From: Olivibacter domesticus
Lineage (GTDB): Bacteria > Bacteroidota > Bacteroidia > Sphingobacteriales > Sphingobacteriaceae
Reading direction: 5' to 3'
DNA: 64,000 nucleotides
NCBI RefSeq assembly: GCF_900109575.1
Contig: NZ_FOAF01000001.1
Location: 1,707,662 to 1,771,661, forward strand
Below are positions 1-64,000 of this stretch, piece by piece. The translations under genes and the position numbers were made by a program. The notes below the pieces were generated by a model that did not search any database, was not told the origin of the DNA, and was given only the letters and a program-made list of their open reading frames with translations. The first letter of the stretch is position 1, and the number at the start of each line of letters is the position of its first letter.

Positions 1-17
1 ATTATGCTATTTGAAAC

Positions 18-34
18 CACTAGCAGGGCTAGTG
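18..34 (-). terminator. Possible hairpin terminator after the first SDR gene
   Basis: A perfect 7-bp stem (CACTAGC / GCTAGTG) with a 3-base loop lies just past the stop codon of the minus-strand dehydrogenase at 48-848. On the minus strand it is followed only by GTTTC, so the T tract is weak. Position favours a terminator; sequence alone does not prove it. Confidence 0.35.
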
Positions 35-47
35 AACCTTTATTTAA

Positions 48-848
48 TTATAGCCTGTATCCACCACTAGCCTCGATCACTTGACCGGTTATCCAACCGC
101 CTTGATCAGAAGCTAAAAAACCAACGACTGCGGCAATGTCTTCGGTTTCCCCAAAGCGCCCTAACGCTGTATCTGTTTCGATAGCCTTCACAATATCACT
201 ATTTTCGCGAACTGCCGCGTTCATATCTGTACGTGTCCAGCCTGGTGCTATAGCATTTACCGTAATTTTTCTAGCTCCAAATTCGATCGCGAGTGCGTGA
301 GTCAGTGTATTGACTGCTGCCTTTGCTGCCGAATAAATGGGAACGGATGACTGCGGACGTGTGGCCAGACCGGAAGACGTATTAATGATACATCCACCGT
401 CGGAAAGTCTGCTTTGTGCCGACTGAACAACAAAAAACGGAGCTCTTGCATGAACTGCAAACATGGTATCCCAACCTTCCGGCGTTGCGTCTGTAAGGCT
501 TCCCCAACCGGCATTACCGGCATTGTTTACCAGGATGTTCAAGGTATTACTACCTGTGCGTGCAATAAACTCACTATCCAGTTTTTCAAAAAATGCAGGG
601 ATAGCATTTGCATCTACAAGATCTGCATGAAGCGCAAAAGCTTTGCCTCCAGCTTTTTCGATACCTGCAATGACTTCCTCAGCCGCATTTTTACCTGAAT
701 TGTAAGTAATAGCTACTAAAGCCCCATCTTGTGCAAGCCGTTCCGCTATTGCACGCCCTATTCCACGTGACCCACCAGTAACTAATGCTGTCTTATTGGT
801 TAAAGCCTTTTGGCCGATACCATTTTCTACTTTGTTTTCTTGTGACAT
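48..848 (-). CDS. SDR family NAD(P)-dependent oxidoreductase
   Basis: This 266-residue protein is a classical short-chain dehydrogenase/reductase. The nucleotide-binding motif TGGSRGIG is at residues 24-31, an NNAG motif lies mid-protein, and the catalytic set is a Ser in NTSSG near residue 157 with YSAAK at about 172-176. The C-terminal ASGGYRL ending is also typical of the family. The Arg after the glycine motif (SRG) is compatible with NADP(H) preference, which is inferred. About 18 extra residues precede the Rossmann fold, so a later start is possible but no better one is visible. The substrate cannot be told from sequence. A second SDR lies 258 bases upstream on the same strand. The gap is long enough for a separate promoter, although joint control with that gene is possible. 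Confidence 0.9.
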   Translation of the reverse strand: MSQENKVENGIGQKALTNKTALVTGGSRGIGRAIAERLAQDGALVAITYNSGKNAAEEVIAGIEKAGGKAFALHADLVDANAIPAFFEKLDSEFIARTGSNTLNILVNNAGNAGWGSLTDATPEGWDTMFAVHARAPFFVVQSAQSRLSDGGCIINTSSGLATRPQSSVPIYSAAKAAVNTLTHALAIEFGARKITVNAIAPGWTRTDMNAAVRENSDIVKAIETDTALGRFGETEDIAAVVGFLASDQGGWITGQVIEASGGYRL

Positions 849-1106
849 ATTATTTTAATTTTTTTGTTATGACAAATTTCGGAAGTCACAGGTTCTTACA
901 TTTTGCCATATTGAGGAATTTCATTGCCGAATTAAAGATTCTAAAAGATTTTAAATACGGATTCTAACGGATTTTTAAATTGAAAAAATAATACTAATAC
1001 TCTACATACCAGTATTTTACAAACAAATGACCGGAATATTATATATCTTCCGGTCATTGTAAAATTTTATGGCTATTGCAATATCAAATACTTAACAACA
1101 TGGGGT

Positions 1107-1850
1107 TTATTTCAAATGATATTGGATAAATCCACCATCGACTGCAATATCTGCTCCATTGATATATGTTGCTCCTTCTGATGCTAAGAACAGCACGGTA
1201 TTCGCAATTTCATCGGCCTTGCCAAGCCTTTGAAGAGCTGTTGATGATGCAAGGTACGCCAAAGCTTCACCGGGGGCTACAGAATCCAGACCGGGTGTTT
1301 GGATGGGGCCTGGGCTTACAAGATTTACACGTATTTTTCTGTCAGCAAGCTCGTTTACCGCAACATGGGCAAGTTTATTCAATGCTGCCTTCGTAGCAGA
1401 ATAAGCTGCTGTCGCAATGGCCGCTCCGGTGACAACGCCAGAAGAAGTTAAAATAATTGAAGAGCCATCAGCTAAGTGTGGAATCAGTTTTTGAAGTGTA
1501 AAGAAATGTCCTTTTACATTTGTGTTAAATTGCGCATCAAAGTCTGCCTCAGTAATTTGTGCAATTGGCGCAAATATGGCAATGCCAGCATTAAGGTAAA
1601 GCACATCCAGTTTCACGCCACTTTCTGCAACAGCTTGTTCCAAAACAGTTATTCCCTGTAGGATGGAAGTATCCGATACTACGATTTTTAAATTTGAACT
1701 GTTGATTTCTTCGGCAGCTTTTTTCAGACTTTCTTCACTCCTGCCGGTGATCCATACATTTGCACCTTCTCTGATAAATGCTTTTGCAGTTGCCAGTCCG
1801 ATTCCCTGGCTTCCACCTGTTATTACTACATTTTTGTTTGTAAAATTCAT
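1107..1850 (-). CDS. SDR family oxidoreductase, probable HxlR-regulon member
   Basis: A 247-residue short-chain dehydrogenase with TGGSQGIG at residues 11-18, LNAG mid-protein, Ser in LTSSG and YSATK starting near residue 150. It ends in the usual DGGF region. This length is standard for the family and there is no signal peptide, so it should be a soluble cytoplasmic oxidoreductase of unknown substrate. The start codon is 107 bases from the divergently transcribed HxlR-type regulator at 1958. HxlR regulators commonly sit beside and control one divergent redox gene, so this SDR is the best candidate target. A TACTTTTG element on the minus strand at 1880-1887 could serve as its -7 promoter box. 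Confidence 0.92.
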   Translation of the reverse strand: MNFTNKNVVITGGSQGIGLATAKAFIREGANVWITGRSEESLKKAAEEINSSNLKIVVSDTSILQGITVLEQAVAESGVKLDVLYLNAGIAIFAPIAQITEADFDAQFNTNVKGHFFTLQKLIPHLADGSSIILTSSGVVTGAAIATAAYSATKAALNKLAHVAVNELADRKIRVNLVSPGPIQTPGLDSVAPGEALAYLASSTALQRLGKADEIANTVLFLASEGATYINGADIAVDGGFIQYHLK

Positions 1851-1879
1851 TTTTAAAATTTTTTAATTTATTTACTAAA

Positions 1880-1887
1880 CAAAAGTA
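1880..1887 (-). promoter_or_regulatory. Putative -7 promoter box of the SDR gene at 1107-1850
   Basis: Read on the minus strand this is TACTTTTG, a match to the Bacteroidota -7 element TAnnTTTG, about 30 bases upstream of the SDR start codon. No clear TTTG -33 box is seen at the expected spacing, consistent with a promoter that needs an activator or is weak. Confidence 0.4.
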
Positions 1888-1915
1888 GCATATGTAGATT
1901 TATTTTATTTACTTT

Positions 1916-1947
1916 GTTACCAAAAGTAACAGTAACTTTCGAGTAAC
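1916..1947. promoter_or_regulatory. GTAAC repeat cluster, candidate HxlR operator
   Basis: GTTAC-CAAAA-GTAAC is a perfect inverted repeat at 1916-1930. Two further direct copies of GTAAC follow at 1932-1936 and 1943-1947, ending 10 bases before the regulator's ATG at 1958. HxlR proteins bind DNA as dimers near their own divergent promoters. The position between the two divergent genes supports an operator that controls both; this is inferred. Confidence 0.5.
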
Positions 1948-1957
1948 TAAGTAAATT

Positions 1958-2296
1958 ATGACAGAAGAACTTTGCCACAAAAGAGACATCATGGCAATAC
2001 ATGACGCGATGGATGTACTCAATGGAAAATGGAAAATCTCCATTATCTCATCGATGTGCTATTACAACGAGAGAAGATTTTCCGAAATACTGAATGACCT
2101 GAACGGCATTTCAAACAAACAGCTGAGTAAGGAATTAAAAGACCTGGAACAAAATAAACTCGTTAAACGAACGGTATTAGATACGCAACCTGTAACTGTG
2201 CAATATAACCTTACAGAATATGGATGGTCTTTACAGAATCTCATTTATGACCTTGCAGATTGGGGAAAGGAGCATCGAAAGGTAATTATTTCGTAG
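1958..2296 (+). CDS. HxlR family winged-helix transcriptional regulator
   Basis: A 112-residue protein covering a whole HxlR domain: Cys6 at the N-terminus, the LNGKWKI signature near residues 21-27, the recognition-helix region ISNKQLSKELKDLE, and the wing containing YNLTEYGWSL. HxlR members are dimeric regulators that often sense electrophiles or redox state through the conserved N-terminal Cys, and Cys6 occupies that place. The gene is divergent from the SDR at 1107-1850 with GTAAC repeats between them, so it probably regulates itself and that SDR. The ligand is unknown. Confidence 0.93.
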   Translation: MTEELCHKRDIMAIHDAMDVLNGKWKISIISSMCYYNERRFSEILNDLNGISNKQLSKELKDLEQNKLVKRTVLDTQPVTVQYNLTEYGWSLQNLIYDLADWGKEHRKVIIS

Positions 2297-2501
2297 CCCA
2301 ATGCATAAAAGAGGTGCTTGCCAGCCATTGTACAAGCTTAGGCATAGAGAATGCAATTATCTAAATCATTTCATTGCCACTATCTGATTGTTCAGCGTCC
2401 ATTTTTGTCGGTTCAATCGTTTATAACCAGGTGTTTTACCTAGTTGATTTATTTTTGTATGGTAATAAATTAAATATTTTATAATTTGAAAAAATACAAA
2501 A

Positions 2502-2900
2502 ATGAAAAAAATAGTTTTAATCTTTCTTCTCGGATTTCTTATAATAAATAAGACCTATGCACAAAAGTATTTCGGAAAAAGTTATCCATCCACTCAAAAT
2601 GTTGACGAATATTTTGATAGTGCGGATGTAAAAAAATCACACACCGTTATGGGGAAAACTGAGCTTGCACAAGGTTTTCGCTCTTTAGAAAAATCTCAGC
2701 AAAAAATCATCGATTTGGCGAAAAAGAAAGGAGCAGATGGTGTTATTTTTTCAATTGAAGAAGAGGTTTATGGCACGGCTAGTTCTAGCGGTGGAAGTGT
2801 AAATAACAAAAAGAAGAATAAAACAACCGTCTCTTCAAGCAGCACTACTACCGATTTGAAACAAAAGAAAATTTTAGCAACGTTTATTAAGTACAATTAA
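2502..2900 (+). CDS. Secreted hypothetical protein with Ser/Lys-rich tail
   Basis: A 132-residue protein that I cannot assign to a family with confidence. Residues 1-20 form a Sec signal peptide (two Lys, a hydrophobic core, then TYAQ as the cleavage region), so it is exported. The middle contains a helical stretch ending in AKKKGADGVIF, a pattern seen in small exported folds in which repeated Lys-Gly-Ala segments precede a beta strand. The last third is a low-complexity run of Ser, Thr, Asn and Lys before a final beta-like ILATFIKYN. It stands alone, with a TATTTTTG promoter-like box at 2450-2457. No function is proposed. Confidence 0.7.
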   Translation: MKKIVLIFLLGFLIINKTYAQKYFGKSYPSTQNVDEYFDSADVKKSHTVMGKTELAQGFRSLEKSQQKIIDLAKKKGADGVIFSIEEEVYGTASSSGGSVNNKKKNKTTVSSSSTTTDLKQKKILATFIKYN

Positions 2901-2996
2901 GATGGATTTAAAGTAACCATATCTTAATTAGTGGGCATTATTGTTTTTTAGGGTTTTCAAATCCATTGAAAGGTTGGATAGTTCATTTACTCTACA

Positions 2997-3731
2997 TTAC
3001 AAGTTTATTATTTCATCAATTTTCTGCGCATTAAATGCAGCATAGCCTGATTGATCATTATCAAAATACATATAAACATCTTTCCCTCCTTTTCTCCATT
3101 CGTTGCAATGTTTTGCCCATTTTTTTAAAGTGGCAGTGTCGTAACTACCTTGGTATTTATCTCCCGGCCCATGCAGGCGGATGTAAACAAAATCAGCCGT
3201 GGTAATTAGGGGTGAAACATGACCGGCTAACTCGTAGATACAAAAAGCAACTTTATATTTTCTTAGTAATGCATAAATGTCGTCATCATACCATGTTTGA
3301 TCTCTAAACTCAAATGTAAAACGGTAACGCATGGGCAGGTAAGCGAGAAAGTCGGCTAAACGCTCTTTATTGATTTTCCATCTCGGTGGAAGCTGAAATA
3401 GTATCGGGCCCAACTTGTCCTTTAAATAATCGGCATGATGGAAAAATTGGTCAATAGCTGTTTTATCGATTTTGAGCTTTTTAAGATGCGTTATATAACG
3501 GCTTGCTTTGACGGAAAACACAAATTGAGCGGGCACCCCTTTATACCAATTTCCGAAAGTTTCTTCGCTGGGTAACCTATAAAATGAATTATTAAGCTCG
3601 ACCGTATCGAATTTTTTCACGAAATACCTCAACTGTTCTGTCTCTTTTGTATCTTCCGGGTAAAACGTGCCGATCCAATGCTTATAATGCCAACCGGAAG
3701 TACCTATATGGATTTTACCTTGTTTTGTCAT
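2997..3731 (-). CDS. DUF72 domain-containing protein
   Basis: A DUF72 (YecE-like) protein with a TIM-barrel-type fold. The N-terminal IGTSGWHYKHW motif, the VELNNSFYRLP motif, the FSVKASRYITH strand and YIRLHGPGDKYQGSY near the C-terminus are all family hallmarks. I place the start at the internal Met (3731), which puts ATG directly before the conserved IHIGTSGW and behind a purine-rich stretch; a longer reading would begin at 3767. The biochemical role of DUF72 is unsettled. It is transcribed divergently from the LigD polymerase-domain gene at 3938, and this whole block carries stress and DNA-repair genes. Confidence 0.9.
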   Translation of the reverse strand: MTKQGKIHIGTSGWHYKHWIGTFYPEDTKETEQLRYFVKKFDTVELNNSFYRLPSEETFGNWYKGVPAQFVFSVKASRYITHLKKLKIDKTAIDQFFHHADYLKDKLGPILFQLPPRWKINKERLADFLAYLPMRYRFTFEFRDQTWYDDDIYALLRKYKVAFCIYELAGHVSPLITTADFVYIRLHGPGDKYQGSYDTATLKKWAKHCNEWRKGGKDVYMYFDNDQSGYAAFNAQKIDEIINL

Positions 3732-3937
3732 AGGTAAGCCCTTTTTATTAAAATTTGCCTGCAACAACTACTTAAAAGATAAACAATAGCCATTCCAAAA
3801 ATGTTCTTGGAAGAGTATAACACGAAAATGATTTTAGTCGATAAAGCGAATCTTTATGTGTAGAAAAAGATAAGCGAAAACACTGCTTAAAAAAATAAGT
3901 CAGCGCGAAAACAGCTAAAAGCATAACTAACAAGCAA

Positions 3938-4894
3938 ATGAAAACACGTACCAAAACTTCCAATTTTCTACCTGAGGGTACAAAGCAAGTAGAGATGACT
4001 GTTGATGGACAGCAATTAAAATTCACCAATCTTGATAAGATATATTGGCCAGATGAAAAAATCACAAAAGGTGATATGCTTAACTATTATGCTGCTATAG
4101 CGCCTTATATATTGCCTTATCTAAAAGATCGTCCACAATCGTTGAACCGTAATCCAGATGGAATAAAGGCAAAAGGATTTTATCAAAAGGACGTGGATGG
4201 AAAGGTAGCTGATTGGATTGAGACATTTCCTTATGACAGTGAGTCGACCGGTGAAACTATTGATTTTTTGGTTTGTAAAGATAAAGCCACGTTGCTTTAT
4301 ATGGCCAATTTAGGTTGTATTGAGCTAAACCCTTGGCATAGTAGAATAGCTAAACCGGATAATCCTGATTATTGTTTGATAGATTTGGATCCGGATAAGA
4401 ACGCCTTTGACGAAGTAATAGAAACGGCGCTGATGGTGAAAGATGTATTGGATAAAATTGGAACAACATCCTATGTAAAAACATCCGGTTCGTCTGGTAT
4501 GCACATCTTGATCCCTCTTGGGGCTAAATATAGTTTTGAACAATCGCGCTTGCTAGCAGAATTAATAGTGGGTATTGTGCAGGCTCGCCTGCCTGCGTTA
4601 ACGAGTACGGAACGTTCGCCTGCTAAACGGAAAGGAAAGATATACCTTGATTATTTACAGAACCGCCAGGTACAAACAATGGCCGTGGCTTATTCATTGA
4701 GACCAAAGCCTGGAGCAACCGTATCGGCCCCGCTGGCATGGGAAGAAGTGAAAAGTGGCTTAAAAATGACTGACTTCACTATTAGGAATATGACAGACCG
4801 CGTAGCCGAAAAAGGGGATTTATTAAAAGGGTTACTAGGTAAAGGGATTGATTTAAAAAAGGTATTGAAAAAGTTAGAAGAACTCGACGGATAG
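3938..4894 (+). CDS. ligD: Stand-alone LigD-type DNA polymerase/primase domain (NHEJ)
   Basis: The 318 residues correspond to the polymerase (PolDom, archaeo-eukaryotic primase) module of bacterial DNA ligase D. The catalytic DLDPD with its two metal-binding aspartates is at about 149-153, preceded by ELNPWHSR, and followed by SGSSGMHILIPL (about 180-195) and the third acidic motif around YLDYLQNRQVQT (near 235). The module adds nucleotides or ribonucleotides to ends during non-homologous end joining with Ku. No ligase or nuclease domain is fused and no Ku gene lies in the window, so partners must be elsewhere. Its stop codon directly abuts that of the convergent GH13 gene. The gene symbol is used in the domain sense only. 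Confidence 0.9.
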   Translation: MKTRTKTSNFLPEGTKQVEMTVDGQQLKFTNLDKIYWPDEKITKGDMLNYYAAIAPYILPYLKDRPQSLNRNPDGIKAKGFYQKDVDGKVADWIETFPYDSESTGETIDFLVCKDKATLLYMANLGCIELNPWHSRIAKPDNPDYCLIDLDPDKNAFDEVIETALMVKDVLDKIGTTSYVKTSGSSGMHILIPLGAKYSFEQSRLLAELIVGIVQARLPALTSTERSPAKRKGKIYLDYLQNRQVQTMAVAYSLRPKPGATVSAPLAWEEVKSGLKMTDFTIRNMTDRVAEKGDLLKGLLGKGIDLKKVLKKLEELDG

Positions 4895-6514
4895 TTAAAA
4901 CAGGGACAGCCAGCAATAAGTATAGGGGGGAAATGTTAATTTTAATAAATGCGTATTTAGATCTATTGTTGCCTCTCCTATCAGCTTATCTGCTGCTTCC
5001 GTATCTATTGAAATTTGTGCTTCTGCTACTTGATAAGATAAATTATGCGTAATCAAAAGCCGTTGTTTATCTAATGAATATAGATAAGCCATAACCTGTG
5101 GATGATCCGTTTCTAGGAGTTTGAACGTTCCATAATTAAAGGCCAAATGACTCTTTCTCGTTTTTACCATTGTCTTCACTTGCTCTAAAATAGAAGAAGG
5201 AATACCATACTGACTACTAACATTAACTGATGGATAACCATAGGTGCCACTATCTATTATTGGCCATTTTAATTTTTGCGAATCAGCATTGGAAAAGCCT
5301 CCGTTACTACTAGTATCCCACTGCATAGTTGTACGCACCGTTTCTCTTTCAGGAAGTGCTAGATTATCGCCCATCCCTATTTCTTCGCCATAACGAATTA
5401 CAGGACTACCAGGTAGAGTAAGTAAAAAACTCATTGCCAAATTGATTCTGGCGGAATGGTTATTTACCATAGCTGGAAGGCGGCGCCTAATGCCCCTATT
5501 GTAAATACGCATGTGTTCACAGGGCGCAAAGAGTTCAAAAACACGTAAACGCTCCTCGTCCGTGAGACGTTCTAGATCTAACTCATCATGATTACGAATA
5601 AAATTCAGGTACTGATCGGAACCACTGGGAAAAGGGAGTCGCTGGAATGCACGTTCCAGTGGTTTGGCGCAATGTTCTGCCATTGCTAAAAAAAGGTAGT
5701 TGTTTAGAAAAAAATTAAACAGGCCATTGATTTTTTTTCCTGCGCCAAAGAATTTAGGATAGTCTTCAGGTTCCACATCTGCTTCTCCGATTAGCACCGC
5801 ATCGTCCCTATATTGCCTCATTGCCTGCTTCCATATTTCTAAAATCTCGTAACTATTATCCTCAAAACGTGCATTTCCCTTGTTTTTCAGCATATGTGGT
5901 ACCGCGTCAATTCGAAACCCCGCAATACCAGTTTTCATCCAATAGTGGATGATGGTGAGGATTTCTTTTTGGACAAGCGGATTGGATACATTCAGATCTG
6001 GTTGATGTTTATAAAAAGTATGATAGTAATAACTGTTTGCTTCTTCACTATACTCCCAGTTGCTATCTTCTTTTGTTTTAAACACCACATCTTTCCTATC
6101 TTTTTCGGGCTTTTCTTTCATCCATATGTAGTAATTGTGGTACGGTGAGTGTTCTTTTATCGCCTGCTTAAACCAAGGGTGTTCTATACTGGTATGATTT
6201 ACGACCAAATCAATTAGTATGTTAATATTATAGGCACTCGCCTTATCTACTAGTGTCTTAAATTCATTGATTGTACCAAGCTTAGGATCAACCTGATAAT
6301 AATCAGTTACATCATAACCACCATCTCGGTTACCAGAATAATAAAAAGGCACAATCCATAGACAATTAATTCCTAAATCAGCTAAATATTCAAGTTTTGA
6401 CATAAGTCCTGTTAGATCCCCCAATCCATCTCCATTACCGTCCTTATAACTGCGAACATCTAAGGAATAAATGATTGCTTCCTTCAGCCAATTTGGCTTA
6501 TATTGCTTACTCAT
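4895..6514 (-). CDS. GH13 alpha-amylase family enzyme, trehalose synthase-like
   Basis: A 539-residue cytoplasmic GH13 enzyme with no signal peptide. The catalytic triad is visible: nucleophile Asp in GFRIDA (about 203), acid/base Glu in IGEADVE (about 242) and Asp in RNHDEL (about 308). NGDGLGDLTG, GINCLWIVPFY and DLVVNHTS are the remaining conserved blocks. The start WLKEAIIYSLDVRSYKDGNG and the overall layout are closest to trehalose synthase (maltose-trehalose isomerase, GH13_16). The fused maltokinase seen in some TreS proteins is absent. A glucosidase or sucrose-active GH13 remains possible. Neighbours (LigD domain, universal stress protein, DUF6496) fit a role in stress-related trehalose or glycogen metabolism. 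Confidence 0.85.
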   Translation of the reverse strand: MSKQYKPNWLKEAIIYSLDVRSYKDGNGDGLGDLTGLMSKLEYLADLGINCLWIVPFYYSGNRDGGYDVTDYYQVDPKLGTINEFKTLVDKASAYNINILIDLVVNHTSIEHPWFKQAIKEHSPYHNYYIWMKEKPEKDRKDVVFKTKEDSNWEYSEEANSYYYHTFYKHQPDLNVSNPLVQKEILTIIHYWMKTGIAGFRIDAVPHMLKNKGNARFEDNSYEILEIWKQAMRQYRDDAVLIGEADVEPEDYPKFFGAGKKINGLFNFFLNNYLFLAMAEHCAKPLERAFQRLPFPSGSDQYLNFIRNHDELDLERLTDEERLRVFELFAPCEHMRIYNRGIRRRLPAMVNNHSARINLAMSFLLTLPGSPVIRYGEEIGMGDNLALPERETVRTTMQWDTSSNGGFSNADSQKLKWPIIDSGTYGYPSVNVSSQYGIPSSILEQVKTMVKTRKSHLAFNYGTFKLLETDHPQVMAYLYSLDKQRLLITHNLSYQVAEAQISIDTEAADKLIGEATIDLNTHLLKLTFPPYTYCWLSLF

Positions 6515-6610
6515 AAATTAAAAACAGCTGTTTAAAGTTTTTTGTTTTTTACTAACCGAATTAGCCATCCTTTATCACTTCCTAATGTTATACTTGGAAA
6601 TTAAGGCAAG

Positions 6611-6808
6611 CTAAAGTTTCCTCTTGAAGCGATAATGGCCTTTAACGCGCCGGTTAAAATAAGTACCTTTTGACTTCACATGTTTCATTTCTTCATAAAT
6701 GACTGGAGGGACATCATAATAGGCATATATTAACCCCGATACAAAAGTAATTCTTAATACCAATGTGTCCGGATTGTAGGTAAACGAAGCAATTACTGAG
6801 GAAGGCAT
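6611..6808 (-). CDS. KTSC domain-containing small protein
   Basis: 65 residues forming one KTSC domain (the small fold also found at the C-terminus of some lysyl-tRNA synthetases). Visible signatures are PSSVIASFTYNP, LRITFVSGLIYAYYDVP and a terminal basic segment with KGTYFNRRVKGHYRF. Such proteins are cytoplasmic and suspected to bind nucleic acid, but the function is not established. It lies 19 bases downstream of the universal stress protein gene on the same strand and is probably co-transcribed with it and the DUF6496 gene. Confidence 0.85.
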   Translation of the reverse strand: MPSSVIASFTYNPDTLVLRITFVSGLIYAYYDVPPVIYEEMKHVKSKGTYFNRRVKGHYRFKRKL

Positions 6809-6827
6809 TCTTCAATATTTTGTTACG

Positions 6828-7625
6828 CTAACTACACTTGATAAAAAGCGTAGGGGTAATAAGTGGATGATTGATAAACTCTTTTAAAATATTTTTGGAA
6901 AATAACGTTTCAATAAAACTTTTAGCTATAGAAGTGATTACCAGTAGATCTAGATGATAGGCTGTGATGACGGATTCAACACCAGAAAGGACATCGTCTG
7001 CGTGATAGGTAATAAACTTAAAATTGTTTGAACTAACGTTTCCCGCCACATCTAATTCCCACTGTTGCATCTGCGCATTAACCTGCTCAGCATTTTTGGT
7101 ATAAATATGAAAAGCAATAATTGCTATTAAATGATTAAATAAATCATCAACCACTTGTAAACTTTCTATCTCGCTTGGATGAAAACTCGACATCAAACCA
7201 ATATGTCTTAAATTTTTTAATTTGTTTATGTCTGGAATAGTCAATATAGGCGTACTGCATTTTTCCATGAGAGAAGAAAGTGGGCCCACCACTGTACTGT
7301 ATTGCAAATTTTTTATATCGTCATGAACTAAAATAATGAGCGTTATTTCTTCTGTAGCCGTAATATTTACTACCACATCAGAAAGATCTCCCTGAACAGC
7401 CTCTCCTTGAATCATGGAATTAGAAAAAATCGTCCTCATAGAGGTTAATAATTCTTCCATTGATTGATCCGGATCTCTTTCACTTGAAATTTCTTCTTGT
7501 GAGAAAGGATGTACGAAGTATATTGCCCAACTAAAATTTTGAGCAATGTTTAACACCTCAGTGGCTATTTCTTTCGTTTGTTCAGTGAGATCTACTGGCA
7601 CTAATACGGTGTTACTTGATATCAT
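6828..7625 (-). CDS. Universal stress protein, tandem UspA domains
   Basis: 265 residues with two Usp-like halves. The first begins SSNTVLVPVDLTEQT and carries the strand-loop VVGPLSSLMEKCSTPILTIP. The second, from about residue 140, has RHIGLMSSFHPSEIES and ends near HPLITPTLFIK. The canonical ATP-binding GxxGxxxxG pattern is poorly preserved (VVGPLSSLMEKCS), so nucleotide binding is uncertain. This two-domain form is common in Sphingobacteria and is associated with general stress. The DUF6496 gene ends 11 bases upstream of this start, and the KTSC gene follows, suggesting a three-gene stress operon. Confidence 0.85.
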   Translation of the reverse strand: MISSNTVLVPVDLTEQTKEIATEVLNIAQNFSWAIYFVHPFSQEEISSERDPDQSMEELLTSMRTIFSNSMIQGEAVQGDLSDVVVNITATEEITLIILVHDDIKNLQYSTVVGPLSSLMEKCSTPILTIPDINKLKNLRHIGLMSSFHPSEIESLQVVDDLFNHLIAIIAFHIYTKNAEQVNAQMQQWELDVAGNVSSNNFKFITYHADDVLSGVESVITAYHLDLLVITSIAKSFIETLFSKNILKEFINHPLITPTLFIKCS

Positions 7626-7636
7626 AATGATAATTA

Positions 7637-7813
7637 TTACGATTTCTTCTTAGGTACCTTAGCTCCTTCTTTTCTAGCTTCGGATAAACCAATAGCGACC
7701 GCCTGTTTTTTTGAAGTCACTTTCTTTCCACTCCCGCTTTTTAACTTACCTTCCTTCATTTCGTGCATCGTCTCTTCGACTTTTTCGCCGGCTTTCTTTG
7801 AATACTTTGCCAT
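7637..7813 (-). CDS. Small basic DUF6496-type protein
   Basis: A 58-residue reading frame found by translating the minus strand. It starts MAKYSKKAGEKVEETMHE and ends in KVPKKKS, with the core GKKVTSKKQAVAIGLSEARK. This is the pattern of DUF6496, a family of very short Lys-rich proteins that recur in stress-related gene islands of Bacteroidota and Proteobacteria. The composition (Lys-rich, no membrane segment) suggests a disordered nucleic-acid-binding protein, but no function is established. It is first in a probable unit with the universal stress protein (11 bases downstream) and the KTSC protein. Confidence 0.85.
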   Translation of the reverse strand: MAKYSKKAGEKVEETMHEMKEGKLKSGSGKKVTSKKQAVAIGLSEARKEGAKVPKKKS

Positions 7814-8103
7814 AACTCTTTCATTTTAATTCAAAATACTGAACAATTAACTTAGGGCATATGTTTTAATAATAATTATTAATAGAGAACCCCTTCCGCA
7901 TACATTAAATCAAAAAAACGTGCCTTTAAAGAATGAAAATTTTATACCCCAATAGCAGAAAGTAAAAAGCAGATTAGGCCGGAACAAAATATCGCTAAAT
8001 CTGATGTCTATATGAGCAGATAAGTGCACAGAAAGATATTGGTTTTTTATGATGTGGAACAATTTCTCATCTAAAGCTGTTAATAAACAACATAGAGATT
8101 GTT

Positions 8104-8847
8104 ATGATTGAAACACCAGAGCAAAAAGATATATCAAATGCGTTTTTTAAGGAGGCGTTAGAACTACTTAACAGCAGCGGCAGTAATTTCATGCTCGGTG
8201 GCGCTTTTGCGATGTTTAATTACACCGGGATATTTAGAAACACCAAAGATCTTGATATATTTTGTAAATCAAGCGAATACCCAAAAATACTCAAACATTT
8301 TGCAGCCAATGGTTATAAAACGGAACTTACGGACGTGCGCTGGTTGGCAAAAATTTATAAAGGAGACTTTTTTATTGATATCATCTTTGATACCGTCAAT
8401 AATATCTGTACAGTTGATGATAGTTGGTATGAACGGGCCGTCATGGGCGAGTTTATTGACGTTCCGGTAAGATTCATTCCTGCGGAAGAGCTAATATGGT
8501 GTAAGATGTACGTACAGAATAGGGAGCGGAACGATAATGCCGATATTAATCATACCATTTTAAAATATGGCAAACACCTTAATTGGGAACATCTATTATA
8601 TCGTTTAGATCAACACTGGCATCTATTACTAGCACAGATACTAACTTTTCAATTTGTATATCCTGCCGATTATACGGATATCATTCCAAAATGGCTTTTT
8701 GATGAGTTGATGCACCGAGCAGAAGAACAATATGAATTACCACCACCTGTTGAAAAGGTATGTCGAGGTCCATTAATTGACCAAACCCAATACCAAGTAG
8801 ATATTAAGGAGTGGGATTACAAAAGCTATACGATAACTACCGTTTAA
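8104..8847 (+). CDS. Nucleotidyltransferase-fold protein
   Basis: 247 residues with the minimal nucleotidyltransferase pattern: a helix with MLGGAFAMFNYTG near residues 31-43, then RNTKDLDIFC with the DxD pair near 48-52, and a third acidic position in FFIDIIFD near 93-97. The remaining two thirds (IPAEELIWCKMYVQNRERND and a Trp/His-rich C-terminus) is the helical part seen in many uncharacterised nucleotidyltransferase-family proteins. The substrate is unknown. The stop codon is two bases from the start of a metallophosphoesterase gene, so translation is probably coupled. A defence role is possible for NTase-fold proteins but nothing here shows it. Confidence 0.75.
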   Translation: MIETPEQKDISNAFFKEALELLNSSGSNFMLGGAFAMFNYTGIFRNTKDLDIFCKSSEYPKILKHFAANGYKTELTDVRWLAKIYKGDFFIDIIFDTVNNICTVDDSWYERAVMGEFIDVPVRFIPAEELIWCKMYVQNRERNDNADINHTILKYGKHLNWEHLLYRLDQHWHLLLAQILTFQFVYPADYTDIIPKWLFDELMHRAEEQYELPPPVEKVCRGPLIDQTQYQVDIKEWDYKSYTITTV

Positions 8848-8849
8848 TT

Positions 8850-9587
8850 ATGACTAAAAAAAATCAAAAAAAAATTGCCGCTTTAGCTGATATACATATA
8901 AGAACCACGGATAAGGGACGATGGGCAGATTGTTTTACGGAGATTTCAAAAAAGGCAGATATTATGCTTATTTGTGGAGATTTGACAGACACCGGAGATG
9001 AGGACGAAGCGCGTGTATTAGCAGAAGAACTAAAATCTTGTAGTATCCCCGTAATTGGCGTATTAGGAAACCACGATTATGAGAAAGGCAGGCAAAAGCT
9101 GATCAGGCAAATACTGCAAGAAAATAACATGATTGTATTGGATGGTGAGGGTGTTGTGATAGCGGATATTGGCTTTGCCGGTATTAAAGGCTTCGGAGGT
9201 GGTTTTGATAATTATATGCTATCGATGTTTGGAGAAAATGAAATGAAGGCCTTTGTACAAGAAGCTGTCGACGAGTCACTACAGCTTGATCGCGCACTGG
9301 CCAGATTAGATCAAGACAATCCCGGCATTATGAAGATCGCATTATTACATTATGCTCCTATTAAGGAAACGGTGATTGGAGAGCCGGAACAGATATATCC
9401 ATTTTTAGGATCTTCCCGATTGGTTGATCCTTTGCATAAAAGAAAAGTATATGCGGCATTTCATGGCCATGCCCATGCCGGGCAGTTGGAAGGGGTAACT
9501 TCGGGCGGTGTTAAAATATTCAATGTGGCATTGCCGGTTTTAAACAATAGAGATAAAAAAAATCCTTTCTATATTTTTGAGGTTTGA
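8850..9587 (+). CDS. Metallophosphoesterase
   Basis: 245 residues from the ATG at 8850, which lies just behind the stop of the nucleotidyltransferase gene. An in-frame upstream Met at 8811 would overlap that gene and is less likely. The calcineurin-like motifs appear in order: ADIHIR (DxH), ICGDLTDTG (GD), LGNHDYEKG (GNHD), LLHYAP and FHGHAHAG (GHxH). A two-metal phosphoesterase acting in the cytoplasm is expected, with no signal peptide. Substrate specificity is not determinable. The tight pairing with a nucleotidyltransferase-fold protein suggests opposed reactions, one adding and one hydrolysing a nucleotide or phosphodiester; that is inference. Confidence 0.88.
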   Translation: MTKKNQKKIAALADIHIRTTDKGRWADCFTEISKKADIMLICGDLTDTGDEDEARVLAEELKSCSIPVIGVLGNHDYEKGRQKLIRQILQENNMIVLDGEGVVIADIGFAGIKGFGGGFDNYMLSMFGENEMKAFVQEAVDESLQLDRALARLDQDNPGIMKIALLHYAPIKETVIGEPEQIYPFLGSSRLVDPLHKRKVYAAFHGHAHAGQLEGVTSGGVKIFNVALPVLNNRDKKNPFYIFEV

Positions 9588-9663
9588 TTTGTTTTATGGA
9601 TTGATTATTAAAGCAAGCCAATTAGGCTAATTGATTTGTATGAAACCTTAATTTTATATATGT

Positions 9664-10131
9664 TTGAGCGCCTCGTTGAATAATTTGATAACATACAAAA
9701 CATATACTTTTCATACCATTCCTATTCAAGTTGTATTTGAAGAAGGCATAATACGTATTACAAATGATCTGCAACTTTGGATTTTTTACGACCAGCACAT
9801 CATTGAACGTACAGTTTGGCTTGTCAACAGAATAAAACAAGATTATAACGAATTCTTTGGAAAACCTTTAGCTATTAGCAATCGTTCGTTAGGCCTAGAA
9901 ATTTGGGGGCATCTTTATTATGAGGTATTCATTTTACGTTTTTCTAAGCTCTTTCGCTTAGACATACGTTCACGTCGCATGAAAAATTTGCTAAAACCGG
10001 CGCAAATAATTGACTGCGGGGAGTCCGATAAAGATAGCAATCGAAGATTATGGAACCTTTTAGCACCATTATTCAGCTTTATAGGCAAACTGCTTCCATT
10101 AAATATTTCTAAAATAGGATTAAAAGATTGA
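9664..10131 (+). CDS. Hypothetical protein with TTG start
   Basis: A 155-residue frame that I do not recognise. It contains no internal Met before about residue 105 and an in-frame stop at 9649-9651, so translation would have to begin at TTG 9664 or another non-ATG codon. The sequence looks protein-like, with alternating hydrophobic strands at the start (HTIPIQVVFEEGIIRITND), a Trp/Tyr-rich middle (LGLEIWGHLYYEVFILRF), a basic segment (RLDIRSRRMKNLLK) and a hydrophobic C-terminal stretch (LLAPLFSFIGKLLPL). It lies immediately before tRNA-Gly. It could be a real small gene or a decayed one. Confidence 0.45.
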   Translation: MSASLNNLITYKTYTFHTIPIQVVFEEGIIRITNDLQLWIFYDQHIIERTVWLVNRIKQDYNEFFGKPLAISNRSLGLEIWGHLYYEVFILRFSKLFRLDIRSRRMKNLLKPAQIIDCGESDKDSNRRLWNLLAPLFSFIGKLLPLNISKIGLKD

Positions 10132-10215
10132 ATATATGAATAGGCCAGGATTCTCCCGTCGCTTATACAAGTCATTTGTATATAAAAACATTTTTTTATA
10201 GATTTACAATCTTAA

Positions 10216-10288
10216 GCGAAAATAGCTCAGTTGGTAGAGCGCAACCTTGCCAAGGTTGAGGTCGCGAGTTCGAACCTCGTTTTTCGCT
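10216..10288 (+). tRNA. tRNA-Gly (anticodon GCC)
   Basis: A complete 73-base cloverleaf without encoded CCA. The acceptor stem GCGAAAA pairs with TTTTCGC, the D arm is GCTC...GAGC, the anticodon stem CAACC/GGTTG encloses loop TTGCCAA with anticodon GCC at 10249-10251, and the T arm contains TTCGAAC. The discriminator base is T. A strong terminator follows directly. Confidence 0.97.
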
Positions 10289-10290
10289 CT

Positions 10291-10325
10291 AAGCCCTCTT
10301 AATTGAATTAAGAGGGCTTTTTTTT
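10291..10325 (+). terminator. Rho-independent terminator of tRNA-Gly
   Basis: AAGCCCTCTTAATT pairs with AATTAAGAGGGCTT around a single base and is followed by a run of T. It lies three bases past the tRNA. Confidence 0.9.
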
Positions 10326-10363
10326 GGAACATTTAATTTAAAGCCGGTACTTACAGCATATTA

Positions 10364-13300
10364 TTAGTACTCCCAATTTCCTTTTACTTGCGTACCTAGC
10401 AAAACATCATTTCTAACCTTCAGGAAAACATCTATTTCCTGTTGCAATTCCTCCACATGTGAAATAATACCCACTATTCTGTTCTCTTTACGTAGCGATT
10501 TTAACGTATCAAAGGCAACTATTAATGCGTCTTTATCTAATGAACCAAATCCTTCATCTAAAAAGAAAAAATTCTGTTTAGCTTTATTTTGTTGCTGAAT
10601 CGATTCTGCCAGCGCCAAAGCCAATGAAAGAGAAGCTTGAAAGGTTTGTCCACCAGATAAGGTTTTTGCCAATCTGGATTTACCATCATTTAAATAATCT
10701 CTTACTTGAAATTCGTTCTTATCGGTTACCTCTAGTTTAAGCTGCTGTTGCGTAAGTTTATAAAAACGTTTATTTGCCGCATCACATAACTGCTGTAGAT
10801 AAACCGAAGATATGTAACTCACAAAACCGCTACCCTTGAAGAGATTTTTCATTGTGTTTAAATTAGTGGCCCTCTCTTCTGTTTTATTTAACTCTTGTTG
10901 CAACTTCTCTTTCTCCACCAAATAACCTATCTGTCGATCATGTTCGGCTTTTAATTTAACATAGTCGTCTTGCTCATGCTGAACTTTTTCCTTAAAGTCA
11001 GCATAGAGCCGCTCTTCTTCTGCAAGGGTATCTTCATCAAAATATTTCCCGGCTGCCTGCTCACGTATTTTGTTAAGTTGCGTTTCGGCGTTAAACAGCT
11101 GTTGAAAAAAATACTCTAATTCTTTTCTAACTTCGCCGAGTGAAATATTCAAACTCAAAAGTGATATTACCTCATTAATATCACTAAATTTAGATGCCGT
11201 TATAGCATCATTTAATTTAACCTTTACAAAAAGTAATCTTTCGCGTTCTGCTTCTAAATTATCTATAACGGCATTCAGCCGCGTTTCTAACACTGTTTTA
11301 ACCTGCTGATGTTCTTGTAATTGCTGTTGTAAAACATCGTAACGAGATAAAATTTGATCTGACTCGGTTGAAAGCTCTTCAATAAATGTTTTAAACTCTT
11401 CTATATGGCCACTGTATATCGCATCAATTGTAATTAATTTAAGCTGCTTAATTAAAACTTCAAGTGCTCCAGATTTGGATTGTTCTTCTGCAACAATTTT
11501 TTTTATCGCATTGTCAAAATTATCTCGCTCCATTTCAGCCTTCTTCAATGCAATTTCATTAGTATTTATTTCATTTTCTATCGATGTAATCTCCTTTTCG
11601 ATTTCCTTATAATCCTTAAGCGACACTTCGATTTCTTCTGCATTTTCCCGATCATATTTATTCCAAGTAAACTTATTTAAGTGTTCTTTCAGCAATTTGT
11701 CTTCTTCTTCATACCGTGCACTTAGCTCGTCCTTTCTCTTGATAAGATCGGACCTTTGTACATTCAATAACTCGTAAATACGTTCAACTTCCTGAATCCT
11801 CTTTAACTCAATTCTCAATCTACCTTCTTCCTCCCTGAGATTTTCGTGATGATTCTTCACATCATCGATTGCTAAAATAGTAGGATGTTCAGCACTCCCG
11901 CAAAGCGGACAGGCTTCTCCTCTATGTAAAGCTGCTACAAAATCACCTAACTTCATCTGAAGTTGAACATGGCTCATTTCGTTATTTAATTCATCAAGTC
12001 TACTTTCTATGTTCTTACTCTTAAGAGCAGACGATGTTTTAAAATCCTGTTTTTCAGAACTATCGGGCAACAATTGATTGATTTGTTCACCTACTTTATT
12101 AATTTCTTCTGTTAAATCATTCACTGAAGAAGAATAATGCGAAAGGTTTTTTACATGGTTTTCTTTTTCCCTGAACCAGTTTTTTATTTCGTTTAATTGC
12201 GTAATATCTGGTTTTTCCAGCCTTTTCTGGTGGAGGTTTTCTTTAAGTTTGACAGCATTTTTCTCGCACTGTATTTTAGCTTTTTGCGCATCTTCGACAA
12301 AGTTTTTACCTTTGCTGATTCTCTCCTTTAGCCTTGTAATAGCTTCTTTAAGTTCAAGAATGGAAACACCAACCCGATAGTCGTCAACTTTTTGCTTTAT
12401 TTCATCAAGCTTACTATATTTTAGCGTAACGGTTGCATGTTCTTGTTGCAACTCCATTAATTTTGTATCTGATATCTTTAATTTCTGTTGATAATCAACT
12501 AAACTTTCTTCTCTCTTCTTTATACCAATCTCGAGCTCATCCAAACGCAGGAGATCGGGTTTGAAATATCTCTCGCAATACTCGTAATCTGCTATTCTAT
12601 TTTTTAACAAGGCATAGTCGGCAGATTTACCTGTTAATGTAGCATGTAACTCTTCTGCTTCTTTTAACTCTCCGAACAATTTCTTCTGAGTTGTAAGTTC
12701 CTGTATTTTAGTTTCTCGCTGTATAAGCTCTACTTTACGAGCATTCAGCTCATTCTTTAGTGCAAGCAACTGCTGCTCAAGGGACTGCTCATACTCTTTC
12801 GTTACATTATCAAAAAAGGCTAACCGTCCTTTGAGTAACTGTAGACTTTCATTGTTTTTTCGTTCAAGTGACGAGGTTTGTTGGAAGAACTCATACTTAT
12901 CTAGTTGAAAAATATCTTTCAACATATCCGTACGCGCTTTATCTGTAAGCTGAAGGAATTCTTGAAATTTTCCTTGCGGGATAATGATTGTCCGTCTAAA
13001 ATTATCGTAACTTAATCCTAAAATATGTTCAGCAGTGCTTTCCATTATTGGCTGCCAACTTCCATCAATATCTATATATGCTGTTCTCTCAAAAGTGTTT
13101 ACTTTTTCAAATTTTTTCCCGTGACGCTTACCTCTCACCATGAAGCGATACCTCTTCTCGTCAAAATTGCTAAACACGAAGTCAATAAACAACTCATCTG
13201 ATTTCAGGTTCATCATGTTGTAGTTTCGATCATCTCTGTTATTTAGCCTTTCAGTTTCTCCGTAGAGTGCAAAGGCTATGGCTTCCAATATGGATGACTT

Positions 13301-13420
13301 TCCTGAACCGACTGAACCAAATATGCCAAATAATTGCCCTTCTATTAATCGGTCGAAATAGATAGTTTGCTCATTTTGATAGGAGAAAAGTCCTTTGATA
13401 GTTAATCTTATTGGTATCAT
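10364..13420 (-). CDS. sbcC: Nuclease SbcCD subunit C (AAA/SMC-like ATPase)
   Basis: 1018 residues with the SMC/Rad50 layout. The N-terminal Walker A loop GSVGSGKSS is at about 35-43, long coiled coils follow, and the zinc-hook CPLCG lies near residue 505 in the middle. A second coiled coil leads to the ABC signature LSGGQ near 920 and the Walker B FFFLDEGFGSLD near 955. SbcC dimerises through the hook, and its ATP cycle controls the SbcD nuclease, which cleaves hairpins and blocked double-strand ends. The start overlaps the sbcD stop by four bases (ATGA-type coupling), so the two are made together in the order sbcD-sbcC. Confidence 0.96.
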   Translation of the reverse strand: MIPIRLTIKGLFSYQNEQTIYFDRLIEGQLFGIFGSVGSGKSSILEAIAFALYGETERLNNRDDRNYNMMNLKSDELFIDFVFSNFDEKRYRFMVRGKRHGKKFEKVNTFERTAYIDIDGSWQPIMESTAEHILGLSYDNFRRTIIIPQGKFQEFLQLTDKARTDMLKDIFQLDKYEFFQQTSSLERKNNESLQLLKGRLAFFDNVTKEYEQSLEQQLLALKNELNARKVELIQRETKIQELTTQKKLFGELKEAEELHATLTGKSADYALLKNRIADYEYCERYFKPDLLRLDELEIGIKKREESLVDYQQKLKISDTKLMELQQEHATVTLKYSKLDEIKQKVDDYRVGVSILELKEAITRLKERISKGKNFVEDAQKAKIQCEKNAVKLKENLHQKRLEKPDITQLNEIKNWFREKENHVKNLSHYSSSVNDLTEEINKVGEQINQLLPDSSEKQDFKTSSALKSKNIESRLDELNNEMSHVQLQMKLGDFVAALHRGEACPLCGSAEHPTILAIDDVKNHHENLREEEGRLRIELKRIQEVERIYELLNVQRSDLIKRKDELSARYEEEDKLLKEHLNKFTWNKYDRENAEEIEVSLKDYKEIEKEITSIENEINTNEIALKKAEMERDNFDNAIKKIVAEEQSKSGALEVLIKQLKLITIDAIYSGHIEEFKTFIEELSTESDQILSRYDVLQQQLQEHQQVKTVLETRLNAVIDNLEAERERLLFVKVKLNDAITASKFSDINEVISLLSLNISLGEVRKELEYFFQQLFNAETQLNKIREQAAGKYFDEDTLAEEERLYADFKEKVQHEQDDYVKLKAEHDRQIGYLVEKEKLQQELNKTEERATNLNTMKNLFKGSGFVSYISSVYLQQLCDAANKRFYKLTQQQLKLEVTDKNEFQVRDYLNDGKSRLAKTLSGGQTFQASLSLALALAESIQQQNKAKQNFFFLDEGFGSLDKDALIVAFDTLKSLRKENRIVGIISHVEELQQEIDVFLKVRNDVLLGTQVKGNWEY

Positions 13421-14640
13421 TCTTCTACTTGCTCCGCTTTAATTTCTTTGAAAAGCTTTAATATCTCCTCACTAGGCTGTTGCTTATTTTTATACGCAAA
13501 ATACTGCACAAACAATTCGTCAATAGGTTGATTTAGATCAATCGATTTACTCTCGCTCGCTAAGCCAGTTATATTACGTACCTCAGGTATAATCGTTACG
13601 ATCCCTTCGTGGACCTGTAAAAGTGATCTTCGGTCTTCTGCATTCATAAAATCATCACTTACAATGGTCAGTTCTACCCAGCTATTCTGATTTTGTTGTA
13701 ACCATTCTTTAGCTTCATTGATATCTTCGAACCGCTTCCTGTGTAACGGCTTACCTGTTTGTAACGGTTGTTGTCTAAAACTAGCCTCTTCACCGGGTTT
13801 AAGCGTTACAATCACTACATATTTTTGCTGTCCGGCCTCTGCAAAGCTGTAGCTTAAAGGACTGCTACTATATACGATGGGCATTTTCAATTTATCAATC
13901 TCTTGATATCTATGTAGGTGTCCAAGTGCAACGTATTGTATCGGTTTAGGAATGTTGGCAGTATATATTGCTTGCGCACCCCCAATATGCAAAATGGGCT
14001 TTTCATCTTCGGGCTCTTCTGGCGGCACCTCCCCTTTTTTCATCATAAACAAATGTGCCATCAGAACATTTACGCCTTTTGAATCGCAATACCTTTCTGC
14101 AAGGTCCAGCCATTGCCTCCCGAGAAGGTTCCTTAGCTCATCTTCTTCGTTAGACGCTGCAAGAAAGGTTTTCATCCTATATTCATTCGCATAGGGCGTT
14201 ATAATTAAACGTAGTGGATAGTCGTATTTAGGTAACTTAACTTCGATAAAACCAGGTTCGCTTTGGCTAATAGAGATACCGCAATCCAACGTTTCTTTGA
14301 AAAAAGTTGTTTGCGGATAACCGGCGAATAAAATTCCACATGCCCGTGCCAATGAGTCAGGTGCATCTATTCTGTCGGGTGAGTCGTGATTTCCAGCAAT
14401 TGCCACTACCAGCCTTTCGCCATTTTTTGTGAGTTTTTTTAAGCTCTTGTACAAAAGTTCGGTAGCTTCTGTTGAAGGATTGAAACTATCAAATAAATCA
14501 CCTGCAACGAGTATTACATCCACATCTTCATCGTCAGCTATAACGATGATCTCTTCTAATACTATCCGTTGTTCTTCCAGCCGCGAAAACTTTTCTAACC
14601 TTTTACCTAGGTGCCAATCTGCTGTATGTAATATCTTCAT
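13417..14640 (-). CDS. sbcD: Exonuclease SbcCD subunit D
   Basis: 407 residues with a Mre11/SbcD phosphoesterase domain. The motifs appear in order: ILHTADWHLGKRL (DxH), LVAGDLFDSFNPS (GD), AGNHDSPDR (GNHD), LMAHLFMM and ALGHLHRYQ (GHxH). The C-terminal 130 residues form the capping domain. It acts with SbcC as a Mn-dependent double-strand exonuclease and hairpin endonuclease in DNA repair. The gene is first in the two-gene unit, overlapping sbcC by four bases. The length is normal for the family. The 289 bases upstream to the TauE gene hold only AT-rich sequence and, on the other strand, the TauE promoter region. Confidence 0.96.
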   Translation of the reverse strand: MKILHTADWHLGKRLEKFSRLEEQRIVLEEIIVIADDEDVDVILVAGDLFDSFNPSTEATELLYKSLKKLTKNGERLVVAIAGNHDSPDRIDAPDSLARACGILFAGYPQTTFFKETLDCGISISQSEPGFIEVKLPKYDYPLRLIITPYANEYRMKTFLAASNEEDELRNLLGRQWLDLAERYCDSKGVNVLMAHLFMMKKGEVPPEEPEDEKPILHIGGAQAIYTANIPKPIQYVALGHLHRYQEIDKLKMPIVYSSSPLSYSFAEAGQQKYVVIVTLKPGEEASFRQQPLQTGKPLHRKRFEDINEAKEWLQQNQNSWVELTIVSDDFMNAEDRRSLLQVHEGIVTIIPEVRNITGLASESKSIDLNQPIDELFVQYFAYKNKQQPSEEILKLFKEIKAEQVEE

Positions 14641-14905
14641 TATTTTGGCATAATAATAATTATAAACAACAAACGAAAATTAAATATAAGAATTGTTTAG
14701 GGTTTCCTATTACTTTGGCTATCAAAGATAAAACACTAGTAAACCACTCAATATTATAGTTTTAAAAAAAATAAAAAAAAATAAAAACGAGCCACCAACA
14801 TGTTAAACTCAATAACTTAAGCACTTACGTATTACAAAACAATCTTTAACAATAAAGCAGTTGCTACCCTCCCTTCTTACATTCATAAAATATCCATTAA
14901 AGCCC

Positions 14906-14913
14906 TATATTTG
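14906..14913 (+). promoter_or_regulatory. Putative -7 promoter box for the TauE/DUF1634 genes
   Basis: TATATTTG matches TAnnTTTG and lies 16 bases before the ATG at 14930. No TTTG -33 box is obvious at the usual spacing, so the call rests on one element and position. Confidence 0.35.
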
Positions 14914-14929
14914 ATTCAAACTCCCATAA

Positions 14930-15763
14930 ATGACAGTTCTAACATTCACCATCATTATGTTTTTTGGAGCTTACAGTGCCGGATTTGTAGGCTCTCTTAC
15001 CGGATTAGGCGGTGGAGTAATAATCATCCCTCTACTAACCGTATTGTTAGGTGTTGATATTCACTATGCTATAGGTACTGCATTAGTTTCTGTAATTGCT
15101 ACTTCTTCTGGTTCTGCAGCAGCTTATGTAAAAGAAGGAATTACAAATATGCGCCTTGGCATGTTTTTAGAAATTGCAACAACGGCAGGTGCTGTAGCTG
15201 GAGCTTTACTCGCTTCTGTGGCACCTACCCATTTTATTGCGATTTTGTTTGGTTGTACACTCATTTTTTCTGCCATTAATTCGCTTCGGAAAAAAGAGGA
15301 GCATAATGTAAAAACATCAAGCAGCTTGGCTACTATCCTAAAACTGCCAAATAGCTATCCTACATCTATCGGTATGATGCCCTATGGAACAAAAAATGTT
15401 ATCGGCGGATTTAGCATGATGGGACTTGCCGGGGTATTATCAGGTTTGTTAGGTATTGGTTCTGGCGCTTTTAAAGTAATAGCAATGGATAATATCATGA
15501 AAATTCCATTTAAAGTTTCTACTACCACCAGTAATTTTATGATGGGTGTAACAGCCACCGCCAGTGCAGTGATTTATCTTCAGAAAGGCTATATTGAACC
15601 GGGCATTTGTATGCCCGTAGTGATAGGTGTTTTATTGGGAGCTATGACCGGTGCTAAAATACTGGTAAAAGCGAATCCGAAAAAGCTTCGAATGTTTTTT
15701 GCCGTTATTATCATCGGTCTAGCCCTTAACATGATATATAATGGAATTGTAGGTAATATTTGA
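14930..15763 (+). CDS. TauE/SafE family sulfite/organosulfonate exporter-like permease
   Basis: 277 residues, almost entirely hydrophobic, with about eight membrane segments in two TauE repeats. The repeat motifs are visible: GSLTGLGGGVIIIPLL near residues 22-37 in the first half and GVLSGLLGIGSGAFKV near 169-184 in the second, each with the Gly-rich loop typical of the family. Substrates in the family include sulfite, sulfonates and sulfoacetate, so the cargo here is unknown. A DUF1634 gene starts two bases after the stop, the usual partner of this subgroup, so the two probably form one membrane complex. Confidence 0.93.
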   Translation: MTVLTFTIIMFFGAYSAGFVGSLTGLGGGVIIIPLLTVLLGVDIHYAIGTALVSVIATSSGSAAAYVKEGITNMRLGMFLEIATTAGAVAGALLASVAPTHFIAILFGCTLIFSAINSLRKKEEHNVKTSSSLATILKLPNSYPTSIGMMPYGTKNVIGGFSMMGLAGVLSGLLGIGSGAFKVIAMDNIMKIPFKVSTTTSNFMMGVTATASAVIYLQKGYIEPGICMPVVIGVLLGAMTGAKILVKANPKKLRMFFAVIIIGLALNMIYNGIVGNI

Positions 15764-15764
15764 T

Positions 15765-16154
15765 ATGGAAAAAGACCAAATACGAGATAAAGATATTCAA
15801 TACGTAATAGGTAATCTGTTACGCTATGGTGTATGGATTGCCCTCGGCGTAGCAGCACTCGGTGGTTTAATTTATTTATTTCGGCATGACCAGGAAATAG
15901 TTCACTACGGTAGCTTTGTAGAACAAGATATAAATATTTTTGTACTCATTCGGGAAATGTTTCAAGATGTTAGTAAGGGAAAAGGAGAATCGGTTATCTT
16001 ATTGGGAATTATGTTGCTGTTTCTTACCCCAATCCTTAGAATTATTTTTTCGCTGATAGCCTTTTTATTTGAAAAGGATTATCTTTATGTTGGCATAACG
16101 CTGATAGTAATAGGCATTATTTGTTTTAGTGTCTTTTTTGGCTTTGCGCACTAA
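15765..16154 (+). CDS. DUF1634 domain-containing membrane protein
   Basis: 129 residues with three predicted membrane helices at about 25-43, 75-102 and 106-127. The pattern LLRYGVWIALGVAALGG near the first helix and LLGIMLLFLTPILR in the second is characteristic of DUF1634. Proteins of this family are repeatedly found next to TauE/SafE permeases, as here (two-base gap), and are assumed to be accessory subunits; their function has not been shown. Confidence 0.9.
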   Translation: MEKDQIRDKDIQYVIGNLLRYGVWIALGVAALGGLIYLFRHDQEIVHYGSFVEQDINIFVLIREMFQDVSKGKGESVILLGIMLLFLTPILRIIFSLIAFLFEKDYLYVGITLIVIGIICFSVFFGFAH

Positions 16155-16175
16155 AATATAAAGTGCTGGAAGTAC

Positions 16176-16239
16176 TGATACGTACTTGATACGAAAATCT
16201 TGACACTGACGTCATGATCTTGATACTTGATACCGATAC
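16176..16239 (+). repeat. Cluster of degenerate TTGATAC repeats
   Basis: Exact TTGATAC occurs at 16186-16192, 16220-16226 and 16227-16233. Relatives are TGATAC (16176-16181), TTGACAC (16200-16206) and CGATAC (16234-16239). The cluster fills the 100-base gap between the DUF1634 stop and the dehydrogenase start at 16255. The same heptamer recurs upstream of cutC near 58390. It is a dispersed intergenic repeat of unknown role. Confidence 0.55.
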
Positions 16240-16254
16240 CTCTATATTAAAATA

Positions 16255-17232
16255 ATGATGACTGTATTTATCGATAGAATTATCCCTCAAATTGGCCTGG
16301 ATTTATTAAAAAAAGCAGGCATTTCATATGAGCAGCATACGGAGAACCGTGAGTTGGCACCTGAAGAATTAATTGAACGATGCAAGCAACACGATGCATT
16401 ATTATCCGCGGGATGGGGCCCGCTAGATCAATCTTTTCTAAATGCCTGTAAACATCTTAAAGTTATTTCTTTACATTCAGTTGGTTATGACCGCGTAGAT
16501 GTTAAAACGGCAACGAAATTGAAGATACCAGTAGGAAATACACCTGATGTACTGAGTGAAGCGACTGCTGATACCGCATTTCTATTGATGTTAACAGTAT
16601 CTCGAAAGGCACTTTACCTACATAAAAAAATAATTAAAGGTGAATGGGGATTTAGCCAGCCAATAGACGATTTAGGCTTTTCTTTAAACGGAAAAACGTT
16701 AGGAGTTTTTGGTTTGGGCAACATTGGCTTCGAATTGGCAAAAAAAGCAAAGGCTGCATTCAATATGCCTATCATCTACCATAATAGATCAACTAATGAA
16801 ATAGCTGAGAAGGAATTGGGTGCAAAAAGGGTATCTTTTGACGAGCTTGTGAAAGAAAGTGACGTACTTGCGGCATTTTCATCGCTTACGGCTGAAACAA
16901 AAAACAAATTTAACGCAGATATATTTTCAAAAATGAAGTCGTCAGCCATTTTTATTAATGCCTCTAGAGGTGGTGTGCATAATGAAGATGACTTAATAGC
17001 GGCATTGAATGCCAAAACAATATGGGGAGCAGGGCTGGACGTCACAAACCCAGAACCCATGAAGCCAGACAATCCGCTTCTTGAAATGCCCAATGTAGCT
17101 GTTTTTCCTCATATCGGTTCTGCGACCGTAGAGGCTAGAGATGGGATGGCAAAATTGGCGGCAGAAAATGTAATTGCTGCGCTAAGTGGCCTAAAATTAC
17201 CAAATATTGTTAATCCTGAAGTTTACCAATAA
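16255..17232 (+). CDS. D-2-hydroxyacid dehydrogenase (NAD(P)-dependent)
   Basis: 325 residues of the D-isomer-specific 2-hydroxyacid dehydrogenase family. Visible features are the N-terminal catalytic half with SLHSVGYDRVDV, the Rossmann motif GKTLGVFGLGNIGFELA (GxGxxG) near 144-160, the INASRGGVHNEDDLIAAL segment with the catalytic Arg region, the Glu in VTNPEPM, and the His in FPHIGSAT near residue 285. It resembles glyoxylate/hydroxypyruvate reductases, but exact substrate and cofactor cannot be fixed. Two adjacent ATG codons form the start. It follows the TauE/DUF1634 genes by 100 bases across a TTGATAC repeat cluster, so co-transcription is possible but not shown. Confidence 0.92.
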   Translation: MMTVFIDRIIPQIGLDLLKKAGISYEQHTENRELAPEELIERCKQHDALLSAGWGPLDQSFLNACKHLKVISLHSVGYDRVDVKTATKLKIPVGNTPDVLSEATADTAFLLMLTVSRKALYLHKKIIKGEWGFSQPIDDLGFSLNGKTLGVFGLGNIGFELAKKAKAAFNMPIIYHNRSTNEIAEKELGAKRVSFDELVKESDVLAAFSSLTAETKNKFNADIFSKMKSSAIFINASRGGVHNEDDLIAALNAKTIWGAGLDVTNPEPMKPDNPLLEMPNVAVFPHIGSATVEARDGMAKLAAENVIAALSGLKLPNIVNPEVYQ

Positions 17233-17321
17233 ATACACCTATAACAGGCTATAAAATCGAAATATTAGGAATGTAAAATTATTTTTATCAAAATTTTAAT
17301 AAATTAACCGCATCAATTTGG

Positions 17322-17329
17322 TAAATTTG
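17322..17329 (+). promoter_or_regulatory. Putative -7 promoter box for phhA
   Basis: TAAATTTG matches TAnnTTTG and lies 20 bases before the phhA ATG at 17350. No good -33 TTTG at standard spacing, so an activator may be required. Confidence 0.4.
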
Positions 17330-17349
17330 CTTAAGAAAGCCAATGAACC

Positions 17350-19092
17350 ATGAACACCTACGGTAATCCTATTCTTGAGCAGTTGCCAGATCACCTAAAG
17401 CAGTATATTGTTGACCAACATTATGAACGATATACACCAATAGATCAATCGGTTTGGCGATATGTAATGAGACAGAACTATAACTACCTCAAAGATATTG
17501 CTTATTATCCGTATATCCCTGGTTTAAAAAAAGCGGGCATAAGTATTGAACGTATTCCAGATCTTCAAGAAATGAATGATCATTTAAAGGAAATTGGATG
17601 GGGTGCGGCTACAGTCGATGGTTTTATCCCTCCTGTTGCTTTTATGGAGTTCCAAGCTTATCATGTATTGGTTATCGCAGCAGATATTAGACAACTTGAG
17701 CACATTGCTTATACGCCCACACCAGACATTATCCATGAATCATCGGGACATGCGCCTATTATTGCCGAACAAGCATATGCTGACTATCTCAACTATTTTG
17801 GAAAAATTGGCGCTAAAGCGATGTTTTCTTTTAAGGATTTTCAGTTATATGAAGCCATCCGAAAACTATCAATTTTAAAAGAAGCCACTAATGCAGCTGC
17901 TTCTGAAATTACCGAAGCAGAAGAAGAATTAAAAACTATTCAAGAAAATATGGGTGAACCTTCCGAAATGGCCCTTTTAAGTCGATTACACTGGTGGACT
18001 GTAGAATATGGCTTGATAGGCCCATTAAAGGAACCAAAAATATACGGAGCAGGACTTTTATCTTCTATTGGAGAAAGTGCGTCGTGTATGCAACCTGATG
18101 TAAAAAAAATTCCTTATACAATAGATGCTGTAAATTACCCATACGACATCACAAAACCGCAACCACAGCTTTTTGTAACGGCCAATTTTGATCAACTGTT
18201 AGATGTGCTAAATGAATTTGCAGACGGGATGGCCTTTAGAATAGGTGGCAACGAGAGCATAGCTAAAGCCATTGAATGCAAAAATGTATGTACAGCCGTT
18301 TGCTCCTCTGGGCTTCAAATTTCGGGTAAGTTTATAGAAGTGACTAAGGAAAATGAACTTACTTATATACAAACGGAAGGTCCGACAGCATTATCTATAG
18401 ACGACAAGCAAATAACTGATCATGGTAAGGAATTTCATGCACATGGCTTTGGATCGCCAGTAGGTCTTTTAAAAGACACCTTAACACCCTTAGAAGAATT
18501 TACGGATGAAATGCTGGCACGTTTTAATATTTTTGTTGATCAATACACTCATCTTCACTTCAAATCGGGTATAAAGGTTAAAGGTAAAGTTAAAAGCATT
18601 AGGAAAAACAAGGGTAAAATTATTCTCATTCGTTTTGCCGACTGTACCGTTGCTCATACAATAACTGCTAAAAAATATTTTGAATCTAGGGATGGCACCT
18701 ATGACATGGCTGTTGGAGAAAAAATTATTTCAGTTTTTTGTGGCGCTGCCGATAAAAACACCTATGTACAAATAGCTCTTAAATCAGAAGCGCACACGCC
18801 AAACCCTATCTATACCGAACAGACAATTCGACTACATCAGCTGTATAAAGAGGTTAGAAACATTCGGGAGTCTAAAAAAAACCTAGAGAGGTTGCCTATT
18901 ATTTGGAATTTAGTAAGCAGTGCTTATCCGAATGAATGGCTTTGCCCTCTTGAGATTTTAGAATTGCTTTACAAATATCAATTTGATATGAGTACAGCTT
19001 CAATTATCAAAAATTATCTTTGTGTTCGAGCAAATAAAAATGTAGAATTGTCCAAACTAATTAATGATGGGTTAGCATTATTAGGTGATTAG
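17350..19092 (+). CDS. phhA: Aromatic amino acid hydroxylase (phenylalanine 4-monooxygenase), long form
   Basis: 580 residues. The first half is the pterin-dependent hydroxylase domain: the iron ligands are His129 and His134 in HESSGHAP and a Glu near residue 219 in WTVEYGLIG. The region GAGLLSSIGES is also conserved. The enzyme converts phenylalanine to tyrosine with tetrahydropterin and oxygen. Typical proteobacterial PhhA is under 300 residues. This protein carries about 280 extra C-terminal residues of unrecognised fold (from about 305), similar in overall size to the long forms in Bacteroidota and some Bacillus. The location beside hmgA, hppD and a fumarylacetoacetase supports entry of phenylalanine into the homogentisate route. 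Confidence 0.93.
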   Translation: MNTYGNPILEQLPDHLKQYIVDQHYERYTPIDQSVWRYVMRQNYNYLKDIAYYPYIPGLKKAGISIERIPDLQEMNDHLKEIGWGAATVDGFIPPVAFMEFQAYHVLVIAADIRQLEHIAYTPTPDIIHESSGHAPIIAEQAYADYLNYFGKIGAKAMFSFKDFQLYEAIRKLSILKEATNAAASEITEAEEELKTIQENMGEPSEMALLSRLHWWTVEYGLIGPLKEPKIYGAGLLSSIGESASCMQPDVKKIPYTIDAVNYPYDITKPQPQLFVTANFDQLLDVLNEFADGMAFRIGGNESIAKAIECKNVCTAVCSSGLQISGKFIEVTKENELTYIQTEGPTALSIDDKQITDHGKEFHAHGFGSPVGLLKDTLTPLEEFTDEMLARFNIFVDQYTHLHFKSGIKVKGKVKSIRKNKGKIILIRFADCTVAHTITAKKYFESRDGTYDMAVGEKIISVFCGAADKNTYVQIALKSEAHTPNPIYTEQTIRLHQLYKEVRNIRESKKNLERLPIIWNLVSSAYPNEWLCPLEILELLYKYQFDMSTASIIKNYLCVRANKNVELSKLINDGLALLGD

Positions 19093-19112
19093 TTATAGGG
19101 TTTGCAAATAAA

Positions 19113-19997
19113 TCATAGTAATAAAATTTTCCAAGCTGTTTCAGTATCTCCTTTATCTAGAAATTCAGCAGCTTTTTTATGTAGATGTATTTGAAGGCTT
19201 GTTTTATCGCCTATAAATGTATTCATTAAATCTCTAATTTCTTCCTCCTGTCTTAATGCGTCTACGGCTAACTCATCCGGCATTTGTTCGACGTTTCCAA
19301 GTTGCCCCAAATGATTGCCAGTAAGAATTGAAGAAAGTCTAATTTCTTTGGGCAATTGATCTACGCCCATTCCTCGGTTTTTTAGAGGTTTCGTTACTTC
19401 AAATAAACTATCTGCTGATACTCTACAATACCAATTTGCTCCAAGTCTTGCTACTAGATCAAATTTTGCCTGGTTCACGTTACCGTCATCATCAAAAATT
19501 GTGTCCTTTACATGCATAAGCATCACTTCGGCTAGTACCATATTACCCGCTCCAGGGTTGTCTCCGAAGGATATAATTTCACGCACTTTACATTCTAATT
19601 GAACAGTTGATTCAGCTACCCTAGGTGGTTTTACCATGAGAGATGGGATGGGTGTTAAACCAGATTTCACAAATTCATCAACTCCCTTTTCATATTCGGT
19701 ACTTGCTAACGACTGTTGTTGTACTATGTTAAAGTTCACGATGTTAATGACTACCTCTGGTACTTCTTTAATATTCTCTAATGTATGTTTTGTAGAGCCA
19801 TCCCGCATACGGCGTAAAGGTGAAAAAACACATATTGCGGGTTGCTGACTTACGATGTTAAAATAACTGAATGGGCTTAAATTAACATTCCCTGCATTAT
19901 CTATAGTACTGGCAAAACAAATCGGCCGAGGTGCCACCGCATGTTTAAAAATATTATCAAACAAGGTTGAATTTGGTTCTATCGTTTTTATATTCAT
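19113..19997 (-). CDS. Flavin reductase family protein
   Basis: About 294 residues from the Met at 19997; an in-frame Met at 20033 would add 12 residues that do not look conserved. The FMN-binding split-barrel domain covers the first 200 residues, with FKHAVAPRPICFASTID, LSPFSYFNIVSQQPAI and a Thr/Lys strand (STKHTLENI) typical of the family. The remaining part is helical and of unknown role. It probably binds FMN and uses NAD(P)H. It follows the fumarylacetoacetase gene on the same strand within about 90 bases and appears co-transcribed with it, so a role linked to aromatic catabolism is likely, but the reaction is not known. Confidence 0.85.
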   Translation of the reverse strand: MNIKTIEPNSTLFDNIFKHAVAPRPICFASTIDNAGNVNLSPFSYFNIVSQQPAICVFSPLRRMRDGSTKHTLENIKEVPEVVINIVNFNIVQQQSLASTEYEKGVDEFVKSGLTPIPSLMVKPPRVAESTVQLECKVREIISFGDNPGAGNMVLAEVMLMHVKDTIFDDDGNVNQAKFDLVARLGANWYCRVSADSLFEVTKPLKNRGMGVDQLPKEIRLSSILTGNHLGQLGNVEQMPDELAVDALRQEEEIRDLMNTFIGDKTSLQIHLHKKAAEFLDKGDTETAWKILLL

Positions 19998-20088
19998 CTG
20001 TTTATTGCTATTTATATAGCCGCGGTAATTCATGAATCACCAGACCGGCTTTGATGTTCTGTTAAGGGGGACTTTGGTTACGAATTAT

Positions 20089-21090
20089 TTATGTAGGGTT
20101 CATGGTAAAAATACCTGGAATATAGTCTTCCTTAACAATATGGTTGGTTAAAACACCAAGACCTGACACGGATAAACTGATTTCATCCCCTGGATTTAGC
20201 CATTGTTCCTGATAAGCGGAGTTTTCTCTAACGCCCGTGCCATTTAACTCTAGAAAACACCCTGTCCCAACGGTGCCAGAACCGATGATATCGCCCGGAA
20301 AAAGCTCAACACCATAAGAAATACGTTCAATAATTTCTGCGAAGGTCCAATGCATATCAGCTAAATTACCTTTAGATACTTCTATACCGTTTACAGCAGC
20401 TTTCATTTCTAGATTAAAGGTATTTCCTACATGTCCGTTTGGACTCGGACAAGCATGTCCCGCTAATTCATCCGTCGTGACTAACCATGGGCCTAAGGCT
20501 GTGGCGAAGTCTTTCCCTTTGGCAGGACCAAGGTTCAATTTCATTTCCTGCATTTGTAGCCCCCTTGCACTAAAGTCGTTCATAATCATATACCCACCAA
20601 TGTAATCATCAGCTACATGTGCCTGAATATTTCTCCCCCGTTTATTGATCACAATAGCCACCTCCAATTCAAAATCCAATTGATTAAAATGATCAGGTAG
20701 GCAATGTATTGGCCCTTCTCCATAAACCGCCCTATGATTAGAAAAATAAAAAACAGGAAATTCGTCGAAAGTTGGAATCATGTTTAGGCCTCTATTCATT
20801 CTGGCTGTTTGCACGTGTTGTCTAAAGGCGTATGCGTCTCTTAATGAAGGTGGGTGCGGTATAGGTGATAACAAGCGAATAGGCTGCTTTATCCGTTCGG
20901 CAAAGTCAGGATCCTCTATTAATCTTTCAAAAATCATATGCGCTCTTTCCATTGCCTTTTTTTCACCAGCTAAAAAGTCGCCCATTTTGGAAGGTATGTG
21001 CTTATCACAACTATTTAAATCGTATACAGTATTATTCACGTACAATCCTATACGTTCTTCAAAATTTATTTGATAGGAAACTAATTTCAT
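20089..21090 (-). CDS. Fumarylacetoacetate hydrolase family protein (probable fumarylacetoacetase)
   Basis: 333 residues. The FAH fold is recognised by FELEVAIVINKRGRNI, GGYMIMNDFSARGLQ, GPAKGKDFATALGPWLV and the Gly-rich GDIIGSGTVGTGCFLE near the C-terminus. The Glu/Glu/Asp metal set of the family lies in these blocks (DFELEVAIV and MNDFSAR). It should cleave fumarylacetoacetate to fumarate and acetoacetate as the last step of the homogentisate pathway. The gene is divergent from hmgA with a 276-base promoter region and is followed by the flavin reductase gene. Other FAH-family reactions are possible; neighbours make the tyrosine pathway most likely. Confidence 0.9.
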   Translation of the reverse strand: MKLVSYQINFEERIGLYVNNTVYDLNSCDKHIPSKMGDFLAGEKKAMERAHMIFERLIEDPDFAERIKQPIRLLSPIPHPPSLRDAYAFRQHVQTARMNRGLNMIPTFDEFPVFYFSNHRAVYGEGPIHCLPDHFNQLDFELEVAIVINKRGRNIQAHVADDYIGGYMIMNDFSARGLQMQEMKLNLGPAKGKDFATALGPWLVTTDELAGHACPSPNGHVGNTFNLEMKAAVNGIEVSKGNLADMHWTFAEIIERISYGVELFPGDIIGSGTVGTGCFLELNGTGVRENSAYQEQWLNPGDEISLSVSGLGVLTNHIVKEDYIPGIFTMNPT

Positions 21091-21107
21091 ACTATTGCTC
21101 TACCTTT

Positions 21108-21115
21108 CAAATCTA
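21108..21115 (-). promoter_or_regulatory. Putative -7 promoter box of the fumarylacetoacetase gene
   Basis: Read on the minus strand this is TAGATTTG, matching TAnnTTTG, 17 bases upstream of the start codon at 21090. No clear -33 box. Confidence 0.35.
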
Positions 21116-21157
21116 TGATTTTTACAATAAATTACCGTTTTTCCTTGCTATTTTTAT

Positions 21158-21165
21158 TAAATTTG
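21158..21165 (+). promoter_or_regulatory. TAAATTTG box in the hmgA-fah intergenic region
   Basis: TAAATTTG matches the Bacteroidota -7 element in plus orientation, about 200 bases before hmgA, with a T-rich stretch near the -33 position. If active it would give a long leader; another promoter nearer hmgA may exist. Confidence 0.3.
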
Positions 21166-21366
21166 TAAAACCACATAACAAAGCTATTTCTATGGCTACT
21201 TATATACCCTTAAGATTATGTTCAATCAGTATTTCATTACTGAAGAGGTCATTATTGATAAAAATAATTTTTGCGCAGTACTGATTCACAAGAAATAGCG
21301 TAAAACTTGCAAAGGTTCTGTTGCAGGAGGAAGTTAATAGTCTATTAATTAGATAACGTTAGTATC

Positions 21367-22524
21367 ATGCCAACATATTATAAATTAGGGGAAGTCCCCT
21401 TAAAAAAACATACTATTTTCCGAAAACCAAATGGTGAATTATATGCAGAGGAACTTGTTTCAACACATGGATTTTCAAGTTTATATTCGCTAGTTTACCA
21501 CTGTTATCCACCAACTATCGTTAAGCAGATTGGTGCATCAAAGGATGTAGCTCCGAAAATTGCAAGGGAAAAGCATCTTAAACACACTAGCCTAAAAGGA
21601 TTCCAGATTAAGTCTGAGTTAGATTACTTAGAAAGTAGAAAGCCTGTTTTAGTCAATAACGATTTATATATATCACTAGCTGCGCCAGAAACCTCTATGG
21701 TAGACTATTTTTATAAGAACAGTCAAGCTGATGAAATTATTTTTATTCATAGAGGAAAAGGCGTATTAAAAACGGGTTATGGGGAAATTGAATTTTCATA
21801 TGGGGATTATTTGGTTATACCTCGAGGTATCATTTACCAGATCACTTTCCAGCATACGGATAATCGTCTGTTTATTGTAGAATCTTTTAGTCCTATACGA
21901 ATTCCTAAAAGGTATCGAAATGAATTTGGACAGATAATGGAGCATGCTCCTTTTTGCGAGCGTGATATTAGGAGGCCAAGTAACCTGCAAACCTATGATG
22001 AGAGAGGTGATTTTAGGGTGTTAATAAAGAAACAAGACATGCTCTATCCTTATACCTATGAAACACATCCCTTTGATTTCATTGGATGGGATGGTTATCA
22101 TTATCCTTGGGCTTTTTCCATCCACAATTTTGAGCCTATAACGGGTAGGTTGCACCAACCCCCTCCTGTTCATCAGACCTTTGAAGCCGATAATTTTGTA
22201 TTGTGCAGCTTTTGCCCCAGAATGTATGATTATCATCCGCAATCTATTCCGGCACCTTATAATCATAGTAATGTAGATTCTGACGAGGTTCTATATTATG
22301 TAGACGGTGATTTTATGAGCCGCGCGAGCGTGGAAAAGGGTCAGATAACATTACATCCTGCCGGTATACCTCACGGTCCTCACCCTGGAACTGTTGAAAA
22401 AAGCATCGGTCAGAAAAGCACGGAGGAGCTAGCGGTTATGATTGATCCTTTTAGGCCCTTAATGCTTACTGAAGATGCTTTGCTAATTGAAGACAATGAT
22501 TATTTTAAATCATGGAGCAAATGA
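21367..22524 (+). CDS. hmgA: Homogentisate 1,2-dioxygenase
   Basis: 385 residues of the cupin-type homogentisate dioxygenase as found in Bacteroidota, slightly shorter than the 430-residue proteobacterial form. Conserved segments include FIHRGKGVLKTGYGEIEFSYGDY (cupin strands), PFDFIGWDGYHYPWAFSI, the turn around DSDEVLYYVDGDFMSR, and the C-terminal HPAGIPHGPHPG with His residues that contribute to the iron site. The enzyme opens the homogentisate ring to maleylacetoacetate using Fe(II) and oxygen. hppD follows 37 bases downstream on the same strand, so the two are probably one operon that runs opposite to fumarylacetoacetase. Confidence 0.95.
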   Translation: MPTYYKLGEVPLKKHTIFRKPNGELYAEELVSTHGFSSLYSLVYHCYPPTIVKQIGASKDVAPKIAREKHLKHTSLKGFQIKSELDYLESRKPVLVNNDLYISLAAPETSMVDYFYKNSQADEIIFIHRGKGVLKTGYGEIEFSYGDYLVIPRGIIYQITFQHTDNRLFIVESFSPIRIPKRYRNEFGQIMEHAPFCERDIRRPSNLQTYDERGDFRVLIKKQDMLYPYTYETHPFDFIGWDGYHYPWAFSIHNFEPITGRLHQPPPVHQTFEADNFVLCSFCPRMYDYHPQSIPAPYNHSNVDSDEVLYYVDGDFMSRASVEKGQITLHPAGIPHGPHPGTVEKSIGQKSTEELAVMIDPFRPLMLTEDALLIEDNDYFKSWSK

Positions 22525-22561
22525 ATGAGCTTATTACTGAAAATGCATAACAAAAAAGACT

Positions 22562-23686
22562 ATGAATACATTTGCTGAGAAAATCGCAAAAGCGCAGGAT
22601 TTTTTACCCATTAATGGAACAGATTTTATTGAATTTTATGTTGGGAATGCGAAACAAGCTGCCCACTTTTATAAAACCGCATTTGGCTTTCAATCGCACG
22701 CATATGCCGGTCCGGAAACCGGGGTACGCGACCGCGTTTCTTATGTTTTAAAACAACGAAAAATCAAGTTGGTATTAACGACAGCCTTGCATTCAGACCA
22801 TCCAATAGCTGATCATGTAAAAAAGCATGGTGATGGGGTAAAGATTCTGGCCTTATGGGTAGATGACGTAGAAAAATCGTACGAAGAAACAATTAAACGA
22901 GGCGCCCGATCCTACCAAGGAGTGCAAACATTAACAGATGCAAGTGGAGAGGTAAAAACAGCCGGGATTTATACGTATGGGGAGACCGTTCATTTATTTG
23001 TTGAAAGGAAAAATTACACAGGCCCTTTTATGCCTGGCTATATTGATTGGAAAAGTGACTATCATCCACGAGAAAGCGGTTTATTGCATATCGATCATTG
23101 TGTAGGTAATGTAGGTTGGAATAGGATGAATGACACCGTTAAATGGTATGAAGAGGTAATGGGTTTTGTGAATATTCTTTCATTTGATGATAAACAAATA
23201 AACACGGAATATTCTGCACTTATGAGTAAGGTAATGAGTAATGGGAACGGCTTTGTAAAATTTCCTATTAATGAGCCAGCTGAGGGTAAAAAAAAATCGC
23301 AGATTGAAGAATACTTAGAATTCTACGAGGGGGAAGGTGTGCAACATGCCGCGCTTGCTACGGAGAATATTTTGCAAACAGTTAAGCAACTGAAGGAAAA
23401 TGGTGTTGAATTTTTGAGTGCCCCCCCACAATCATACTACGATATGCTCCCATCAAGAGTGGGCGAGATTGATGAAGAGATAAAAGCAATTCAAGAGCTG
23501 GGAATTTTAGTAGATAGGGATGAAGAAGGTTATTTATTACAGATTTTCACGAAACCTTTACAAGATCGCCCTACTCTTTTCTTCGAAATTATACAAAGAA
23601 AAGGGGCACAGAGTTTCGGAGCGGGAAATTTTAAGGCATTATTCGAAGCAATTGAGCGGGAACAGGAAAGAAGAGGTAATTTATAA
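22562..23686 (+). CDS. hppD: 4-hydroxyphenylpyruvate dioxygenase
   Basis: 374 residues with the two-domain vicinal oxygen chelate fold. The Fe(II) ligands of the C-terminal half are visible: His in LLHIDHCVGNV (about 178), His in GVQHAAL (about 261) and Glu in LFFEIIQRKG (about 341). The C-terminal GAGNFKALFEAIEREQ helix that gates the active site is intact. The enzyme converts 4-hydroxyphenylpyruvate to homogentisate, the step before HmgA. It follows hmgA by 37 bases. The minus-strand terminator of the cold-shock gene begins only a few bases past its stop. Confidence 0.96.
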   Translation: MNTFAEKIAKAQDFLPINGTDFIEFYVGNAKQAAHFYKTAFGFQSHAYAGPETGVRDRVSYVLKQRKIKLVLTTALHSDHPIADHVKKHGDGVKILALWVDDVEKSYEETIKRGARSYQGVQTLTDASGEVKTAGIYTYGETVHLFVERKNYTGPFMPGYIDWKSDYHPRESGLLHIDHCVGNVGWNRMNDTVKWYEEVMGFVNILSFDDKQINTEYSALMSKVMSNGNGFVKFPINEPAEGKKKSQIEEYLEFYEGEGVQHAALATENILQTVKQLKENGVEFLSAPPQSYYDMLPSRVGEIDEEIKAIQELGILVDRDEEGYLLQIFTKPLQDRPTLFFEIIQRKGAQSFGAGNFKALFEAIEREQERRGNL

Positions 23687-23691
23687 TATGC

Positions 23692-23729
23692 TACAAAAAA
23701 CCCGTGCTCAAGAACATTGGGCACGGGTT
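23692..23729 (-). terminator. Rho-independent terminator of the cold-shock gene
   Basis: AACCCGTGC pairs with GCACGGGTT across a 13-base loop. On the minus strand the stem is followed by TTTT, so it terminates the csp gene that ends at 23765. It lies just past the hppD stop and may also act on the plus strand, where the T run is absent. Confidence 0.75.
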
Positions 23730-23764
23730 AAGTTAAACTAATAAATTCTTAAAAAAATATATAC

Positions 23765-23962
23765 CTAGATTTTCTTAACATTTACAGCTTGTTGGCCTTT
23801 TCTTCCATCTGCCACTTCAAACTGCACCTGATCGTTATCTTTGATAGCATCAATTCCGCCTTGAACATCTTTAAAGTGAACAAAAATGTCGGTTCCATCA
23901 TCTTGAATTATAAATCCAAATCCCTTTTGTGCATTGAACCATTTTACTTTTCCAGTTTTCAT
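23765..23962 (-). CDS. cspA: Cold-shock domain protein
   Basis: A 65-residue single cold-shock domain. RNP1 is KGFGFI (residues 14-19) and RNP2 is IFVHF, with the opening MKTGKVKWFNAQ typical of CspA. It binds single-stranded RNA and DNA and acts as an RNA chaperone. The leader is long: 243 bases separate it from the peroxiredoxin gene, and csp genes often use extended 5' untranslated regions, though no known thermosensor structure was identified by eye. A clear terminator follows 36 bases after the stop. Confidence 0.95.
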   Translation of the reverse strand: MKTGKVKWFNAQKGFGFIIQDDGTDIFVHFKDVQGGIDAIKDNDQVQFEVADGRKGQQAVNVKKI

Positions 23963-24205
23963 TAATAAAAAAATTTGTTGTGTACATTGTTGTGGAACCT
24001 ATTTTGGAATACTTTTGTATCATAACTTAGGAAACACAGGGTTAATTCTTGCTATTAAGTAAAAAACAACCTACATCAACACAATCATGTAATTTAGTTG
24101 AATACAGATTAGTTATTTAAACAATATAATATCAAACCTACTATAAAATTTTTAAAATTTCAATGGATTAAGCAAAAAATTAAAATGGTTAATGAATGCT
24201 TTAAA

Positions 24206-24841
24206 TTATTTATTTGGTTGAGGTGTTGTACGCAAATAGGGTTTAATCTCCTTAAAACCCTTTGGAAATTTGCTTGGAATATCAGCTGTCTTTATTGCTG
24301 GCACTACTATAACATCTTCCCCATCTTTCCAATCTGCAGGAGTAGCAACACTATAATTTTCCGTTAATTGCAACGAATCAATCACACGCAGGATTTCCTG
24401 AAAATTTCTTCCAGTTGAAGCTGGATAAGTAATTGTTAACCTAACTTTCTTGTTCGGATCGATAATGTATACAGAACGTACTGTTGCCGTAGCTGATGCA
24501 TTAGGATGGATCATCCCGTAAGCCTCCGCAACTTTTCTATCCTTATCAGCTATAATGGGAAAGTTAACCTCAACATTTTGCGTTTCGTTAATATCTTTCA
24601 CCCATCCGTGATGGTCTTCAACACTATCCACACTGAGTGCCAACACTTTGACATTTCGTTTATCAAATTCGTTCTTAAGCGAAGCGGTTTTTCCTAATTC
24701 AGTTGTACACACTGGTGTGTAGTCTGAGGGATGGGAATATAGAACAATCCAGCTATCGCCAACATAGTCATAGAAGTTAATATTACCTTCGGTTGTCACA
24801 GCATCAAAATTTGGTGCAACATCTCCTAACTGTAAACTCAT
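24206..24841 (-). CDS. 1-Cys peroxiredoxin (Prx6/AhpC-TSA type)
   Basis: 211 residues. The peroxidatic Cys45 is in SDYTPVCTTE, the Prx6-type signature. The C-terminal domain continues with FPIIADKDRKVAEAYGM, RSVYIIDPNKKVRL and YPASTGRNFQEILRVIDSLQ, all typical of the 1-Cys subgroup, and no resolving Cys is seen. It reduces hydrogen peroxide and organic peroxides in the cytoplasm. The ATG at 24841 is preceded on its own strand by a purine-rich GGAGG, one of the few convincing Shine-Dalgarno sites in the window. It lies upstream of csp on the same strand but 243 bases away, so it is probably separate. Confidence 0.95.
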   Translation of the reverse strand: MSLQLGDVAPNFDAVTTEGNINFYDYVGDSWIVLYSHPSDYTPVCTTELGKTASLKNEFDKRNVKVLALSVDSVEDHHGWVKDINETQNVEVNFPIIADKDRKVAEAYGMIHPNASATATVRSVYIIDPNKKVRLTITYPASTGRNFQEILRVIDSLQLTENYSVATPADWKDGEDVIVVPAIKTADIPSKFPKGFKEIKPYLRTTPQPNK

Positions 24842-25030
24842 TTTTTTTCCTCCTTTATTTTATAATGTATACCAAAGTAATAGAGTTTAATTGATATTCC
24901 CAAATTTATAATGACATAAAAACATTCACATTTGCTGTATATCAAACGTATTACAATTAAATTACATCGATCGACTTAAAAGGCTTTTTTAGTCATCATT
25001 TATTCACATTGACTGGAGACAAGTATATTG

Positions 25031-25062
25031 CTTGCATCATACATCCGTTTTATCTAAGTTTG
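25031..25062 (+). promoter_or_regulatory. Promoter of the DUF3050 gene
   Basis: A -7 box TAAGTTTG at 25055-25062 is preceded by CTTG at 25031-25034, a 20-base spacing close to the Bacteroidota consensus TTTG-N19/20-TAnnTTTG. The ATG follows at 25083. Confidence 0.6.
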
Positions 25063-25082
25063 CCGAAAAAATTAGATAGACT

Positions 25083-25862
25083 ATGTCGTTGGAGAATCTA
25101 AAAATACTTGAAGAGGAAATTGCCCCCTACAAACTGGAAATCGTTAATCACCCTTTATACAAAAACATAAAAAACATTGAGGATTTAAAAATCTTTACGG
25201 AATACCACATTTATGCGGTGTGGGACTTTATGTCTTTACTGAAATCATTGCAAATAAATCTAACCTGTGTTGATGTACCTTGGTTTCCTGTTGGTGATGC
25301 AGATACAAGATACCTTATAAACGAAATCGTTACGGGCGAAGAATCGGACATTGACCATTTAGGCAATCGTAAAAGCCATTATGAACTATACTTAGAAGCA
25401 ATGGCTCAATGTGGCGCCAATACTTCTTCTATGTACCGTTTAGCTGAACTTCTTCAAAAGAAGATTCCTCTTGATGAAGCGCTCGAAACTTGTATGGTGC
25501 CAAATGCGGCCAATCTATTTTTAAAAAACACCTTTAATGTTATCAATACGAACGAAATCTATATACAGTCTGCCGTATTTACATTTAGTAGAGAAGATTT
25601 AATTCCTGCTATGTTTATTTCAATTGTTAAAGATTTAGACAGGCAATTTCCTGATAACGTATCTATTCTTAAGTATTATCTTGAGAGACATATAGAGGTA
25701 GATGGTGATCATCACAGTAATTTGGCTTTAGAAATGACAAGTAAATTATGTGGTACAAATAGAGATCGTTGGAAAAAAGCCACACTGGCTGTAAAGGAAG
25801 CACTCTCATCTCGTATAAAACTTTGGGATAGTGCTCTGGAAGCGATTTTAACTAGAGCGTAA
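25083..25862 (+). CDS. DUF3050 domain-containing protein (heme oxygenase-like fold)
   Basis: 259 residues of DUF3050. Conserved stretches include LYKNIKNIEDLKIFTEYHIYAVWDFMSLLK, the VPWFPVGDADTRYLINEIVTGEESD block and LERHIEVDGDHHSNLALEMT. The His and Glu residues in these helices (EYHIYAVWDF, NEIVTGEESD, LERHIEVDGDHH) look like the ligand set of a heme-oxygenase-like di-iron oxidase or oxygenase. This fold relation is inferred from the pattern; the reaction is unknown. The gene is monocistronic with its own promoter. Its last 11 bases overlap the 3' end of the convergent MBL hydrolase gene. Confidence 0.85.
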   Translation: MSLENLKILEEEIAPYKLEIVNHPLYKNIKNIEDLKIFTEYHIYAVWDFMSLLKSLQINLTCVDVPWFPVGDADTRYLINEIVTGEESDIDHLGNRKSHYELYLEAMAQCGANTSSMYRLAELLQKKIPLDEALETCMVPNAANLFLKNTFNVINTNEIYIQSAVFTFSREDLIPAMFISIVKDLDRQFPDNVSILKYYLERHIEVDGDHHSNLALEMTSKLCGTNRDRWKKATLAVKEALSSRIKLWDSALEAILTRA

Positions 25863-26613
25863 GCTTTAGCCCATCATATGCCAAAAAGATATTTTCGGGT
25901 AACATTGCAGACACCTCTTTATGCAAACCAAGTTTATGGCTAATGTGGGTAAAGTAAGTTCTTTCAGCACCGATCCTTTGTGCAAAAACGATAGCCTCAT
26001 CTAATGTAAAATGAGATATATGTGGCTCACGCTGTAAAGCATTAACTACTAACACCTTTGTACCAGATATTTTTTCGATGGAAGCTTCAGGCACAGATTT
26101 GACATCAGTAAGATAAGTGAAATCTTTAAATCTATAACCTTTAATAGGTAATTTGTAATGCATGATATCTATTGGTTTAATTTCAATGTCCCCTACATAA
26201 AATGGGGTATCAAAAACGTCATGCAAGTTAATCTGCGGAATTCCAGGATATTTATGTTCAGTAAAAATATAATAAAATTCACGTTTTAGAGCATCTTGAA
26301 CCAGGTGATCTGCAAAGACATCAATAGCTGTTCCCTGCGTATAATTAAAAGCACGCACGTCATCTAATCCCGCAATATGGTCTTTATGTGCATGCGTATA
26401 TAGAACAGCCTCTAAATGTTGCACCTTTTCTCTTAACATTTGATAGCGAAAATCGGGGCCGGTATCAACCACCAAATTTTTCCATTTTACATTAATCAAA
26501 ATTGAAGAACGCAAACGTTTATCATTTGAGTCTCCTGAGGTACATACTTCACAATTACATGCAATAACGGGTACTCCTTGAGATGTTCCTGTGCCTAAAA
26601 ATGTAATTGTCAA
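25852..26613 (-). CDS. MBL-fold metallohydrolase (PhnP-like)
   Basis: 253 residues of the metallo-beta-lactamase superfamily. It opens with MTITFLGTGTSQGVPVIAC, a PhnP/RNase Z-like start with Cys residues (CNCEVC) that may bind a structural zinc. The catalytic THAHKDHIAGLDD motif follows near residue 73, then later ligands in DIMHYKLP and YFTHISHKLGLH. A phosphodiesterase of the PhnP or cyclic-phosphodiester type is likely. Substrate unknown. Its start overlaps the end of the 90-residue gene by four bases, and it is the last member of the ftsK-lolA-hypothetical-MBL unit. Confidence 0.9.
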   Translation of the reverse strand: MTITFLGTGTSQGVPVIACNCEVCTSGDSNDKRLRSSILINVKWKNLVVDTGPDFRYQMLREKVQHLEAVLYTHAHKDHIAGLDDVRAFNYTQGTAIDVFADHLVQDALKREFYYIFTEHKYPGIPQINLHDVFDTPFYVGDIEIKPIDIMHYKLPIKGYRFKDFTYLTDVKSVPEASIEKISGTKVLVVNALQREPHISHFTLDEAIVFAQRIGAERTYFTHISHKLGLHKEVSAMLPENIFLAYDGLKLTL

Positions 26614-26882
26614 AGTGTTAATTTAGTTTGTTTGATTGTAAAATAAAGTTGCTTCTGTTTTTCGTCTAATGTTGAGGTATCAGGTTCTATCTCCCGCAAG
26701 AGATCTATTAGCGAATTAATTTTAACCTCGATATTTGAAAAGCGGTTCACTACTACCACTTTACTACTTTGCAGCATGCAGGACCCCGTTTTAAAGTTTC
26801 CCTTCTCGTATCGTACTCTATACCCCATTCCTTTAAATAAGGATTCCAATTTATCTAAACTGTGCTGTGTAAATGGTAACAA
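26610..26882 (-). CDS. Conserved small protein of the lolA operon, unknown function
   Basis: 90 residues, no signal or membrane segment. The core GYRVRYEKGNFKTGSCMLQSSKVVVVNRF followed by EVKINSLIDLLREI resembles a small alpha/beta protein family I associate with Bacteroidota, but I cannot name a function. It is overlapped by the MBL hydrolase start (four bases) and lies 22 bases after lolA. Tight coupling suggests that it acts with the MBL enzyme. Confidence 0.8.
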   Translation of the reverse strand: MLPFTQHSLDKLESLFKGMGYRVRYEKGNFKTGSCMLQSSKVVVVNRFSNIEVKINSLIDLLREIEPDTSTLDEKQKQLYFTIKQTKLTL

Positions 26883-26904
26883 TATACTTTTATCTAAATT
26901 TTCA

Positions 26905-27555
26905 CTACCTAAGATCTACAACTTCTAACTCGGGGTAGTTTACTTTATCAAATATAAAAGTTTTAGGGGCAATTTTAATATTAGAAACTAAATTTTGGAT
27001 GCTATAAGTATATTTACTTCCATTTTTGTCGAATACTACAACATCATAAATCTGCTTTGATGCTTGGTCCACTCTCAATCGCACTTTAAAAAATTGCTTC
27101 TTAGTATCTTCTGGTGCTAGCTCGATAACGCTCAACTGTTTATTGCCAAGGCGTTCCGTCTTTGTTGATATGTATTTATATCCCTTTTTATAAAATGTAA
27201 AAATAGTTGCTGGTGTTAAAGAAGTTGATGCTGTAGGATCAACCTCTGCAACTTGAACTTCTTGCTCTTCTTTTAATATAGTCCACTGTAACTTCCCATC
27301 CGAAATAATCTCCTGTTCACCCATTGTTATATGAAATTTATCCGTTTTGGGTTCAACAATTAAAACACCTTTTTCATTTAAGGTAGTTTGTTGTTGATGG
27401 TTTACAGCTTTCAGTGTAAAATTAATCTGGGCATTATTAAAAGATTGATAATGCTTGCTCACGGAAGCGAGTAGTTTTTGAGCTGTTGGATCATTTTGTG
27501 CGATTGCAGAAAAAGTCCAACATATGATTGTTATAACGATTAATATGCGTTTCAT
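26905..27555 (-). CDS. lolA: LolA-like outer-membrane lipoprotein carrier protein
   Basis: 216 residues. An N-terminal Sec signal peptide (ILIVITIICWTFSAIAQ, cleavage near 19-20) places it in the periplasm. The mature part follows the LolA incomplete-barrel pattern: KHYQSFNNAQINFTLKAVN, GVLIVEPKTDKFHI, SDGKLQWTI, and the C-terminal KTFIFDKVNYPELEVVDLR, which is typical of Bacteroidota LolA-like proteins. It should ferry lipoproteins from the inner to the outer membrane. It follows ftsK by 50 bases on the same strand, an arrangement seen widely in Bacteroidota. Confidence 0.92.
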   Translation of the reverse strand: MKRILIVITIICWTFSAIAQNDPTAQKLLASVSKHYQSFNNAQINFTLKAVNHQQQTTLNEKGVLIVEPKTDKFHITMGEQEIISDGKLQWTILKEEQEVQVAEVDPTASTSLTPATIFTFYKKGYKYISTKTERLGNKQLSVIELAPEDTKKQFFKVRLRVDQASKQIYDVVVFDKNGSKYTYSIQNLVSNIKIAPKTFIFDKVNYPELEVVDLR

Positions 27556-27605
27556 ATTTCAAATGTTCTGCTTTATAGCAATTTTATAAAGCAATGAGCA
27601 ATGTA

Positions 27606-30209
27606 TTACTCTTTTCTATTCAAGGTCTCCAAAAACTGTTCCAATGAATATTCATCAGGATAAAGTACTTCTCTAGCTTTGCTACCTTCAAACGGTCCTA
27701 CGATACCTGCTGCTTCCAATTGATCTATGATTCTCCCTGCACGATTATACCCTAATTTTAACTTTCTCTGAATTAATGATGTGGATCCCTGCTGATGTAA
27801 TACAATTAAACGGGCAGCATCTTCAAAAAGAGCATCTCTATCATTTACCAAATCAATGTCGCCTAAACCACTACCTTCACCATTCTCATCTACATATTCG
27901 GGCAACATGAATGCAGACGCATATCCACGTTGCGCGCCTATAAACTCCGAAATCTCTTCTACCTCAGGGGTATCAACAAATGCACATTGTATACGTATCA
28001 AATCACTTCCTGTTGCCAAAAGCATATCACCCCTACCTATTAACTGATCAGCTCCACCAGAATCTAGAATGGTACGGGAATCTACCTTGGATAACACTCT
28101 AAAAGCCAACCGTGCAGGAAAATTTGCCTTTATTGTACCAGTGATTATGTTTACAGAGGGGCGTTGCGTGGCAATTACCAAATGAATCCCTACTGCACGT
28201 GCTAATTGAGCTAAACGAGCAATAGGTGTTTCCACTTCTTTACCTGCCGTCATCATTAGATCTGCAAATTCATCTACTATTAACACAATAAATGGCAGAA
28301 AACGGTGGCCTTCCTCCGGGTTCAACCGTCTGTTGATAAACTTATTATTGTATTCTTTAAGATTCCTAACCTGTGCATTCTTTAAAAGATCGTATCGTTG
28401 ATCCATCTCTATACAAAGAGAATTCAGCGTATTGATTACCTTTTTTGTATCTGTGATAATTGCATCTTCCTCTCCGGGAAGTTTAGCTAAGAAATGACGT
28501 TCAATAGTCTTAAATAATGATAATTCGACCTTCTTGGGATCTACCAATACAAATTTAAGCTCAGCGGGATGTTTCTTATAAAGAAGCGAAGTTAATATCG
28601 CATTAATTCCTACGGATTTACCTTGGCCAGTGGCCCCAGCAACCAATAAATGGGGCATTTTGGCCAAGTCGGCAATGTAAACTTCATTGGATATTGTTTT
28701 ACCTAATGCAATAGGTAAATCCATGTCTGTATGTTGGAATTTTTCTGTTGCTATCACGGAGCGCATGGCTACCATCTCTGGCTTAGTGTTTGGCACCTCA
28801 ATGCCAATTGTACCCTTGCCGGGCATAGGGGCAATAATACGTATACCTAAGGCTGCTAAGCTTAAAGCAATGTCGTCTTCAAGATTTTTTATTTTAGAAA
28901 TTCTTACCCCAGGCTTGGGGATAATTTCATAGAGCGTCACTGTTGGGCCTATTGTAGCTTTAATTTTGTCGATTTCAATATTATAATTCCCGAGCGTATC
29001 GACAATTTTATCTTTATTTGCTTCCAGTTCTTCATTATTTACCACAATTTTCCCTGAACCATAATCTCTTAGCAAATCAAGATGGGGATATTTATAGCCG
29101 GCTAAATCCAATTTTGGATCATATTGTCCGAATTGTTCAACCAGCGTGTCGGCAGTAGTTAAGGGTTTTTCTTCTTTAACTTTTTCAACCGTAAGATTAG
29201 GGGTATCTTTTATTTCATTTTTAAAGATATCCTGTTGAAAATCTTCAGTAGAATTTATTGTTTCCAATTCAAACGAAGGCTTACTGTTAACTGGCTCTTC
29301 GGGCTTCGTTTTAGGTTTTACTTCTAAATTCTGTGCTAATTTCGGTTCATCGTCTTTTATGTTCAGGTCGACCTCATTCTTCAAATGATTTTTATGAAAA
29401 TCAACACTGTAAGGGTCCTCTATCTCTTCGTCTTCGTTTATATCTTCTAATTCATCTTCTTCTCTTTGCAAATTCTCTTCATTTTCTTTATATAACGCTA
29501 ATTTCTTTTTCTTTTCAGGAAGTTTAAAATCTAAGTTGAAAGCAACAATTAAGGCTGTTAATCCAATGAAAAGCAATAGGCCACCCACGCCAGCTGATCC
29601 AATTTGTGCCGACAGAATTTTGTTAGACCAAAAACCAAATTCACCCTCTATAAAATGTGGGTAATCACTTATAAATGCATGAAAAAAGCCAATAGTAATA
29701 GAAGTAAATAACAAAAGAAAAAAGCCATATCCTAAAGTCTTATCTAAAGGCAGCAATTTTACTTTGAATAATAATCGGTAACCAATAACAAAAAAGACAC
29801 CAATGAATAGAAAAGATGCGACACCAAACCACTCGAAAATAAATTGATTTGCAAGTAAAGCCCCTAATTTACCCAGCCAATTTTCTATAATTACTTCTTT
29901 AAAACCTAATGTTTCTAACTCTTCACGCGTTTTGAACAATGTGCCCCAACCACCATTTGAGGCAGAGACATAACTCTGATCATTTTGCCACGTGAATAAA
30001 TATGACGTAAAGGCAATCAAAAAATATAAAGATAACACTAGAAAAAATAGCCCAACAATCTTAATGATCTTGCTTGATTCAAAATTAAGCTTTTTTGACA
30101 CTGTTTCCTTCTTCCCTGACTTCTCCATACGCGGTGACCTAGAAGCAAGGTTCTTCTCCTTTGCATCGCTTCTCGCTGAATTGGATCTAAATTGATTTCC
30201 TCTTAACAT
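27606..30209 (-). CDS. ftsK: DNA translocase FtsK/SpoIIIE
   Basis: 867 residues. The N-terminal region has a basic Ser/Lys-rich lead, then four membrane helices near 48-74, 120-146, 157-182 and 201-226. An acidic, low-complexity linker (about 240-340, EEDELEDINEDEEIED) follows. The motor domain has Walker A GATGQGKSV near 523 and Walker B FIVLIVDEFADL. The C-terminal gamma winged helix ends in KAREVLYPDEYSLEQFLE. FtsK pumps DNA at the division septum and aligns chromosomes for dimer resolution. It is the first gene of the ftsK-lolA-hypothetical-MBL run and has a TAAGTTTG box just upstream. Confidence 0.96.
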   Translation of the reverse strand: MLRGNQFRSNSARSDAKEKNLASRSPRMEKSGKKETVSKKLNFESSKIIKIVGLFFLVLSLYFLIAFTSYLFTWQNDQSYVSASNGGWGTLFKTREELETLGFKEVIIENWLGKLGALLANQFIFEWFGVASFLFIGVFFVIGYRLLFKVKLLPLDKTLGYGFFLLLFTSITIGFFHAFISDYPHFIEGEFGFWSNKILSAQIGSAGVGGLLLFIGLTALIVAFNLDFKLPEKKKKLALYKENEENLQREEDELEDINEDEEIEDPYSVDFHKNHLKNEVDLNIKDDEPKLAQNLEVKPKTKPEEPVNSKPSFELETINSTEDFQQDIFKNEIKDTPNLTVEKVKEEKPLTTADTLVEQFGQYDPKLDLAGYKYPHLDLLRDYGSGKIVVNNEELEANKDKIVDTLGNYNIEIDKIKATIGPTVTLYEIIPKPGVRISKIKNLEDDIALSLAALGIRIIAPMPGKGTIGIEVPNTKPEMVAMRSVIATEKFQHTDMDLPIALGKTISNEVYIADLAKMPHLLVAGATGQGKSVGINAILTSLLYKKHPAELKFVLVDPKKVELSLFKTIERHFLAKLPGEEDAIITDTKKVINTLNSLCIEMDQRYDLLKNAQVRNLKEYNNKFINRRLNPEEGHRFLPFIVLIVDEFADLMMTAGKEVETPIARLAQLARAVGIHLVIATQRPSVNIITGTIKANFPARLAFRVLSKVDSRTILDSGGADQLIGRGDMLLATGSDLIRIQCAFVDTPEVEEISEFIGAQRGYASAFMLPEYVDENGEGSGLGDIDLVNDRDALFEDAARLIVLHQQGSTSLIQRKLKLGYNRAGRIIDQLEAAGIVGPFEGSKAREVLYPDEYSLEQFLETLNRKE

Positions 30210-30231
30210 TAATTATTGCAATACGTTGGTA

Positions 30232-30239
30232 CAAACTTA
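30232..30239 (-). promoter_or_regulatory. Putative -7 promoter box of ftsK
   Basis: On the minus strand this reads TAAGTTTG, 22 bases before the ftsK ATG. The -33 box is not clear. Confidence 0.45.
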
Positions 30240-30367
30240 TGGATTTTTTTGGACGATGACCTACAGGAGGATTTAAAAAAATACAAAACGTTGTAGCACT
30301 TTATTTATAGAGACCGTTAAACACACAAACGGGGAATTTAAAACATATTCATAGGTTTATCGATTTC

Positions 30368-31102
30368 ATGAACATTTCGAATTTATTATTAAAGAACTTG
30401 AGGTACAAACACATTTATGCATTTGTTGCTGCTTCTTTTGTGTTGCTTCTAAGCGCTTGTTTAAAAGATGATAACGCAGACAATGGAAGTATTCCAGCAA
30501 CACTAGTTTCCATTGTACACGCTTCTCCAGATGCCGGAGATCTCATTGTTGGAATTGATGGTAGTAGAGCCAACAATCAAAGTTTTAATTTAGGTAATCG
30601 TATCGTTTACTTACCGTTTTTTCCGGGTGGACATCAATTTCAAGTAAACAGGGCTTCGGATAATAAAATGCTAGACATTAAAAACTGGAATCTTGAGGGC
30701 AGTGTCTATTACACGATTTTCGCTGTAGATAGATTAGACTCTCTAGAATTGTTGGGTGTAAGAGATTTTTACGCTGGTGATGAATTTAAAGAAAATCATG
30801 CAAAAGTTAGGTTTATAAACTTATGTCCTGATTCCGTATCGTTCGATCTCAAAGTAAACACCATTGACACCTTACTCGCGTCAAATAAAAAATTTAAACA
30901 AAATAGTCAATTTGGTGACATAATAGCGGATGACAAAACATCCTATAATGTACAAATTTTAGATCATGCTACAAATAGACAATTGGCTGTTGAAGAATTT
31001 AAACCCGTAGCAGGAAGATATTATACCATAATGGCCGGGGGCCTTATGGATCCGAAAACAGAAGCTCAAAAATTGAGAGTTTTTGTTCTCAAACACGATT
31101 AG
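30368..31102 (+). CDS. DUF4397 domain-containing lipoprotein
   Basis: 244 residues. A signal peptide with lipobox LLSAC and lipidated Cys31, followed by Asp-rich KDDN, marks an exported lipoprotein. The mature protein has the DUF4397 pattern, TLVSIVHASPDAGDLIVGIDG, then YLPFFPGGHQFQV and HAKVRFINLCPDSVSFDLKV, indicating repeated beta-sandwich units. Family members are surface or periplasmic proteins of unknown function. It is monocistronic and followed by a strong terminator. Confidence 0.88.
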   Translation: MNISNLLLKNLRYKHIYAFVAASFVLLLSACLKDDNADNGSIPATLVSIVHASPDAGDLIVGIDGSRANNQSFNLGNRIVYLPFFPGGHQFQVNRASDNKMLDIKNWNLEGSVYYTIFAVDRLDSLELLGVRDFYAGDEFKENHAKVRFINLCPDSVSFDLKVNTIDTLLASNKKFKQNSQFGDIIADDKTSYNVQILDHATNRQLAVEEFKPVAGRYYTIMAGGLMDPKTEAQKLRVFVLKHD

Positions 31103-31139
31103 GTTGATTGATGTCCATCGCATCCCCATTTGATGGACT

Positions 31140-31168
31140 GCCGCCCTATCCCCTAGGGCGGCTTTTTT
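31140..31168 (+). terminator. Rho-independent terminator after the DUF4397 gene
   Basis: GCCGCCCT pairs with AGGGCGGC around a short loop and is followed by six T. It lies about 40 bases past the stop. Confidence 0.9.
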
Positions 31169-31186
31169 ATCTTCGTCTTTTTTTGT

Positions 31187-31194
31187 TACCTTTG
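31187..31194 (+). promoter_or_regulatory. Putative -7 promoter box of the mini-ORF/HAD-GT20 unit
   Basis: TACCTTTG matches TAnnTTTG and is identical to the box before the helicase at 33657. The -33 position falls on the T run of the preceding terminator (TTTT in place of TTTG). The transcript would begin near 31200 and include the 26-codon ORF at 31270. Confidence 0.5.
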
Positions 31195-31269
31195 CATACT
31201 TCAAAACAGATTGCATTATATATCTAGCAATCTTTAAATATTCGTTTTACCTTAAAACTCCACAGAAAT

Positions 31270-31350
31270 TTGAAAAAAATCAGTGTGATTGGAGGCGATA
31301 GCTATGCTGCTGCAATAAGAAAATTTAAGTCGAATAATTATATAGAATAG
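31270..31350 (+). CDS. 26-codon ORF resembling the GpsA N-terminus
   Basis: Starting at TTG, this frame encodes KKISVIGGDSYAAAIRKF and a short tail, ending three bases before the ATG of the HAD-GT20 gene. It resembles the first residues of GpsA encoded at 38346 in this window (KKTIAVIGGGSWATAIVKM): about half of the aligned positions are identical, including the dinucleotide-binding VIGG. An in-frame stop at 31225-31227 rules out a longer N-terminus, and no downstream continuation exists. It could be a leader peptide coupled to the next gene or the remnant of a lost gpsA copy. Expression is not established. Confidence 0.4.
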   Translation: MKKISVIGGDSYAAAIRKFKSNNYIE

Positions 31351-31353
31351 AAA

Positions 31354-33597
31354 ATGATGTTGTTAGCTACTGATCTAGATGGTACTTTTTTAGGCGGAAA
31401 AAATTTGGAACGATTAAATCTATATAGACTCATCCAAAGTCACCGTGATATACGTTTAGTATTTGTGACAGGTAGAGGATTAGAGTCTGTTTTACCCCTT
31501 CTAAACGATCCAATTATTCCTAATCCGGATTATATTATATGTGATGTTGGTGCAACCGTTGTGAATGGTAGAACATTGGAACCTTTAGAACCTATACAAG
31601 GTGACATTGAAAAGAGATGGCCCGGGATTTTTACGCTTAAGGAAAGAATGACTTCAATTAAAGATCTGTATTTCCAAGAGGTGCCTCAACAACGACGATG
31701 CTCTTTTTACTACGAGAAAGATACAGATATAAGTGCCATACAAAAAATAGCCGACAACTATGGATGCGATGTCTTACTGTCTGCGGGGCAATATCTAGAC
31801 ATATTACCAGGGGGTGTCAACAAAGGTGCTACACTAAAGCAGCTTATCCGGACGCTTAATTTTGCTGAAGAGATGGTGTTAGTAGCGGGGGATACAATGA
31901 ATGATTTATCACTCTATGAAACTGGTTTTAATGGTGTTGTTGTAGGTGGTGCAGAAGACGCTTTATGTAAGGCCACGAGCAATATTTCTACTGTGTACCA
32001 TGCAAAAAATCAAGGGGCTGGTGGAATACTGGAATCAATGCTGCATTTTCCAGCATTTCAATCCTATTATAAAAAAGCCACAAAAAGTGTTACTAATAAT
32101 AAACAACAAGGTGAGCCTCAGCTATTAATGGTTTACCATCGTCTTCCTTTTGATAAAGAGCTAATTGGTGATAAAGAAGTTAGAGTAGCTCCAAAAAGTC
32201 CTAATGGAATCATTCCTTCCCTGTTAGGTTTTTTTGAGAACGGTAGATCAGGTGTGTGGATTGGCGAAGAAGTTAAAAATAAAAAAGGGGAAGATACTCC
32301 TAATCAATTTATTGATGAGAAAAAATATCCAAACTTATTAGCATCCACTATCTCGTTAACGAAAAAAGATATTGACCTATTTTACCGTGTATTTTCTAAA
32401 GAAGCGTTTTGGCCAATTATTTTTTCATTTGTTGATAAGGCAAAGTTTAATCACAATCATTGGCAGCATTATCTCCATATTAATAAGTTATTTGCGGAAC
32501 GAATTGCAAAAGAAGCAGATTATGGCGCTTATGTTTGGATTCACGAATACAATCTTTGGATGGTTCCTGCCTATTTACGACAACTGCGTCCTGATGTAAA
32601 AATAGGATTTTTCCATCATACTGCTTTTCCACCTGCTGATATATTCAATATCATTCCCTGGCGGAGAGAAATTGTAGGTAGCTTATTGCAATGCGATCTC
32701 GTTAGCTTTCACATTCCTCGCTATGTCGAAAATTTTGTCGACGTACTACGGAGTCACGCGCCTATAAAAGTAATCGAGCGAATTAACGCTGCGAAGCAAT
32801 TTCTTACTTATAGCTGTGCCTTAGGTGTTGATCAAATGACGAAAGAGATCGAAGTAGGAAATAGGCGGTTACGCTTAGGTGCTCAGCCAGTAGGCGTCAA
32901 TATCAAAAATATCAAGAGAATATACAGTCAAAAAAAGACGCAGCAACGAATAGAAATGCTAAAAAAGCGTACAGAGGGTAAACACATCATACTTTCTGTA
33001 GAACGACTGGATTATGTGAAGGGGCCTCTTGAAAAGATAGAAGCATTTGGACAATTTTTAGAAGAATATCCAGAATTTAGAGGAAAAATAGAACTTATAA
33101 ATATCTGTACGCCACCATCGCAAGGTATGATCGTTTATGAGAAAACACAGAAAGAACTAGAACAAGCGATAGGAAAAATAAATGGTCAATATTCTAGTTT
33201 AGAGTGGACACCCATTCGATTTTTCTTTCGATCAGTGCCTTTTGAAGAAGTATTAACGTATTATGCTATTGCAGACGTTGCTTGGATAACTCCTTTAAGA
33301 GACGGCCTAAACCTCGTAGCAAAAGAATACATTGCTGTGCAAGGTTTAAACAAGAACGCTAATGGAGCACTTATAATCTCTGAATTTGCTGGTGCTTCTG
33401 TTGAACTACCTTATGCAATACTCACTAATCCATATGATATAAAAAGTATGAAAGATAGTTTAATTCAAGCATTAACGATGGAGAATGGTGAACGTAAGTT
33501 AAGAATACAGCGTCTTTATGAAGCAGTTAGCTATTATGATATAGAACATTGGGGCAACGACTTTTTGAGTGAGCTTGAGAAAACAAGCAATAGATAA
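31354..33597 (+). CDS. HAD phosphatase-GT20 fusion, GgpPS-like (glucosylglycerol-phosphate or trehalose-phosphate synthase/phosphatase)
   Basis: 747 residues in two parts. Residues 1-245 are a HAD-IIB (sucrose-phosphatase-like) domain: ATDLDGTFLGG with Asp7 and Asp9, VFVTGRG, and GDTMNDLSLYE. From about 260 comes a GT20 glycosyltransferase with GFFHHTAFPPADIFN, PWRREIVGSLLQCD, FHIPRYVENF and the donor-site region WITPLRDGLNLVAKEYIA. Ordinary TPS/TPP fusions have GT20 first and the phosphatase last. Phosphatase-first plus the HIPRYVENF segment is what I know from glucosylglycerol-phosphate synthase/phosphatase proteins such as GgpPS. The product is therefore probably glucosylglycerol from glycerol-3-phosphate, an osmolyte; trehalose remains possible. 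It acts in the cytoplasm. Confidence 0.75.
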   Translation: MMLLATDLDGTFLGGKNLERLNLYRLIQSHRDIRLVFVTGRGLESVLPLLNDPIIPNPDYIICDVGATVVNGRTLEPLEPIQGDIEKRWPGIFTLKERMTSIKDLYFQEVPQQRRCSFYYEKDTDISAIQKIADNYGCDVLLSAGQYLDILPGGVNKGATLKQLIRTLNFAEEMVLVAGDTMNDLSLYETGFNGVVVGGAEDALCKATSNISTVYHAKNQGAGGILESMLHFPAFQSYYKKATKSVTNNKQQGEPQLLMVYHRLPFDKELIGDKEVRVAPKSPNGIIPSLLGFFENGRSGVWIGEEVKNKKGEDTPNQFIDEKKYPNLLASTISLTKKDIDLFYRVFSKEAFWPIIFSFVDKAKFNHNHWQHYLHINKLFAERIAKEADYGAYVWIHEYNLWMVPAYLRQLRPDVKIGFFHHTAFPPADIFNIIPWRREIVGSLLQCDLVSFHIPRYVENFVDVLRSHAPIKVIERINAAKQFLTYSCALGVDQMTKEIEVGNRRLRLGAQPVGVNIKNIKRIYSQKKTQQRIEMLKKRTEGKHIILSVERLDYVKGPLEKIEAFGQFLEEYPEFRGKIELINICTPPSQGMIVYEKTQKELEQAIGKINGQYSSLEWTPIRFFFRSVPFEEVLTYYAIADVAWITPLRDGLNLVAKEYIAVQGLNKNANGALIISEFAGASVELPYAILTNPYDIKSMKDSLIQALTMENGERKLRIQRLYEAVSYYDIEHWGNDFLSELEKTSNR

Positions 33598-33632
33598 GCT
33601 ATTTAAAGTTATAAAATATATAATTACTTGCG

Positions 33633-33664
33633 TTTGGATTTATAAATAATTAAACTTACCTTTG
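33633..33664 (+). promoter_or_regulatory. Promoter of the DEAD-box helicase gene at 33697
   Basis: TTTG at 33633-33636 and TACCTTTG at 33657-33664 are separated by 20 bases, a good match to TTTG-N19/20-TAnnTTTG. The ATG follows at 33697, leaving a leader of roughly 25 bases. Confidence 0.7.
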
Positions 33665-33696
33665 CACCTTCTTTAGGCAATAAAGCCTAACGTTTT

Positions 33697-35493
33697 TTGA
33701 ATTTCATGAACCCATTTAGTCAATTGGGAATCCGTCATGATATTGTTAATGCCATTACAGAGTTAGGGTTCGAAAACCCAACTCCCATCCAGGAGCAAGC
33801 TATTCCAGTTCTCCTTACAGGCAGCAGCGATTTTGTCGGATTAGCCCAAACAGGAACCGGTAAAACCGCAGCATTTGGCCTGCCGTTGTTAGAATTATTA
33901 GACTTTACGCAAAATTCACCTCAAGCTTTAGTGCTTTGTCCTACTCGTGAGTTGTGTTTGCAAATAGCTAATGATATCAAAAAATTCTCGAAAAATATTG
34001 GTAATGTGCACGTTGTAGCAGTTTACGGCGGTGCAAACATTAGTGATCAATTACGTCAAATCCGAAGAGGTGTGCAAATTGTTGTTGCTACCCCTGGCCG
34101 TATGCTTGATATTATTGGTCGTAAAGCCATTGATTTTTCAGGAGTACGCTACGTAGTTTTGGATGAAGCGGATGAAATGCTCAATATGGGCTTTCAAGAA
34201 GACATTAATGATATCCTCTCAACAACTCCCGAAGAGAAAAAAACATGGCTGTTTTCAGCCACTATGCCGACAGAAGTAAGAAGGATCGCAAAGAATTATA
34301 TGACCGATCCACATGAGCTTACCGTTGGTACAAAGAACACAGGAAATGCCAATATTAATCATGAATACTACGTTGTTAGACCACGTGATAAATATGCTGC
34401 ATTTAAGCGAATCGTAGATTTTAATCCTGAGATCTTTGGAATCGTATTTTGTCGTACCAAAATTGAAACGCAAGAGATTGCAGAGGCACTCATTAAAGAT
34501 GGCTATAATGCCGACTCTTTACATGGCGATCTTTCTCAACAACAACGCGACAAAGTTATGAAACGTTACCGTGAGAGAAGTTTACAGCTATTAATAGCTA
34601 CCGATGTAGCCGCTCGCGGTATAGATGTTAATGATGTTACGCATGTTATTAACTTTTCTTTACCCGATGAGATAGAAAATTACACTCACCGCAGTGGTCG
34701 TACTGCCCGCGCCGGAAAAACAGGTGTATCTATCGCTCTTATTACTTCGAAAGAATTAGGCAAAATCCGTCAAATTGAACGAGTAATTGGAAAGCAATTC
34801 GTAAAAGCAGAGATACCTAATGGATTTGATGTTTGCGAAAAGCAATTATTTGCCTTGGTACATAAAGTAAAAACAGTTGAAGTAAATGATAACCAAATAG
34901 GCCAATATCTTCCTCGTATTATGGACGAGTTTGCTGATTTCTCGAAGGAAGATGTTATCAAACACTTTGCAAGTTTAGAGTTTAATCGTTTCTTGGATTA
35001 TTATGAGAATGCTCCTGACTTGAACATAAGCGCAAGTGAGTCTCGAGGAAATGACCGAGGAAGCAGAGGAGATAGACCAGATAGATCAAGTTATAATTCA
35101 GATTATACACGCCTATTTATCAACTTAGGTTCAGTTGATGATTTTACGCGTGGAGATATGCTAGGATATATTTGCAATAACGCTAAAATCAGCGGAAAGT
35201 CTATTGGTAAAATAGATTTAAAAGGGGTATTTACTTTCTTTGAAGTAGAAAATAGCGTTGCTGACAAGGTAATGAACGAATTTAACCAGGTTGACTTTAA
35301 CGGTCGCTCCGTTAGAATTGAATTAGCTGGTGAACGTGATGGTGGTAACCGAAGCGGAGGTGGTAGAAGCCGTTCTTACAGAAGTAGTGGGAATGGTGGA
35401 AGCAGAAGCCGCGATCGCGAAAAAGATGGCGGTGGATTCCGTGACTTTTCTGGCAAACGCCGGGAAAGAAGAAGCGAAAAGAAGCGCTGGTAA
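33697..35493 (+). CDS. DEAD/DEAH-box RNA helicase with DbpA-type C-terminal domain
   Basis: 598 residues. The helicase core has AQTGTGKT at 50-57, PTRELCLQ, TPGRML, VLDEADEML near 160, SATMP, and HRSGRTARAG. Beyond it, residues of about 467-545 form a DbpA RNA-binding-like domain (YTRLFINLGSVDDFTRGDML ... FNGRSVRIELA). The end is a disordered Gly/Arg/Ser-rich tail with RGG-like repeats. This layout matches the DeaD/CsdA helicases that remodel structured RNA, often in the cold or during ribosome assembly. It has its own promoter and a strong terminator and is monocistronic. Confidence 0.94.
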   Translation: MNFMNPFSQLGIRHDIVNAITELGFENPTPIQEQAIPVLLTGSSDFVGLAQTGTGKTAAFGLPLLELLDFTQNSPQALVLCPTRELCLQIANDIKKFSKNIGNVHVVAVYGGANISDQLRQIRRGVQIVVATPGRMLDIIGRKAIDFSGVRYVVLDEADEMLNMGFQEDINDILSTTPEEKKTWLFSATMPTEVRRIAKNYMTDPHELTVGTKNTGNANINHEYYVVRPRDKYAAFKRIVDFNPEIFGIVFCRTKIETQEIAEALIKDGYNADSLHGDLSQQQRDKVMKRYRERSLQLLIATDVAARGIDVNDVTHVINFSLPDEIENYTHRSGRTARAGKTGVSIALITSKELGKIRQIERVIGKQFVKAEIPNGFDVCEKQLFALVHKVKTVEVNDNQIGQYLPRIMDEFADFSKEDVIKHFASLEFNRFLDYYENAPDLNISASESRGNDRGSRGDRPDRSSYNSDYTRLFINLGSVDDFTRGDMLGYICNNAKISGKSIGKIDLKGVFTFFEVENSVADKVMNEFNQVDFNGRSVRIELAGERDGGNRSGGGRSRSYRSSGNGGSRSRDREKDGGGFRDFSGKRRERRSEKKRW

Positions 35494-35500
35494 AATTAAA

Positions 35501-35535
35501 CAAAAAAAGGCTTTTCTATTGAGAAGCCTTTTTTT
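35501..35535 (+). terminator. Rho-independent terminator of the DEAD-box helicase gene
   Basis: AGGCTTTTC pairs with GAGAAGCCT (one G-U) around TATT. The stem is flanked by A7 on the left and T7 on the right, so it can act in both directions and may also end the ggt transcript. Confidence 0.88.
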
Positions 35536-35607
35536 GTTTAGCTAAATCCTGTCAATTTTTCAGGACTAGTCAATCTTAACTATTTTAGAGATATCTTACA
35601 TCTTCCC

Positions 35608-37317
35608 TTAATATCCTATCGCTTTATCATCACCTCTTACATCGGCTCCGCCAATTAAAGATCCATCTTGATTTACCAGAATAGCATCTACCCTTCCAAT
35701 ACTTGAACGTGGAGTAATCTTATACCCTTTGTTTTCCAAATTACTTCGTACAGAATTATCTATAGCCTTTTCTTCAACAAAGATCTCATCTGGCATCCAT
35801 TGATGATGAAAACGTGGGGCATCAACTGCTTGTTGGATTTCCATTTGGAAATCAACTACATTTAAAATTGTTTGTAACACAGAGGTTATGATAGTAGAAC
35901 CTCCGGGTGTACCCAAAACCATAAAGAGATTATTGTTTTTTGTTACAATAGTAGGACTCATGGCACTAAGCATTCGTTTGCCAGGTTCGATTGCATTTGC
36001 TGTACCTCCTAATAGCCCATAAAGATTAGGAACACCTGGTTTTATGGAGAAATCATCCATTTCATCATTAAGTAAGAATCCTGCACCTTTAACTACCACC
36101 TGAGATCCGTAAGAGTTATTAAGTGTTGTGGTAATTGCTACCGCATTTCCCTCCTTATCAACAATAGAAAAATGAGTTGTTTGCTCGCTTTCATATATAT
36201 TCGGTTTACCCGCTTTAACTTCACTACTAGGTGTAGCCTTATTAAAATTAATATCTTTCATTCGGTTTAGCAAGTAAGTAGGTTCTAATAAACCTCTGAG
36301 TGGTACCTTATAAAAATCGGCATCCCCCAAATGCTCTGCTCTATCTGCGTAAACCCTTCTCTCGGCTTCTACAATTAACTGAATCGTTGAATCCCTTTGA
36401 AAACCCCAGCGCTTCAATGGATAAGGTTCAACTGCTTTCAATAAAGAGATGAGCGCTATACCCCCACTTGATGAAGGAGGCATCGAGATAACTTCATATC
36501 CCCTATAATTGCCCACGATTGGTTTTCGCCACTTGGCTTGATAGTTTTTTAAATCTTGATAGCTTATTATACCATTTCCTCTTTTCATCTCCTCAAGGAG
36601 GAGATGCGCTGTCCGTCCCTCATAAAACCCCGCCCGTCCTCTTTCTTTAATTAGTGAAAGTGTTCGCGCAAGTTCTTTCTGCTGCAATATATCACCCTCC
36701 TTCCACTCATCCTTTTTCTTTATTAACGCTGTACCTAAAGGGTTAAAACGTTGAAATATCTCCTTTCTGCTATTTAATTCCTCGGCCTGCATCGCTGTAA
36801 TAGAAAAGCCCTTTCGTGCTAAATCTATAGCCGGTTGAAGTAGTTCTTTCCATGTCAATTTAGCATATTTCTGATGTGCACGAACCATTCCATCTACGGT
36901 GCCGGGAGTTCCTACAGAAAGTTGACCATCCAAACTGAGCCTTTCAATGGGATTTCCAGATTCATCTAAATACATATCCTTTGTAGCTTTGCCTGGAGCA
37001 GTTTCTCGAAAGTCCAACGTTGATACTTCGTTTTTAGAAGATCTGTAAACCATAAACCCACCACCGCCAATATTTCCAGCGTTTGGATAAACCACCGCCA
37101 AAGCAAATTGTACTGCTATCGCAGCATCAACTGCATTACCTCCTTTTTTTAAGATATCTATACCAACCTGAGAAGCAACTGGATGAGCAGTAACAACCAT
37201 ACCGTTTTTGTAAGACGATGGTGTTTGCGCATAACTGTTAAGAAAAGGTAGGATTAACAGTAATAGTAGATAATTTAATCTGCTTGCACGCATTAAATAC
37301 AGTAATTTTTGACTCAT
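35608..37317 (-). CDS. ggt: Gamma-glutamyltransferase
   Basis: 569 residues with an N-terminal signal peptide (LNYLLLLLILPFLNSYAQ), so it works in the periplasm. The Ntn-hydrolase features are clear: KGGNAVDAAIAVQFALAV in the large subunit, then the self-cleavage site EQTTHFSI near 380, whose Thr becomes the nucleophile of the small subunit, and later PGKRMLSAMSPTIV and LGTPGGSTIIT. It transfers or hydrolyses gamma-glutamyl groups from glutathione and related peptides. It lies 24 bases after gpsA on the same strand and is probably co-transcribed. Confidence 0.95.
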   Translation of the reverse strand: MSQKLLYLMRASRLNYLLLLLILPFLNSYAQTPSSYKNGMVVTAHPVASQVGIDILKKGGNAVDAAIAVQFALAVVYPNAGNIGGGGFMVYRSSKNEVSTLDFRETAPGKATKDMYLDESGNPIERLSLDGQLSVGTPGTVDGMVRAHQKYAKLTWKELLQPAIDLARKGFSITAMQAEELNSRKEIFQRFNPLGTALIKKKDEWKEGDILQQKELARTLSLIKERGRAGFYEGRTAHLLLEEMKRGNGIISYQDLKNYQAKWRKPIVGNYRGYEVISMPPSSSGGIALISLLKAVEPYPLKRWGFQRDSTIQLIVEAERRVYADRAEHLGDADFYKVPLRGLLEPTYLLNRMKDINFNKATPSSEVKAGKPNIYESEQTTHFSIVDKEGNAVAITTTLNNSYGSQVVVKGAGFLLNDEMDDFSIKPGVPNLYGLLGGTANAIEPGKRMLSAMSPTIVTKNNNLFMVLGTPGGSTIITSVLQTILNVVDFQMEIQQAVDAPRFHHQWMPDEIFVEEKAIDNSVRSNLENKGYKITPRSSIGRVDAILVNQDGSLIGGADVRGDDKAIGY

Positions 37318-37341
37318 AAAATTATCGTAATAAGTTAATAA

Positions 37342-38346
37342 TTAGGTTAATTGGTCTGCTAGTAATTTCATTTCTATATGTGGAGAGTGCCTTTCGTATA
37401 AAACCGCGTAAACGGCCCTGCAAATAGGCATATCTACTTGATAAGCCTTATTTATCTGATGGATACATTTTGAAGCATAGTAACCTTCTGCAATCATGTT
37501 CATTTCCAACTGTGCAGAACGTACCGTGTATCCTTTTCCAATCATATTTCCAAATGTTCTATTTCTGCTGAACTGAGAATATGCAGTAACCAATAAATCT
37601 CCTAGATAAGCAGATTCATTAATGTCTCTTCCTATAGGATGAACACTCGCTAAGAAGCGCGCCATCTCCCGAATAGCATTGGAAATCAATACTGCCTGAA
37701 AATTATCACCATAACCAACGCCATGGCAAATACCACTTGCAACAGCATAGATGTTTTTCAAAACAGCACCATACTCTGTGCCATAAATATCATCGGATAA
37801 AATGGTTTTAATGTAACGTGTATTTAAACAGCTAGAGAATATTTCGGCTGTACTTATAGAAGCCGATGCGATAGTTAAATAAGACAATTTTTCTAACGAC
37901 ACTTCTTCAGCATGACAAGGGCCACTAATTACAGCTATTTGATCAATAGGAATATTAAATGTTGATTGGAGATAATCACCAACGATCTGGTTTTCTTCTG
38001 GAACGATACCTTTAATGGCACTGATAATATATTTATTTTTTAACTGCTCTGGCTTTATATTTTGAAGAGAGCCTATTAGAAATGCCGCAGGCACGCTTAG
38101 TACTATTAAATCAGCTACATCGATCACATGATGTAAATCATCTGTCACTTGTTCTGCCGGGATTTTAACCTCTACTGCACTCAGATAATTTGGATTGTGA
38201 TGATAAGTTCTAATAGATGTTATGGCTTCTTTGTTCCGCATCCACCAATATATATGCTTATCTTGCTCATTATCGCTCAGCATCTTTACTATTGCTGTAG
38301 CCCAGCTACCCCCTCCTATTACTGCTATCGTCTTTTTTCCTTGCAT
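37342..38346 (-). CDS. gpsA: NAD(P)H-dependent glycerol-3-phosphate dehydrogenase
   Basis: 334 residues. The N-terminal dinucleotide fold has AVIGGGSWATAI (residues 8-19). The catalytic region includes SAIKGIVPEENQ, VISGPCHAEEV (family SGPxxAxE) and EYGAVLKNIYAVASGICHGVGYGDNFQA, with the active-site Lys in GAVLKN. The Arg/Asn-containing block LGDLLVTAYSQFSRNRTFG follows. The enzyme supplies sn-glycerol-3-phosphate for phospholipid synthesis and here possibly for glucosylglycerol. The promoter sits at 38401-38432 with a 10-bp inverted repeat at the predicted transcript start. ggt follows. Confidence 0.95.
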   Translation of the reverse strand: MQGKKTIAVIGGGSWATAIVKMLSDNEQDKHIYWWMRNKEAITSIRTYHHNPNYLSAVEVKIPAEQVTDDLHHVIDVADLIVLSVPAAFLIGSLQNIKPEQLKNKYIISAIKGIVPEENQIVGDYLQSTFNIPIDQIAVISGPCHAEEVSLEKLSYLTIASASISTAEIFSSCLNTRYIKTILSDDIYGTEYGAVLKNIYAVASGICHGVGYGDNFQAVLISNAIREMARFLASVHPIGRDINESAYLGDLLVTAYSQFSRNRTFGNMIGKGYTVRSAQLEMNMIAEGYYASKCIHQINKAYQVDMPICRAVYAVLYERHSPHIEMKLLADQLT

Positions 38347-38370
38347 ATCAAAACAACCTCATCTATAAAT

Positions 38371-38400
38371 ATGAGCCAAATTAAGGATTTTTTGGCTCAT
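38371..38400 (-). repeat. Inverted repeat at the gpsA transcript start
   Basis: ATGAGCCAAA pairs perfectly with TTTGGCTCAT around a 10-base spacer. It begins directly next to the -7 box of the gpsA promoter, so it would form the first 30 bases of the gpsA mRNA, either as a 5' hairpin or as an operator. Confidence 0.6.
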
Positions 38401-38432
38401 CAAACTTAGATAAATTTGTTTTTATTTACAAT
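38401..38432 (-). promoter_or_regulatory. gpsA promoter
   Basis: On the minus strand ATTG (38429-38432) and TAAGTTTG (38401-38408) are 20 bases apart, fitting the Bacteroidota promoter pattern. The start codon is at 38346, giving a leader of roughly 50 bases that contains the inverted repeat. Confidence 0.65.
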
Positions 38433-38588
38433 TTTATGACAACACCCTGTAAAACAATTTATTCCTTGTCTTTTCGAAACTTAAGAGAGATTCTATATCC
38501 TGAAAATCAATATTTCTAATAAGTCCTATCAATTCCTGAGAAATTGGACAAACAAAGTGACCATTGCTCATTCCACAATGTGGATTAA

Positions 38589-40031
38589 TTAGTATCCCGG
38601 ATTGTTTTGATCAATCGCCTGATTATAGTTTAACTCGGAAAGTGGTATTGGCCATAGATAATGTTTTTCAGCAATTGTAACTCCTTTATTCGCTTGTAAG
38701 ATCTCCGCCGCTTTACCCGTACGTTTCAAATCAAACCATCGTTTGCCTTCAAATTGAAATTCATAGGCCTTTTCTTGTAAAATAGCATCAATAAAAGACT
38801 CTGGCGATAGCGAAGCGGCTTGATAGTCGACAGGAGAAACAGCATCTACCGCTAATCCATAAGAACGTCTTTTCACTTTATTTACTGCTTCCAATGCATC
38901 GGGTGTTATACCATTTACCCGAGCATCCGCTTCTGCAAAAATAAGCAGCACCTCTGGGTAGCGGTACAGCGGAAAATCATTAATCGCACCATATTCATTC
39001 GCTGCTTGAGGATCTATAAATTTCTTTAATAAGAGCGTATTCTTTCCCATTCCGAAGTCAAGTGGATACCATAAGCTTTTACGCAAATCACCGTTATTCC
39101 AGCCTTTATAAAACACGCTCGTACTATCACCATATTGAGCATAAGCTCCTTTATCGCCCAAATAACCCGTCGAGGGATGATTAATAATGAAGGGATAATA
39201 ATTTCCTTGTTCCTCTCTGCTATACTTAAAATGAAAAATCTCTTCTTTAGTTACCCCTGCGCCAACGCCAAATATTTTCTCAAAATCATCTACGGACTGG
39301 ATAGGCACGAGTGAAAACAAATTCGAGCCGATAACTTCCTGTGCTTTATCACGCGCTTCTTGATATTTTTGTGTGGTTAGCAAAACGTCGCTCCATAATG
39401 TTTTTGCCATCCATATGGTTGGCCTGCCTGGTTGGGCGGCGTTGTTATCGGGTAAATTTGCCTCCGCTTCTGATAAGTCAGCTTCTATCAATGCATATAC
39501 TTCCTCAACCGTACTTCTAGCAACATTTTGCTCTTCCATATTCGCGTCCGTGCGCAAAGGAATTCCTCCCCAATCACGTACTAAATGAAAGTAGCAAAAT
39601 GCCCGCATAAATTTTGCTTCAGCAACATAACGCTTAATATCTTCTTCTCCAATCGCATCGCCATTAGGTACATTCTTTATTACTAAATTGGCATTACGAA
39701 TAGCTAGATAAAAAGACTGCCAGAAATCAGCCACCCTATTTGTATTAACAGCATCTAAGCCTGCAAAATCATTAAATTGTGCCCAGCTACCGCGACCATA
39801 AGCGTAATCGGTATGGCATTCAAGTGTCGCATTATAAGAAGCAATACCCTGCGCACCTAAACGTAAAGGTGGAAAAATGGCATTAACACCTGCTTCTGCT
39901 TCTTCTGGCGTATTGTAAAAGTTTTCCTCTAAAATCAGTTTCGGTTCCTCGTCTAACGTTTTTTTGCATGCACTTGTCATTCCAAGGATGCACAGAAGTA
40001 CTACACTAATTCTTAACTTCGAAGATTTCAT
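38589..40031 (-). CDS. RagB/SusD family outer-membrane lipoprotein
   Basis: About 480 residues from the Met at 40031; a longer start at 40058 precedes the signal peptide by nine residues. The signal KSSKLRISVVLLCILGMTSAC carries a lipobox, so the protein is lipidated and presented at the cell surface. The SusD fold is indicated by the N-terminal LDEEPKLILEENFYNTPEEA, the helical TPR-like part (YVAEAKFMRAFCYFHLVRDWGGIPL) and the C-terminal FEGKRWFDLKRTG and the ending NPGY. It binds the substrate for the SusC partner encoded immediately upstream (55 bases). No degradative enzyme lies beside it, so the ligand is unknown. Confidence 0.93.
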   Translation of the reverse strand: MKSSKLRISVVLLCILGMTSACKKTLDEEPKLILEENFYNTPEEAEAGVNAIFPPLRLGAQGIASYNATLECHTDYAYGRGSWAQFNDFAGLDAVNTNRVADFWQSFYLAIRNANLVIKNVPNGDAIGEEDIKRYVAEAKFMRAFCYFHLVRDWGGIPLRTDANMEEQNVARSTVEEVYALIEADLSEAEANLPDNNAAQPGRPTIWMAKTLWSDVLLTTQKYQEARDKAQEVIGSNLFSLVPIQSVDDFEKIFGVGAGVTKEEIFHFKYSREEQGNYYPFIINHPSTGYLGDKGAYAQYGDSTSVFYKGWNNGDLRKSLWYPLDFGMGKNTLLLKKFIDPQAANEYGAINDFPLYRYPEVLLIFAEADARVNGITPDALEAVNKVKRRSYGLAVDAVSPVDYQAASLSPESFIDAILQEKAYEFQFEGKRWFDLKRTGKAAEILQANKGVTIAEKHYLWPIPLSELNYNQAIDQNNPGY

Positions 40032-40085
40032 ATATTTTATCAACTGCATATGTATCATATTATTAGGATCAATTTTTAATGAAGT

Positions 40086-43000
40086 TTAGAAACCAGCCTT
40101 TATGCCAAATGTATATGTTTTTGCAACTGGGTAGCTCAAATAGTCGGAACCACTTGATGGCACTTCCGGATCCCACCAAGAATAATCTGTGAATGTTAGC
40201 AAATTCTGTCCGCTTACGTAAACCTGTAAACGTTTCAGCCAAGAAACATTTAATTTATCAACAGGTAAGTTGTATGCCAATTGCACGTTTCTCAAACGAA
40301 GGAAAGAACCATCTTCAATCCATCTGTCAGAAATATTTGCATTAACCGTATTGCTGATTTTTGGATACTTCGCATTTGGATTTTCGGGTGTCCAATGATC
40401 ATATAATACATCTTTCACCATGTTCAATCCGGAAGAGTAGTCGATACTACTTCCAATGGCACTGGCATTAAACAAATCATTTCCTACACTCCCCTGAAAG
40501 AAGAAAGTAAAATCGAAATTCTTGTAAGACATCGTTGAGTTTAAGCCGTAAATAAAATCAGGATTCGGATTTCCAATAACAGTGCGGTCTTGGTTATTAA
40601 TGGTTCCGTCGTTGTTTAAATCCTTGTATGCAATTTTACCATCTTCATCATAACCATCTTCTACATAACCGTAAAAAACGCCTCTCTGTAAACCTTCACG
40701 TAATATAGTCCTCGAATCATTTACTACGTTAATCTTTAATTCGTCGCCAAAAATATCTGTCCCACCATATAGTTTTATAACTTCACTTCTATTGAAGGCT
40801 ATATTACCCGTAACGTCCCATTTGAACGCTCCTTTAAAGATATTTGCATTCAAGCCTAATTCAACTCCACTGTTACGAATCTGCCCTACATTCTGGATAG
40901 TACTTACATAGCCCATTGAAGTAGGGAGTGGTACGGAGTTTAAAAGGTCTTTCGTATTTTTCCGGTAATAATCTGCCGTGAAGACAAAACGGTTATCTAA
41001 AATTCCGAAATCTACCCCTGCATCAAATTGCTCTGTCGTTTCCCATTTTAAATTTTCAGGTAAAACAGTACCTGGAGCAAAACCTAAATAAAGATCTTCT
41101 CCGAAAACTGTATATCCTGATAATAAAGGATTGAAAGTGGCATAAAAGTCTTCTACTTGAGTACCTGTTTTCCCCCAGCTTACGCGAAGTTTAAGATCCG
41201 AGATCCATTCGGTGCCTTTCAGAAAATCCTCGTTAGACATGCGCCAAGCGAAAGCTCCGGAAGGGAAATATCCCCAACGATATCCTTCTTGGTAACGGGA
41301 AGAGCCATCCGCTCGAAAACTTGCTGTGAATAGATATTTCTCGTCGAGGGTATAATTAACCCTTGTTAGATACGACAATAACACGGATTTATTGTAAGCG
41401 GAACCTGGAACCAGTGGAACCTGTGCTCCTCCTAAATCATTCCATTCGCTTACGTTACTGATGAATCCCTGACCGCTTCCCATCACTAAACTGTTTGAAA
41501 AATTTTGATAGGTTCCTCCTACCAATACAGAAAAGTTATGCCGTTCGTTCAACGTTTTATTATAGTTAGCAGTGGCTTCTACGAGCATACTCTGCTCATT
41601 ATTAGAGGTCACACTCGCTCTTCCAGTAGAATTTTGAAATTTATTACTTTGATATTGATTAACGCGATCATCTCGATTTTCAATACCCGCCAATAACTTT
41701 ATGCTCAAATCCTGAATAGGACGATAAGTTAATGCTGCGTTTGCTAAAATTAAATTCGCTTGTGTTTGATTCTTTTCTTCATTAATCCAATTCAGGGGGT
41801 TCATAATATCTGGAGAAACGAATGGGTATGCTGATGAAAGCATACGATATGATCCATCGTCATTGTAAGGACTTAAAGTTGGCGGCGCGCCAATTAATGC
41901 AGAGATTAAAGAGTTTCCCCGTGCACCACCATTACTATCTTTTCTTCCTGTGATCAACCTGCTTAAAGTGGCATTTGCGTCAACAGTTAATTTATCACTG
42001 ATTTGGTGTTGAATATTAGAACGAAAAGAATAACGACTGTAATCACTTCCTTTGATAATACCATCTTGATCCAAAACGCTTCCACCTAATGAAAACTGTG
42101 TTTTTTCATTCCCTCCGCTAATATTAAGCGATGTGCTTTTTATAGGTGCACTGCGAAAAACGAAATCTTGCCAATCAAAATTTGGCATATTATTAATTTG
42201 CTCTTCTGTAAAATAGGGATCAACCCCATCATTTGCTGCACGTAAATTATAGAAAGTTGCATATTCGGGTCCAGTTAGTAAATCCAGTTTCTTCCGTAAC
42301 TGTTGTACGCCGTAGTTTGCTTCAAAATCGACCTGTGCTTCATTACCAGTGCCTTCAACCCCGCCCTGTTTAGTAGTAATAATTACGACACCGTTTGCTC
42401 CCCGCGAGCCGTAGATGGCCGTGGCTGAAGCGTCTTTCAGTATTTCCATGCTTTCAATATCCGCATTGTTGAGTATGGTTGGGTTACTACCAGAAAGGGG
42501 AAATCCATCCACTACATAAAGTGGCTCGTTACTTCCCAAAATTGAATTAGCACCACGAATACGAACAGACATTGCCGGGCCGGGTGCACCGGAAGCTTGC
42601 GATACCTGTACACCCGGCGCTCTACCAGATAATGATTGTACAGCGTTGCTAGTAGGAAACGCATTGATTTCAGCGGCCTTTACTTGAGCTACCGACCCCG
42701 TTAAATCTCGTTTCTTCACACTGCCGTAACCAATCACAACAACTTCTTCTAAACTCTCTTGTGCAGCTTGAAGTGAAACGTCTAATTTTTTTCTACTTCC
42801 CACACGTTCTTCTCGACTGCCGTAACCTGTATAGGAGAATACTAGAATGGTTCTTGAATCAACGGTAGCTTTATATCGGCCATTTGCATCTGTAGTGGTA
42901 CCTGTATTAGGTTTGCCTTTAACCATTACGGATACGCCGGGTAATGCCCCCCCTTTTTCATCAGATACAACACCTGTGATAGTGTCCTGCTTGGAGGTAC

Positions 43001-43166
43001 TTGTTGTGTCTGCAGGTGCATCTTTTGGCACTTCAATTGGTGGTTTAGGTACTTCTTGAGCATATGATGGCGATGTACATGATAAAATTGTCGACAAAAC
43101 ACATACAACGAATATTCCAGCATAATTAAACGATTGCATCGGACTTGATATAAATTTAATCACCAT
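40086..43166 (-). CDS. SusC/RagA family TonB-dependent receptor
   Basis: 1026 residues. A signal region ends near SPSYAQ. A carboxypeptidase-regulatory-like beta domain (TITGVVSDEKGGALPGVSVMVKG to about 140) precedes the plug, which includes EEVVVIGYGSVKKRDLTGSV and GSRGANGVVIITTKQG (the SusC signature). A large TonB-dependent barrel follows and ends in a Phe (FGIKAGF), the usual outer-membrane insertion signal. A Pro-rich stretch with PKPPIEVPKDAPAD lies before the regulatory domain. With the downstream SusD it forms an import complex powered by TonB. Substrate unknown. The start is the first Met (43166); an internal Met nine codons later is possible. Confidence 0.94.
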   Translation of the reverse strand: MVIKFISSPMQSFNYAGIFVVCVLSTILSCTSPSYAQEVPKPPIEVPKDAPADTTSTSKQDTITGVVSDEKGGALPGVSVMVKGKPNTGTTTDANGRYKATVDSRTILVFSYTGYGSREERVGSRKKLDVSLQAAQESLEEVVVIGYGSVKKRDLTGSVAQVKAAEINAFPTSNAVQSLSGRAPGVQVSQASGAPGPAMSVRIRGANSILGSNEPLYVVDGFPLSGSNPTILNNADIESMEILKDASATAIYGSRGANGVVIITTKQGGVEGTGNEAQVDFEANYGVQQLRKKLDLLTGPEYATFYNLRAANDGVDPYFTEEQINNMPNFDWQDFVFRSAPIKSTSLNISGGNEKTQFSLGGSVLDQDGIIKGSDYSRYSFRSNIQHQISDKLTVDANATLSRLITGRKDSNGGARGNSLISALIGAPPTLSPYNDDGSYRMLSSAYPFVSPDIMNPLNWINEEKNQTQANLILANAALTYRPIQDLSIKLLAGIENRDDRVNQYQSNKFQNSTGRASVTSNNEQSMLVEATANYNKTLNERHNFSVLVGGTYQNFSNSLVMGSGQGFISNVSEWNDLGGAQVPLVPGSAYNKSVLLSYLTRVNYTLDEKYLFTASFRADGSSRYQEGYRWGYFPSGAFAWRMSNEDFLKGTEWISDLKLRVSWGKTGTQVEDFYATFNPLLSGYTVFGEDLYLGFAPGTVLPENLKWETTEQFDAGVDFGILDNRFVFTADYYRKNTKDLLNSVPLPTSMGYVSTIQNVGQIRNSGVELGLNANIFKGAFKWDVTGNIAFNRSEVIKLYGGTDIFGDELKINVVNDSRTILREGLQRGVFYGYVEDGYDEDGKIAYKDLNNDGTINNQDRTVIGNPNPDFIYGLNSTMSYKNFDFTFFFQGSVGNDLFNASAIGSSIDYSSGLNMVKDVLYDHWTPENPNAKYPKISNTVNANISDRWIEDGSFLRLRNVQLAYNLPVDKLNVSWLKRLQVYVSGQNLLTFTDYSWWDPEVPSSGSDYLSYPVAKTYTFGIKAGF

Positions 43167-43474
43167 AATTAGAGGTTTGAAAAAAAGATAACATGGTCTA
43201 TTTACAACAAGAGTTTAACCATTTTTGTATTACCTTAATTTAAAATCATCATTTATTGTAATATTTATCTATACAAGAGGGAGAAAAATATATCTTCCTT
43301 ACAACAGAGAGCACTTTTCGAAAAAAAAAGATTACATAATTAAATAAAGAAAATAAGAGGTATATTTTACAAGTCAGATTATTATAAACTGTAGAAAAGT
43401 AGGGATAGTTTGTAGAGAACAGGAAACAATGAACCACCTACGAAAGGAAGTTCATTGCCTGATGTGTCGAGGTA
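43167..43474. other. Intergenic region between susC and gldC
   Basis: 308 bases of AT-rich sequence upstream of the minus-strand susC. I see no complete TAnnTTTG box on the minus strand and no convincing gene; a 62-codon minus frame at 43249-43437 is low-complexity and is rejected. The only structure is the hairpin at 43427-43457. Confidence 0.5.
43427..43457 (-). terminator. Hairpin downstream of gldC, possible terminator
   Basis: CAATGAAC pairs with GTTCATTG around a 15-base loop, about 20 bases past the gldC stop on its strand. It is followed on the minus strand by GTTTCC rather than a long T run, so it is a weak candidate. Confidence 0.35.
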
Positions 43475-43825
43475 TTATTTCTGGGGTTGCGTTACTTCCA
43501 TTTTTTCGGCAAAATGAGCACAATAATCGCGCAAATCTCCAATTACTGCTTGTGCGATCGGGTCGCTACCTGCTGCTCTTAAAAAAGAATCTCCCATAGT
43601 TTGTAAGGTCTCGTAAAAAAAACGCTTCATTTCATCTAAGGGCATGTCCTTTGTCCATAAATCTATACGCAAAGCATTCTTATAATGATGATCCCATAAG
43701 GCAAGGTACATTGCTTTAGAGGGTAATGCCTCTTTACTTTCACCTTCTGTTGACTCCCAAGTAATGTTCTCAGGTATATTAGCGTCGTCTAATTCAATAG
43801 TTAATTTAATTTCTGCTTTTCTCAC
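43475..43825 (-). CDS. gldC: Gliding motility protein GldC
   Basis: 116 residues matching GldC: an N-terminal strand AEIKLTIELDDANIPENITW, the conserved ALWDHHYKNALRIDLWTKDMPLDEMKRFF core, and FLRAAGSDPIAQAVIGDLRDYC near the C-terminus. GldC is a small cytoplasmic protein of the gliding and type IX secretion machinery of Bacteroidota, found even in non-gliding species. Its usual neighbour gldB is not in the window. It lies 56 bases after the small membrane protein gene on the same strand. Confidence 0.92.
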   Translation of the reverse strand: MRKAEIKLTIELDDANIPENITWESTEGESKEALPSKAMYLALWDHHYKNALRIDLWTKDMPLDEMKRFFYETLQTMGDSFLRAAGSDPIAQAVIGDLRDYCAHFAEKMEVTQPQK

Positions 43826-43881
43826 TTTATATTATTTTACTTCTTTTCACTTAAAATAGTTCGTTGTTTCAGGCACAACCA

Positions 43882-44124
43882 TTATTTAATAATCCAAATC
43901 ACCAACAGTGTAAATAAAATAAAACCCAATTCAACCAACCATATGCGTTTAATGGTTTTAAGGAAAAACCGAAAAAACTGATCGGCAATCACTAAGACAA
44001 GTAAAAGTGTTATGCCCAATAAAGTTACTTTCCAGTTTACCGCATCGGAAAGTGTCCTCCACATTATCCAGGCCAATAATAATGCACATCCAATGTTAAG
44101 GGGCGTTATACGCATTGTCCTCAT
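43882..44124 (-). CDS. Small three-helix membrane protein, unknown function
   Basis: 80 residues, almost all hydrophobic, with helices near residues 10-25, 31-52 and 60-79. Basic residues between the second and third helix (RFFLKTIKRIW) suggest that loop faces the cytoplasm. I recognise no family. Its start overlaps the stop of the RhlE-type helicase gene by four bases, so translation is coupled, and gldC follows after 56 bases. Confidence 0.7.
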   Translation of the reverse strand: MRTMRITPLNIGCALLLAWIMWRTLSDAVNWKVTLLGITLLLVLVIADQFFRFFLKTIKRIWLVELGFILFTLLVIWIIK

Positions 44125-45440
44125 CTAAAGCGTTTAGATTTGGTATTATATTTCTTTGTGATCTCCTTCTTTGTTTTGTTTGTTTTTAAATTAGCCATCT
44201 TTTTTTCATGGAAAGCGCCTTTAAATTCGGGATTCTCTTTTCGTTTTTGTAAATCGATTTCTTTTGCAATAACTTGTTGCTCTTCGTAAGTGGTCTTTTC
44301 TATCACTACTTGCTCAGGAATATCTAATACAGGTATTTTTTGCCTAATTAACTTTTCAATTTTATTAATATAGTATTCTTCTGCAGCATTACCAAAACTT
44401 ATCGCCACTCCTAGTTTATACGCCCGACCGGTTCTTCCAATCCGGTGGACGTAATCTTCAATAATGATTGGAATATCAAAATTGATAACATGACTTACAT
44501 CACTTACATCTAAACCTCTAGCCGCTACATCCGTTGCCACCAATATTCTTATGGAGCCTTCTTTAAAAGCATTAATAGAATTAATGCGCGTATTTTGGCC
44601 TTTGTTAGCATGAATAACACGGACCTTACCTTCTCCATATTTTCTACATAAAAAGTGGTAAATATTATCTGCTGTTGTTTTCGTTTTGCAAAAAATTATG
44701 AGTCTATGAAAATCTTCGTCATCCTTCAACAAGTGTTGTAAAAGATTGATCTTCGTTTTCATGTTCGGCACTAGGTATAACTGCTGGGTTACGGTATTGG
44801 CTGGCGTAGCTTGTGGAGCCACTTCTACAATGGTCGGAAAAGCCAAAAAATCGCCTGCAATTTTATGCACCAGTTCACTCATAGTAGCAGAAAATAATAA
44901 ATTTTGTCGTTTCCGCGGTACTACTTCTAATATGCGATGAATTTTCCCAATGAAACCCATATCCATCATTTTATCGGCCTCATCCAATACTAAAAATTTA
45001 AGTTGCTTGGTATTTATGTGTTGATCTAAATAGAGGTCTAAAAACCTTCCAGGAGTTGCTACTAAAATATCTACTCCTCGCTTTAATTCTTCTATCTGTG
45101 TTTTTGGGCCTAAACCTCCATATAAAACGACCGTTCTTAAATCAGTATATCGTGCAAATAAACGGATATTCTCTTCTATCTGCATTGCTAATTCACGTGT
45201 AGGAGATATAATCAATGCTCTAGCATCATTACCTTGTGCATATTTAAGCTTCATCAAAATAGGCAACACATATGCAGCAGTTTTACCCGTTCCTGTTTGC
45301 GCAATGCCCATTATATCTTGGCCAGCTAATATAGGTGTGATGGCCTTTGCCTGTATAGGTGTAGGTTCAGTATAACCTGCATCAGCTATTGCACTCAATA
45401 TTTGCTTGTTAAACTTAAAGTCATCGAAGGATTTACGCAT
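44121..45440 (-). CDS. DEAD/DEAH-box RNA helicase, RhlE type
   Basis: About 439 residues from the Met at 45440, which places the conserved FDDFKFNKQILSAIADAGY at the N-terminus as in RhlE; an upstream in-frame Met at 45479 would add 13 residues of no recognised role. Core motifs: AQTGTGKT, PTRELAMQ, TPGRFLDL, VLDEADKMMDMGF, SATMS, HRIGRTGRA. The C-terminal tail is short and Lys-rich. It is an ATP-dependent RNA remodelling enzyme, a second one besides the protein at 33697. It is the first gene of a run with the small membrane protein and gldC. Confidence 0.92.
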   Translation of the reverse strand: MRKSFDDFKFNKQILSAIADAGYTEPTPIQAKAITPILAGQDIMGIAQTGTGKTAAYVLPILMKLKYAQGNDARALIISPTRELAMQIEENIRLFARYTDLRTVVLYGGLGPKTQIEELKRGVDILVATPGRFLDLYLDQHINTKQLKFLVLDEADKMMDMGFIGKIHRILEVVPRKRQNLLFSATMSELVHKIAGDFLAFPTIVEVAPQATPANTVTQQLYLVPNMKTKINLLQHLLKDDEDFHRLIIFCKTKTTADNIYHFLCRKYGEGKVRVIHANKGQNTRINSINAFKEGSIRILVATDVAARGLDVSDVSHVINFDIPIIIEDYVHRIGRTGRAYKLGVAISFGNAAEEYYINKIEKLIRQKIPVLDIPEQVVIEKTTYEEQQVIAKEIDLQKRKENPEFKGAFHEKKMANLKTNKTKKEITKKYNTKSKRFR

Positions 45441-45549
45441 AGACAACAAAGATAGGGATTTGATCGGACTATCGCCCACATTCTTTCTATTTTACTTCCT
45501 TATAACAGACGAAGAATAGTATCCATAAGGGAGGTATCTATCTTACAAA

Positions 45550-45581
45550 ATTGTTTATAAAAGCAATTTTATCTAAGTTTG
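45550..45581 (+). promoter_or_regulatory. Promoter of the dihydroorotase gene
   Basis: ATTG at 45550-45553 and TAAGTTTG at 45574-45581 are 20 bases apart. The ATG follows at 45610. Confidence 0.6.
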
Positions 45582-45609
45582 ACTTAATTATCACTGAACA
45601 TTCGTTTAT

Positions 45610-46947
45610 ATGCCATCTATTTTAATAAAATCAGCAACTATTGTTAACGAAGGAACTATTTCCACCGCAGATCTTTATCTTAATAACGGAATTATTGAGA
45701 TGATATCTAATGAGATTAATCATCCAGCAGATATTGTAATAAATGCTGAAGGACTTTATCTCTTTCCTGGTCTTATTGATGATCAGGTTCATTTTCGAGA
45801 ACCTGGATTAACTTATAAAGCGGACATCTGGCACGAAAGCCGCGCTGCTGTTGCTGGTGGCACAACGAGCTTTATGGAGATGCCTAATACCATACCAAAC
45901 ACACTTACCCAGGATCTCTTAGAAGAAAAATATAGTATAGCCGCTAAAAACTCCATAGCCAACTATTCATTCTTCATGGGGGCCGCTAACGATAATTTAG
46001 AAGAGGTTCTTAAAACGAATCCTGTAAATGTATGTGGGATCAAAGTATTTATGGGATCATCAACAGGTAATATGTTGGTAGATAGCGAGCAAACCTTAGA
46101 AAATATTTTTAAAAATGCCCCTACATTAATTGCTACGCATTGTGAAGATGAGAAGACTATAAGGGAAAACTTAGTGAAGTATAAACAACAATACCAGGAC
46201 AAACTAACCATCGATATGCATCCGTTAATACGCTCTGCAGAAGCTTGTTATAAATCCTCTTCACATGCGGTTGCGTTAGCAGAAAAATATGGAACCAGGT
46301 TACATATCTTACATATATCTACTGCTAAAGAAACAGAACTTTTCAGCAACGACATCTCCCTAAAAAATAAGAAAATAACTGCTGAAGCCTGTATTCATCA
46401 TTTATGGTTTAGCGATGCTGACTATAAAGAGAAAGGCAATTTTATTAAGTGGAATCCTGCAGTAAAAACAAAAAAAGACAGGGATGGTATTTTGCAGGCA
46501 GTATTGGATGGACGAATAGACGTCATCGCTACCGATCATGCACCACACACATTCGATGAAAAATCGAAACCATATGCCGAAGCTCCTTCAGGCGGTCCGC
46601 TCGTCCAACATGCCTTACAGGCATTATTAGATTTGTACCACGAGGAAAAAATCACGTTAGAACAAATTGTGGAGAAAACAGCTCATAATACGGCAATTTG
46701 TTTTCAGGTCGAAAACCGTGGATTTATTCGTGAGGGTTTTTATGCCGACTTAGTATTAGTTGATTTGAATAAGCCCTATACCGTTGATCGTTCTAATATT
46801 ATATCGAAATGCGGATGGTCGCCATTTGAGGGGCACACATTCAAATCATCCATTACACATACCATTGTTTCAGGAAATTTAGTCTTCGAAGATGGAAAAC
46901 TTATTGATGATAAACCTGGAAAACGCTTGTTATTTGATAGAAACTAA
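45610..46947 (+). CDS. pyrC: Dihydroorotase (Bacteroidota type)
   Basis: 445 residues of the amidohydrolase superfamily. The N-terminal metal motif is LIDDQVHFREPGL at 55-67, where the first His of the usual HxH is Gln59 and only His61 remains. The carboxylated Lys is in CGIKVFMGSSTGN, later His ligands are in IATHCEDE and LHILHIST, and the catalytic Asp is in VIATDHAPHT. The same QVH form occurs in other Bacteroidota dihydroorotases that I recall, such as the Porphyromonas one, so this is a clade trait and not damage. The enzyme closes carbamoyl aspartate to dihydroorotate in pyrimidine synthesis. Confidence 0.93.
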   Translation: MPSILIKSATIVNEGTISTADLYLNNGIIEMISNEINHPADIVINAEGLYLFPGLIDDQVHFREPGLTYKADIWHESRAAVAGGTTSFMEMPNTIPNTLTQDLLEEKYSIAAKNSIANYSFFMGAANDNLEEVLKTNPVNVCGIKVFMGSSTGNMLVDSEQTLENIFKNAPTLIATHCEDEKTIRENLVKYKQQYQDKLTIDMHPLIRSAEACYKSSSHAVALAEKYGTRLHILHISTAKETELFSNDISLKNKKITAEACIHHLWFSDADYKEKGNFIKWNPAVKTKKDRDGILQAVLDGRIDVIATDHAPHTFDEKSKPYAEAPSGGPLVQHALQALLDLYHEEKITLEQIVEKTAHNTAICFQVENRGFIREGFYADLVLVDLNKPYTVDRSNIISKCGWSPFEGHTFKSSITHTIVSGNLVFEDGKLIDDKPGKRLLFDRN

Positions 46948-47030
46948 TTACAATAGCTGTTTAGCACTAGCTTAGGGTATGAGATTAATTTTATGCCATT
47001 TCATTAAAACGGATATAAATAAGTTAATAC

Positions 47031-48125
47031 GTGGTTATGACAAAAATGCATGAAGACTACCAGAAAATCGACAAAAGAACTTTTTTGCATAACCTGGGCA
47101 CTGGATTAGCGTGCATGGCAACAATGTCCGTATCTTCCCTTGCAAGAGGTGAGGGACATAGTTATCAACAGGCGATCAAACCAATTTATCTAAACAAATT
47201 AAAAAGAGGAGATACTGTCGGTATAATTTGTCCGTCTTCAGCTATTGACGGTGAATTGCCGTTCATCCTTGCTCAAGAAACTTTTGAAGCTTTAGGGTTC
47301 AAAGTTAAATGGGGAGAGCATACACACGATAGGCTGGGGCATTTAGCAGGAAACGATGATGGTAAACTAGCGGATCTACATCGAATGTTTAAAGATGACC
47401 AAGTAAAAGGAATTATTTGTATGCGCGGTGGTTCAGGAGCGGCTCGACTGTTGGATAGAATTGATTATGATCTTATAAAACATAACCCTAAAATATTTTT
47501 AGGCTATAGTGATATCACAGCGCTGCATGCAGCGATACAAAGTCAAACTGGATTAATTACTTTTCATGGACCTGTAGGAACGAGTTCTTGGCCATCTTTT
47601 GTTGCTGATCAATTTGAAGCTTTATTTTTTAACGGTTTACCCCCCATATATGAAAATCCATTAAACAAAGGAGATGATCTAATTCCACGACAAAACAGGA
47701 TTCAGACGATTAATCCTGGTATTGCAAAAGGAAAATTATTAGGTGGAAATTTAACCGTATTAACAACAATTTCCGGCTCACCGTATTATCCTGATTTTAG
47801 CAATAGTATCTTATTTTTGGAAGATGTTTCGGAAGAACCCTACCGTATTGAACGGATGCTTTGTCAGTTAAAATTAAATGGGACCTTAGGGAAAATAAAA
47901 GGGTTTATTTTTGGAAAATGTACGGATTGCGCTCCAAATGGCGGTTATGGCTCCTTAACACTTGACGAAATTTTAAGTGACTATATTAAACCTTTAGCTA
48001 TACCTGCTTATCAAGGAGCATTGATTGGACATATTCGAGAACAGTTTATTCTTCCCGTTGGCGCACAAATAACAATGGATGCCGATAAAGGTGTCTTTTC
48101 TGTGGATGGGGAGATATTTAGCTAG
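47031..48125 (+). CDS. S66 family LD-carboxypeptidase (YkfA/LdcA-like)
   Basis: 364 residues. The S66 nucleophile elbow GYSDITAL places Ser near 160; the Glu and His partners are in FLEDVSEEPYRIE (about 264) and IGHIREQF (about 334). Family members remove the terminal D-Ala from murein tetrapeptides, cutting the L-meso-DAP/D-Ala bond. A KRTFLHNLGTGLACMATM leader before residue 40 resembles a Tat or Sec signal, suggesting a periplasmic form rather than the usual cytoplasmic LdcA. The Met at 47037 is an alternative start. The neighbours (M14 peptidase, NlpC/P60 protein, Ala-Glu epimerase) make murein-peptide breakdown the likely job. Confidence 0.9.
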   Translation: MVMTKMHEDYQKIDKRTFLHNLGTGLACMATMSVSSLARGEGHSYQQAIKPIYLNKLKRGDTVGIICPSSAIDGELPFILAQETFEALGFKVKWGEHTHDRLGHLAGNDDGKLADLHRMFKDDQVKGIICMRGGSGAARLLDRIDYDLIKHNPKIFLGYSDITALHAAIQSQTGLITFHGPVGTSSWPSFVADQFEALFFNGLPPIYENPLNKGDDLIPRQNRIQTINPGIAKGKLLGGNLTVLTTISGSPYYPDFSNSILFLEDVSEEPYRIERMLCQLKLNGTLGKIKGFIFGKCTDCAPNGGYGSLTLDEILSDYIKPLAIPAYQGALIGHIREQFILPVGAQITMDADKGVFSVDGEIFS

Positions 48126-48259
48126 CAAAAAAGTATTTATTTAGTTTAGGATTGAACGATATTAGATATTGAACAAGGAGATAATTACCTGATTCTTAAA
48201 TGGCGACTGTATTAATGCAGTAAATTGATTTAAGGACTTTACAATAAATATCATGACTT

Positions 48260-49747
48260 ATGAAAAAACTAAAATTTGGTTTACTATTGCTCACGATTAT
48301 GGCCTCTTGCCAAGAAAGTCAACATAATTCTAATAATAAAAACAGTTATACACCAGATACTACTATGCTTGCCAAAGCTTTTGAACTTTATAAAGAGTCT
48401 AGTCTCACACATCGTAGATTTAAACATGCAGCTATAGAACCATTGATTTTAAAGCGAAAAAATGATTCTATTTTTAAGGTAACTAATTTAGGTCTTTCAG
48501 TACAAAAGCGTCCACTTTATCAATTGCGTTATGGAAAAGGAGAAAAACGGATCATGCTCTGGTCGCAAATGCATGGGAATGAAAGTACAGCAACGATGGC
48601 CCTTTTTGACATTTTCAACTTTTTGGAGGGCCATAATGATGGATATGACTCTATCCGAAACCTATTAACAGAAAAGACAACTCTATTTTTTCTTCCGATG
48701 ATTAACCCCGACGGTGCTGAGATCTTCAATAGAAGAAATGCCCTTGATATTGATCTTAACAGAGATGCCCGTGAAACAGCTACCCCTGAAGCAGCTATAT
48801 TAAAAAAAGCAGCTGAGGTAAATAAACCAGCTTTCGGTTTTAATTTACATGATCAGCATATTTATTACAACGTACCAAGTACTGGCAATCCCGCAACCAT
48901 TTCTTTTTTAGCTCCGGCCTATAACTATGAAAAAGACATTAATAAAGTAAGAGGTCGTGCAATGCAACTTATTGTGGGTATGAACCAGCTTTTGCAGCAA
49001 TATATACCAAATGGCGTAGCAAAGTATGATGACACACATGAACCCAGAGGGTTTGGGGATAATTTTCAAAAGTGGGGTGCGAGCACAGTTCTCATTGAAT
49101 CAGGAGGATACAAAGGCGACCCTGAAAAACAATACATCAGAGAACTTAACTTTATGATTATCTTGAATGCTTTGATAGAAATTGCGCAGGAAAGTTATGA
49201 GCAATATAATCAAGCGGAATACGAAGATATCCCCGAGAATTCTTCCAAGCTTTCAGATTTATTAATCAAAAATATAAAAGCGGAAAGGGACTCTGTTGTA
49301 TATCAAGTCGATTTGGCCATCAAACGTGACGAGGTTACGGCCCCCGACAGTATTTTTTACACACGAGGAAGAATTGATGACGTTGGCGATCTTAAAGATA
49401 GTTATGGCTATCGGGAACTAGATGCAAAAGGCCTAACTTTTATGAAGGGAAAAATATATTCTTCCCCAATTAATCACGTGGGAGAATTAACACCACAAAG
49501 GGCGATGAACTTATTGCGTCAAGGATATTTAGCAGTAAAGTTGAGAAATGTTGCAGAAAATAAGCACTACAATTTACCTATTTTATTAAGCAGTACGGGC
49601 ATTCTTTATGGTAACAGTCCGACATTAGGTAGTCAGGCTAATTTCTTTTTAGCAAAAGAAGATAAACCGATGTATGCTATTATTAACGGTTATTTAATAG
49701 ACCTATCGAAAGAGCCGGAAGAAGAATTTAAAAACTATATTCAATAG
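48260..49747 (+). CDS. M14-family zinc carboxypeptidase, lipoprotein
   Basis: 495 residues. The signal MKKLKFGLLLLTIMASC ends in a lipobox, so the mature protein is lipidated at Cys17. Zinc ligands are His105 and Glu108 in MHGNEST and a His near 197 in NLHDQH; the catalytic Glu is near 280 in LIESGGYKG. NPDGAEIFNRRNALDIDLNRDA is another family block. The last 180 residues are a separate domain I do not recognise. M14 enzymes trim C-terminal residues, and some (for example gamma-D-Glu-DAP peptidases) act on murein peptides, which fits this locus; specificity is inferred. It lies 134 bases after the S66 gene on the same strand. Confidence 0.9.
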   Translation: MKKLKFGLLLLTIMASCQESQHNSNNKNSYTPDTTMLAKAFELYKESSLTHRRFKHAAIEPLILKRKNDSIFKVTNLGLSVQKRPLYQLRYGKGEKRIMLWSQMHGNESTATMALFDIFNFLEGHNDGYDSIRNLLTEKTTLFFLPMINPDGAEIFNRRNALDIDLNRDARETATPEAAILKKAAEVNKPAFGFNLHDQHIYYNVPSTGNPATISFLAPAYNYEKDINKVRGRAMQLIVGMNQLLQQYIPNGVAKYDDTHEPRGFGDNFQKWGASTVLIESGGYKGDPEKQYIRELNFMIILNALIEIAQESYEQYNQAEYEDIPENSSKLSDLLIKNIKAERDSVVYQVDLAIKRDEVTAPDSIFYTRGRIDDVGDLKDSYGYRELDAKGLTFMKGKIYSSPINHVGELTPQRAMNLLRQGYLAVKLRNVAENKHYNLPILLSSTGILYGNSPTLGSQANFFLAKEDKPMYAIINGYLIDLSKEPEEEFKNYIQ

Positions 49748-49835
49748 CTGCATTGCAGAAAACGGAGCAAATTTATTTAAAACGACGTTTTATAAAATTC
49801 ATACCAAATAAATAGCGTTCGACTGTTGTATAAAT

Positions 49836-49862
49836 TAATAAGGGGGAAATCCCCCCTATTAA
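49836..49862. terminator. Shared terminator between the M14 gene and susD
   Basis: GGGGG (49842-49846) pairs with CCCCC (49851-49855) around AAAT, extended by AT-rich flanks (AATAA and TATT). It lies between the convergent M14 peptidase and susD genes and, on the minus strand, is followed by TTATT. It can serve both transcripts. Confidence 0.55.
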
Positions 49863-49884
49863 AATTAAAATATTCAATTAATAT

Positions 49885-51339
49885 TTAATATCCAGGGTTT
49901 TGCTGCTTAGCAATTTCGGGATTTGCATTAATTTCAGTTTGCGAAATAGGCAAGAGCGTCTTGAAAAAGCTTCTATTAATTGATTTTTCCCTATGCGCAA
50001 CAGTTATTCCTCCAAAGTCATCATTGAATGTGATTGTTTTATTTAGGCGAATCATATCAAAAAAACGATGGCCTTCTCCAAATAGCTCTTTGCTGCGCTC
50101 GTCAAGGATCATATCCAAGGTAACTGTAGATGCGGTTGCTAAAGCTAAATTTGGTGACCGCTTACGAATTGCATTGAGGTAATTCGCCGCTGCAGCTTTA
50201 TCTGTATAGAAAGCTGCTTCTGCTGCTATTAAGTAAATTTCAGATAGCCGTATTACCTTTATATTCACAGCGGTTGCAGTGGATTTCCCGTCGCCTTCTA
50301 GCGAAGTGCTACCACTGTACTTATAACAAGACCCTAAACGTGTTTCGGATGTCTCGTCATAGCTCATTACTCCCCACCTTATGTCATCTGCGTCTTCACC
50401 TAACCTAGTAAGAAAGTAATCGCTCGCCATGAACCACCCCATAGCACTAGATGAACCATCCCCTAAACGCCTCAAATAAAAGCCTAATGACTCAGTACCC
50501 AAATCAGCTTCGTTCGGGAGTATACCCAACTCAAAAATCGATTCGGAACCAAACTGAGCTTTCCAGGAATTAACCCATTGATCATTTGCGTATAAAGTAT
50601 ACACATTGCTATTAATCAGCTCTTCAGCCGCGCTTAACGCTTCGACATACTTCTCCATGTATAAGTATACTCGCGCCTGCATGGCCTTATTTGCATAATA
50701 ATTAATAACACCATTAGATTTATCTTTTGATAACAAAGGAGATGCTTCGTTAAGATCGCTGATAATCTGATTGTAATTTTCTTCAACGGTTGCTCTCACA
50801 GGTTGTGCCGAAGCCTCTAATGTTGTGGTTATATTCGGAACACCAAACGAAGCCTTATCATCAGTATACGCTCTACCATATAACCGCACTAGGTCGAAAT
50901 ACATTAATGCTCTGGCCGTTAAAGCCTGTCCTTTATAATTACTAAAATCTTCTGAAGTGCCTTCATTTTCTAGTTTTTCAATGTTCTTTAATAGGTTATT
51001 TACTTGAAGAATTCCATCATACATTTGCGTCCAAAAGCCAGCATAATCGTTAGAAGAAACAGAATGGTTGAATGTATATAGCGCATCCAATCCCCTACCC
51101 TGTGAAGAAATGGTTAGATCTCCGCCTTTTGCATCGCCATACATAATAAAATTTCTGCCATAATAATTAAAACTTGTCATTTTGCGCAAGAGGCCATTCA
51201 TCATAGCTTTGGCATCTGATGCTGTTTTTATGGCGGTTTCTGAATCTGTAGAATCAGTAGGTTCTACCTCTAAAAAATCTTTGCAGGCAGTGCATGTAAA
51301 AATCAGTAACACTATCCATAATTTATGTAATATTTTCAT
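49885..51339 (-). CDS. RagB/SusD family lipoprotein of the murein-peptide locus
   Basis: 484 residues with lipoprotein signal ILHKLWIVLLIFTCTAC and a lipidated Cys. SusD features: FLEVEPTDSTDSETAIKTASDA, the helical block SNYKGQALTARALMYFDLVRLYGRAY, EIYLIAAEAAFYTD, and the C-terminal RSKELFGEGHRFFDMIR and NPGY. It should sit on the cell surface as the substrate-binding lid of the SusC partner that starts 123 bases upstream. Its location in an operon with NlpC/P60 and epimerase genes suggests peptides with D-amino acids as cargo; that is inference. Confidence 0.92.
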   Translation of the reverse strand: MKILHKLWIVLLIFTCTACKDFLEVEPTDSTDSETAIKTASDAKAMMNGLLRKMTSFNYYGRNFIMYGDAKGGDLTISSQGRGLDALYTFNHSVSSNDYAGFWTQMYDGILQVNNLLKNIEKLENEGTSEDFSNYKGQALTARALMYFDLVRLYGRAYTDDKASFGVPNITTTLEASAQPVRATVEENYNQIISDLNEASPLLSKDKSNGVINYYANKAMQARVYLYMEKYVEALSAAEELINSNVYTLYANDQWVNSWKAQFGSESIFELGILPNEADLGTESLGFYLRRLGDGSSSAMGWFMASDYFLTRLGEDADDIRWGVMSYDETSETRLGSCYKYSGSTSLEGDGKSTATAVNIKVIRLSEIYLIAAEAAFYTDKAAAANYLNAIRKRSPNLALATASTVTLDMILDERSKELFGEGHRFFDMIRLNKTITFNDDFGGITVAHREKSINRSFFKTLLPISQTEINANPEIAKQQNPGY

Positions 51340-51462
51340 CCGTATATGATTATTTGTTCATCGTTGGTTAAATTTTAGAGGCATTCACGCTGCCTTCGGC
51401 GGTATGAGTGATTTTCTCATTGGCATAAATGAGCTCGTTATACTCGGTTTGTTTTTTAATCA

Positions 51463-54400
51463 TTAGAAACTAAACTCAACACCGAATGTATAAATTTTTC
51501 CAATTGGTGTTTCCCAGCCCCTCGTACCGTATTGGTTAACTTCTGGATCCGCAATCTTATATTTCGAAAATGTTAAGAGATTTGTTCCATTAAAATAAAC
51601 CCTTGCACTGGAAACCCCTACTTTTCTGGTGATGGCAGTTGGAATGCTATATGCCAAATTGATGTTTTTTAGCCGCAAGAAACTTGCGCTATGCATCTGG
51701 CGGCTACTGTATTTTTGTGGGTCCGTCAGGTCATTTCCATCCAACTTTGGTAAGCTGCCACCTGTGTTAGAAGCCGTCCACATATTGTCGTAGTAGTATT
51801 CGGATCGAATTCGTTCCCAATAGTACCCGTCATCCGCCACATCTTTGAACGCTCCATCATAAAGGTAACCACCCAATTTATAGATAAAATTAAAACCGAG
51901 CGATATTCCCTTATATTCCACATCAGTATTAAACCCACCATATACCGTAGGCAACGCTGAACCTAAAATTTTATAATTTGCTTTCGACCAATCATTAGTT
52001 GCACCTCGCCCATTATACACAAAATCACCGTCAGTTGCATTTTCAGGATTGTTTACGTACCATACGTTTTTTCCATTTTCAGGATCTACTCCAGCCCATT
52101 CATAGCCATAAAAACTTAACACCGATTCGCCTTCTCTATAAATATATTGAGCCCTATCGTCATCTCCTGTTGGATCATACCATATAATATCCTGTCCCTT
52201 AACATCTCCTTGATTTTTATATAGCTTCGTTACTTTTGATTTGATAAACGAGGCATTCACGCTTGCACTCCATCGCCATTTATCAGATCGAATAATATCA
52301 TACCCTAAATCTACCTCAAAGCCTCTATTATTAATTTCTCCTACATTCTTTAACGTCGAACTGAAACCCGTTACTGTAGAAATAGGGACATCTTGTAGCA
52401 GGTCTTTGGAATCACGGTTAAAGTATTCAACCGTACCATATAATCGATTATCAAAAAAACCGAACTCCAAAGCCAAATTTGTTGTATAACTGGTTTCCCA
52501 TGTCAGATTCTTATCAGCAATCGTACTAATTGCTCCACCCGGTGACCCCATATATTTATTATCAGTATATTTGGTTAAGGACATCCATCCATAGTCTGCT
52601 ATCGGAAGCGTGCCATTTACACCATATGAAGCCCTTACACGTAAATTACTTACATAATCCAGCTCTTTCATAAATGCTTCTTGATTAATGCGCCACGAAC
52701 CTGCTACAGACCAGAAATCTCCCCAGCGGGTATCTGGCCCCAAACGAGAAGAACCATCACGACGATAGGAGGCAGAAGCATAATATCGTTGCGCATAATT
52801 GTACTCCGCCCTTGATAATACAGACAACATATTGTACCCCCAGCTATAAGCGCTTGCGTCTAGTACACCGGCGGTGGCCACTGTATGCAAAGCACTCGAA
52901 GGAAGATCTGTTCCTGTCGACCGTTGAAAATCCGTTTGATTTTTTTCTACCTCGAAACCCGCTAGTAAACTTAAGCCATGCAAACCAAACTCTTTGCTAT
53001 AATTAGCTGTAGTAGAAGACACTATCTTTCTGATATTGGTACTCATTTCTGTTACAGAACCATTAGTAGTGGAGCCGTCAAAATGGTTTGCACTATAATA
53101 AAGATGATCTTTAATTTCTGCATTATCGAATGAAAATACCGACTTAATATTTAACTCCGGAAGGATATTAATAGTTAATGTTTCATTAGCAGACACCCGT
53201 AATGTTTTGGATTTATTCTCCCATTCATTGTTATAGTATTCGGCATTATAAGCATAACTTCCATAGCGATCAGTCCAAGGTTTACCAGTTTTATAGTCAG
53301 TAGGCCAATATAATGGCCAAAGTAAATTCCGCGACTGAAGGAAGTAATTAGAACCTGTGCTTCTTGTATCATTGAATCCTTTTTGAGTATTGTTTGATAC
53401 ATTAACATTAGACATAAACTCAATGTGTTTGCCAATTTTCTGTGACAAATTAATACGTCCGGCTATACGGTCATAGTCGTTCACCTTTATCCTACTTTGA
53501 TCTTTGGTATATGAAAGCGAGGAATAATATTTTGTTTTGTCGTCTCCCCCACTTACAGACAAGTCATTTGTTTGGTAAACGCCTGTTCTAAAAAGGACAT
53601 CGTCCCAGTTAAAGTATGTACCCTCCCTGTTTACAATACCATCGGTCATTCCTTTAATGTTCACATTTTCGTACAGACCGGTACCGTTTGTTTCAAAATA
53701 ATAACCATGCTTGTTGAACCGCGTATTTAATTTACTAAGTGCGTCCGCATTCGCGAACGACTCGTCTCTTCCATTGGAGGTGCGGTAATCATGAAACACT
53801 TGATATAACATGTTCACTTGTTCTTGTACACCTGCAGTTTCATAGTTATCGGTTGCCCAAGACGGCGTTATGCCAATTGAAGACCTTAGATTTATAACCG
53901 GCTTCCCCTCCTTTCCTTTTTTCGTTGTAATGAGAATAACACCATTTGCTGCCCTCGAGCCATATAGGGATGAAGCTGCTGCATCCTTTAACACTGTAAT
54001 GGTTTCTATATCTGCAGGATTTAGTGAATTCATTACGTTGTTGGAAGTGTAAATATAATCTCCCATTTGCCCAGCATCACCAGAGACAACCGGTACACCA
54101 TCAATCACATATAATGGTTCATTAGATGCATTCATTGAGCCAATACCACGAATACGGATGCTCGGTGCAGCTCCCGCCTGGCCCGACGAATTAGTTACCT
54201 GCATACCTGGTACGCGCCCAACCAGCGCATTTTCAAAAGAAACCGTTGGAATATCATTCACATCGCTTTGTTTAACTACCGAAGCGGATCCTGTATATGT
54301 TCCTTTCTTCGCCGTACCATAGGCCACTACCATAACCTCATCCAATGTCTGATCTCCCGTTTCAAGGGATACATTAATAACGGACTGGCTACCAACAGGG

Positions 54401-54645
54401 TGTTCAAGAGGTAGATATCCTACCGATGTAAAAATGAGAACTGCATTTTCTGGAACATTATTTAATGCGTAATGCCCTTCCGTATTGGATGAAGTACCTT
54501 GATCAGTTCCTTTGATTTTTATACTGGCAACTACCGGACTACCATCTTTTGCAGCAGTAACCACCCCCGTCACTCTCCTTTGTTGTTGTGCAAGAGTCGT
54601 TAAACTAATTAACAAACTGCACATAATTAGTAAAGATCGTTTCAT
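51463..54645 (-). CDS. SusC/RagA family TonB-dependent receptor of the murein-peptide locus
   Basis: 1060 residues. A Sec signal (LLIMCSLLISLTTLAQ) is followed by a carboxypeptidase-regulatory-like domain (RVTGVVTAAKDGSPVVASIKIKG to about 95), the plug with LDEVMVVAYGTAKKGTYTGSA and GSRAANGVILITTKKG (SusC signature), and a large barrel ending in Phe (FGVEFSF). It is a gated outer-membrane importer powered by TonB-ExbBD. The gene lies between the epimerase gene (79 bases upstream) and its susD, and all run on the minus strand. It shares only the general SusC framework with the other copy at 40086-43166. Confidence 0.94.
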   Translation of the reverse strand: MKRSLLIMCSLLISLTTLAQQQRRVTGVVTAAKDGSPVVASIKIKGTDQGTSSNTEGHYALNNVPENAVLIFTSVGYLPLEHPVGSQSVINVSLETGDQTLDEVMVVAYGTAKKGTYTGSASVVKQSDVNDIPTVSFENALVGRVPGMQVTNSSGQAGAAPSIRIRGIGSMNASNEPLYVIDGVPVVSGDAGQMGDYIYTSNNVMNSLNPADIETITVLKDAAASSLYGSRAANGVILITTKKGKEGKPVINLRSSIGITPSWATDNYETAGVQEQVNMLYQVFHDYRTSNGRDESFANADALSKLNTRFNKHGYYFETNGTGLYENVNIKGMTDGIVNREGTYFNWDDVLFRTGVYQTNDLSVSGGDDKTKYYSSLSYTKDQSRIKVNDYDRIAGRINLSQKIGKHIEFMSNVNVSNNTQKGFNDTRSTGSNYFLQSRNLLWPLYWPTDYKTGKPWTDRYGSYAYNAEYYNNEWENKSKTLRVSANETLTINILPELNIKSVFSFDNAEIKDHLYYSANHFDGSTTNGSVTEMSTNIRKIVSSTTANYSKEFGLHGLSLLAGFEVEKNQTDFQRSTGTDLPSSALHTVATAGVLDASAYSWGYNMLSVLSRAEYNYAQRYYASASYRRDGSSRLGPDTRWGDFWSVAGSWRINQEAFMKELDYVSNLRVRASYGVNGTLPIADYGWMSLTKYTDNKYMGSPGGAISTIADKNLTWETSYTTNLALEFGFFDNRLYGTVEYFNRDSKDLLQDVPISTVTGFSSTLKNVGEINNRGFEVDLGYDIIRSDKWRWSASVNASFIKSKVTKLYKNQGDVKGQDIIWYDPTGDDDRAQYIYREGESVLSFYGYEWAGVDPENGKNVWYVNNPENATDGDFVYNGRGATNDWSKANYKILGSALPTVYGGFNTDVEYKGISLGFNFIYKLGGYLYDGAFKDVADDGYYWERIRSEYYYDNMWTASNTGGSLPKLDGNDLTDPQKYSSRQMHSASFLRLKNINLAYSIPTAITRKVGVSSARVYFNGTNLLTFSKYKIADPEVNQYGTRGWETPIGKIYTFGVEFSF

Positions 54646-54724
54646 TTGAATAGTTTAGTTAAGATTGAGAAAATTTAGATCATAATTCAGGTATTATATT
54701 ATAATTTTTTATATATTATATTAC

Positions 54725-55858
54725 TCATAATGAACGTTTTGAAACACCAACGCCAGGTTCGTTCGGCACCGTTATCTTCCCATTAACTACTTGCATTCCG
54801 TGAAACACATCATTTCTTATTAAAAGGGCACCATCTAGGTCTGCCCAATCTACGATCGGAGCTAGCTGAGATGCTGCTGAAATAGCACAGGAGGTTTCCG
54901 TCATACAGCCCAGCATCACTTTCATATCTAAGGCTTTAGCCAACTCGGCCATCTTATGTGCTTCGCGCATACCTGTACATTTCATAAGTTTTATATTAAT
55001 GCCATTATAAACACCATGCGCTTTTTTAACATCCGCTAACCGCTGCACGGCCTCATCTCCTATAGTAGGAATCGGACTTCTTTCCGTTAGCCAAGCATTA
55101 TCATCTATCTGCTCTTTAGGCATGGCCTGTTCTAAAAAAACCACTCCTCTATCGGCTAACCAATGGGCCATTTCAAGCGCAAATTCTTTCTTCTTCCATC
55201 CCTGATTAACATCAACACACAACGGTTTGTCGGTTACCTCTCTGATGGTTTCGATCATCATCTTATCACTATCCAAACCCAATTTTACTTTAAGAATTTT
55301 GTATGGCTCTGCTTCACGTACCTTTTGCTTCACTACTTCCGCCGTGTCAATGCCAATTGTATAAGAGGTGTTTGGGGCGGTAGCTGGGTTAAACCCCCAG
55401 ATACGACACCAAGGTTGCCGCATCATTTTCCCTAACAAATCATGTAATGCGATGTCTACAGATGCCTTTGCCGCGGTGTTTTTGGGCATTAATGTATCCA
55501 CATAACCTAGAATATCCTCAATTAAAAAGGGGTCGTTAAATTTGGTTAAATCTACTTTACTTAAAAAGCTAAGAACGCTTTCGTGCGACTCACCTAGATA
55601 AGGGGGCATAGACGCCTCTCCATAACCTATGACCCCGTCAAACTCCAATTCTGTTAGTACTACCGGTGTGGTACTTCGAGATCCAGCTGCAAGGGTAAAT
55701 ACATGTTTTAACGTTAATGTATATGGTCTGTATCGTAAAATAAATTTACCTAGACGTTGTTCTGTTGTTTTTCCTGTGGCTAGTAAAGCTGCGTAAGGAG
55801 CCAATGACAAAGTTGCTGCTAAGGAGCTAGCTTTTAAAAAAATCCTGCGATTGATCAT
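54725..55858 (-). CDS. Dipeptide epimerase, L-Ala-D/L-Glu epimerase type (YkfB-like)
   Basis: 377 residues of the enolase superfamily, muconate-cycloisomerase/dipeptide-epimerase branch. Catalytic features in order: KVK near 189-191 (acid-base Lys), metal ligands Asp in CVDVNQGW (about 214), Glu in FLEQAMPK (about 241) and Asp in TIGDEAVQ (about 267), then the second Lys in NIKLMKCTGMREA (about 290). The N-terminus MINRRIFLKASSLAAT is a Tat-like signal, unusual for an epimerase. It should convert L-Ala-D-Glu to L-Ala-L-Glu from murein peptides. It is 31 bases downstream of the NlpC/P60 gene. Confidence 0.88.
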   Translation of the reverse strand: MINRRIFLKASSLAATLSLAPYAALLATGKTTEQRLGKFILRYRPYTLTLKHVFTLAAGSRSTTPVVLTELEFDGVIGYGEASMPPYLGESHESVLSFLSKVDLTKFNDPFLIEDILGYVDTLMPKNTAAKASVDIALHDLLGKMMRQPWCRIWGFNPATAPNTSYTIGIDTAEVVKQKVREAEPYKILKVKLGLDSDKMMIETIREVTDKPLCVDVNQGWKKKEFALEMAHWLADRGVVFLEQAMPKEQIDDNAWLTERSPIPTIGDEAVQRLADVKKAHGVYNGINIKLMKCTGMREAHKMAELAKALDMKVMLGCMTETSCAISAASQLAPIVDWADLDGALLIRNDVFHGMQVVNGKITVPNEPGVGVSKRSL

Positions 55859-55889
55859 ACTTCTATATTAAAGTTTAGATATTGTTTGA

Positions 55890-57098
55890 CTAATTAACAC
55901 GCTTCACACCCTCGTTACCTATACTCCCCAGGTATCTTCTAGCAGCCACAACTGTACGGCTCTGAAAATCATCGTAATTTGGATCGTTATTTAACATACT
56001 GTTAATTCTAACTTTACCGGCAGAATGAATAAATTGCCCCTCACCCATATACAACGCAACATGTGTTACGCGCGCGTTTGGCGTTCTGTGTGCACCACCT
56101 GCAAAAAAAAGCAGATCACCCGCTTTTAGATTCTTTAAAGCTTTTGTTATATCTAATTCATCATTTGTAAGGATATCAACTGGCTCCCCTACCAATACCT
56201 GCTGAGACGCATCTCTGGGAATAACCAATCCATTCATAAAATAGGCTGTTTTTGTGAAACCACTGCAATCTACTCCCTTTATAGAGGTACCCCCCCATAA
56301 ATAGGGAACACCAATCATCCTCTTAGCTATTTTAATAATTGACGCTGCCGATGCAACAGTATTTTTCTTCCAATTACTATATTCCGCCATCAGTTCTTTT
56401 TCTATAAATCCTTCTCTCCCGTCAGGAAATAGGGCTGCATAAAACCCATCTTTTTCTCCTTTATATGTTAGTATATTTCCTAAAACCAAATCTGATACAC
56501 GTTGCGACTGTTTGTTTGCCTCACTGTATGCATGGCCATAATCTTCTATAAAGATCAGCCGCTTTTTTTCATTCCAATTATCAATATCTGCTTTACTTTT
56601 CAAACTCACCGCTGCATTATCCATCCATCCGATGTAACCATCTGGTGTTCGAATTAAGTAATAGCCTCCCTGTTTTTTAAGAATATCCATTTGCCATCCT
56701 AGCAATGCTTGTGAAGCCATTTCCGCCGCATTTTTTGGTTGGGTTCTTATGTTTCCGACGGAAACGTTTACTAAACCAAAGACATATTCACTTAAAGACG
56801 TATCAGGCAGTAACCTAATTGATATTGGTGTGTCTAGATTTTTGGCCTTTACACTTTTTATGAAGCTCATAGCAGCGTTTTTGCACGTTGTCTCTAAGCT
56901 AAAGACTCCTGATGAATCACTTATCAAAGTAAATATCTCAGTCCTTTTGTCAGGGGCATATGCTTTGGCCACATCCCGAGCAATAGCTTCCATCTTTTTT
57001 ATTAAAACAGAATCAGGAGCAGCTTCTGAGAGCGCATAACAAATAAATAACTGTAAGAAAATCAGGCAAATTCTTCTCATATCAATTAAGGTGGGCAT
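55890..57098 (-). CDS. C40 (NlpC/P60) peptidase with SH3-like domains (YkfC-like)
   Basis: 402 residues. A signal peptide (ICLIFLQLFICYALSEA) is followed by a lead of about 100 residues, then SH3b-like segments (VSVGNIRTQPKNAAEM, GYIGWMDNAAVS, FPDGREGFIEKELM). The NlpC/P60 catalytic domain begins near 255: Cys in KGVDCSGFTK (about 277), His in VTHVALYMG (about 346) and a third residue in FIHSAGKV (about 358). This is the layout of YkfC-type endopeptidases, which cut the gamma-D-Glu-DAP bond. It is the first gene of a four-gene minus-strand operon with the epimerase, susC and susD, and is divergent from the Ntn hydrolase. Confidence 0.9.
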   Translation of the reverse strand: MPTLIDMRRICLIFLQLFICYALSEAAPDSVLIKKMEAIARDVAKAYAPDKRTEIFTLISDSSGVFSLETTCKNAAMSFIKSVKAKNLDTPISIRLLPDTSLSEYVFGLVNVSVGNIRTQPKNAAEMASQALLGWQMDILKKQGGYYLIRTPDGYIGWMDNAAVSLKSKADIDNWNEKKRLIFIEDYGHAYSEANKQSQRVSDLVLGNILTYKGEKDGFYAALFPDGREGFIEKELMAEYSNWKKNTVASAASIIKIAKRMIGVPYLWGGTSIKGVDCSGFTKTAYFMNGLVIPRDASQQVLVGEPVDILTNDELDITKALKNLKAGDLLFFAGGAHRTPNARVTHVALYMGEGQFIHSAGKVRINSMLNNDPNYDDFQSRTVVAARRYLGSIGNEGVKRVN

Positions 57099-57258
57099 AT
57101 ATTACACTAATATAGAAGCAAAGATTTCGAAATACAAATATTTATGCGCATTTTAATTAAAAAACGCAAAATAATGCAGTCTAATAAAAAGTCTTTATCG
57201 AAGAGAGGGCTTCAAACCTAATTTAAGCTTTGTAATGACTTAATTAACGTATTTTTTT

Positions 57259-57266
57259 TAAGTTTG
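57259..57266 (+). promoter_or_regulatory. Putative -7 promoter box of the Ntn hydrolase gene
   Basis: TAAGTTTG lies 19 bases before the ATG at 57285. The nearest TTTG is 26 bases upstream, further than the usual spacing, so this promoter is probably weak or regulated. Confidence 0.4.
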
Positions 57267-57284
57267 CTTTTGAAAACATAACAC

Positions 57285-58310
57285 ATGATAAATAGAAGGA
57301 AGTTTATTCAAAAAAGTTTACTAAGTACTGCCGCTTTAAGTTTAGGAAACAACCTTTCTGTCAACGGGAAAACAATAGAATCAAAAGGTAAAGTAACGAA
57401 GCCTATCGTTATTTCTACCTGGGATTTTGGCATAGCAGCAAACCAGGCAGCATGGAAAATACTAAAGGATAACGGAAGAGCTTTAGACGCTGTGGAAGCA
57501 GGTGTTAGAATACCTGAAGCAGACTTAAAGAATGTTACGGTTGGTAAAGGTGGCTATCCTGACCGCGACGGCCATGTTACCTTAGATGCCTGCATTATGG
57601 ACGAAAATGGTAATTGTGGAGCTGTTTTAGCGATGGAACATATAACACATGCCATATCCGTTGCACGCTTAGTAATGGAAAAAACGCCTCATGTAATGTT
57701 GGCGGGTGAAGGAGCCTTACAGTTTGCCTTGGAGAACGGTTTTCAGAAAGAAAATCTCTTAACGGAAAGTGCTGAAAAAGCATGGCAAGAATGGTTAAAA
57801 AAAGCAGAGTATAAACCCATTATGAACATTGAAAACCAACATTTTTCCCCAAATAAACTTCCTGGAAATCAATATAATCACGATACAATAGGTATGCTTG
57901 CCCTCGATGCTAAGGGGAATCTCAGCGGTGCTTGTACTACCAGCGGAATGGCCTTTAAAATGCACGGCAGAGTGGGCGATAGTCCAATTATTGGAGCTGG
58001 TCTCTATGTTGACAACGAAATTGGCGCCGCTACCTCAACTGGTGTTGGTGAAGAAGTTGTAAGAACCGTTGGCAGTTTTTTAGTTGTTGAACTTATGAGA
58101 CAAGGGTATTCTCCTGAAGATGCTTGTAAAGAAGCTGTTGAAAGAATAATTAGAAAAAAACCTCAAAAAGCTAAAGAAATTCAAGTAGGTTTTTTAGCCA
58201 TAAATAAAAACGGACAATATGGCGCCTACGCATTACAGAAAGGCTTTTCATTTGCCGTTTGTAATGAGGAAACACAAGATCTACTCATTAAAGGTAAAAG
58301 TATATTCTGA
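57285..58310 (+). CDS. N(4)-(beta-N-acetylglucosaminyl)-L-asparaginase (Ntn hydrolase)
   Basis: 341 residues. The N-terminus MINRRKFIQKSLLSTAALSL is a Tat-like export signal. The aspartylglucosaminidase/isoaspartyl peptidase self-cleavage site HDTIGML places the nucleophile Thr near 201. The alpha chain contains WDFGIAANQAAWKILKDNGRALDAVEAG, the beta chain GVGEEVVRTVGSFLVVELMRQG. It should hydrolyse N-linked GlcNAc-Asn or isoaspartyl bonds in the periplasm. It is divergent from the YkfC-like gene over 186 bases, so it may belong to the same peptide-scavenging locus. Confidence 0.9.
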   Translation: MINRRKFIQKSLLSTAALSLGNNLSVNGKTIESKGKVTKPIVISTWDFGIAANQAAWKILKDNGRALDAVEAGVRIPEADLKNVTVGKGGYPDRDGHVTLDACIMDENGNCGAVLAMEHITHAISVARLVMEKTPHVMLAGEGALQFALENGFQKENLLTESAEKAWQEWLKKAEYKPIMNIENQHFSPNKLPGNQYNHDTIGMLALDAKGNLSGACTTSGMAFKMHGRVGDSPIIGAGLYVDNEIGAATSTGVGEEVVRTVGSFLVVELMRQGYSPEDACKEAVERIIRKKPQKAKEIQVGFLAINKNGQYGAYALQKGFSFAVCNEETQDLLIKGKSIF

Positions 58311-58389
58311 AAATATGTTATCTAAAGCATTACATTTTTTTATCAGGTGTGAAGGATGAAATTCGCAACCAATAATGAACAAATACGTC

Positions 58390-58417
58390 TTGATACTTGT
58401 GTCTTATACCTTGATAC
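58390..58417 (+). repeat. TTGATAC repeats upstream of cutC
   Basis: TTGATAC occurs at 58390-58396 and 58411-58417, with a related TTATACC between. It is the same heptamer as in the 16176-16239 cluster, here 25 bases before the cutC start. A tandem ATAACGA pair follows. Confidence 0.45.
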
Positions 58418-58441
58418 TAATAACGAATAACGAATATATAC

Positions 58442-59161
58442 ATGGCACTTGAAATATGCGCGAACTCGTTCGCTTCAGCTATAGCAGCGCAGAATGGTGG
58501 GGCACAAAGAATAGAACTTTGTGAAAATTTAAATGAAGGGGGAACAACTCCATCTTATGGCACTATCAAAAAAGTACGCGAAACAACTCAAATAAAAGTG
58601 TATGTATTGATTAGACCAAGAGCGGGCGATTTCCTCTATACACGGGAGGAATTTGAAGTTATGAAGGAGGATATCGTAAATTGTAAAGCGCTAGGTTGCG
58701 ATGGAGTGGTAATCGGTATCTTAGACGCAGAAGGCAATGTTGACATAGAACGTACGAAAGAATTGGTGAACATAGCTTCTCCAATGGGTGTTACTTTTCA
58801 TAGGGCATTCGATAGTTGCAATAATGGCTTACAGGCCTTAGAAGACATCATTCACTGTGGCTGTGAAAGAATACTAACTTCGGGCATGAAAAATACGGCT
58901 TTTGACGGTCGTGTATTTTTGAAAGAACTGGTAGAAAAAGCTGCAAACAGAATTATCATCATGCCGGGTTCTGGTGTAAATGAAGACAATATTTCAGAAT
59001 TGATGATTGCAACAAAAGCACAGGAATATCATACTTCTGCAAAAACCCCTGTTAAAAGTATGATGAAATATCAGAATCCTTCAATACAGAATATGGGAGA
59101 ATTGGTAGAAGTAAGTAACGAGGATACGATCAGAAGAATTGTGAAATTGATAAATAATTAG
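58442..59161 (+). CDS. cutC: Copper homeostasis protein CutC
   Basis: 239 residues of the CutC family, a TIM barrel. Characteristic are LEICANSFASAIAAQNGGAQRIELCENLNEGG at the start, VYVLIRPRAGDF, CDGVVIGILDAEGNVD, TFHRAFD and RILTSGMKNTAF, and the IIIMPGSGVNEDNI loop. CutC is described as cytoplasmic and linked to copper handling, though its mechanism is disputed. The Cys residues of the family (LCENL and CKALGCDG) are present. It stands alone, between TTGATAC repeats and a large palindrome. Confidence 0.93.
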   Translation: MALEICANSFASAIAAQNGGAQRIELCENLNEGGTTPSYGTIKKVRETTQIKVYVLIRPRAGDFLYTREEFEVMKEDIVNCKALGCDGVVIGILDAEGNVDIERTKELVNIASPMGVTFHRAFDSCNNGLQALEDIIHCGCERILTSGMKNTAFDGRVFLKELVEKAANRIIIMPGSGVNEDNISELMIATKAQEYHTSAKTPVKSMMKYQNPSIQNMGELVEVSNEDTIRRIVKLINN

Positions 59162-59190
59162 CTAATTAACCAAATTGGCTAATTAGCTAA
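59158..59190. repeat. Perfect 11-bp AT-rich palindrome between cutC and gap
   Basis: TTAGCTAATTA pairs exactly with TAATTAGCTAA around an 11-base spacer that is itself related (ACCAAATTGGC). It lies between the convergent cutC and gap genes and overlaps the cutC stop. It may act as a bidirectional terminator or be a repeat family member; the sequence cannot decide. Confidence 0.6.
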
Positions 59191-59197
59191 TTGGCTT

Positions 59198-61047
<1,850 letters not shown>

Positions 61048-61051
61048 AAAA

Positions 61052-62038
61052 TCAAATGGCTAACACATTTGTCATTTCGATCATATCCTCAGCCAACTTA
61101 AATTCTTTGCTCCGCAAAGCTTCCTCTAATGAGGTGGTAACAATATCATTTCCACGTAAACCAACCATTATACGTGTTTGTCCGCGTAATAGATTTTTTA
61201 CGGCGGCAAAGCCAAGTCTACTGGCTAACACTCTGTCGAAGCTACTCGGCGATCCTCCTCGTTGCAAATGCCCTAAAATAGTTACCTTTGCATCATAGAA
61301 ATCGAACTTTTCCTGTACTCTTTTTGCCACATTATAAGCCCCTCCATTCTTATCACCCTCTGCAACAATAACTATTGTAGATGATTTTTTATCCTTTGCG
61401 GCACTTTCGAGCTTTTGAATAAGCTCATCTATGCCTGTTTCTTTTTCCGGCAGTAAAATAGCTTCTGCCCCGCCTGCAATACCGCAATTAAGGGCAATAC
61501 AACCAGAATCACGGCCCATTACTTCAATAAAAAACAGACGATCATGAGAAGCTGCAGTATCTCTAATTTTATCAATTGCGTCGATTACTGTATTATTGGC
61601 AGTATCATATCCCAATGTGAAATCAGAACCGTATAAATCGTTATCAATGGTTCCTGGTATACCAACAACGGGGATATCAAACTCCCTGGAAAATACCTCT
61701 GCTCCAGTAAAGGTTCCGTCACCCCCAATTGCTACAAGAGCATCTATTCCCTCTTCCTTGATATTATTATAAGCTTTAAGACGTCCTTCTGTTGTTCTGA
61801 AATCTAGGCACCGAGCAGTTTTTAAAATAGTTCCGCCTAGTTGCAATATATTGCTAACTGAACGACTATCCATAGCGATGATATTTTTATCGATCATACC
61901 TTGGTAGCCGTGTAAAATACCGCTTACTTTCTTCCCTTCATAGATAGCTGTCCGTACAACTGCACGGATACATGCGTTCATTCCCGGAGCATCTCCTCCC
62001 GAAGTAAATACGCCTATACGTTTGATTGAATTCTCCAC
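61052..62038 (-). CDS. pfkA: ATP-dependent 6-phosphofructokinase
   Basis: 328 residues. Motifs of the bacterial PfkA: VFTSGGDAPGMNACIRA at the start, AIGGDGTFTGA, GIPGTIDNDLYGSDFTLGYDTA with the catalytic Asp, FIEVMGRDSGCIAL, and LGHLQRGGSPSSFDRVLA near the C-terminus. It phosphorylates fructose-6-phosphate, the committed step of glycolysis. It is the first gene of the operon that continues with the pseudokinase and gap. Confidence 0.97.
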   Translation of the reverse strand: MENSIKRIGVFTSGGDAPGMNACIRAVVRTAIYEGKKVSGILHGYQGMIDKNIIAMDSRSVSNILQLGGTILKTARCLDFRTTEGRLKAYNNIKEEGIDALVAIGGDGTFTGAEVFSREFDIPVVGIPGTIDNDLYGSDFTLGYDTANNTVIDAIDKIRDTAASHDRLFFIEVMGRDSGCIALNCGIAGGAEAILLPEKETGIDELIQKLESAAKDKKSSTIVIVAEGDKNGGAYNVAKRVQEKFDFYDAKVTILGHLQRGGSPSSFDRVLASRLGFAAVKNLLRGQTRIMVGLRGNDIVTTSLEEALRSKEFKLAEDMIEMTNVLAI

Positions 62039-62355
62039 TGTAATATTTATATAGGTTTCCTTGATTTATCCAAGTACGAATATAGGGTGTATTTCTTACA
62101 CTATTGCTATTTATTTGTATTTTTTTTATTTTTTTCCCAAGGTGGATTCTATCCCTCGCGAAAACAACAATATAAAACTAAATAAACAAGATATCAAAGA
62201 AGTTTTGCTTTTATCCTTTTCTTCCCTAATTTTGGATACAATAGCTTAAAGTAACATAAAAATGTTTAAGATCAAAACATAGTGATGCAATATTTTGTTA
62301 GCTTTAGCATAATTGGAAACTGATTTAAATAGTAAAAACCTTAAAAAATAAAACT
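62039..62355. other. Divergent region between pfkA and the Nudix-like regulator
   Basis: 317 bases, strongly AT-rich, that must hold promoters for both divergent genes. I find no full TAnnTTTG match on the minus strand for pfkA and only an imperfect AAACTTTG overlapping the Nudix start. A 62-codon plus frame at 62061-62249 has no recognisable content and is rejected. Operator sites for the regulator are expected here but none stands out. Confidence 0.5.
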
Positions 62356-63054
62356 TTGCAATCTAATTTACCACATTTACAATCTATATTTACGGCCGAC
62401 TGTGTGATATTTGGTTTTAGTGAAGGAGAACTAAAAGTTCTACTTATTGAAAGGAACGAATATCCATTTAAAGAATGGTGGGGCTTACCTGGTTTTTTTG
62501 TAGAACATAACGAAACTATAGATGATGCTGTAAAGCGTATACTTCTTGAACACACTGGTTTGAAAGGCATCTATATGGAGCAGCTTTATACTTTTGGGGA
62601 TCTTCAACGACATCCGCAGGGCCGTATAATTACTGTTGCTTATTATGCTATGTTAAGACTAGAAGCGATTGGCAATAACCTTAAGCCATCAACCGATTAT
62701 GTGAGAAAGGCACAATGGCATCCATTAAACCACCTACCTGATTTAGCATTCGACCATAAGAACATCATCGAGAAGAGTATCGAAAAAATTAGAAGGAAGG
62801 TGAGCCACAGCCCAATTGCCTTTGAATTATTACCTGAAAAGTTTACCTTAACACAGCTTCAGCAATTGTATGAGGCCATTTGGGATAAGAAACTCGACAA
62901 GCGTAATTTTAGGAAAAAGATGCTTAAATACAATATATTAAAGGAGTTGGATGAAAAGCAAAAAGGAGTTTCATATAGAGCGGCTAAACTCTACAAGTTT
63001 GATAAACGTAAATACAATAAGATCTTTAAAAACGAGTTAAATTTCTCAAAATAA
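62356..63054 (+). CDS. Nudix-like transcriptional regulator (NrtR/AraR type)
   Basis: 232 residues beginning at a TTG codon (62356); no in-frame ATG exists before about residue 73 and an upstream stop closes the frame. Residues 10-145 have the Nudix fold (ADCVIFGFSEGELKVLLIER ... WWGLPGFFVEHNE). The Nudix box is broken: REUxEE reads RILLEH, so two of three catalytic Glu are Ile62 and His66, and the box Gly is Phe47. Residues 150-225 are a basic winged-helix-like tail (FTLTQLQQLYEAIWDKKLDKRNFRKKML). This is the plan of NrtR-family regulators, in which a dead Nudix domain binds a ligand. In Bacteroides one such protein, AraR, responds to sugars. Neighbours suggest a sugar or amino-sugar signal. 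Confidence 0.8.
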   Translation: MQSNLPHLQSIFTADCVIFGFSEGELKVLLIERNEYPFKEWWGLPGFFVEHNETIDDAVKRILLEHTGLKGIYMEQLYTFGDLQRHPQGRIITVAYYAMLRLEAIGNNLKPSTDYVRKAQWHPLNHLPDLAFDHKNIIEKSIEKIRRKVSHSPIAFELLPEKFTLTQLQQLYEAIWDKKLDKRNFRKKMLKYNILKELDEKQKGVSYRAAKLYKFDKRKYNKIFKNELNFSK

Positions 63055-63097
63055 AAAAGGGGCTGTATCATAAATAGTTGATACAGCCCCTTTTTAT
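63053..63097. terminator. Bidirectional rho-independent terminator
   Basis: GGGGCTGTATCA pairs exactly with TGATACAGCCCC around an 8-base loop, with A6 before and T5 after. It separates the convergent Nudix-like gene (ends 63054) and the kinase-like gene (ends 63110) and can stop both. Confidence 0.92.
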
Positions 63098-63109
63098 TCA
63101 AAACGGAAA

Positions 63110-63964
63110 TTACACGTCAATTCGTTCTTGATGAAATTTAACTAAATCATCAATAGGTGAACGCACTATCCGTCCAAATTCCATATGGAATTCATGTGCT
63201 ACTTCTTCCAAGACATTTCTAAAGTTATAAGCTACTGAGCCTATACAATTAAAAGAATATTTTTGATACTCTGGATAATGAACAACTAAATTTTTAAAGA
63301 AATCTTCAAACGACGTTTTTACTATTCCACGAGAATACTCCATATTGATCATAATATCATAAACAAATTTACTAAAACTTGCACAAAATCTATTTGCCAA
63401 TGGTTTTGTATAAACAGCATCCATTACATCATCTGGAGTTAATTTAAAGGTATCCCAAAAAACTTCTCTTACATCGCTTGGCATATAACCACGCACATAA
63501 TCGGTAAGTAGTTTTTTCCCTATATAACATCCACTACCTTCATCTCCTAAAATATATGCTGCAGAATCAATATTCTGAACAATATCTTTCCCGTCATATA
63601 TACAGGTGTTGGTGCCCGTGCCTAGTATTGCAGCAAAACCAGCCTTATCTTTCAATAAAGCCCTAGCAGCCGCTAATAAATCATGTCCGACAAAAACCTC
63701 CGATTCTTTAAAGACTTGTTTGATAGCCATTGCTACTATGGCTGCCTTTTCATCGTTGTGAACTCCTGCACCATAATAATTTACTTCTTTTACTTCACTG
63801 AAAGGTAAGTCCTTCGGCAGACCTTTTTTTAGGGAACTTACGATGTAATCACTTGAAACAAAATAAGGATTGTATCCCTCAGTGTTAAAATAGATTTTTT
63901 TACCGGAGTCATTAATCAGGCACCAATTAGTTTTGGTCGAACCGCCATCTGCAATAATGATCAT
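63110..63964 (-). CDS. N-acetylglucosamine kinase-like protein (BadF/BadG ATPase family)
   Basis: 284 residues with the ASKHA fold. The phosphate-1 loop DGGSTKTNW (residues 6-14), VGHDLLAAARALL, the phosphate-2 loop ILGTGTNTCIYDG and GDEGSGCYIGKKLL are all intact. The BadF/BadG family in Bacteroidota includes kinases for N-acetylglucosamine and N-acetylmuramic acid, so a role in amino-sugar recycling, perhaps from murein, is plausible but unproven. It is the active-looking paralogue of the degenerate protein at 60199-61047. Its start is 36 bases from the window end and the upstream region is not visible. Confidence 0.9.
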   Translation of the reverse strand: MIIIADGGSTKTNWCLINDSGKKIYFNTEGYNPYFVSSDYIVSSLKKGLPKDLPFSEVKEVNYYGAGVHNDEKAAIVAMAIKQVFKESEVFVGHDLLAAARALLKDKAGFAAILGTGTNTCIYDGKDIVQNIDSAAYILGDEGSGCYIGKKLLTDYVRGYMPSDVREVFWDTFKLTPDDVMDAVYTKPLANRFCASFSKFVYDIMINMEYSRGIVKTSFEDFFKNLVVHYPEYQKYSFNCIGSVAYNFRNVLEEVAHEFHMEFGRIVRSPIDDLVKFHQERIDV

Positions 63965-64000
63965 GTTATTGGTTTTAGTTAAATATTGATTTATATCTCT

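Follow-up and report, generated by a model that had tools for sequence, protein, structure and literature searches.

The window analysed here, a stretch of 64,000 nucleotides from Olivibacter domesticus, carries a group of predicted cell-wall peptide enzymes around a single SusC/SusD pair (Table 1). Four of the genes form one minus-strand run in the order NlpC/P60 (first gene), epimerase, SusC and SusD, with all reading frames open, and the gaps of 31, 79 and 123 bases given in the original prediction follow from the gene coordinates. The genes that it named were found at their places, with the families above their Pfam cut-offs (both S66 domains, M14, both SusD domains, Plug, CarbopepD_reg_2, both MR_MLE domains, NLPC_P60 and SH3) and SusC/RagA recognized by TIGR04056 and TIGR04057. 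The claimed extent of 47031..58310 does contain these genes, but its end takes in a plus-strand Asparaginase_2 gene that had not been named. Similarly, the S66 and M14 genes said to surround SusCD are present but lie outside the run, as a plus-strand pair behind a dihydroorotase gene that converges on SusD. No match to a Bacteroidota-type promoter consensus was found upstream of the run, the window holding nine matches against 4.8 expected by shuffling. No glycoside hydrolase occurs among the nine proteins scanned with Pfam at 45610-59158, so that the locus lacks the carbohydrate-active enzymes that accompany SusCD in a polysaccharide utilization locus, and its description as a peptide equivalent of such a locus is a fair analogy.

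Table 1. Genes of the locus, with positions in the window.
Product	Position	Strand	Domains, models and signals
S66 LD-carboxypeptidase-family protein (YkfA/LdcA/MccF family)	47031-48125	+	PF02016, PF17676
M14 zinc carboxypeptidase-like lipoprotein	48260-49747	+	PF00246; lipobox by eye
SusD-type lipoprotein, type A	49885-51339	-	PF14322, PF07980; lipobox Cys19
SusC/RagA-type TonB-dependent outer-membrane transporter, type A	51463-54645	-	TIGR04056, TIGR04057
Dipeptide (L-Ala-D/L-Glu type) epimerase	54725-55858	-	MR_MLE N and C domains
YkfC-type NlpC/P60 endopeptidase (gamma-D-Glu-diamino acid), SH3 domain	55890-57098	-	Pfam NLPC_P60, SH3
Glycosylasparaginase-type Asparaginase_2	57285-58310	+	PF01112; Tat-like signal by pattern

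The first enzyme of the run, which has an N-terminal signal as judged by eye, finds its best PDB matches in 3npf/3pvq, titled dipeptidyl-peptidase VI. Its proposed correspondence to YkfC was upheld by the defining residues listed in the available sections of PMC2954226. In an alignment of 74 rows (the window and 73 of the 80 epimerase orthologue loci described below) placed on BcYkfC (3h41), Y155, Y266, W268, D277, C278, S279, R295, D296 and H346 are invariant in 74/74 rows. The catalytic Cys238, His291 and His303 are thus represented by C278 and H346 throughout and by H358 in 71/74 rows, while Y155 corresponds to Tyr118 of the BcYkfC SH3b1 domain and D296 is a YkfC-subfamily residue. According to the same sections, YkfC members outside cyanobacteria have two SH3b domains (PMC2954226); in the window protein Pfam recognizes one SH3 stretch, 117-163, and the alignment with 3npf spans 104-396. 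Following the argument made there (PMC2954226), the presence of these residues points to sugar-free peptides as substrates, their N-terminal L-Ala being free.

The epimerase matches 3iji best (481.9 bits), followed by the L-Ala-D/L-Glu epimerase 1jpd (132.1 bits). The KxK motif, the second catalytic Lys, the three metal ligands (D/E/D) and the C-terminal DxD, the motifs of dipeptide epimerases of the YkfB/YcjG type, are invariant in 81/81 epimerase rows, in agreement with the predicted YkfB-type assignment. However, since KxK, Lys and DxD are also found in 25 more distant epimerase relatives, these motifs do not separate the clade of the window epimerase. The protein scores 153 bits against a cut-off of 343 for NF011708, the NCBIfam equivalog of L-Ala-D/L-Glu epimerase, and 200.7 bits against 400 for NF042940, that of DgcA, and is accordingly placed by sequence only among the wider dipeptide epimerases. 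By pattern it has a Tat-like signal (MINRRIFLK), and TatC is encoded in the genome; such a signal is absent from the epimerase of the same run in Sphingobacterium and Parapedobacter. A quickly built tree of 96 epimerase rows, many of its branches weak and some of them long, requires by parsimony at least four changes of the Tat label and at least six of the SusC adjacency described below. The genome also encodes a second epimerase without a signal, about 9 kb from MurQ.

The plus-strand neighbours were assigned less specifically. Both S66 domains (134.4 bits, cut-off 25; 121.2 bits, cut-off 23.7) establish membership of the S66 family, but the protein reaches 163.7 bits against the 378 required by NF008424, the muramoyltetrapeptide carboxypeptidase equivalog, and in the PDB its matches to MccF chains are no weaker than those to murein LD-carboxypeptidases; its equation with YkfA therefore stands at the family level and not beyond. 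Its N-terminus (KRTFLHNLG) appears export-like by eye. In the M14 protein H105, E108, H197 and E280 are invariant in 19 sequences. Its AF2 model (pLDDT 76.3, pTM 0.66), considered for a murein amidase, matched many generic carboxypeptidases at low TM-score, and the structure and fold matches included no murein-specific relative, so that M14 is regarded as generic. In the examined flanking DNA of the 57 Bacteroidota orthologue loci, S66 occurs in 20/57, M14 in 22/57 and Asparaginase_2, which diverges from the run, in 32/57 as a conserved neighbour. A role of the last as a murein enzyme was rejected, its closest solved relatives being glycosylasparaginases (E about 1e-124), and no murein link was found by sequence.

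The importer was identified by the SusC model TIGR04056 (794.9 bits, cut-off 368.25), the TIGR04057 signature and an adjoining SusD lipoprotein with a lipobox, whose Cys19 is invariant in 29 sequences; together these place the pair in the SusCD/RagAB class. The closest folds to the SusD AF2 model (pLDDT 81.0, pTM 0.86) are 3mcx (BT_2365), 3kez and 3myv, all of them from structural genomics and listed without a ligand, and RagB (rank 13) and Bacteroides thetaiotaomicron SusD (rank 24) follow far below them. At least 56 SusC genes in the genome exceed the cut-off (of 215 first-look candidates, 56 were scored), and a SusC neighbour in a single genome consequently means little.

The pairing was followed across epimerase orthologues, the main count comprising 57 Bacteroidota loci, 23 loci titled as other phyla and 25 control loci from a more distant epimerase clade. 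SusC lies directly downstream of the epimerase in 36/57 Bacteroidota loci versus 0/25 controls (Fisher P 1.2e-8, with no correction for kinship). A chance neighbourhood was rejected on this ground, with the reservation that the loci are related and weighted to Sphingobacterium (41/57). By genus, adjacency was observed in 33/41 loci of Sphingobacterium, 2/9 of Parapedobacter and 1/1 of Rhinopithecimicrobium; none of the 23 loci whose titles place them in other phyla has SusC, nor was any found within about 1.5 kb of flank in 28 loci of other families and classes. Outside the main count stand 19 further orthologue loci (L014-L021 and L135-L145), nine of them apparently from genomes already counted (L015, L016, L017, L019, L021, L135, L136, L140 and L143); among the other ten (L014, L018, L020, L137, L138, L139, L141, L142, L144 and L145), SusC is directly downstream in 1/10, L014. 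The slot behind the epimerase is occupied by more than one kind of importer: SusC of type A, that of the window, in 32/57 loci and other SusC proteins, lumped as type C, in 4/57. A second SusCD pair, type B, follows type A in 3 of the 32 type A loci and stands alone behind the epimerase in G003, the genome of the window's genus from which type B was defined. Counting types A and B, SusD lies beside the epimerase in at least 18/46 family genomes with an epimerase orthologue, and NlpC in 41/46. MurQ was found in the examined flanking DNA of 4/57 loci and NamZ in that of 2/57 (one of each was checked).

The coupling of SusCD to murein enzymes is nevertheless not exclusive. Of the Parapedobacter loci, 7/9 are without SusCD yet keep NlpC, epimerase, M14 and S66. 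Within the five genomes of the window's genus, type A stands at the epimerase in 1/5, the window itself; G002 has a beta-lactamase-family gene in the SusC slot, and G001 and G004 are without this epimerase. The possibility that this SusCD sits among unrelated enzymes in most genomes, by which the original prediction was to be judged, was not borne out, though it was partly approached: type A SusD orthologues lie beside the epimerase in 17/26 family genomes but elsewhere in 9/26, and type B SusD lies away from it in 26/31. The neighbours of the nine distant type A loci are mostly what we take to be housekeeping genes, and eight of the nine group together in a quickly built SusD tree with 31 rows (the window, 21 of 31 in-locus rows and all 9 outside rows). 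Strict descent of SusCD with the locus was not supported, since this tree needs two label changes, the SusD of G057 falling in the window clade but not beside the epimerase.

What the sequence itself shows is the order of the genes and how far it is conserved, the YkfC residues, the motifs of the epimerase and the signals (by pattern or eye); from these we infer joint transcription, enzyme activities, compartments, transport and the transported substrate. We lean towards reading the four-gene run as a unit that imports free stem peptides of peptidoglycan and carries out the first steps of their breakdown. Because relatives often keep the importer-enzyme pairing, bacterial cell-wall peptides are the importer's probable cargo; the conserved SusC adjacency, the several SusCD types in the slot and the nearby MurQ support coupling to murein-peptide use, and the M14 relatives close to some epimerase-distant SusD genes, detailed below, also count in favour of this reading. 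Peptides such as L-Ala-gamma-D-Glu-mDAP(-D-Ala) would cross the outer membrane through SusCD; once they are in the periplasm, their terminal D-Ala could be removed by the S66 enzyme, and the YkfC-type NlpC/P60 enzyme would cleave between gamma-D-Glu and the diamino acid. The Tat-exported epimerase would then convert L-Ala-D-Glu to the ordinary dipeptide L-Ala-L-Glu. Where the epimerase is without a Tat-like signal, as in Sphingobacterium and Parapedobacter, the dipeptide would enter the cytoplasm before epimerization, and this difference provides a natural contrast in the location of the step. More tentatively, the Sphingobacteriaceae YkfC-YkfB pair with an exchangeable import slot (A; A then B; C; B alone) may represent a class of SusCD importers devoted to peptidoglycan peptides without sugar, the epimerase being periplasmic (Tat) or cytoplasmic by lineage.

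An alternative with perhaps a modest chance of being right is that SusCD is a general oligopeptide importer taking murein peptides among many, the epimerase and NlpC being an independent recycling pair captured in the run. This would agree with the M14 relative found within 3 kb of 3/9 epimerase-distant type A SusD genes (an S9 peptidase being confirmed in one, L127), with the S9 peptidases that follow epimerase-distant type B pairs in the 3 loci examined of 26 (L191, L192 and L193), and with the rank of RagB, of the RagAB peptide transporter, above that of B. thetaiotaomicron SusD; however, that different SusCD types have been recruited to the position immediately behind one epimerase goes beyond what a general importer would require.

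It seems less probable that the run recaptures the cell's own wall peptides lost in growth rather than feeding on other bacteria. The enzymes do occur where no SusC adjoins them, in Parapedobacter as well as in loci assigned by title to other phyla, as expected of housekeeping recycling, but recycling alone needs no outer-membrane importer, and the second, signal-less epimerase could serve internal recycling. Import of an unrelated glycan, with an accidental position beside murein enzymes, is very improbable: although SusC genes are numerous in this genome and the nearest SusD structures come without a listed ligand, the adjacency in the Bacteroidota loci versus the controls speaks against accidental placement, and the lack of glycoside hydrolases among the nine proteins scanned at 45610-59158 against glycan import.

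The known substrates of SusCD systems are glycans and protein-derived peptides, and the preferred reading, if true, would extend them to wall peptides that contain gamma linkages and D-amino acids. The small conserved run, combining SusCD with two enzymes of a narrowly defined substrate class, is a testable candidate for peptidoglycan-peptide import. RagAB is a SusCD-type importer that functions as a peptide transporter, and its RagB is a much weaker fold match to the window SusD than 3mcx, 3kez and 3myv; we know of no murein enzymes linked to it. A literature search that covered few subscription papers found no published account of a SusCD-linked ykfBC run.

Tannerella forsythia, also a member of the Bacteroidota, takes up environmental muropeptides, and the work on it, as far as the available text of two papers goes, centres on the inner-membrane AmpG (PMC5388701, PMC7670621); the term TonB has 0 occurrences in the main text of either, and no outer-membrane importer is named in that text. 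The pair of YkfC endopeptidase and YkfB epimerase is described, in the available sections of PMC2954226, from Bacillus and others, including Bacteroides thetaiotaomicron and Gramella forsetii, side by side as in the window, where the YkfC residues are likewise present. In B. subtilis, ykfA-D adjoins the ABC dipeptide transporter dppB-E (PMC2954226), whereas the window run continues with susC and susD; no signal peptide is reported in those sections for two Bacillus YkfB proteins (PMC2954226), in contrast to the Tat-like signal of the window epimerase. A SusCD locus made up mostly of murein-metabolism genes and including an L-Ala-D/L-Glu epimerase, as in the window, is already in print for Urechidicola, a Flavobacteriaceae symbiont (PMC10199937, available portion). 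That locus, in which the same portion does not name an NlpC/P60 YkfC, handles sugar and peptide with MurQ, NagB, AmpG, AmpD, DacA and GH3/10/18/171 (PMC10199937), whereas the window run includes a YkfC-type enzyme and has peptide enzymes only.

The six genes named in the original prediction were all found to be open at their coordinates, with families over the Pfam cut-offs, in a genome of 6.78 Mb. The NlpC/P60, epimerase, SusC and SusD genes follow one another in this order on the minus strand, and dihydroorotase, then S66 and M14, lie on the plus strand, converging on SusD; a divergent glycosylasparaginase-type gene also falls inside the predicted span (47031..58310). Judged from sequence, we lean slightly towards reading this run as a unit that imports free murein stem peptides and carries out the first steps of their breakdown. 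Additionally, a second SusC/SusD pair occurs in the window, followed on the same strand by two enzyme genes.

Coordinates of the features discussed
Feature	Location	Strand	Remark
S66	47031-48125	plus	
M14	48260-49747	plus	
SusD	49885-51339	minus	type A
SusC	51463-54645	minus	type A; 123 bases to SusD
Epimerase	54725-55858	minus	79 bases to SusC
NlpC/P60	55890-57098	minus	31 bases to epimerase
Asparaginase_2	57285-58310	plus	glycosylasparaginase-type
Second SusC	40086-43166	minus	by eye
Second SusD	38589-40058	minus	
Gamma-glutamyltranspeptidase	35608-37317	minus	3′ of second pair, as is glycerol-3-phosphate dehydrogenase
Whole second group	35608-43166	minus	
Region of second epimerase	G000:C10:474934-485725		own genome
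SusCD near AnmK	L183 (G407) 10761-16443		
Type B SusCD group	L193 (G022) 2118-13573		same strand

According to the available text of PMC2954226, the YkfC subfamily is defined by Asp256 and Tyr118 of the Bacillus cereus enzyme. When the window NlpC/P60 protein was placed on the B. cereus YkfC chain 3h41, it was found to carry Y155, Y266, W268, D277, C278, S279, R295, D296, H346 and H358, of which all are invariant in 74/74 rows except H358 (71/74), the rows being the window and those 73 of the 80 epimerase loci with an NlpC row above 200 bits. At residue level, the YkfC assignment was borne out, the subfamily-defining residues being present and conserved. Position 257 is Ala, the state that the same source, as far as available, notes for DPP VI. 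That text also argues that YkfC-type enzymes require a free N-terminal L-Ala, so that their substrates would be stem peptides without sugar.

The nearest PDB entry to the window epimerase was 3iji (481.9 bits), followed by the L-Ala-D/L-Glu epimerase 1jpd (132.1 bits); the former we take to come from Bacteroides thetaiotaomicron, with L-Ala-D-Glu in its structure. The presumed catalytic and DxD residues were invariant in 81/81 rows, and KxK, the second Lys and DxD were also present in 25 more distant relatives; against named equivalog models, the window epimerase scored below their cut-offs. As for the YkfA counterpart, membership of the S66 family was the narrowest secure assignment. In M14, the residues presumed to bind metal or act in catalysis are retained, and none of the relatives compared was informative.

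Epimerase export signals were called by an RRxFL-type pattern on predicted starts. The pattern was found in 6/57 Bacteroidota loci and 21/23 others, as well as in the window and in its congener G003, and was absent from 51 Sphingobacterium, Parapedobacter and Rhinopithecimicrobium loci. TatC is encoded in the own genome. By eye, a Sec-type signal was predicted for NlpC, lipoprotein signals for M14 and SusD, and an export-like N-terminus for S66.

The 57 and 23 loci, divided by recorded taxon, derive from the best 80 of 394 epimerase relatives in a genome collection; the Bacteroidota loci comprise 41 of Sphingobacterium, 9 of Parapedobacter, 2 of Arcticibacter and 1 each of Olivibacter, Desertivirga, Mucilaginibacter, Chitinophaga and Rhinopithecimicrobium. 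NlpC lies directly upstream of the epimerase in 53/57, and in 36/57 the next gene downstream, in the same orientation, is SusC, 32 being type A (the window's kind) and 4 type C (scoring 100-900 bits against either SusC query, possibly more than one type). SusC is broken into two open frames in one locus of each kind (L120 and L092, respectively), and a second pair, of the type B defined from G003, lies farther downstream in 3 of the 32. The 21 loci without adjacent SusC belong to Parapedobacter (7), Sphingobacterium (8) and Olivibacter, Desertivirga, Arcticibacter, Mucilaginibacter and Chitinophaga (6 together); any SusC above 100 bits occurred in the examined flanks of 45/57. In one SusCD-less Parapedobacter locus (L016), the slot holds two Gfo/Idh/MocA-type oxidoreductases, ThuA and DUF6807 (Pfam), and in another (L048) a similar group, judged by likeness of protein starts.

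In the more distant epimerase clade (25 loci, 34-57% identity, no Tat pattern), adjacent SusC was found in 0/25 and any SusC in 1/25 (Fisher P 1.2e-8 for 36/57 vs 0/25 adjacency, kinship ignored). Four of these loci (L013, L031, L040, L041) have a DUF819 relative 3′ of the epimerase. No SusC was found in the 23 loci recorded outside Bacteroidota, some with short flanks examined, and adjacent SusC occurred in 1/10 further orthologue loci. Across 28 loci of other families and classes, examined with flanks of about 1.5 kb, NlpC was upstream in 19 and no SusC was seen. The 23 loci not recorded as Sphingobacteriaceae or Chitinophaga (within L072-L125), Ignavibacteria and Gemmatimonadota among them, have epimerases 64-70% identical to the window's, with NlpC directly upstream in 13; two recorded as Tenericutes (L112, L113) are placed among Melioribacter, and their bins may carry the wrong label.

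In the family sample of 161 genomes, an epimerase orthologue (530 bits or more) was found in 46, NlpC being beside it in 41 and a SusD of either type searched, A or B, in 18; G019 (L021) provides one further type C-like locus. With up to nine SusD candidates scored per genome, type A was found in 26 genomes (17 beside the epimerase, 9 elsewhere) and type B in 31 (5 beside it, 4 of which also have type A). Near the 9 type A SusDs found elsewhere, neither NlpC nor epimerase was seen in the DNA examined. In three of these loci (L127, L129, L134) an M14 relative, separated from SusD by a single gene, converges on it from within 3 kb, and there is also an S9-like gene; both were confirmed by Pfam in L127. 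One (L130) adjoins dihydroorotase, and the remainder have no recognised partner, L131 ending at a contig edge. Conservation of the neighbourhood was partial: it held for the 36/57 loci with adjacent SusC, not for the other 21 or for the SusDs lying elsewhere in 9/26 family genomes. Within the genus, the slot behind the epimerase holds type A in the window, type B in G003 and a beta-lactamase-family gene in G002; this epimerase was not found in G001 and G004.

In the class sample (247 genomes, up to six SusD candidates scored per genome), SusD appeared once more at 63% identity, in G407, on a different contig from its epimerase and NlpC. There, in another family of the class, AnmK is encoded about 1.5 kb upstream of the orthologous SusCD, in the same orientation and with two small genes in between. 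In G022, the genes after type B SusCD encode an S9 peptidase, a double beta-lactamase-family protein, a DUF1611 protein resembling DgcN but under its cut-off, and an enzyme resembling dipeptide epimerases, likewise under cut-offs; this is possibly a second kind of SusCD-epimerase locus.

MurQ was found in the examined flanks of 4/57 loci, one each of Desertivirga, Arcticibacter, Mucilaginibacter and Chitinophaga (322.7 against an equivalog cut-off of 302 in L017), and NamZ in those of two Arcticibacter loci (confirmed by Pfam in L019), a link between this epimerase clade and murein use that does not depend on YkfC. In 4/5 loci of these genera, SusC lies in the flanks, not directly behind the epimerase. 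The own genome encodes a second epimerase, 43% identical and lacking a signal; the gene after it specifies a DUF819 membrane protein, and MurQ is some 9 kb from this epimerase.

In the chain from sequence to substrate, the YkfC residues form a strong link and the presence of more than one SusCD type behind this epimerase a fair one; the ligand is the missing link, and the murein-peptide substrate of these SusDs is putative. The predicted SusD model is good (pLDDT 81.0, pTM 0.86). Its best fold matches were structural-genomics entries listed without a ligand; RagB ranked 13th and B. thetaiotaomicron SusD 24th, so the modelled fold does not decide between peptide and glycan.

No published report of SusCD joined to ykfBC was found in the literature search, and this junction is what appears new; the enzyme pair and a SusCD murein locus were already known. 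The YkfC-epimerase pair in Bacteroidota is described in the available text of PMC2954226. In that of PMC10199937, a SusCD locus of Urechidicola consists mostly of murein genes and, like the window run, combines SusCD with an L-Ala-D/L-Glu epimerase.
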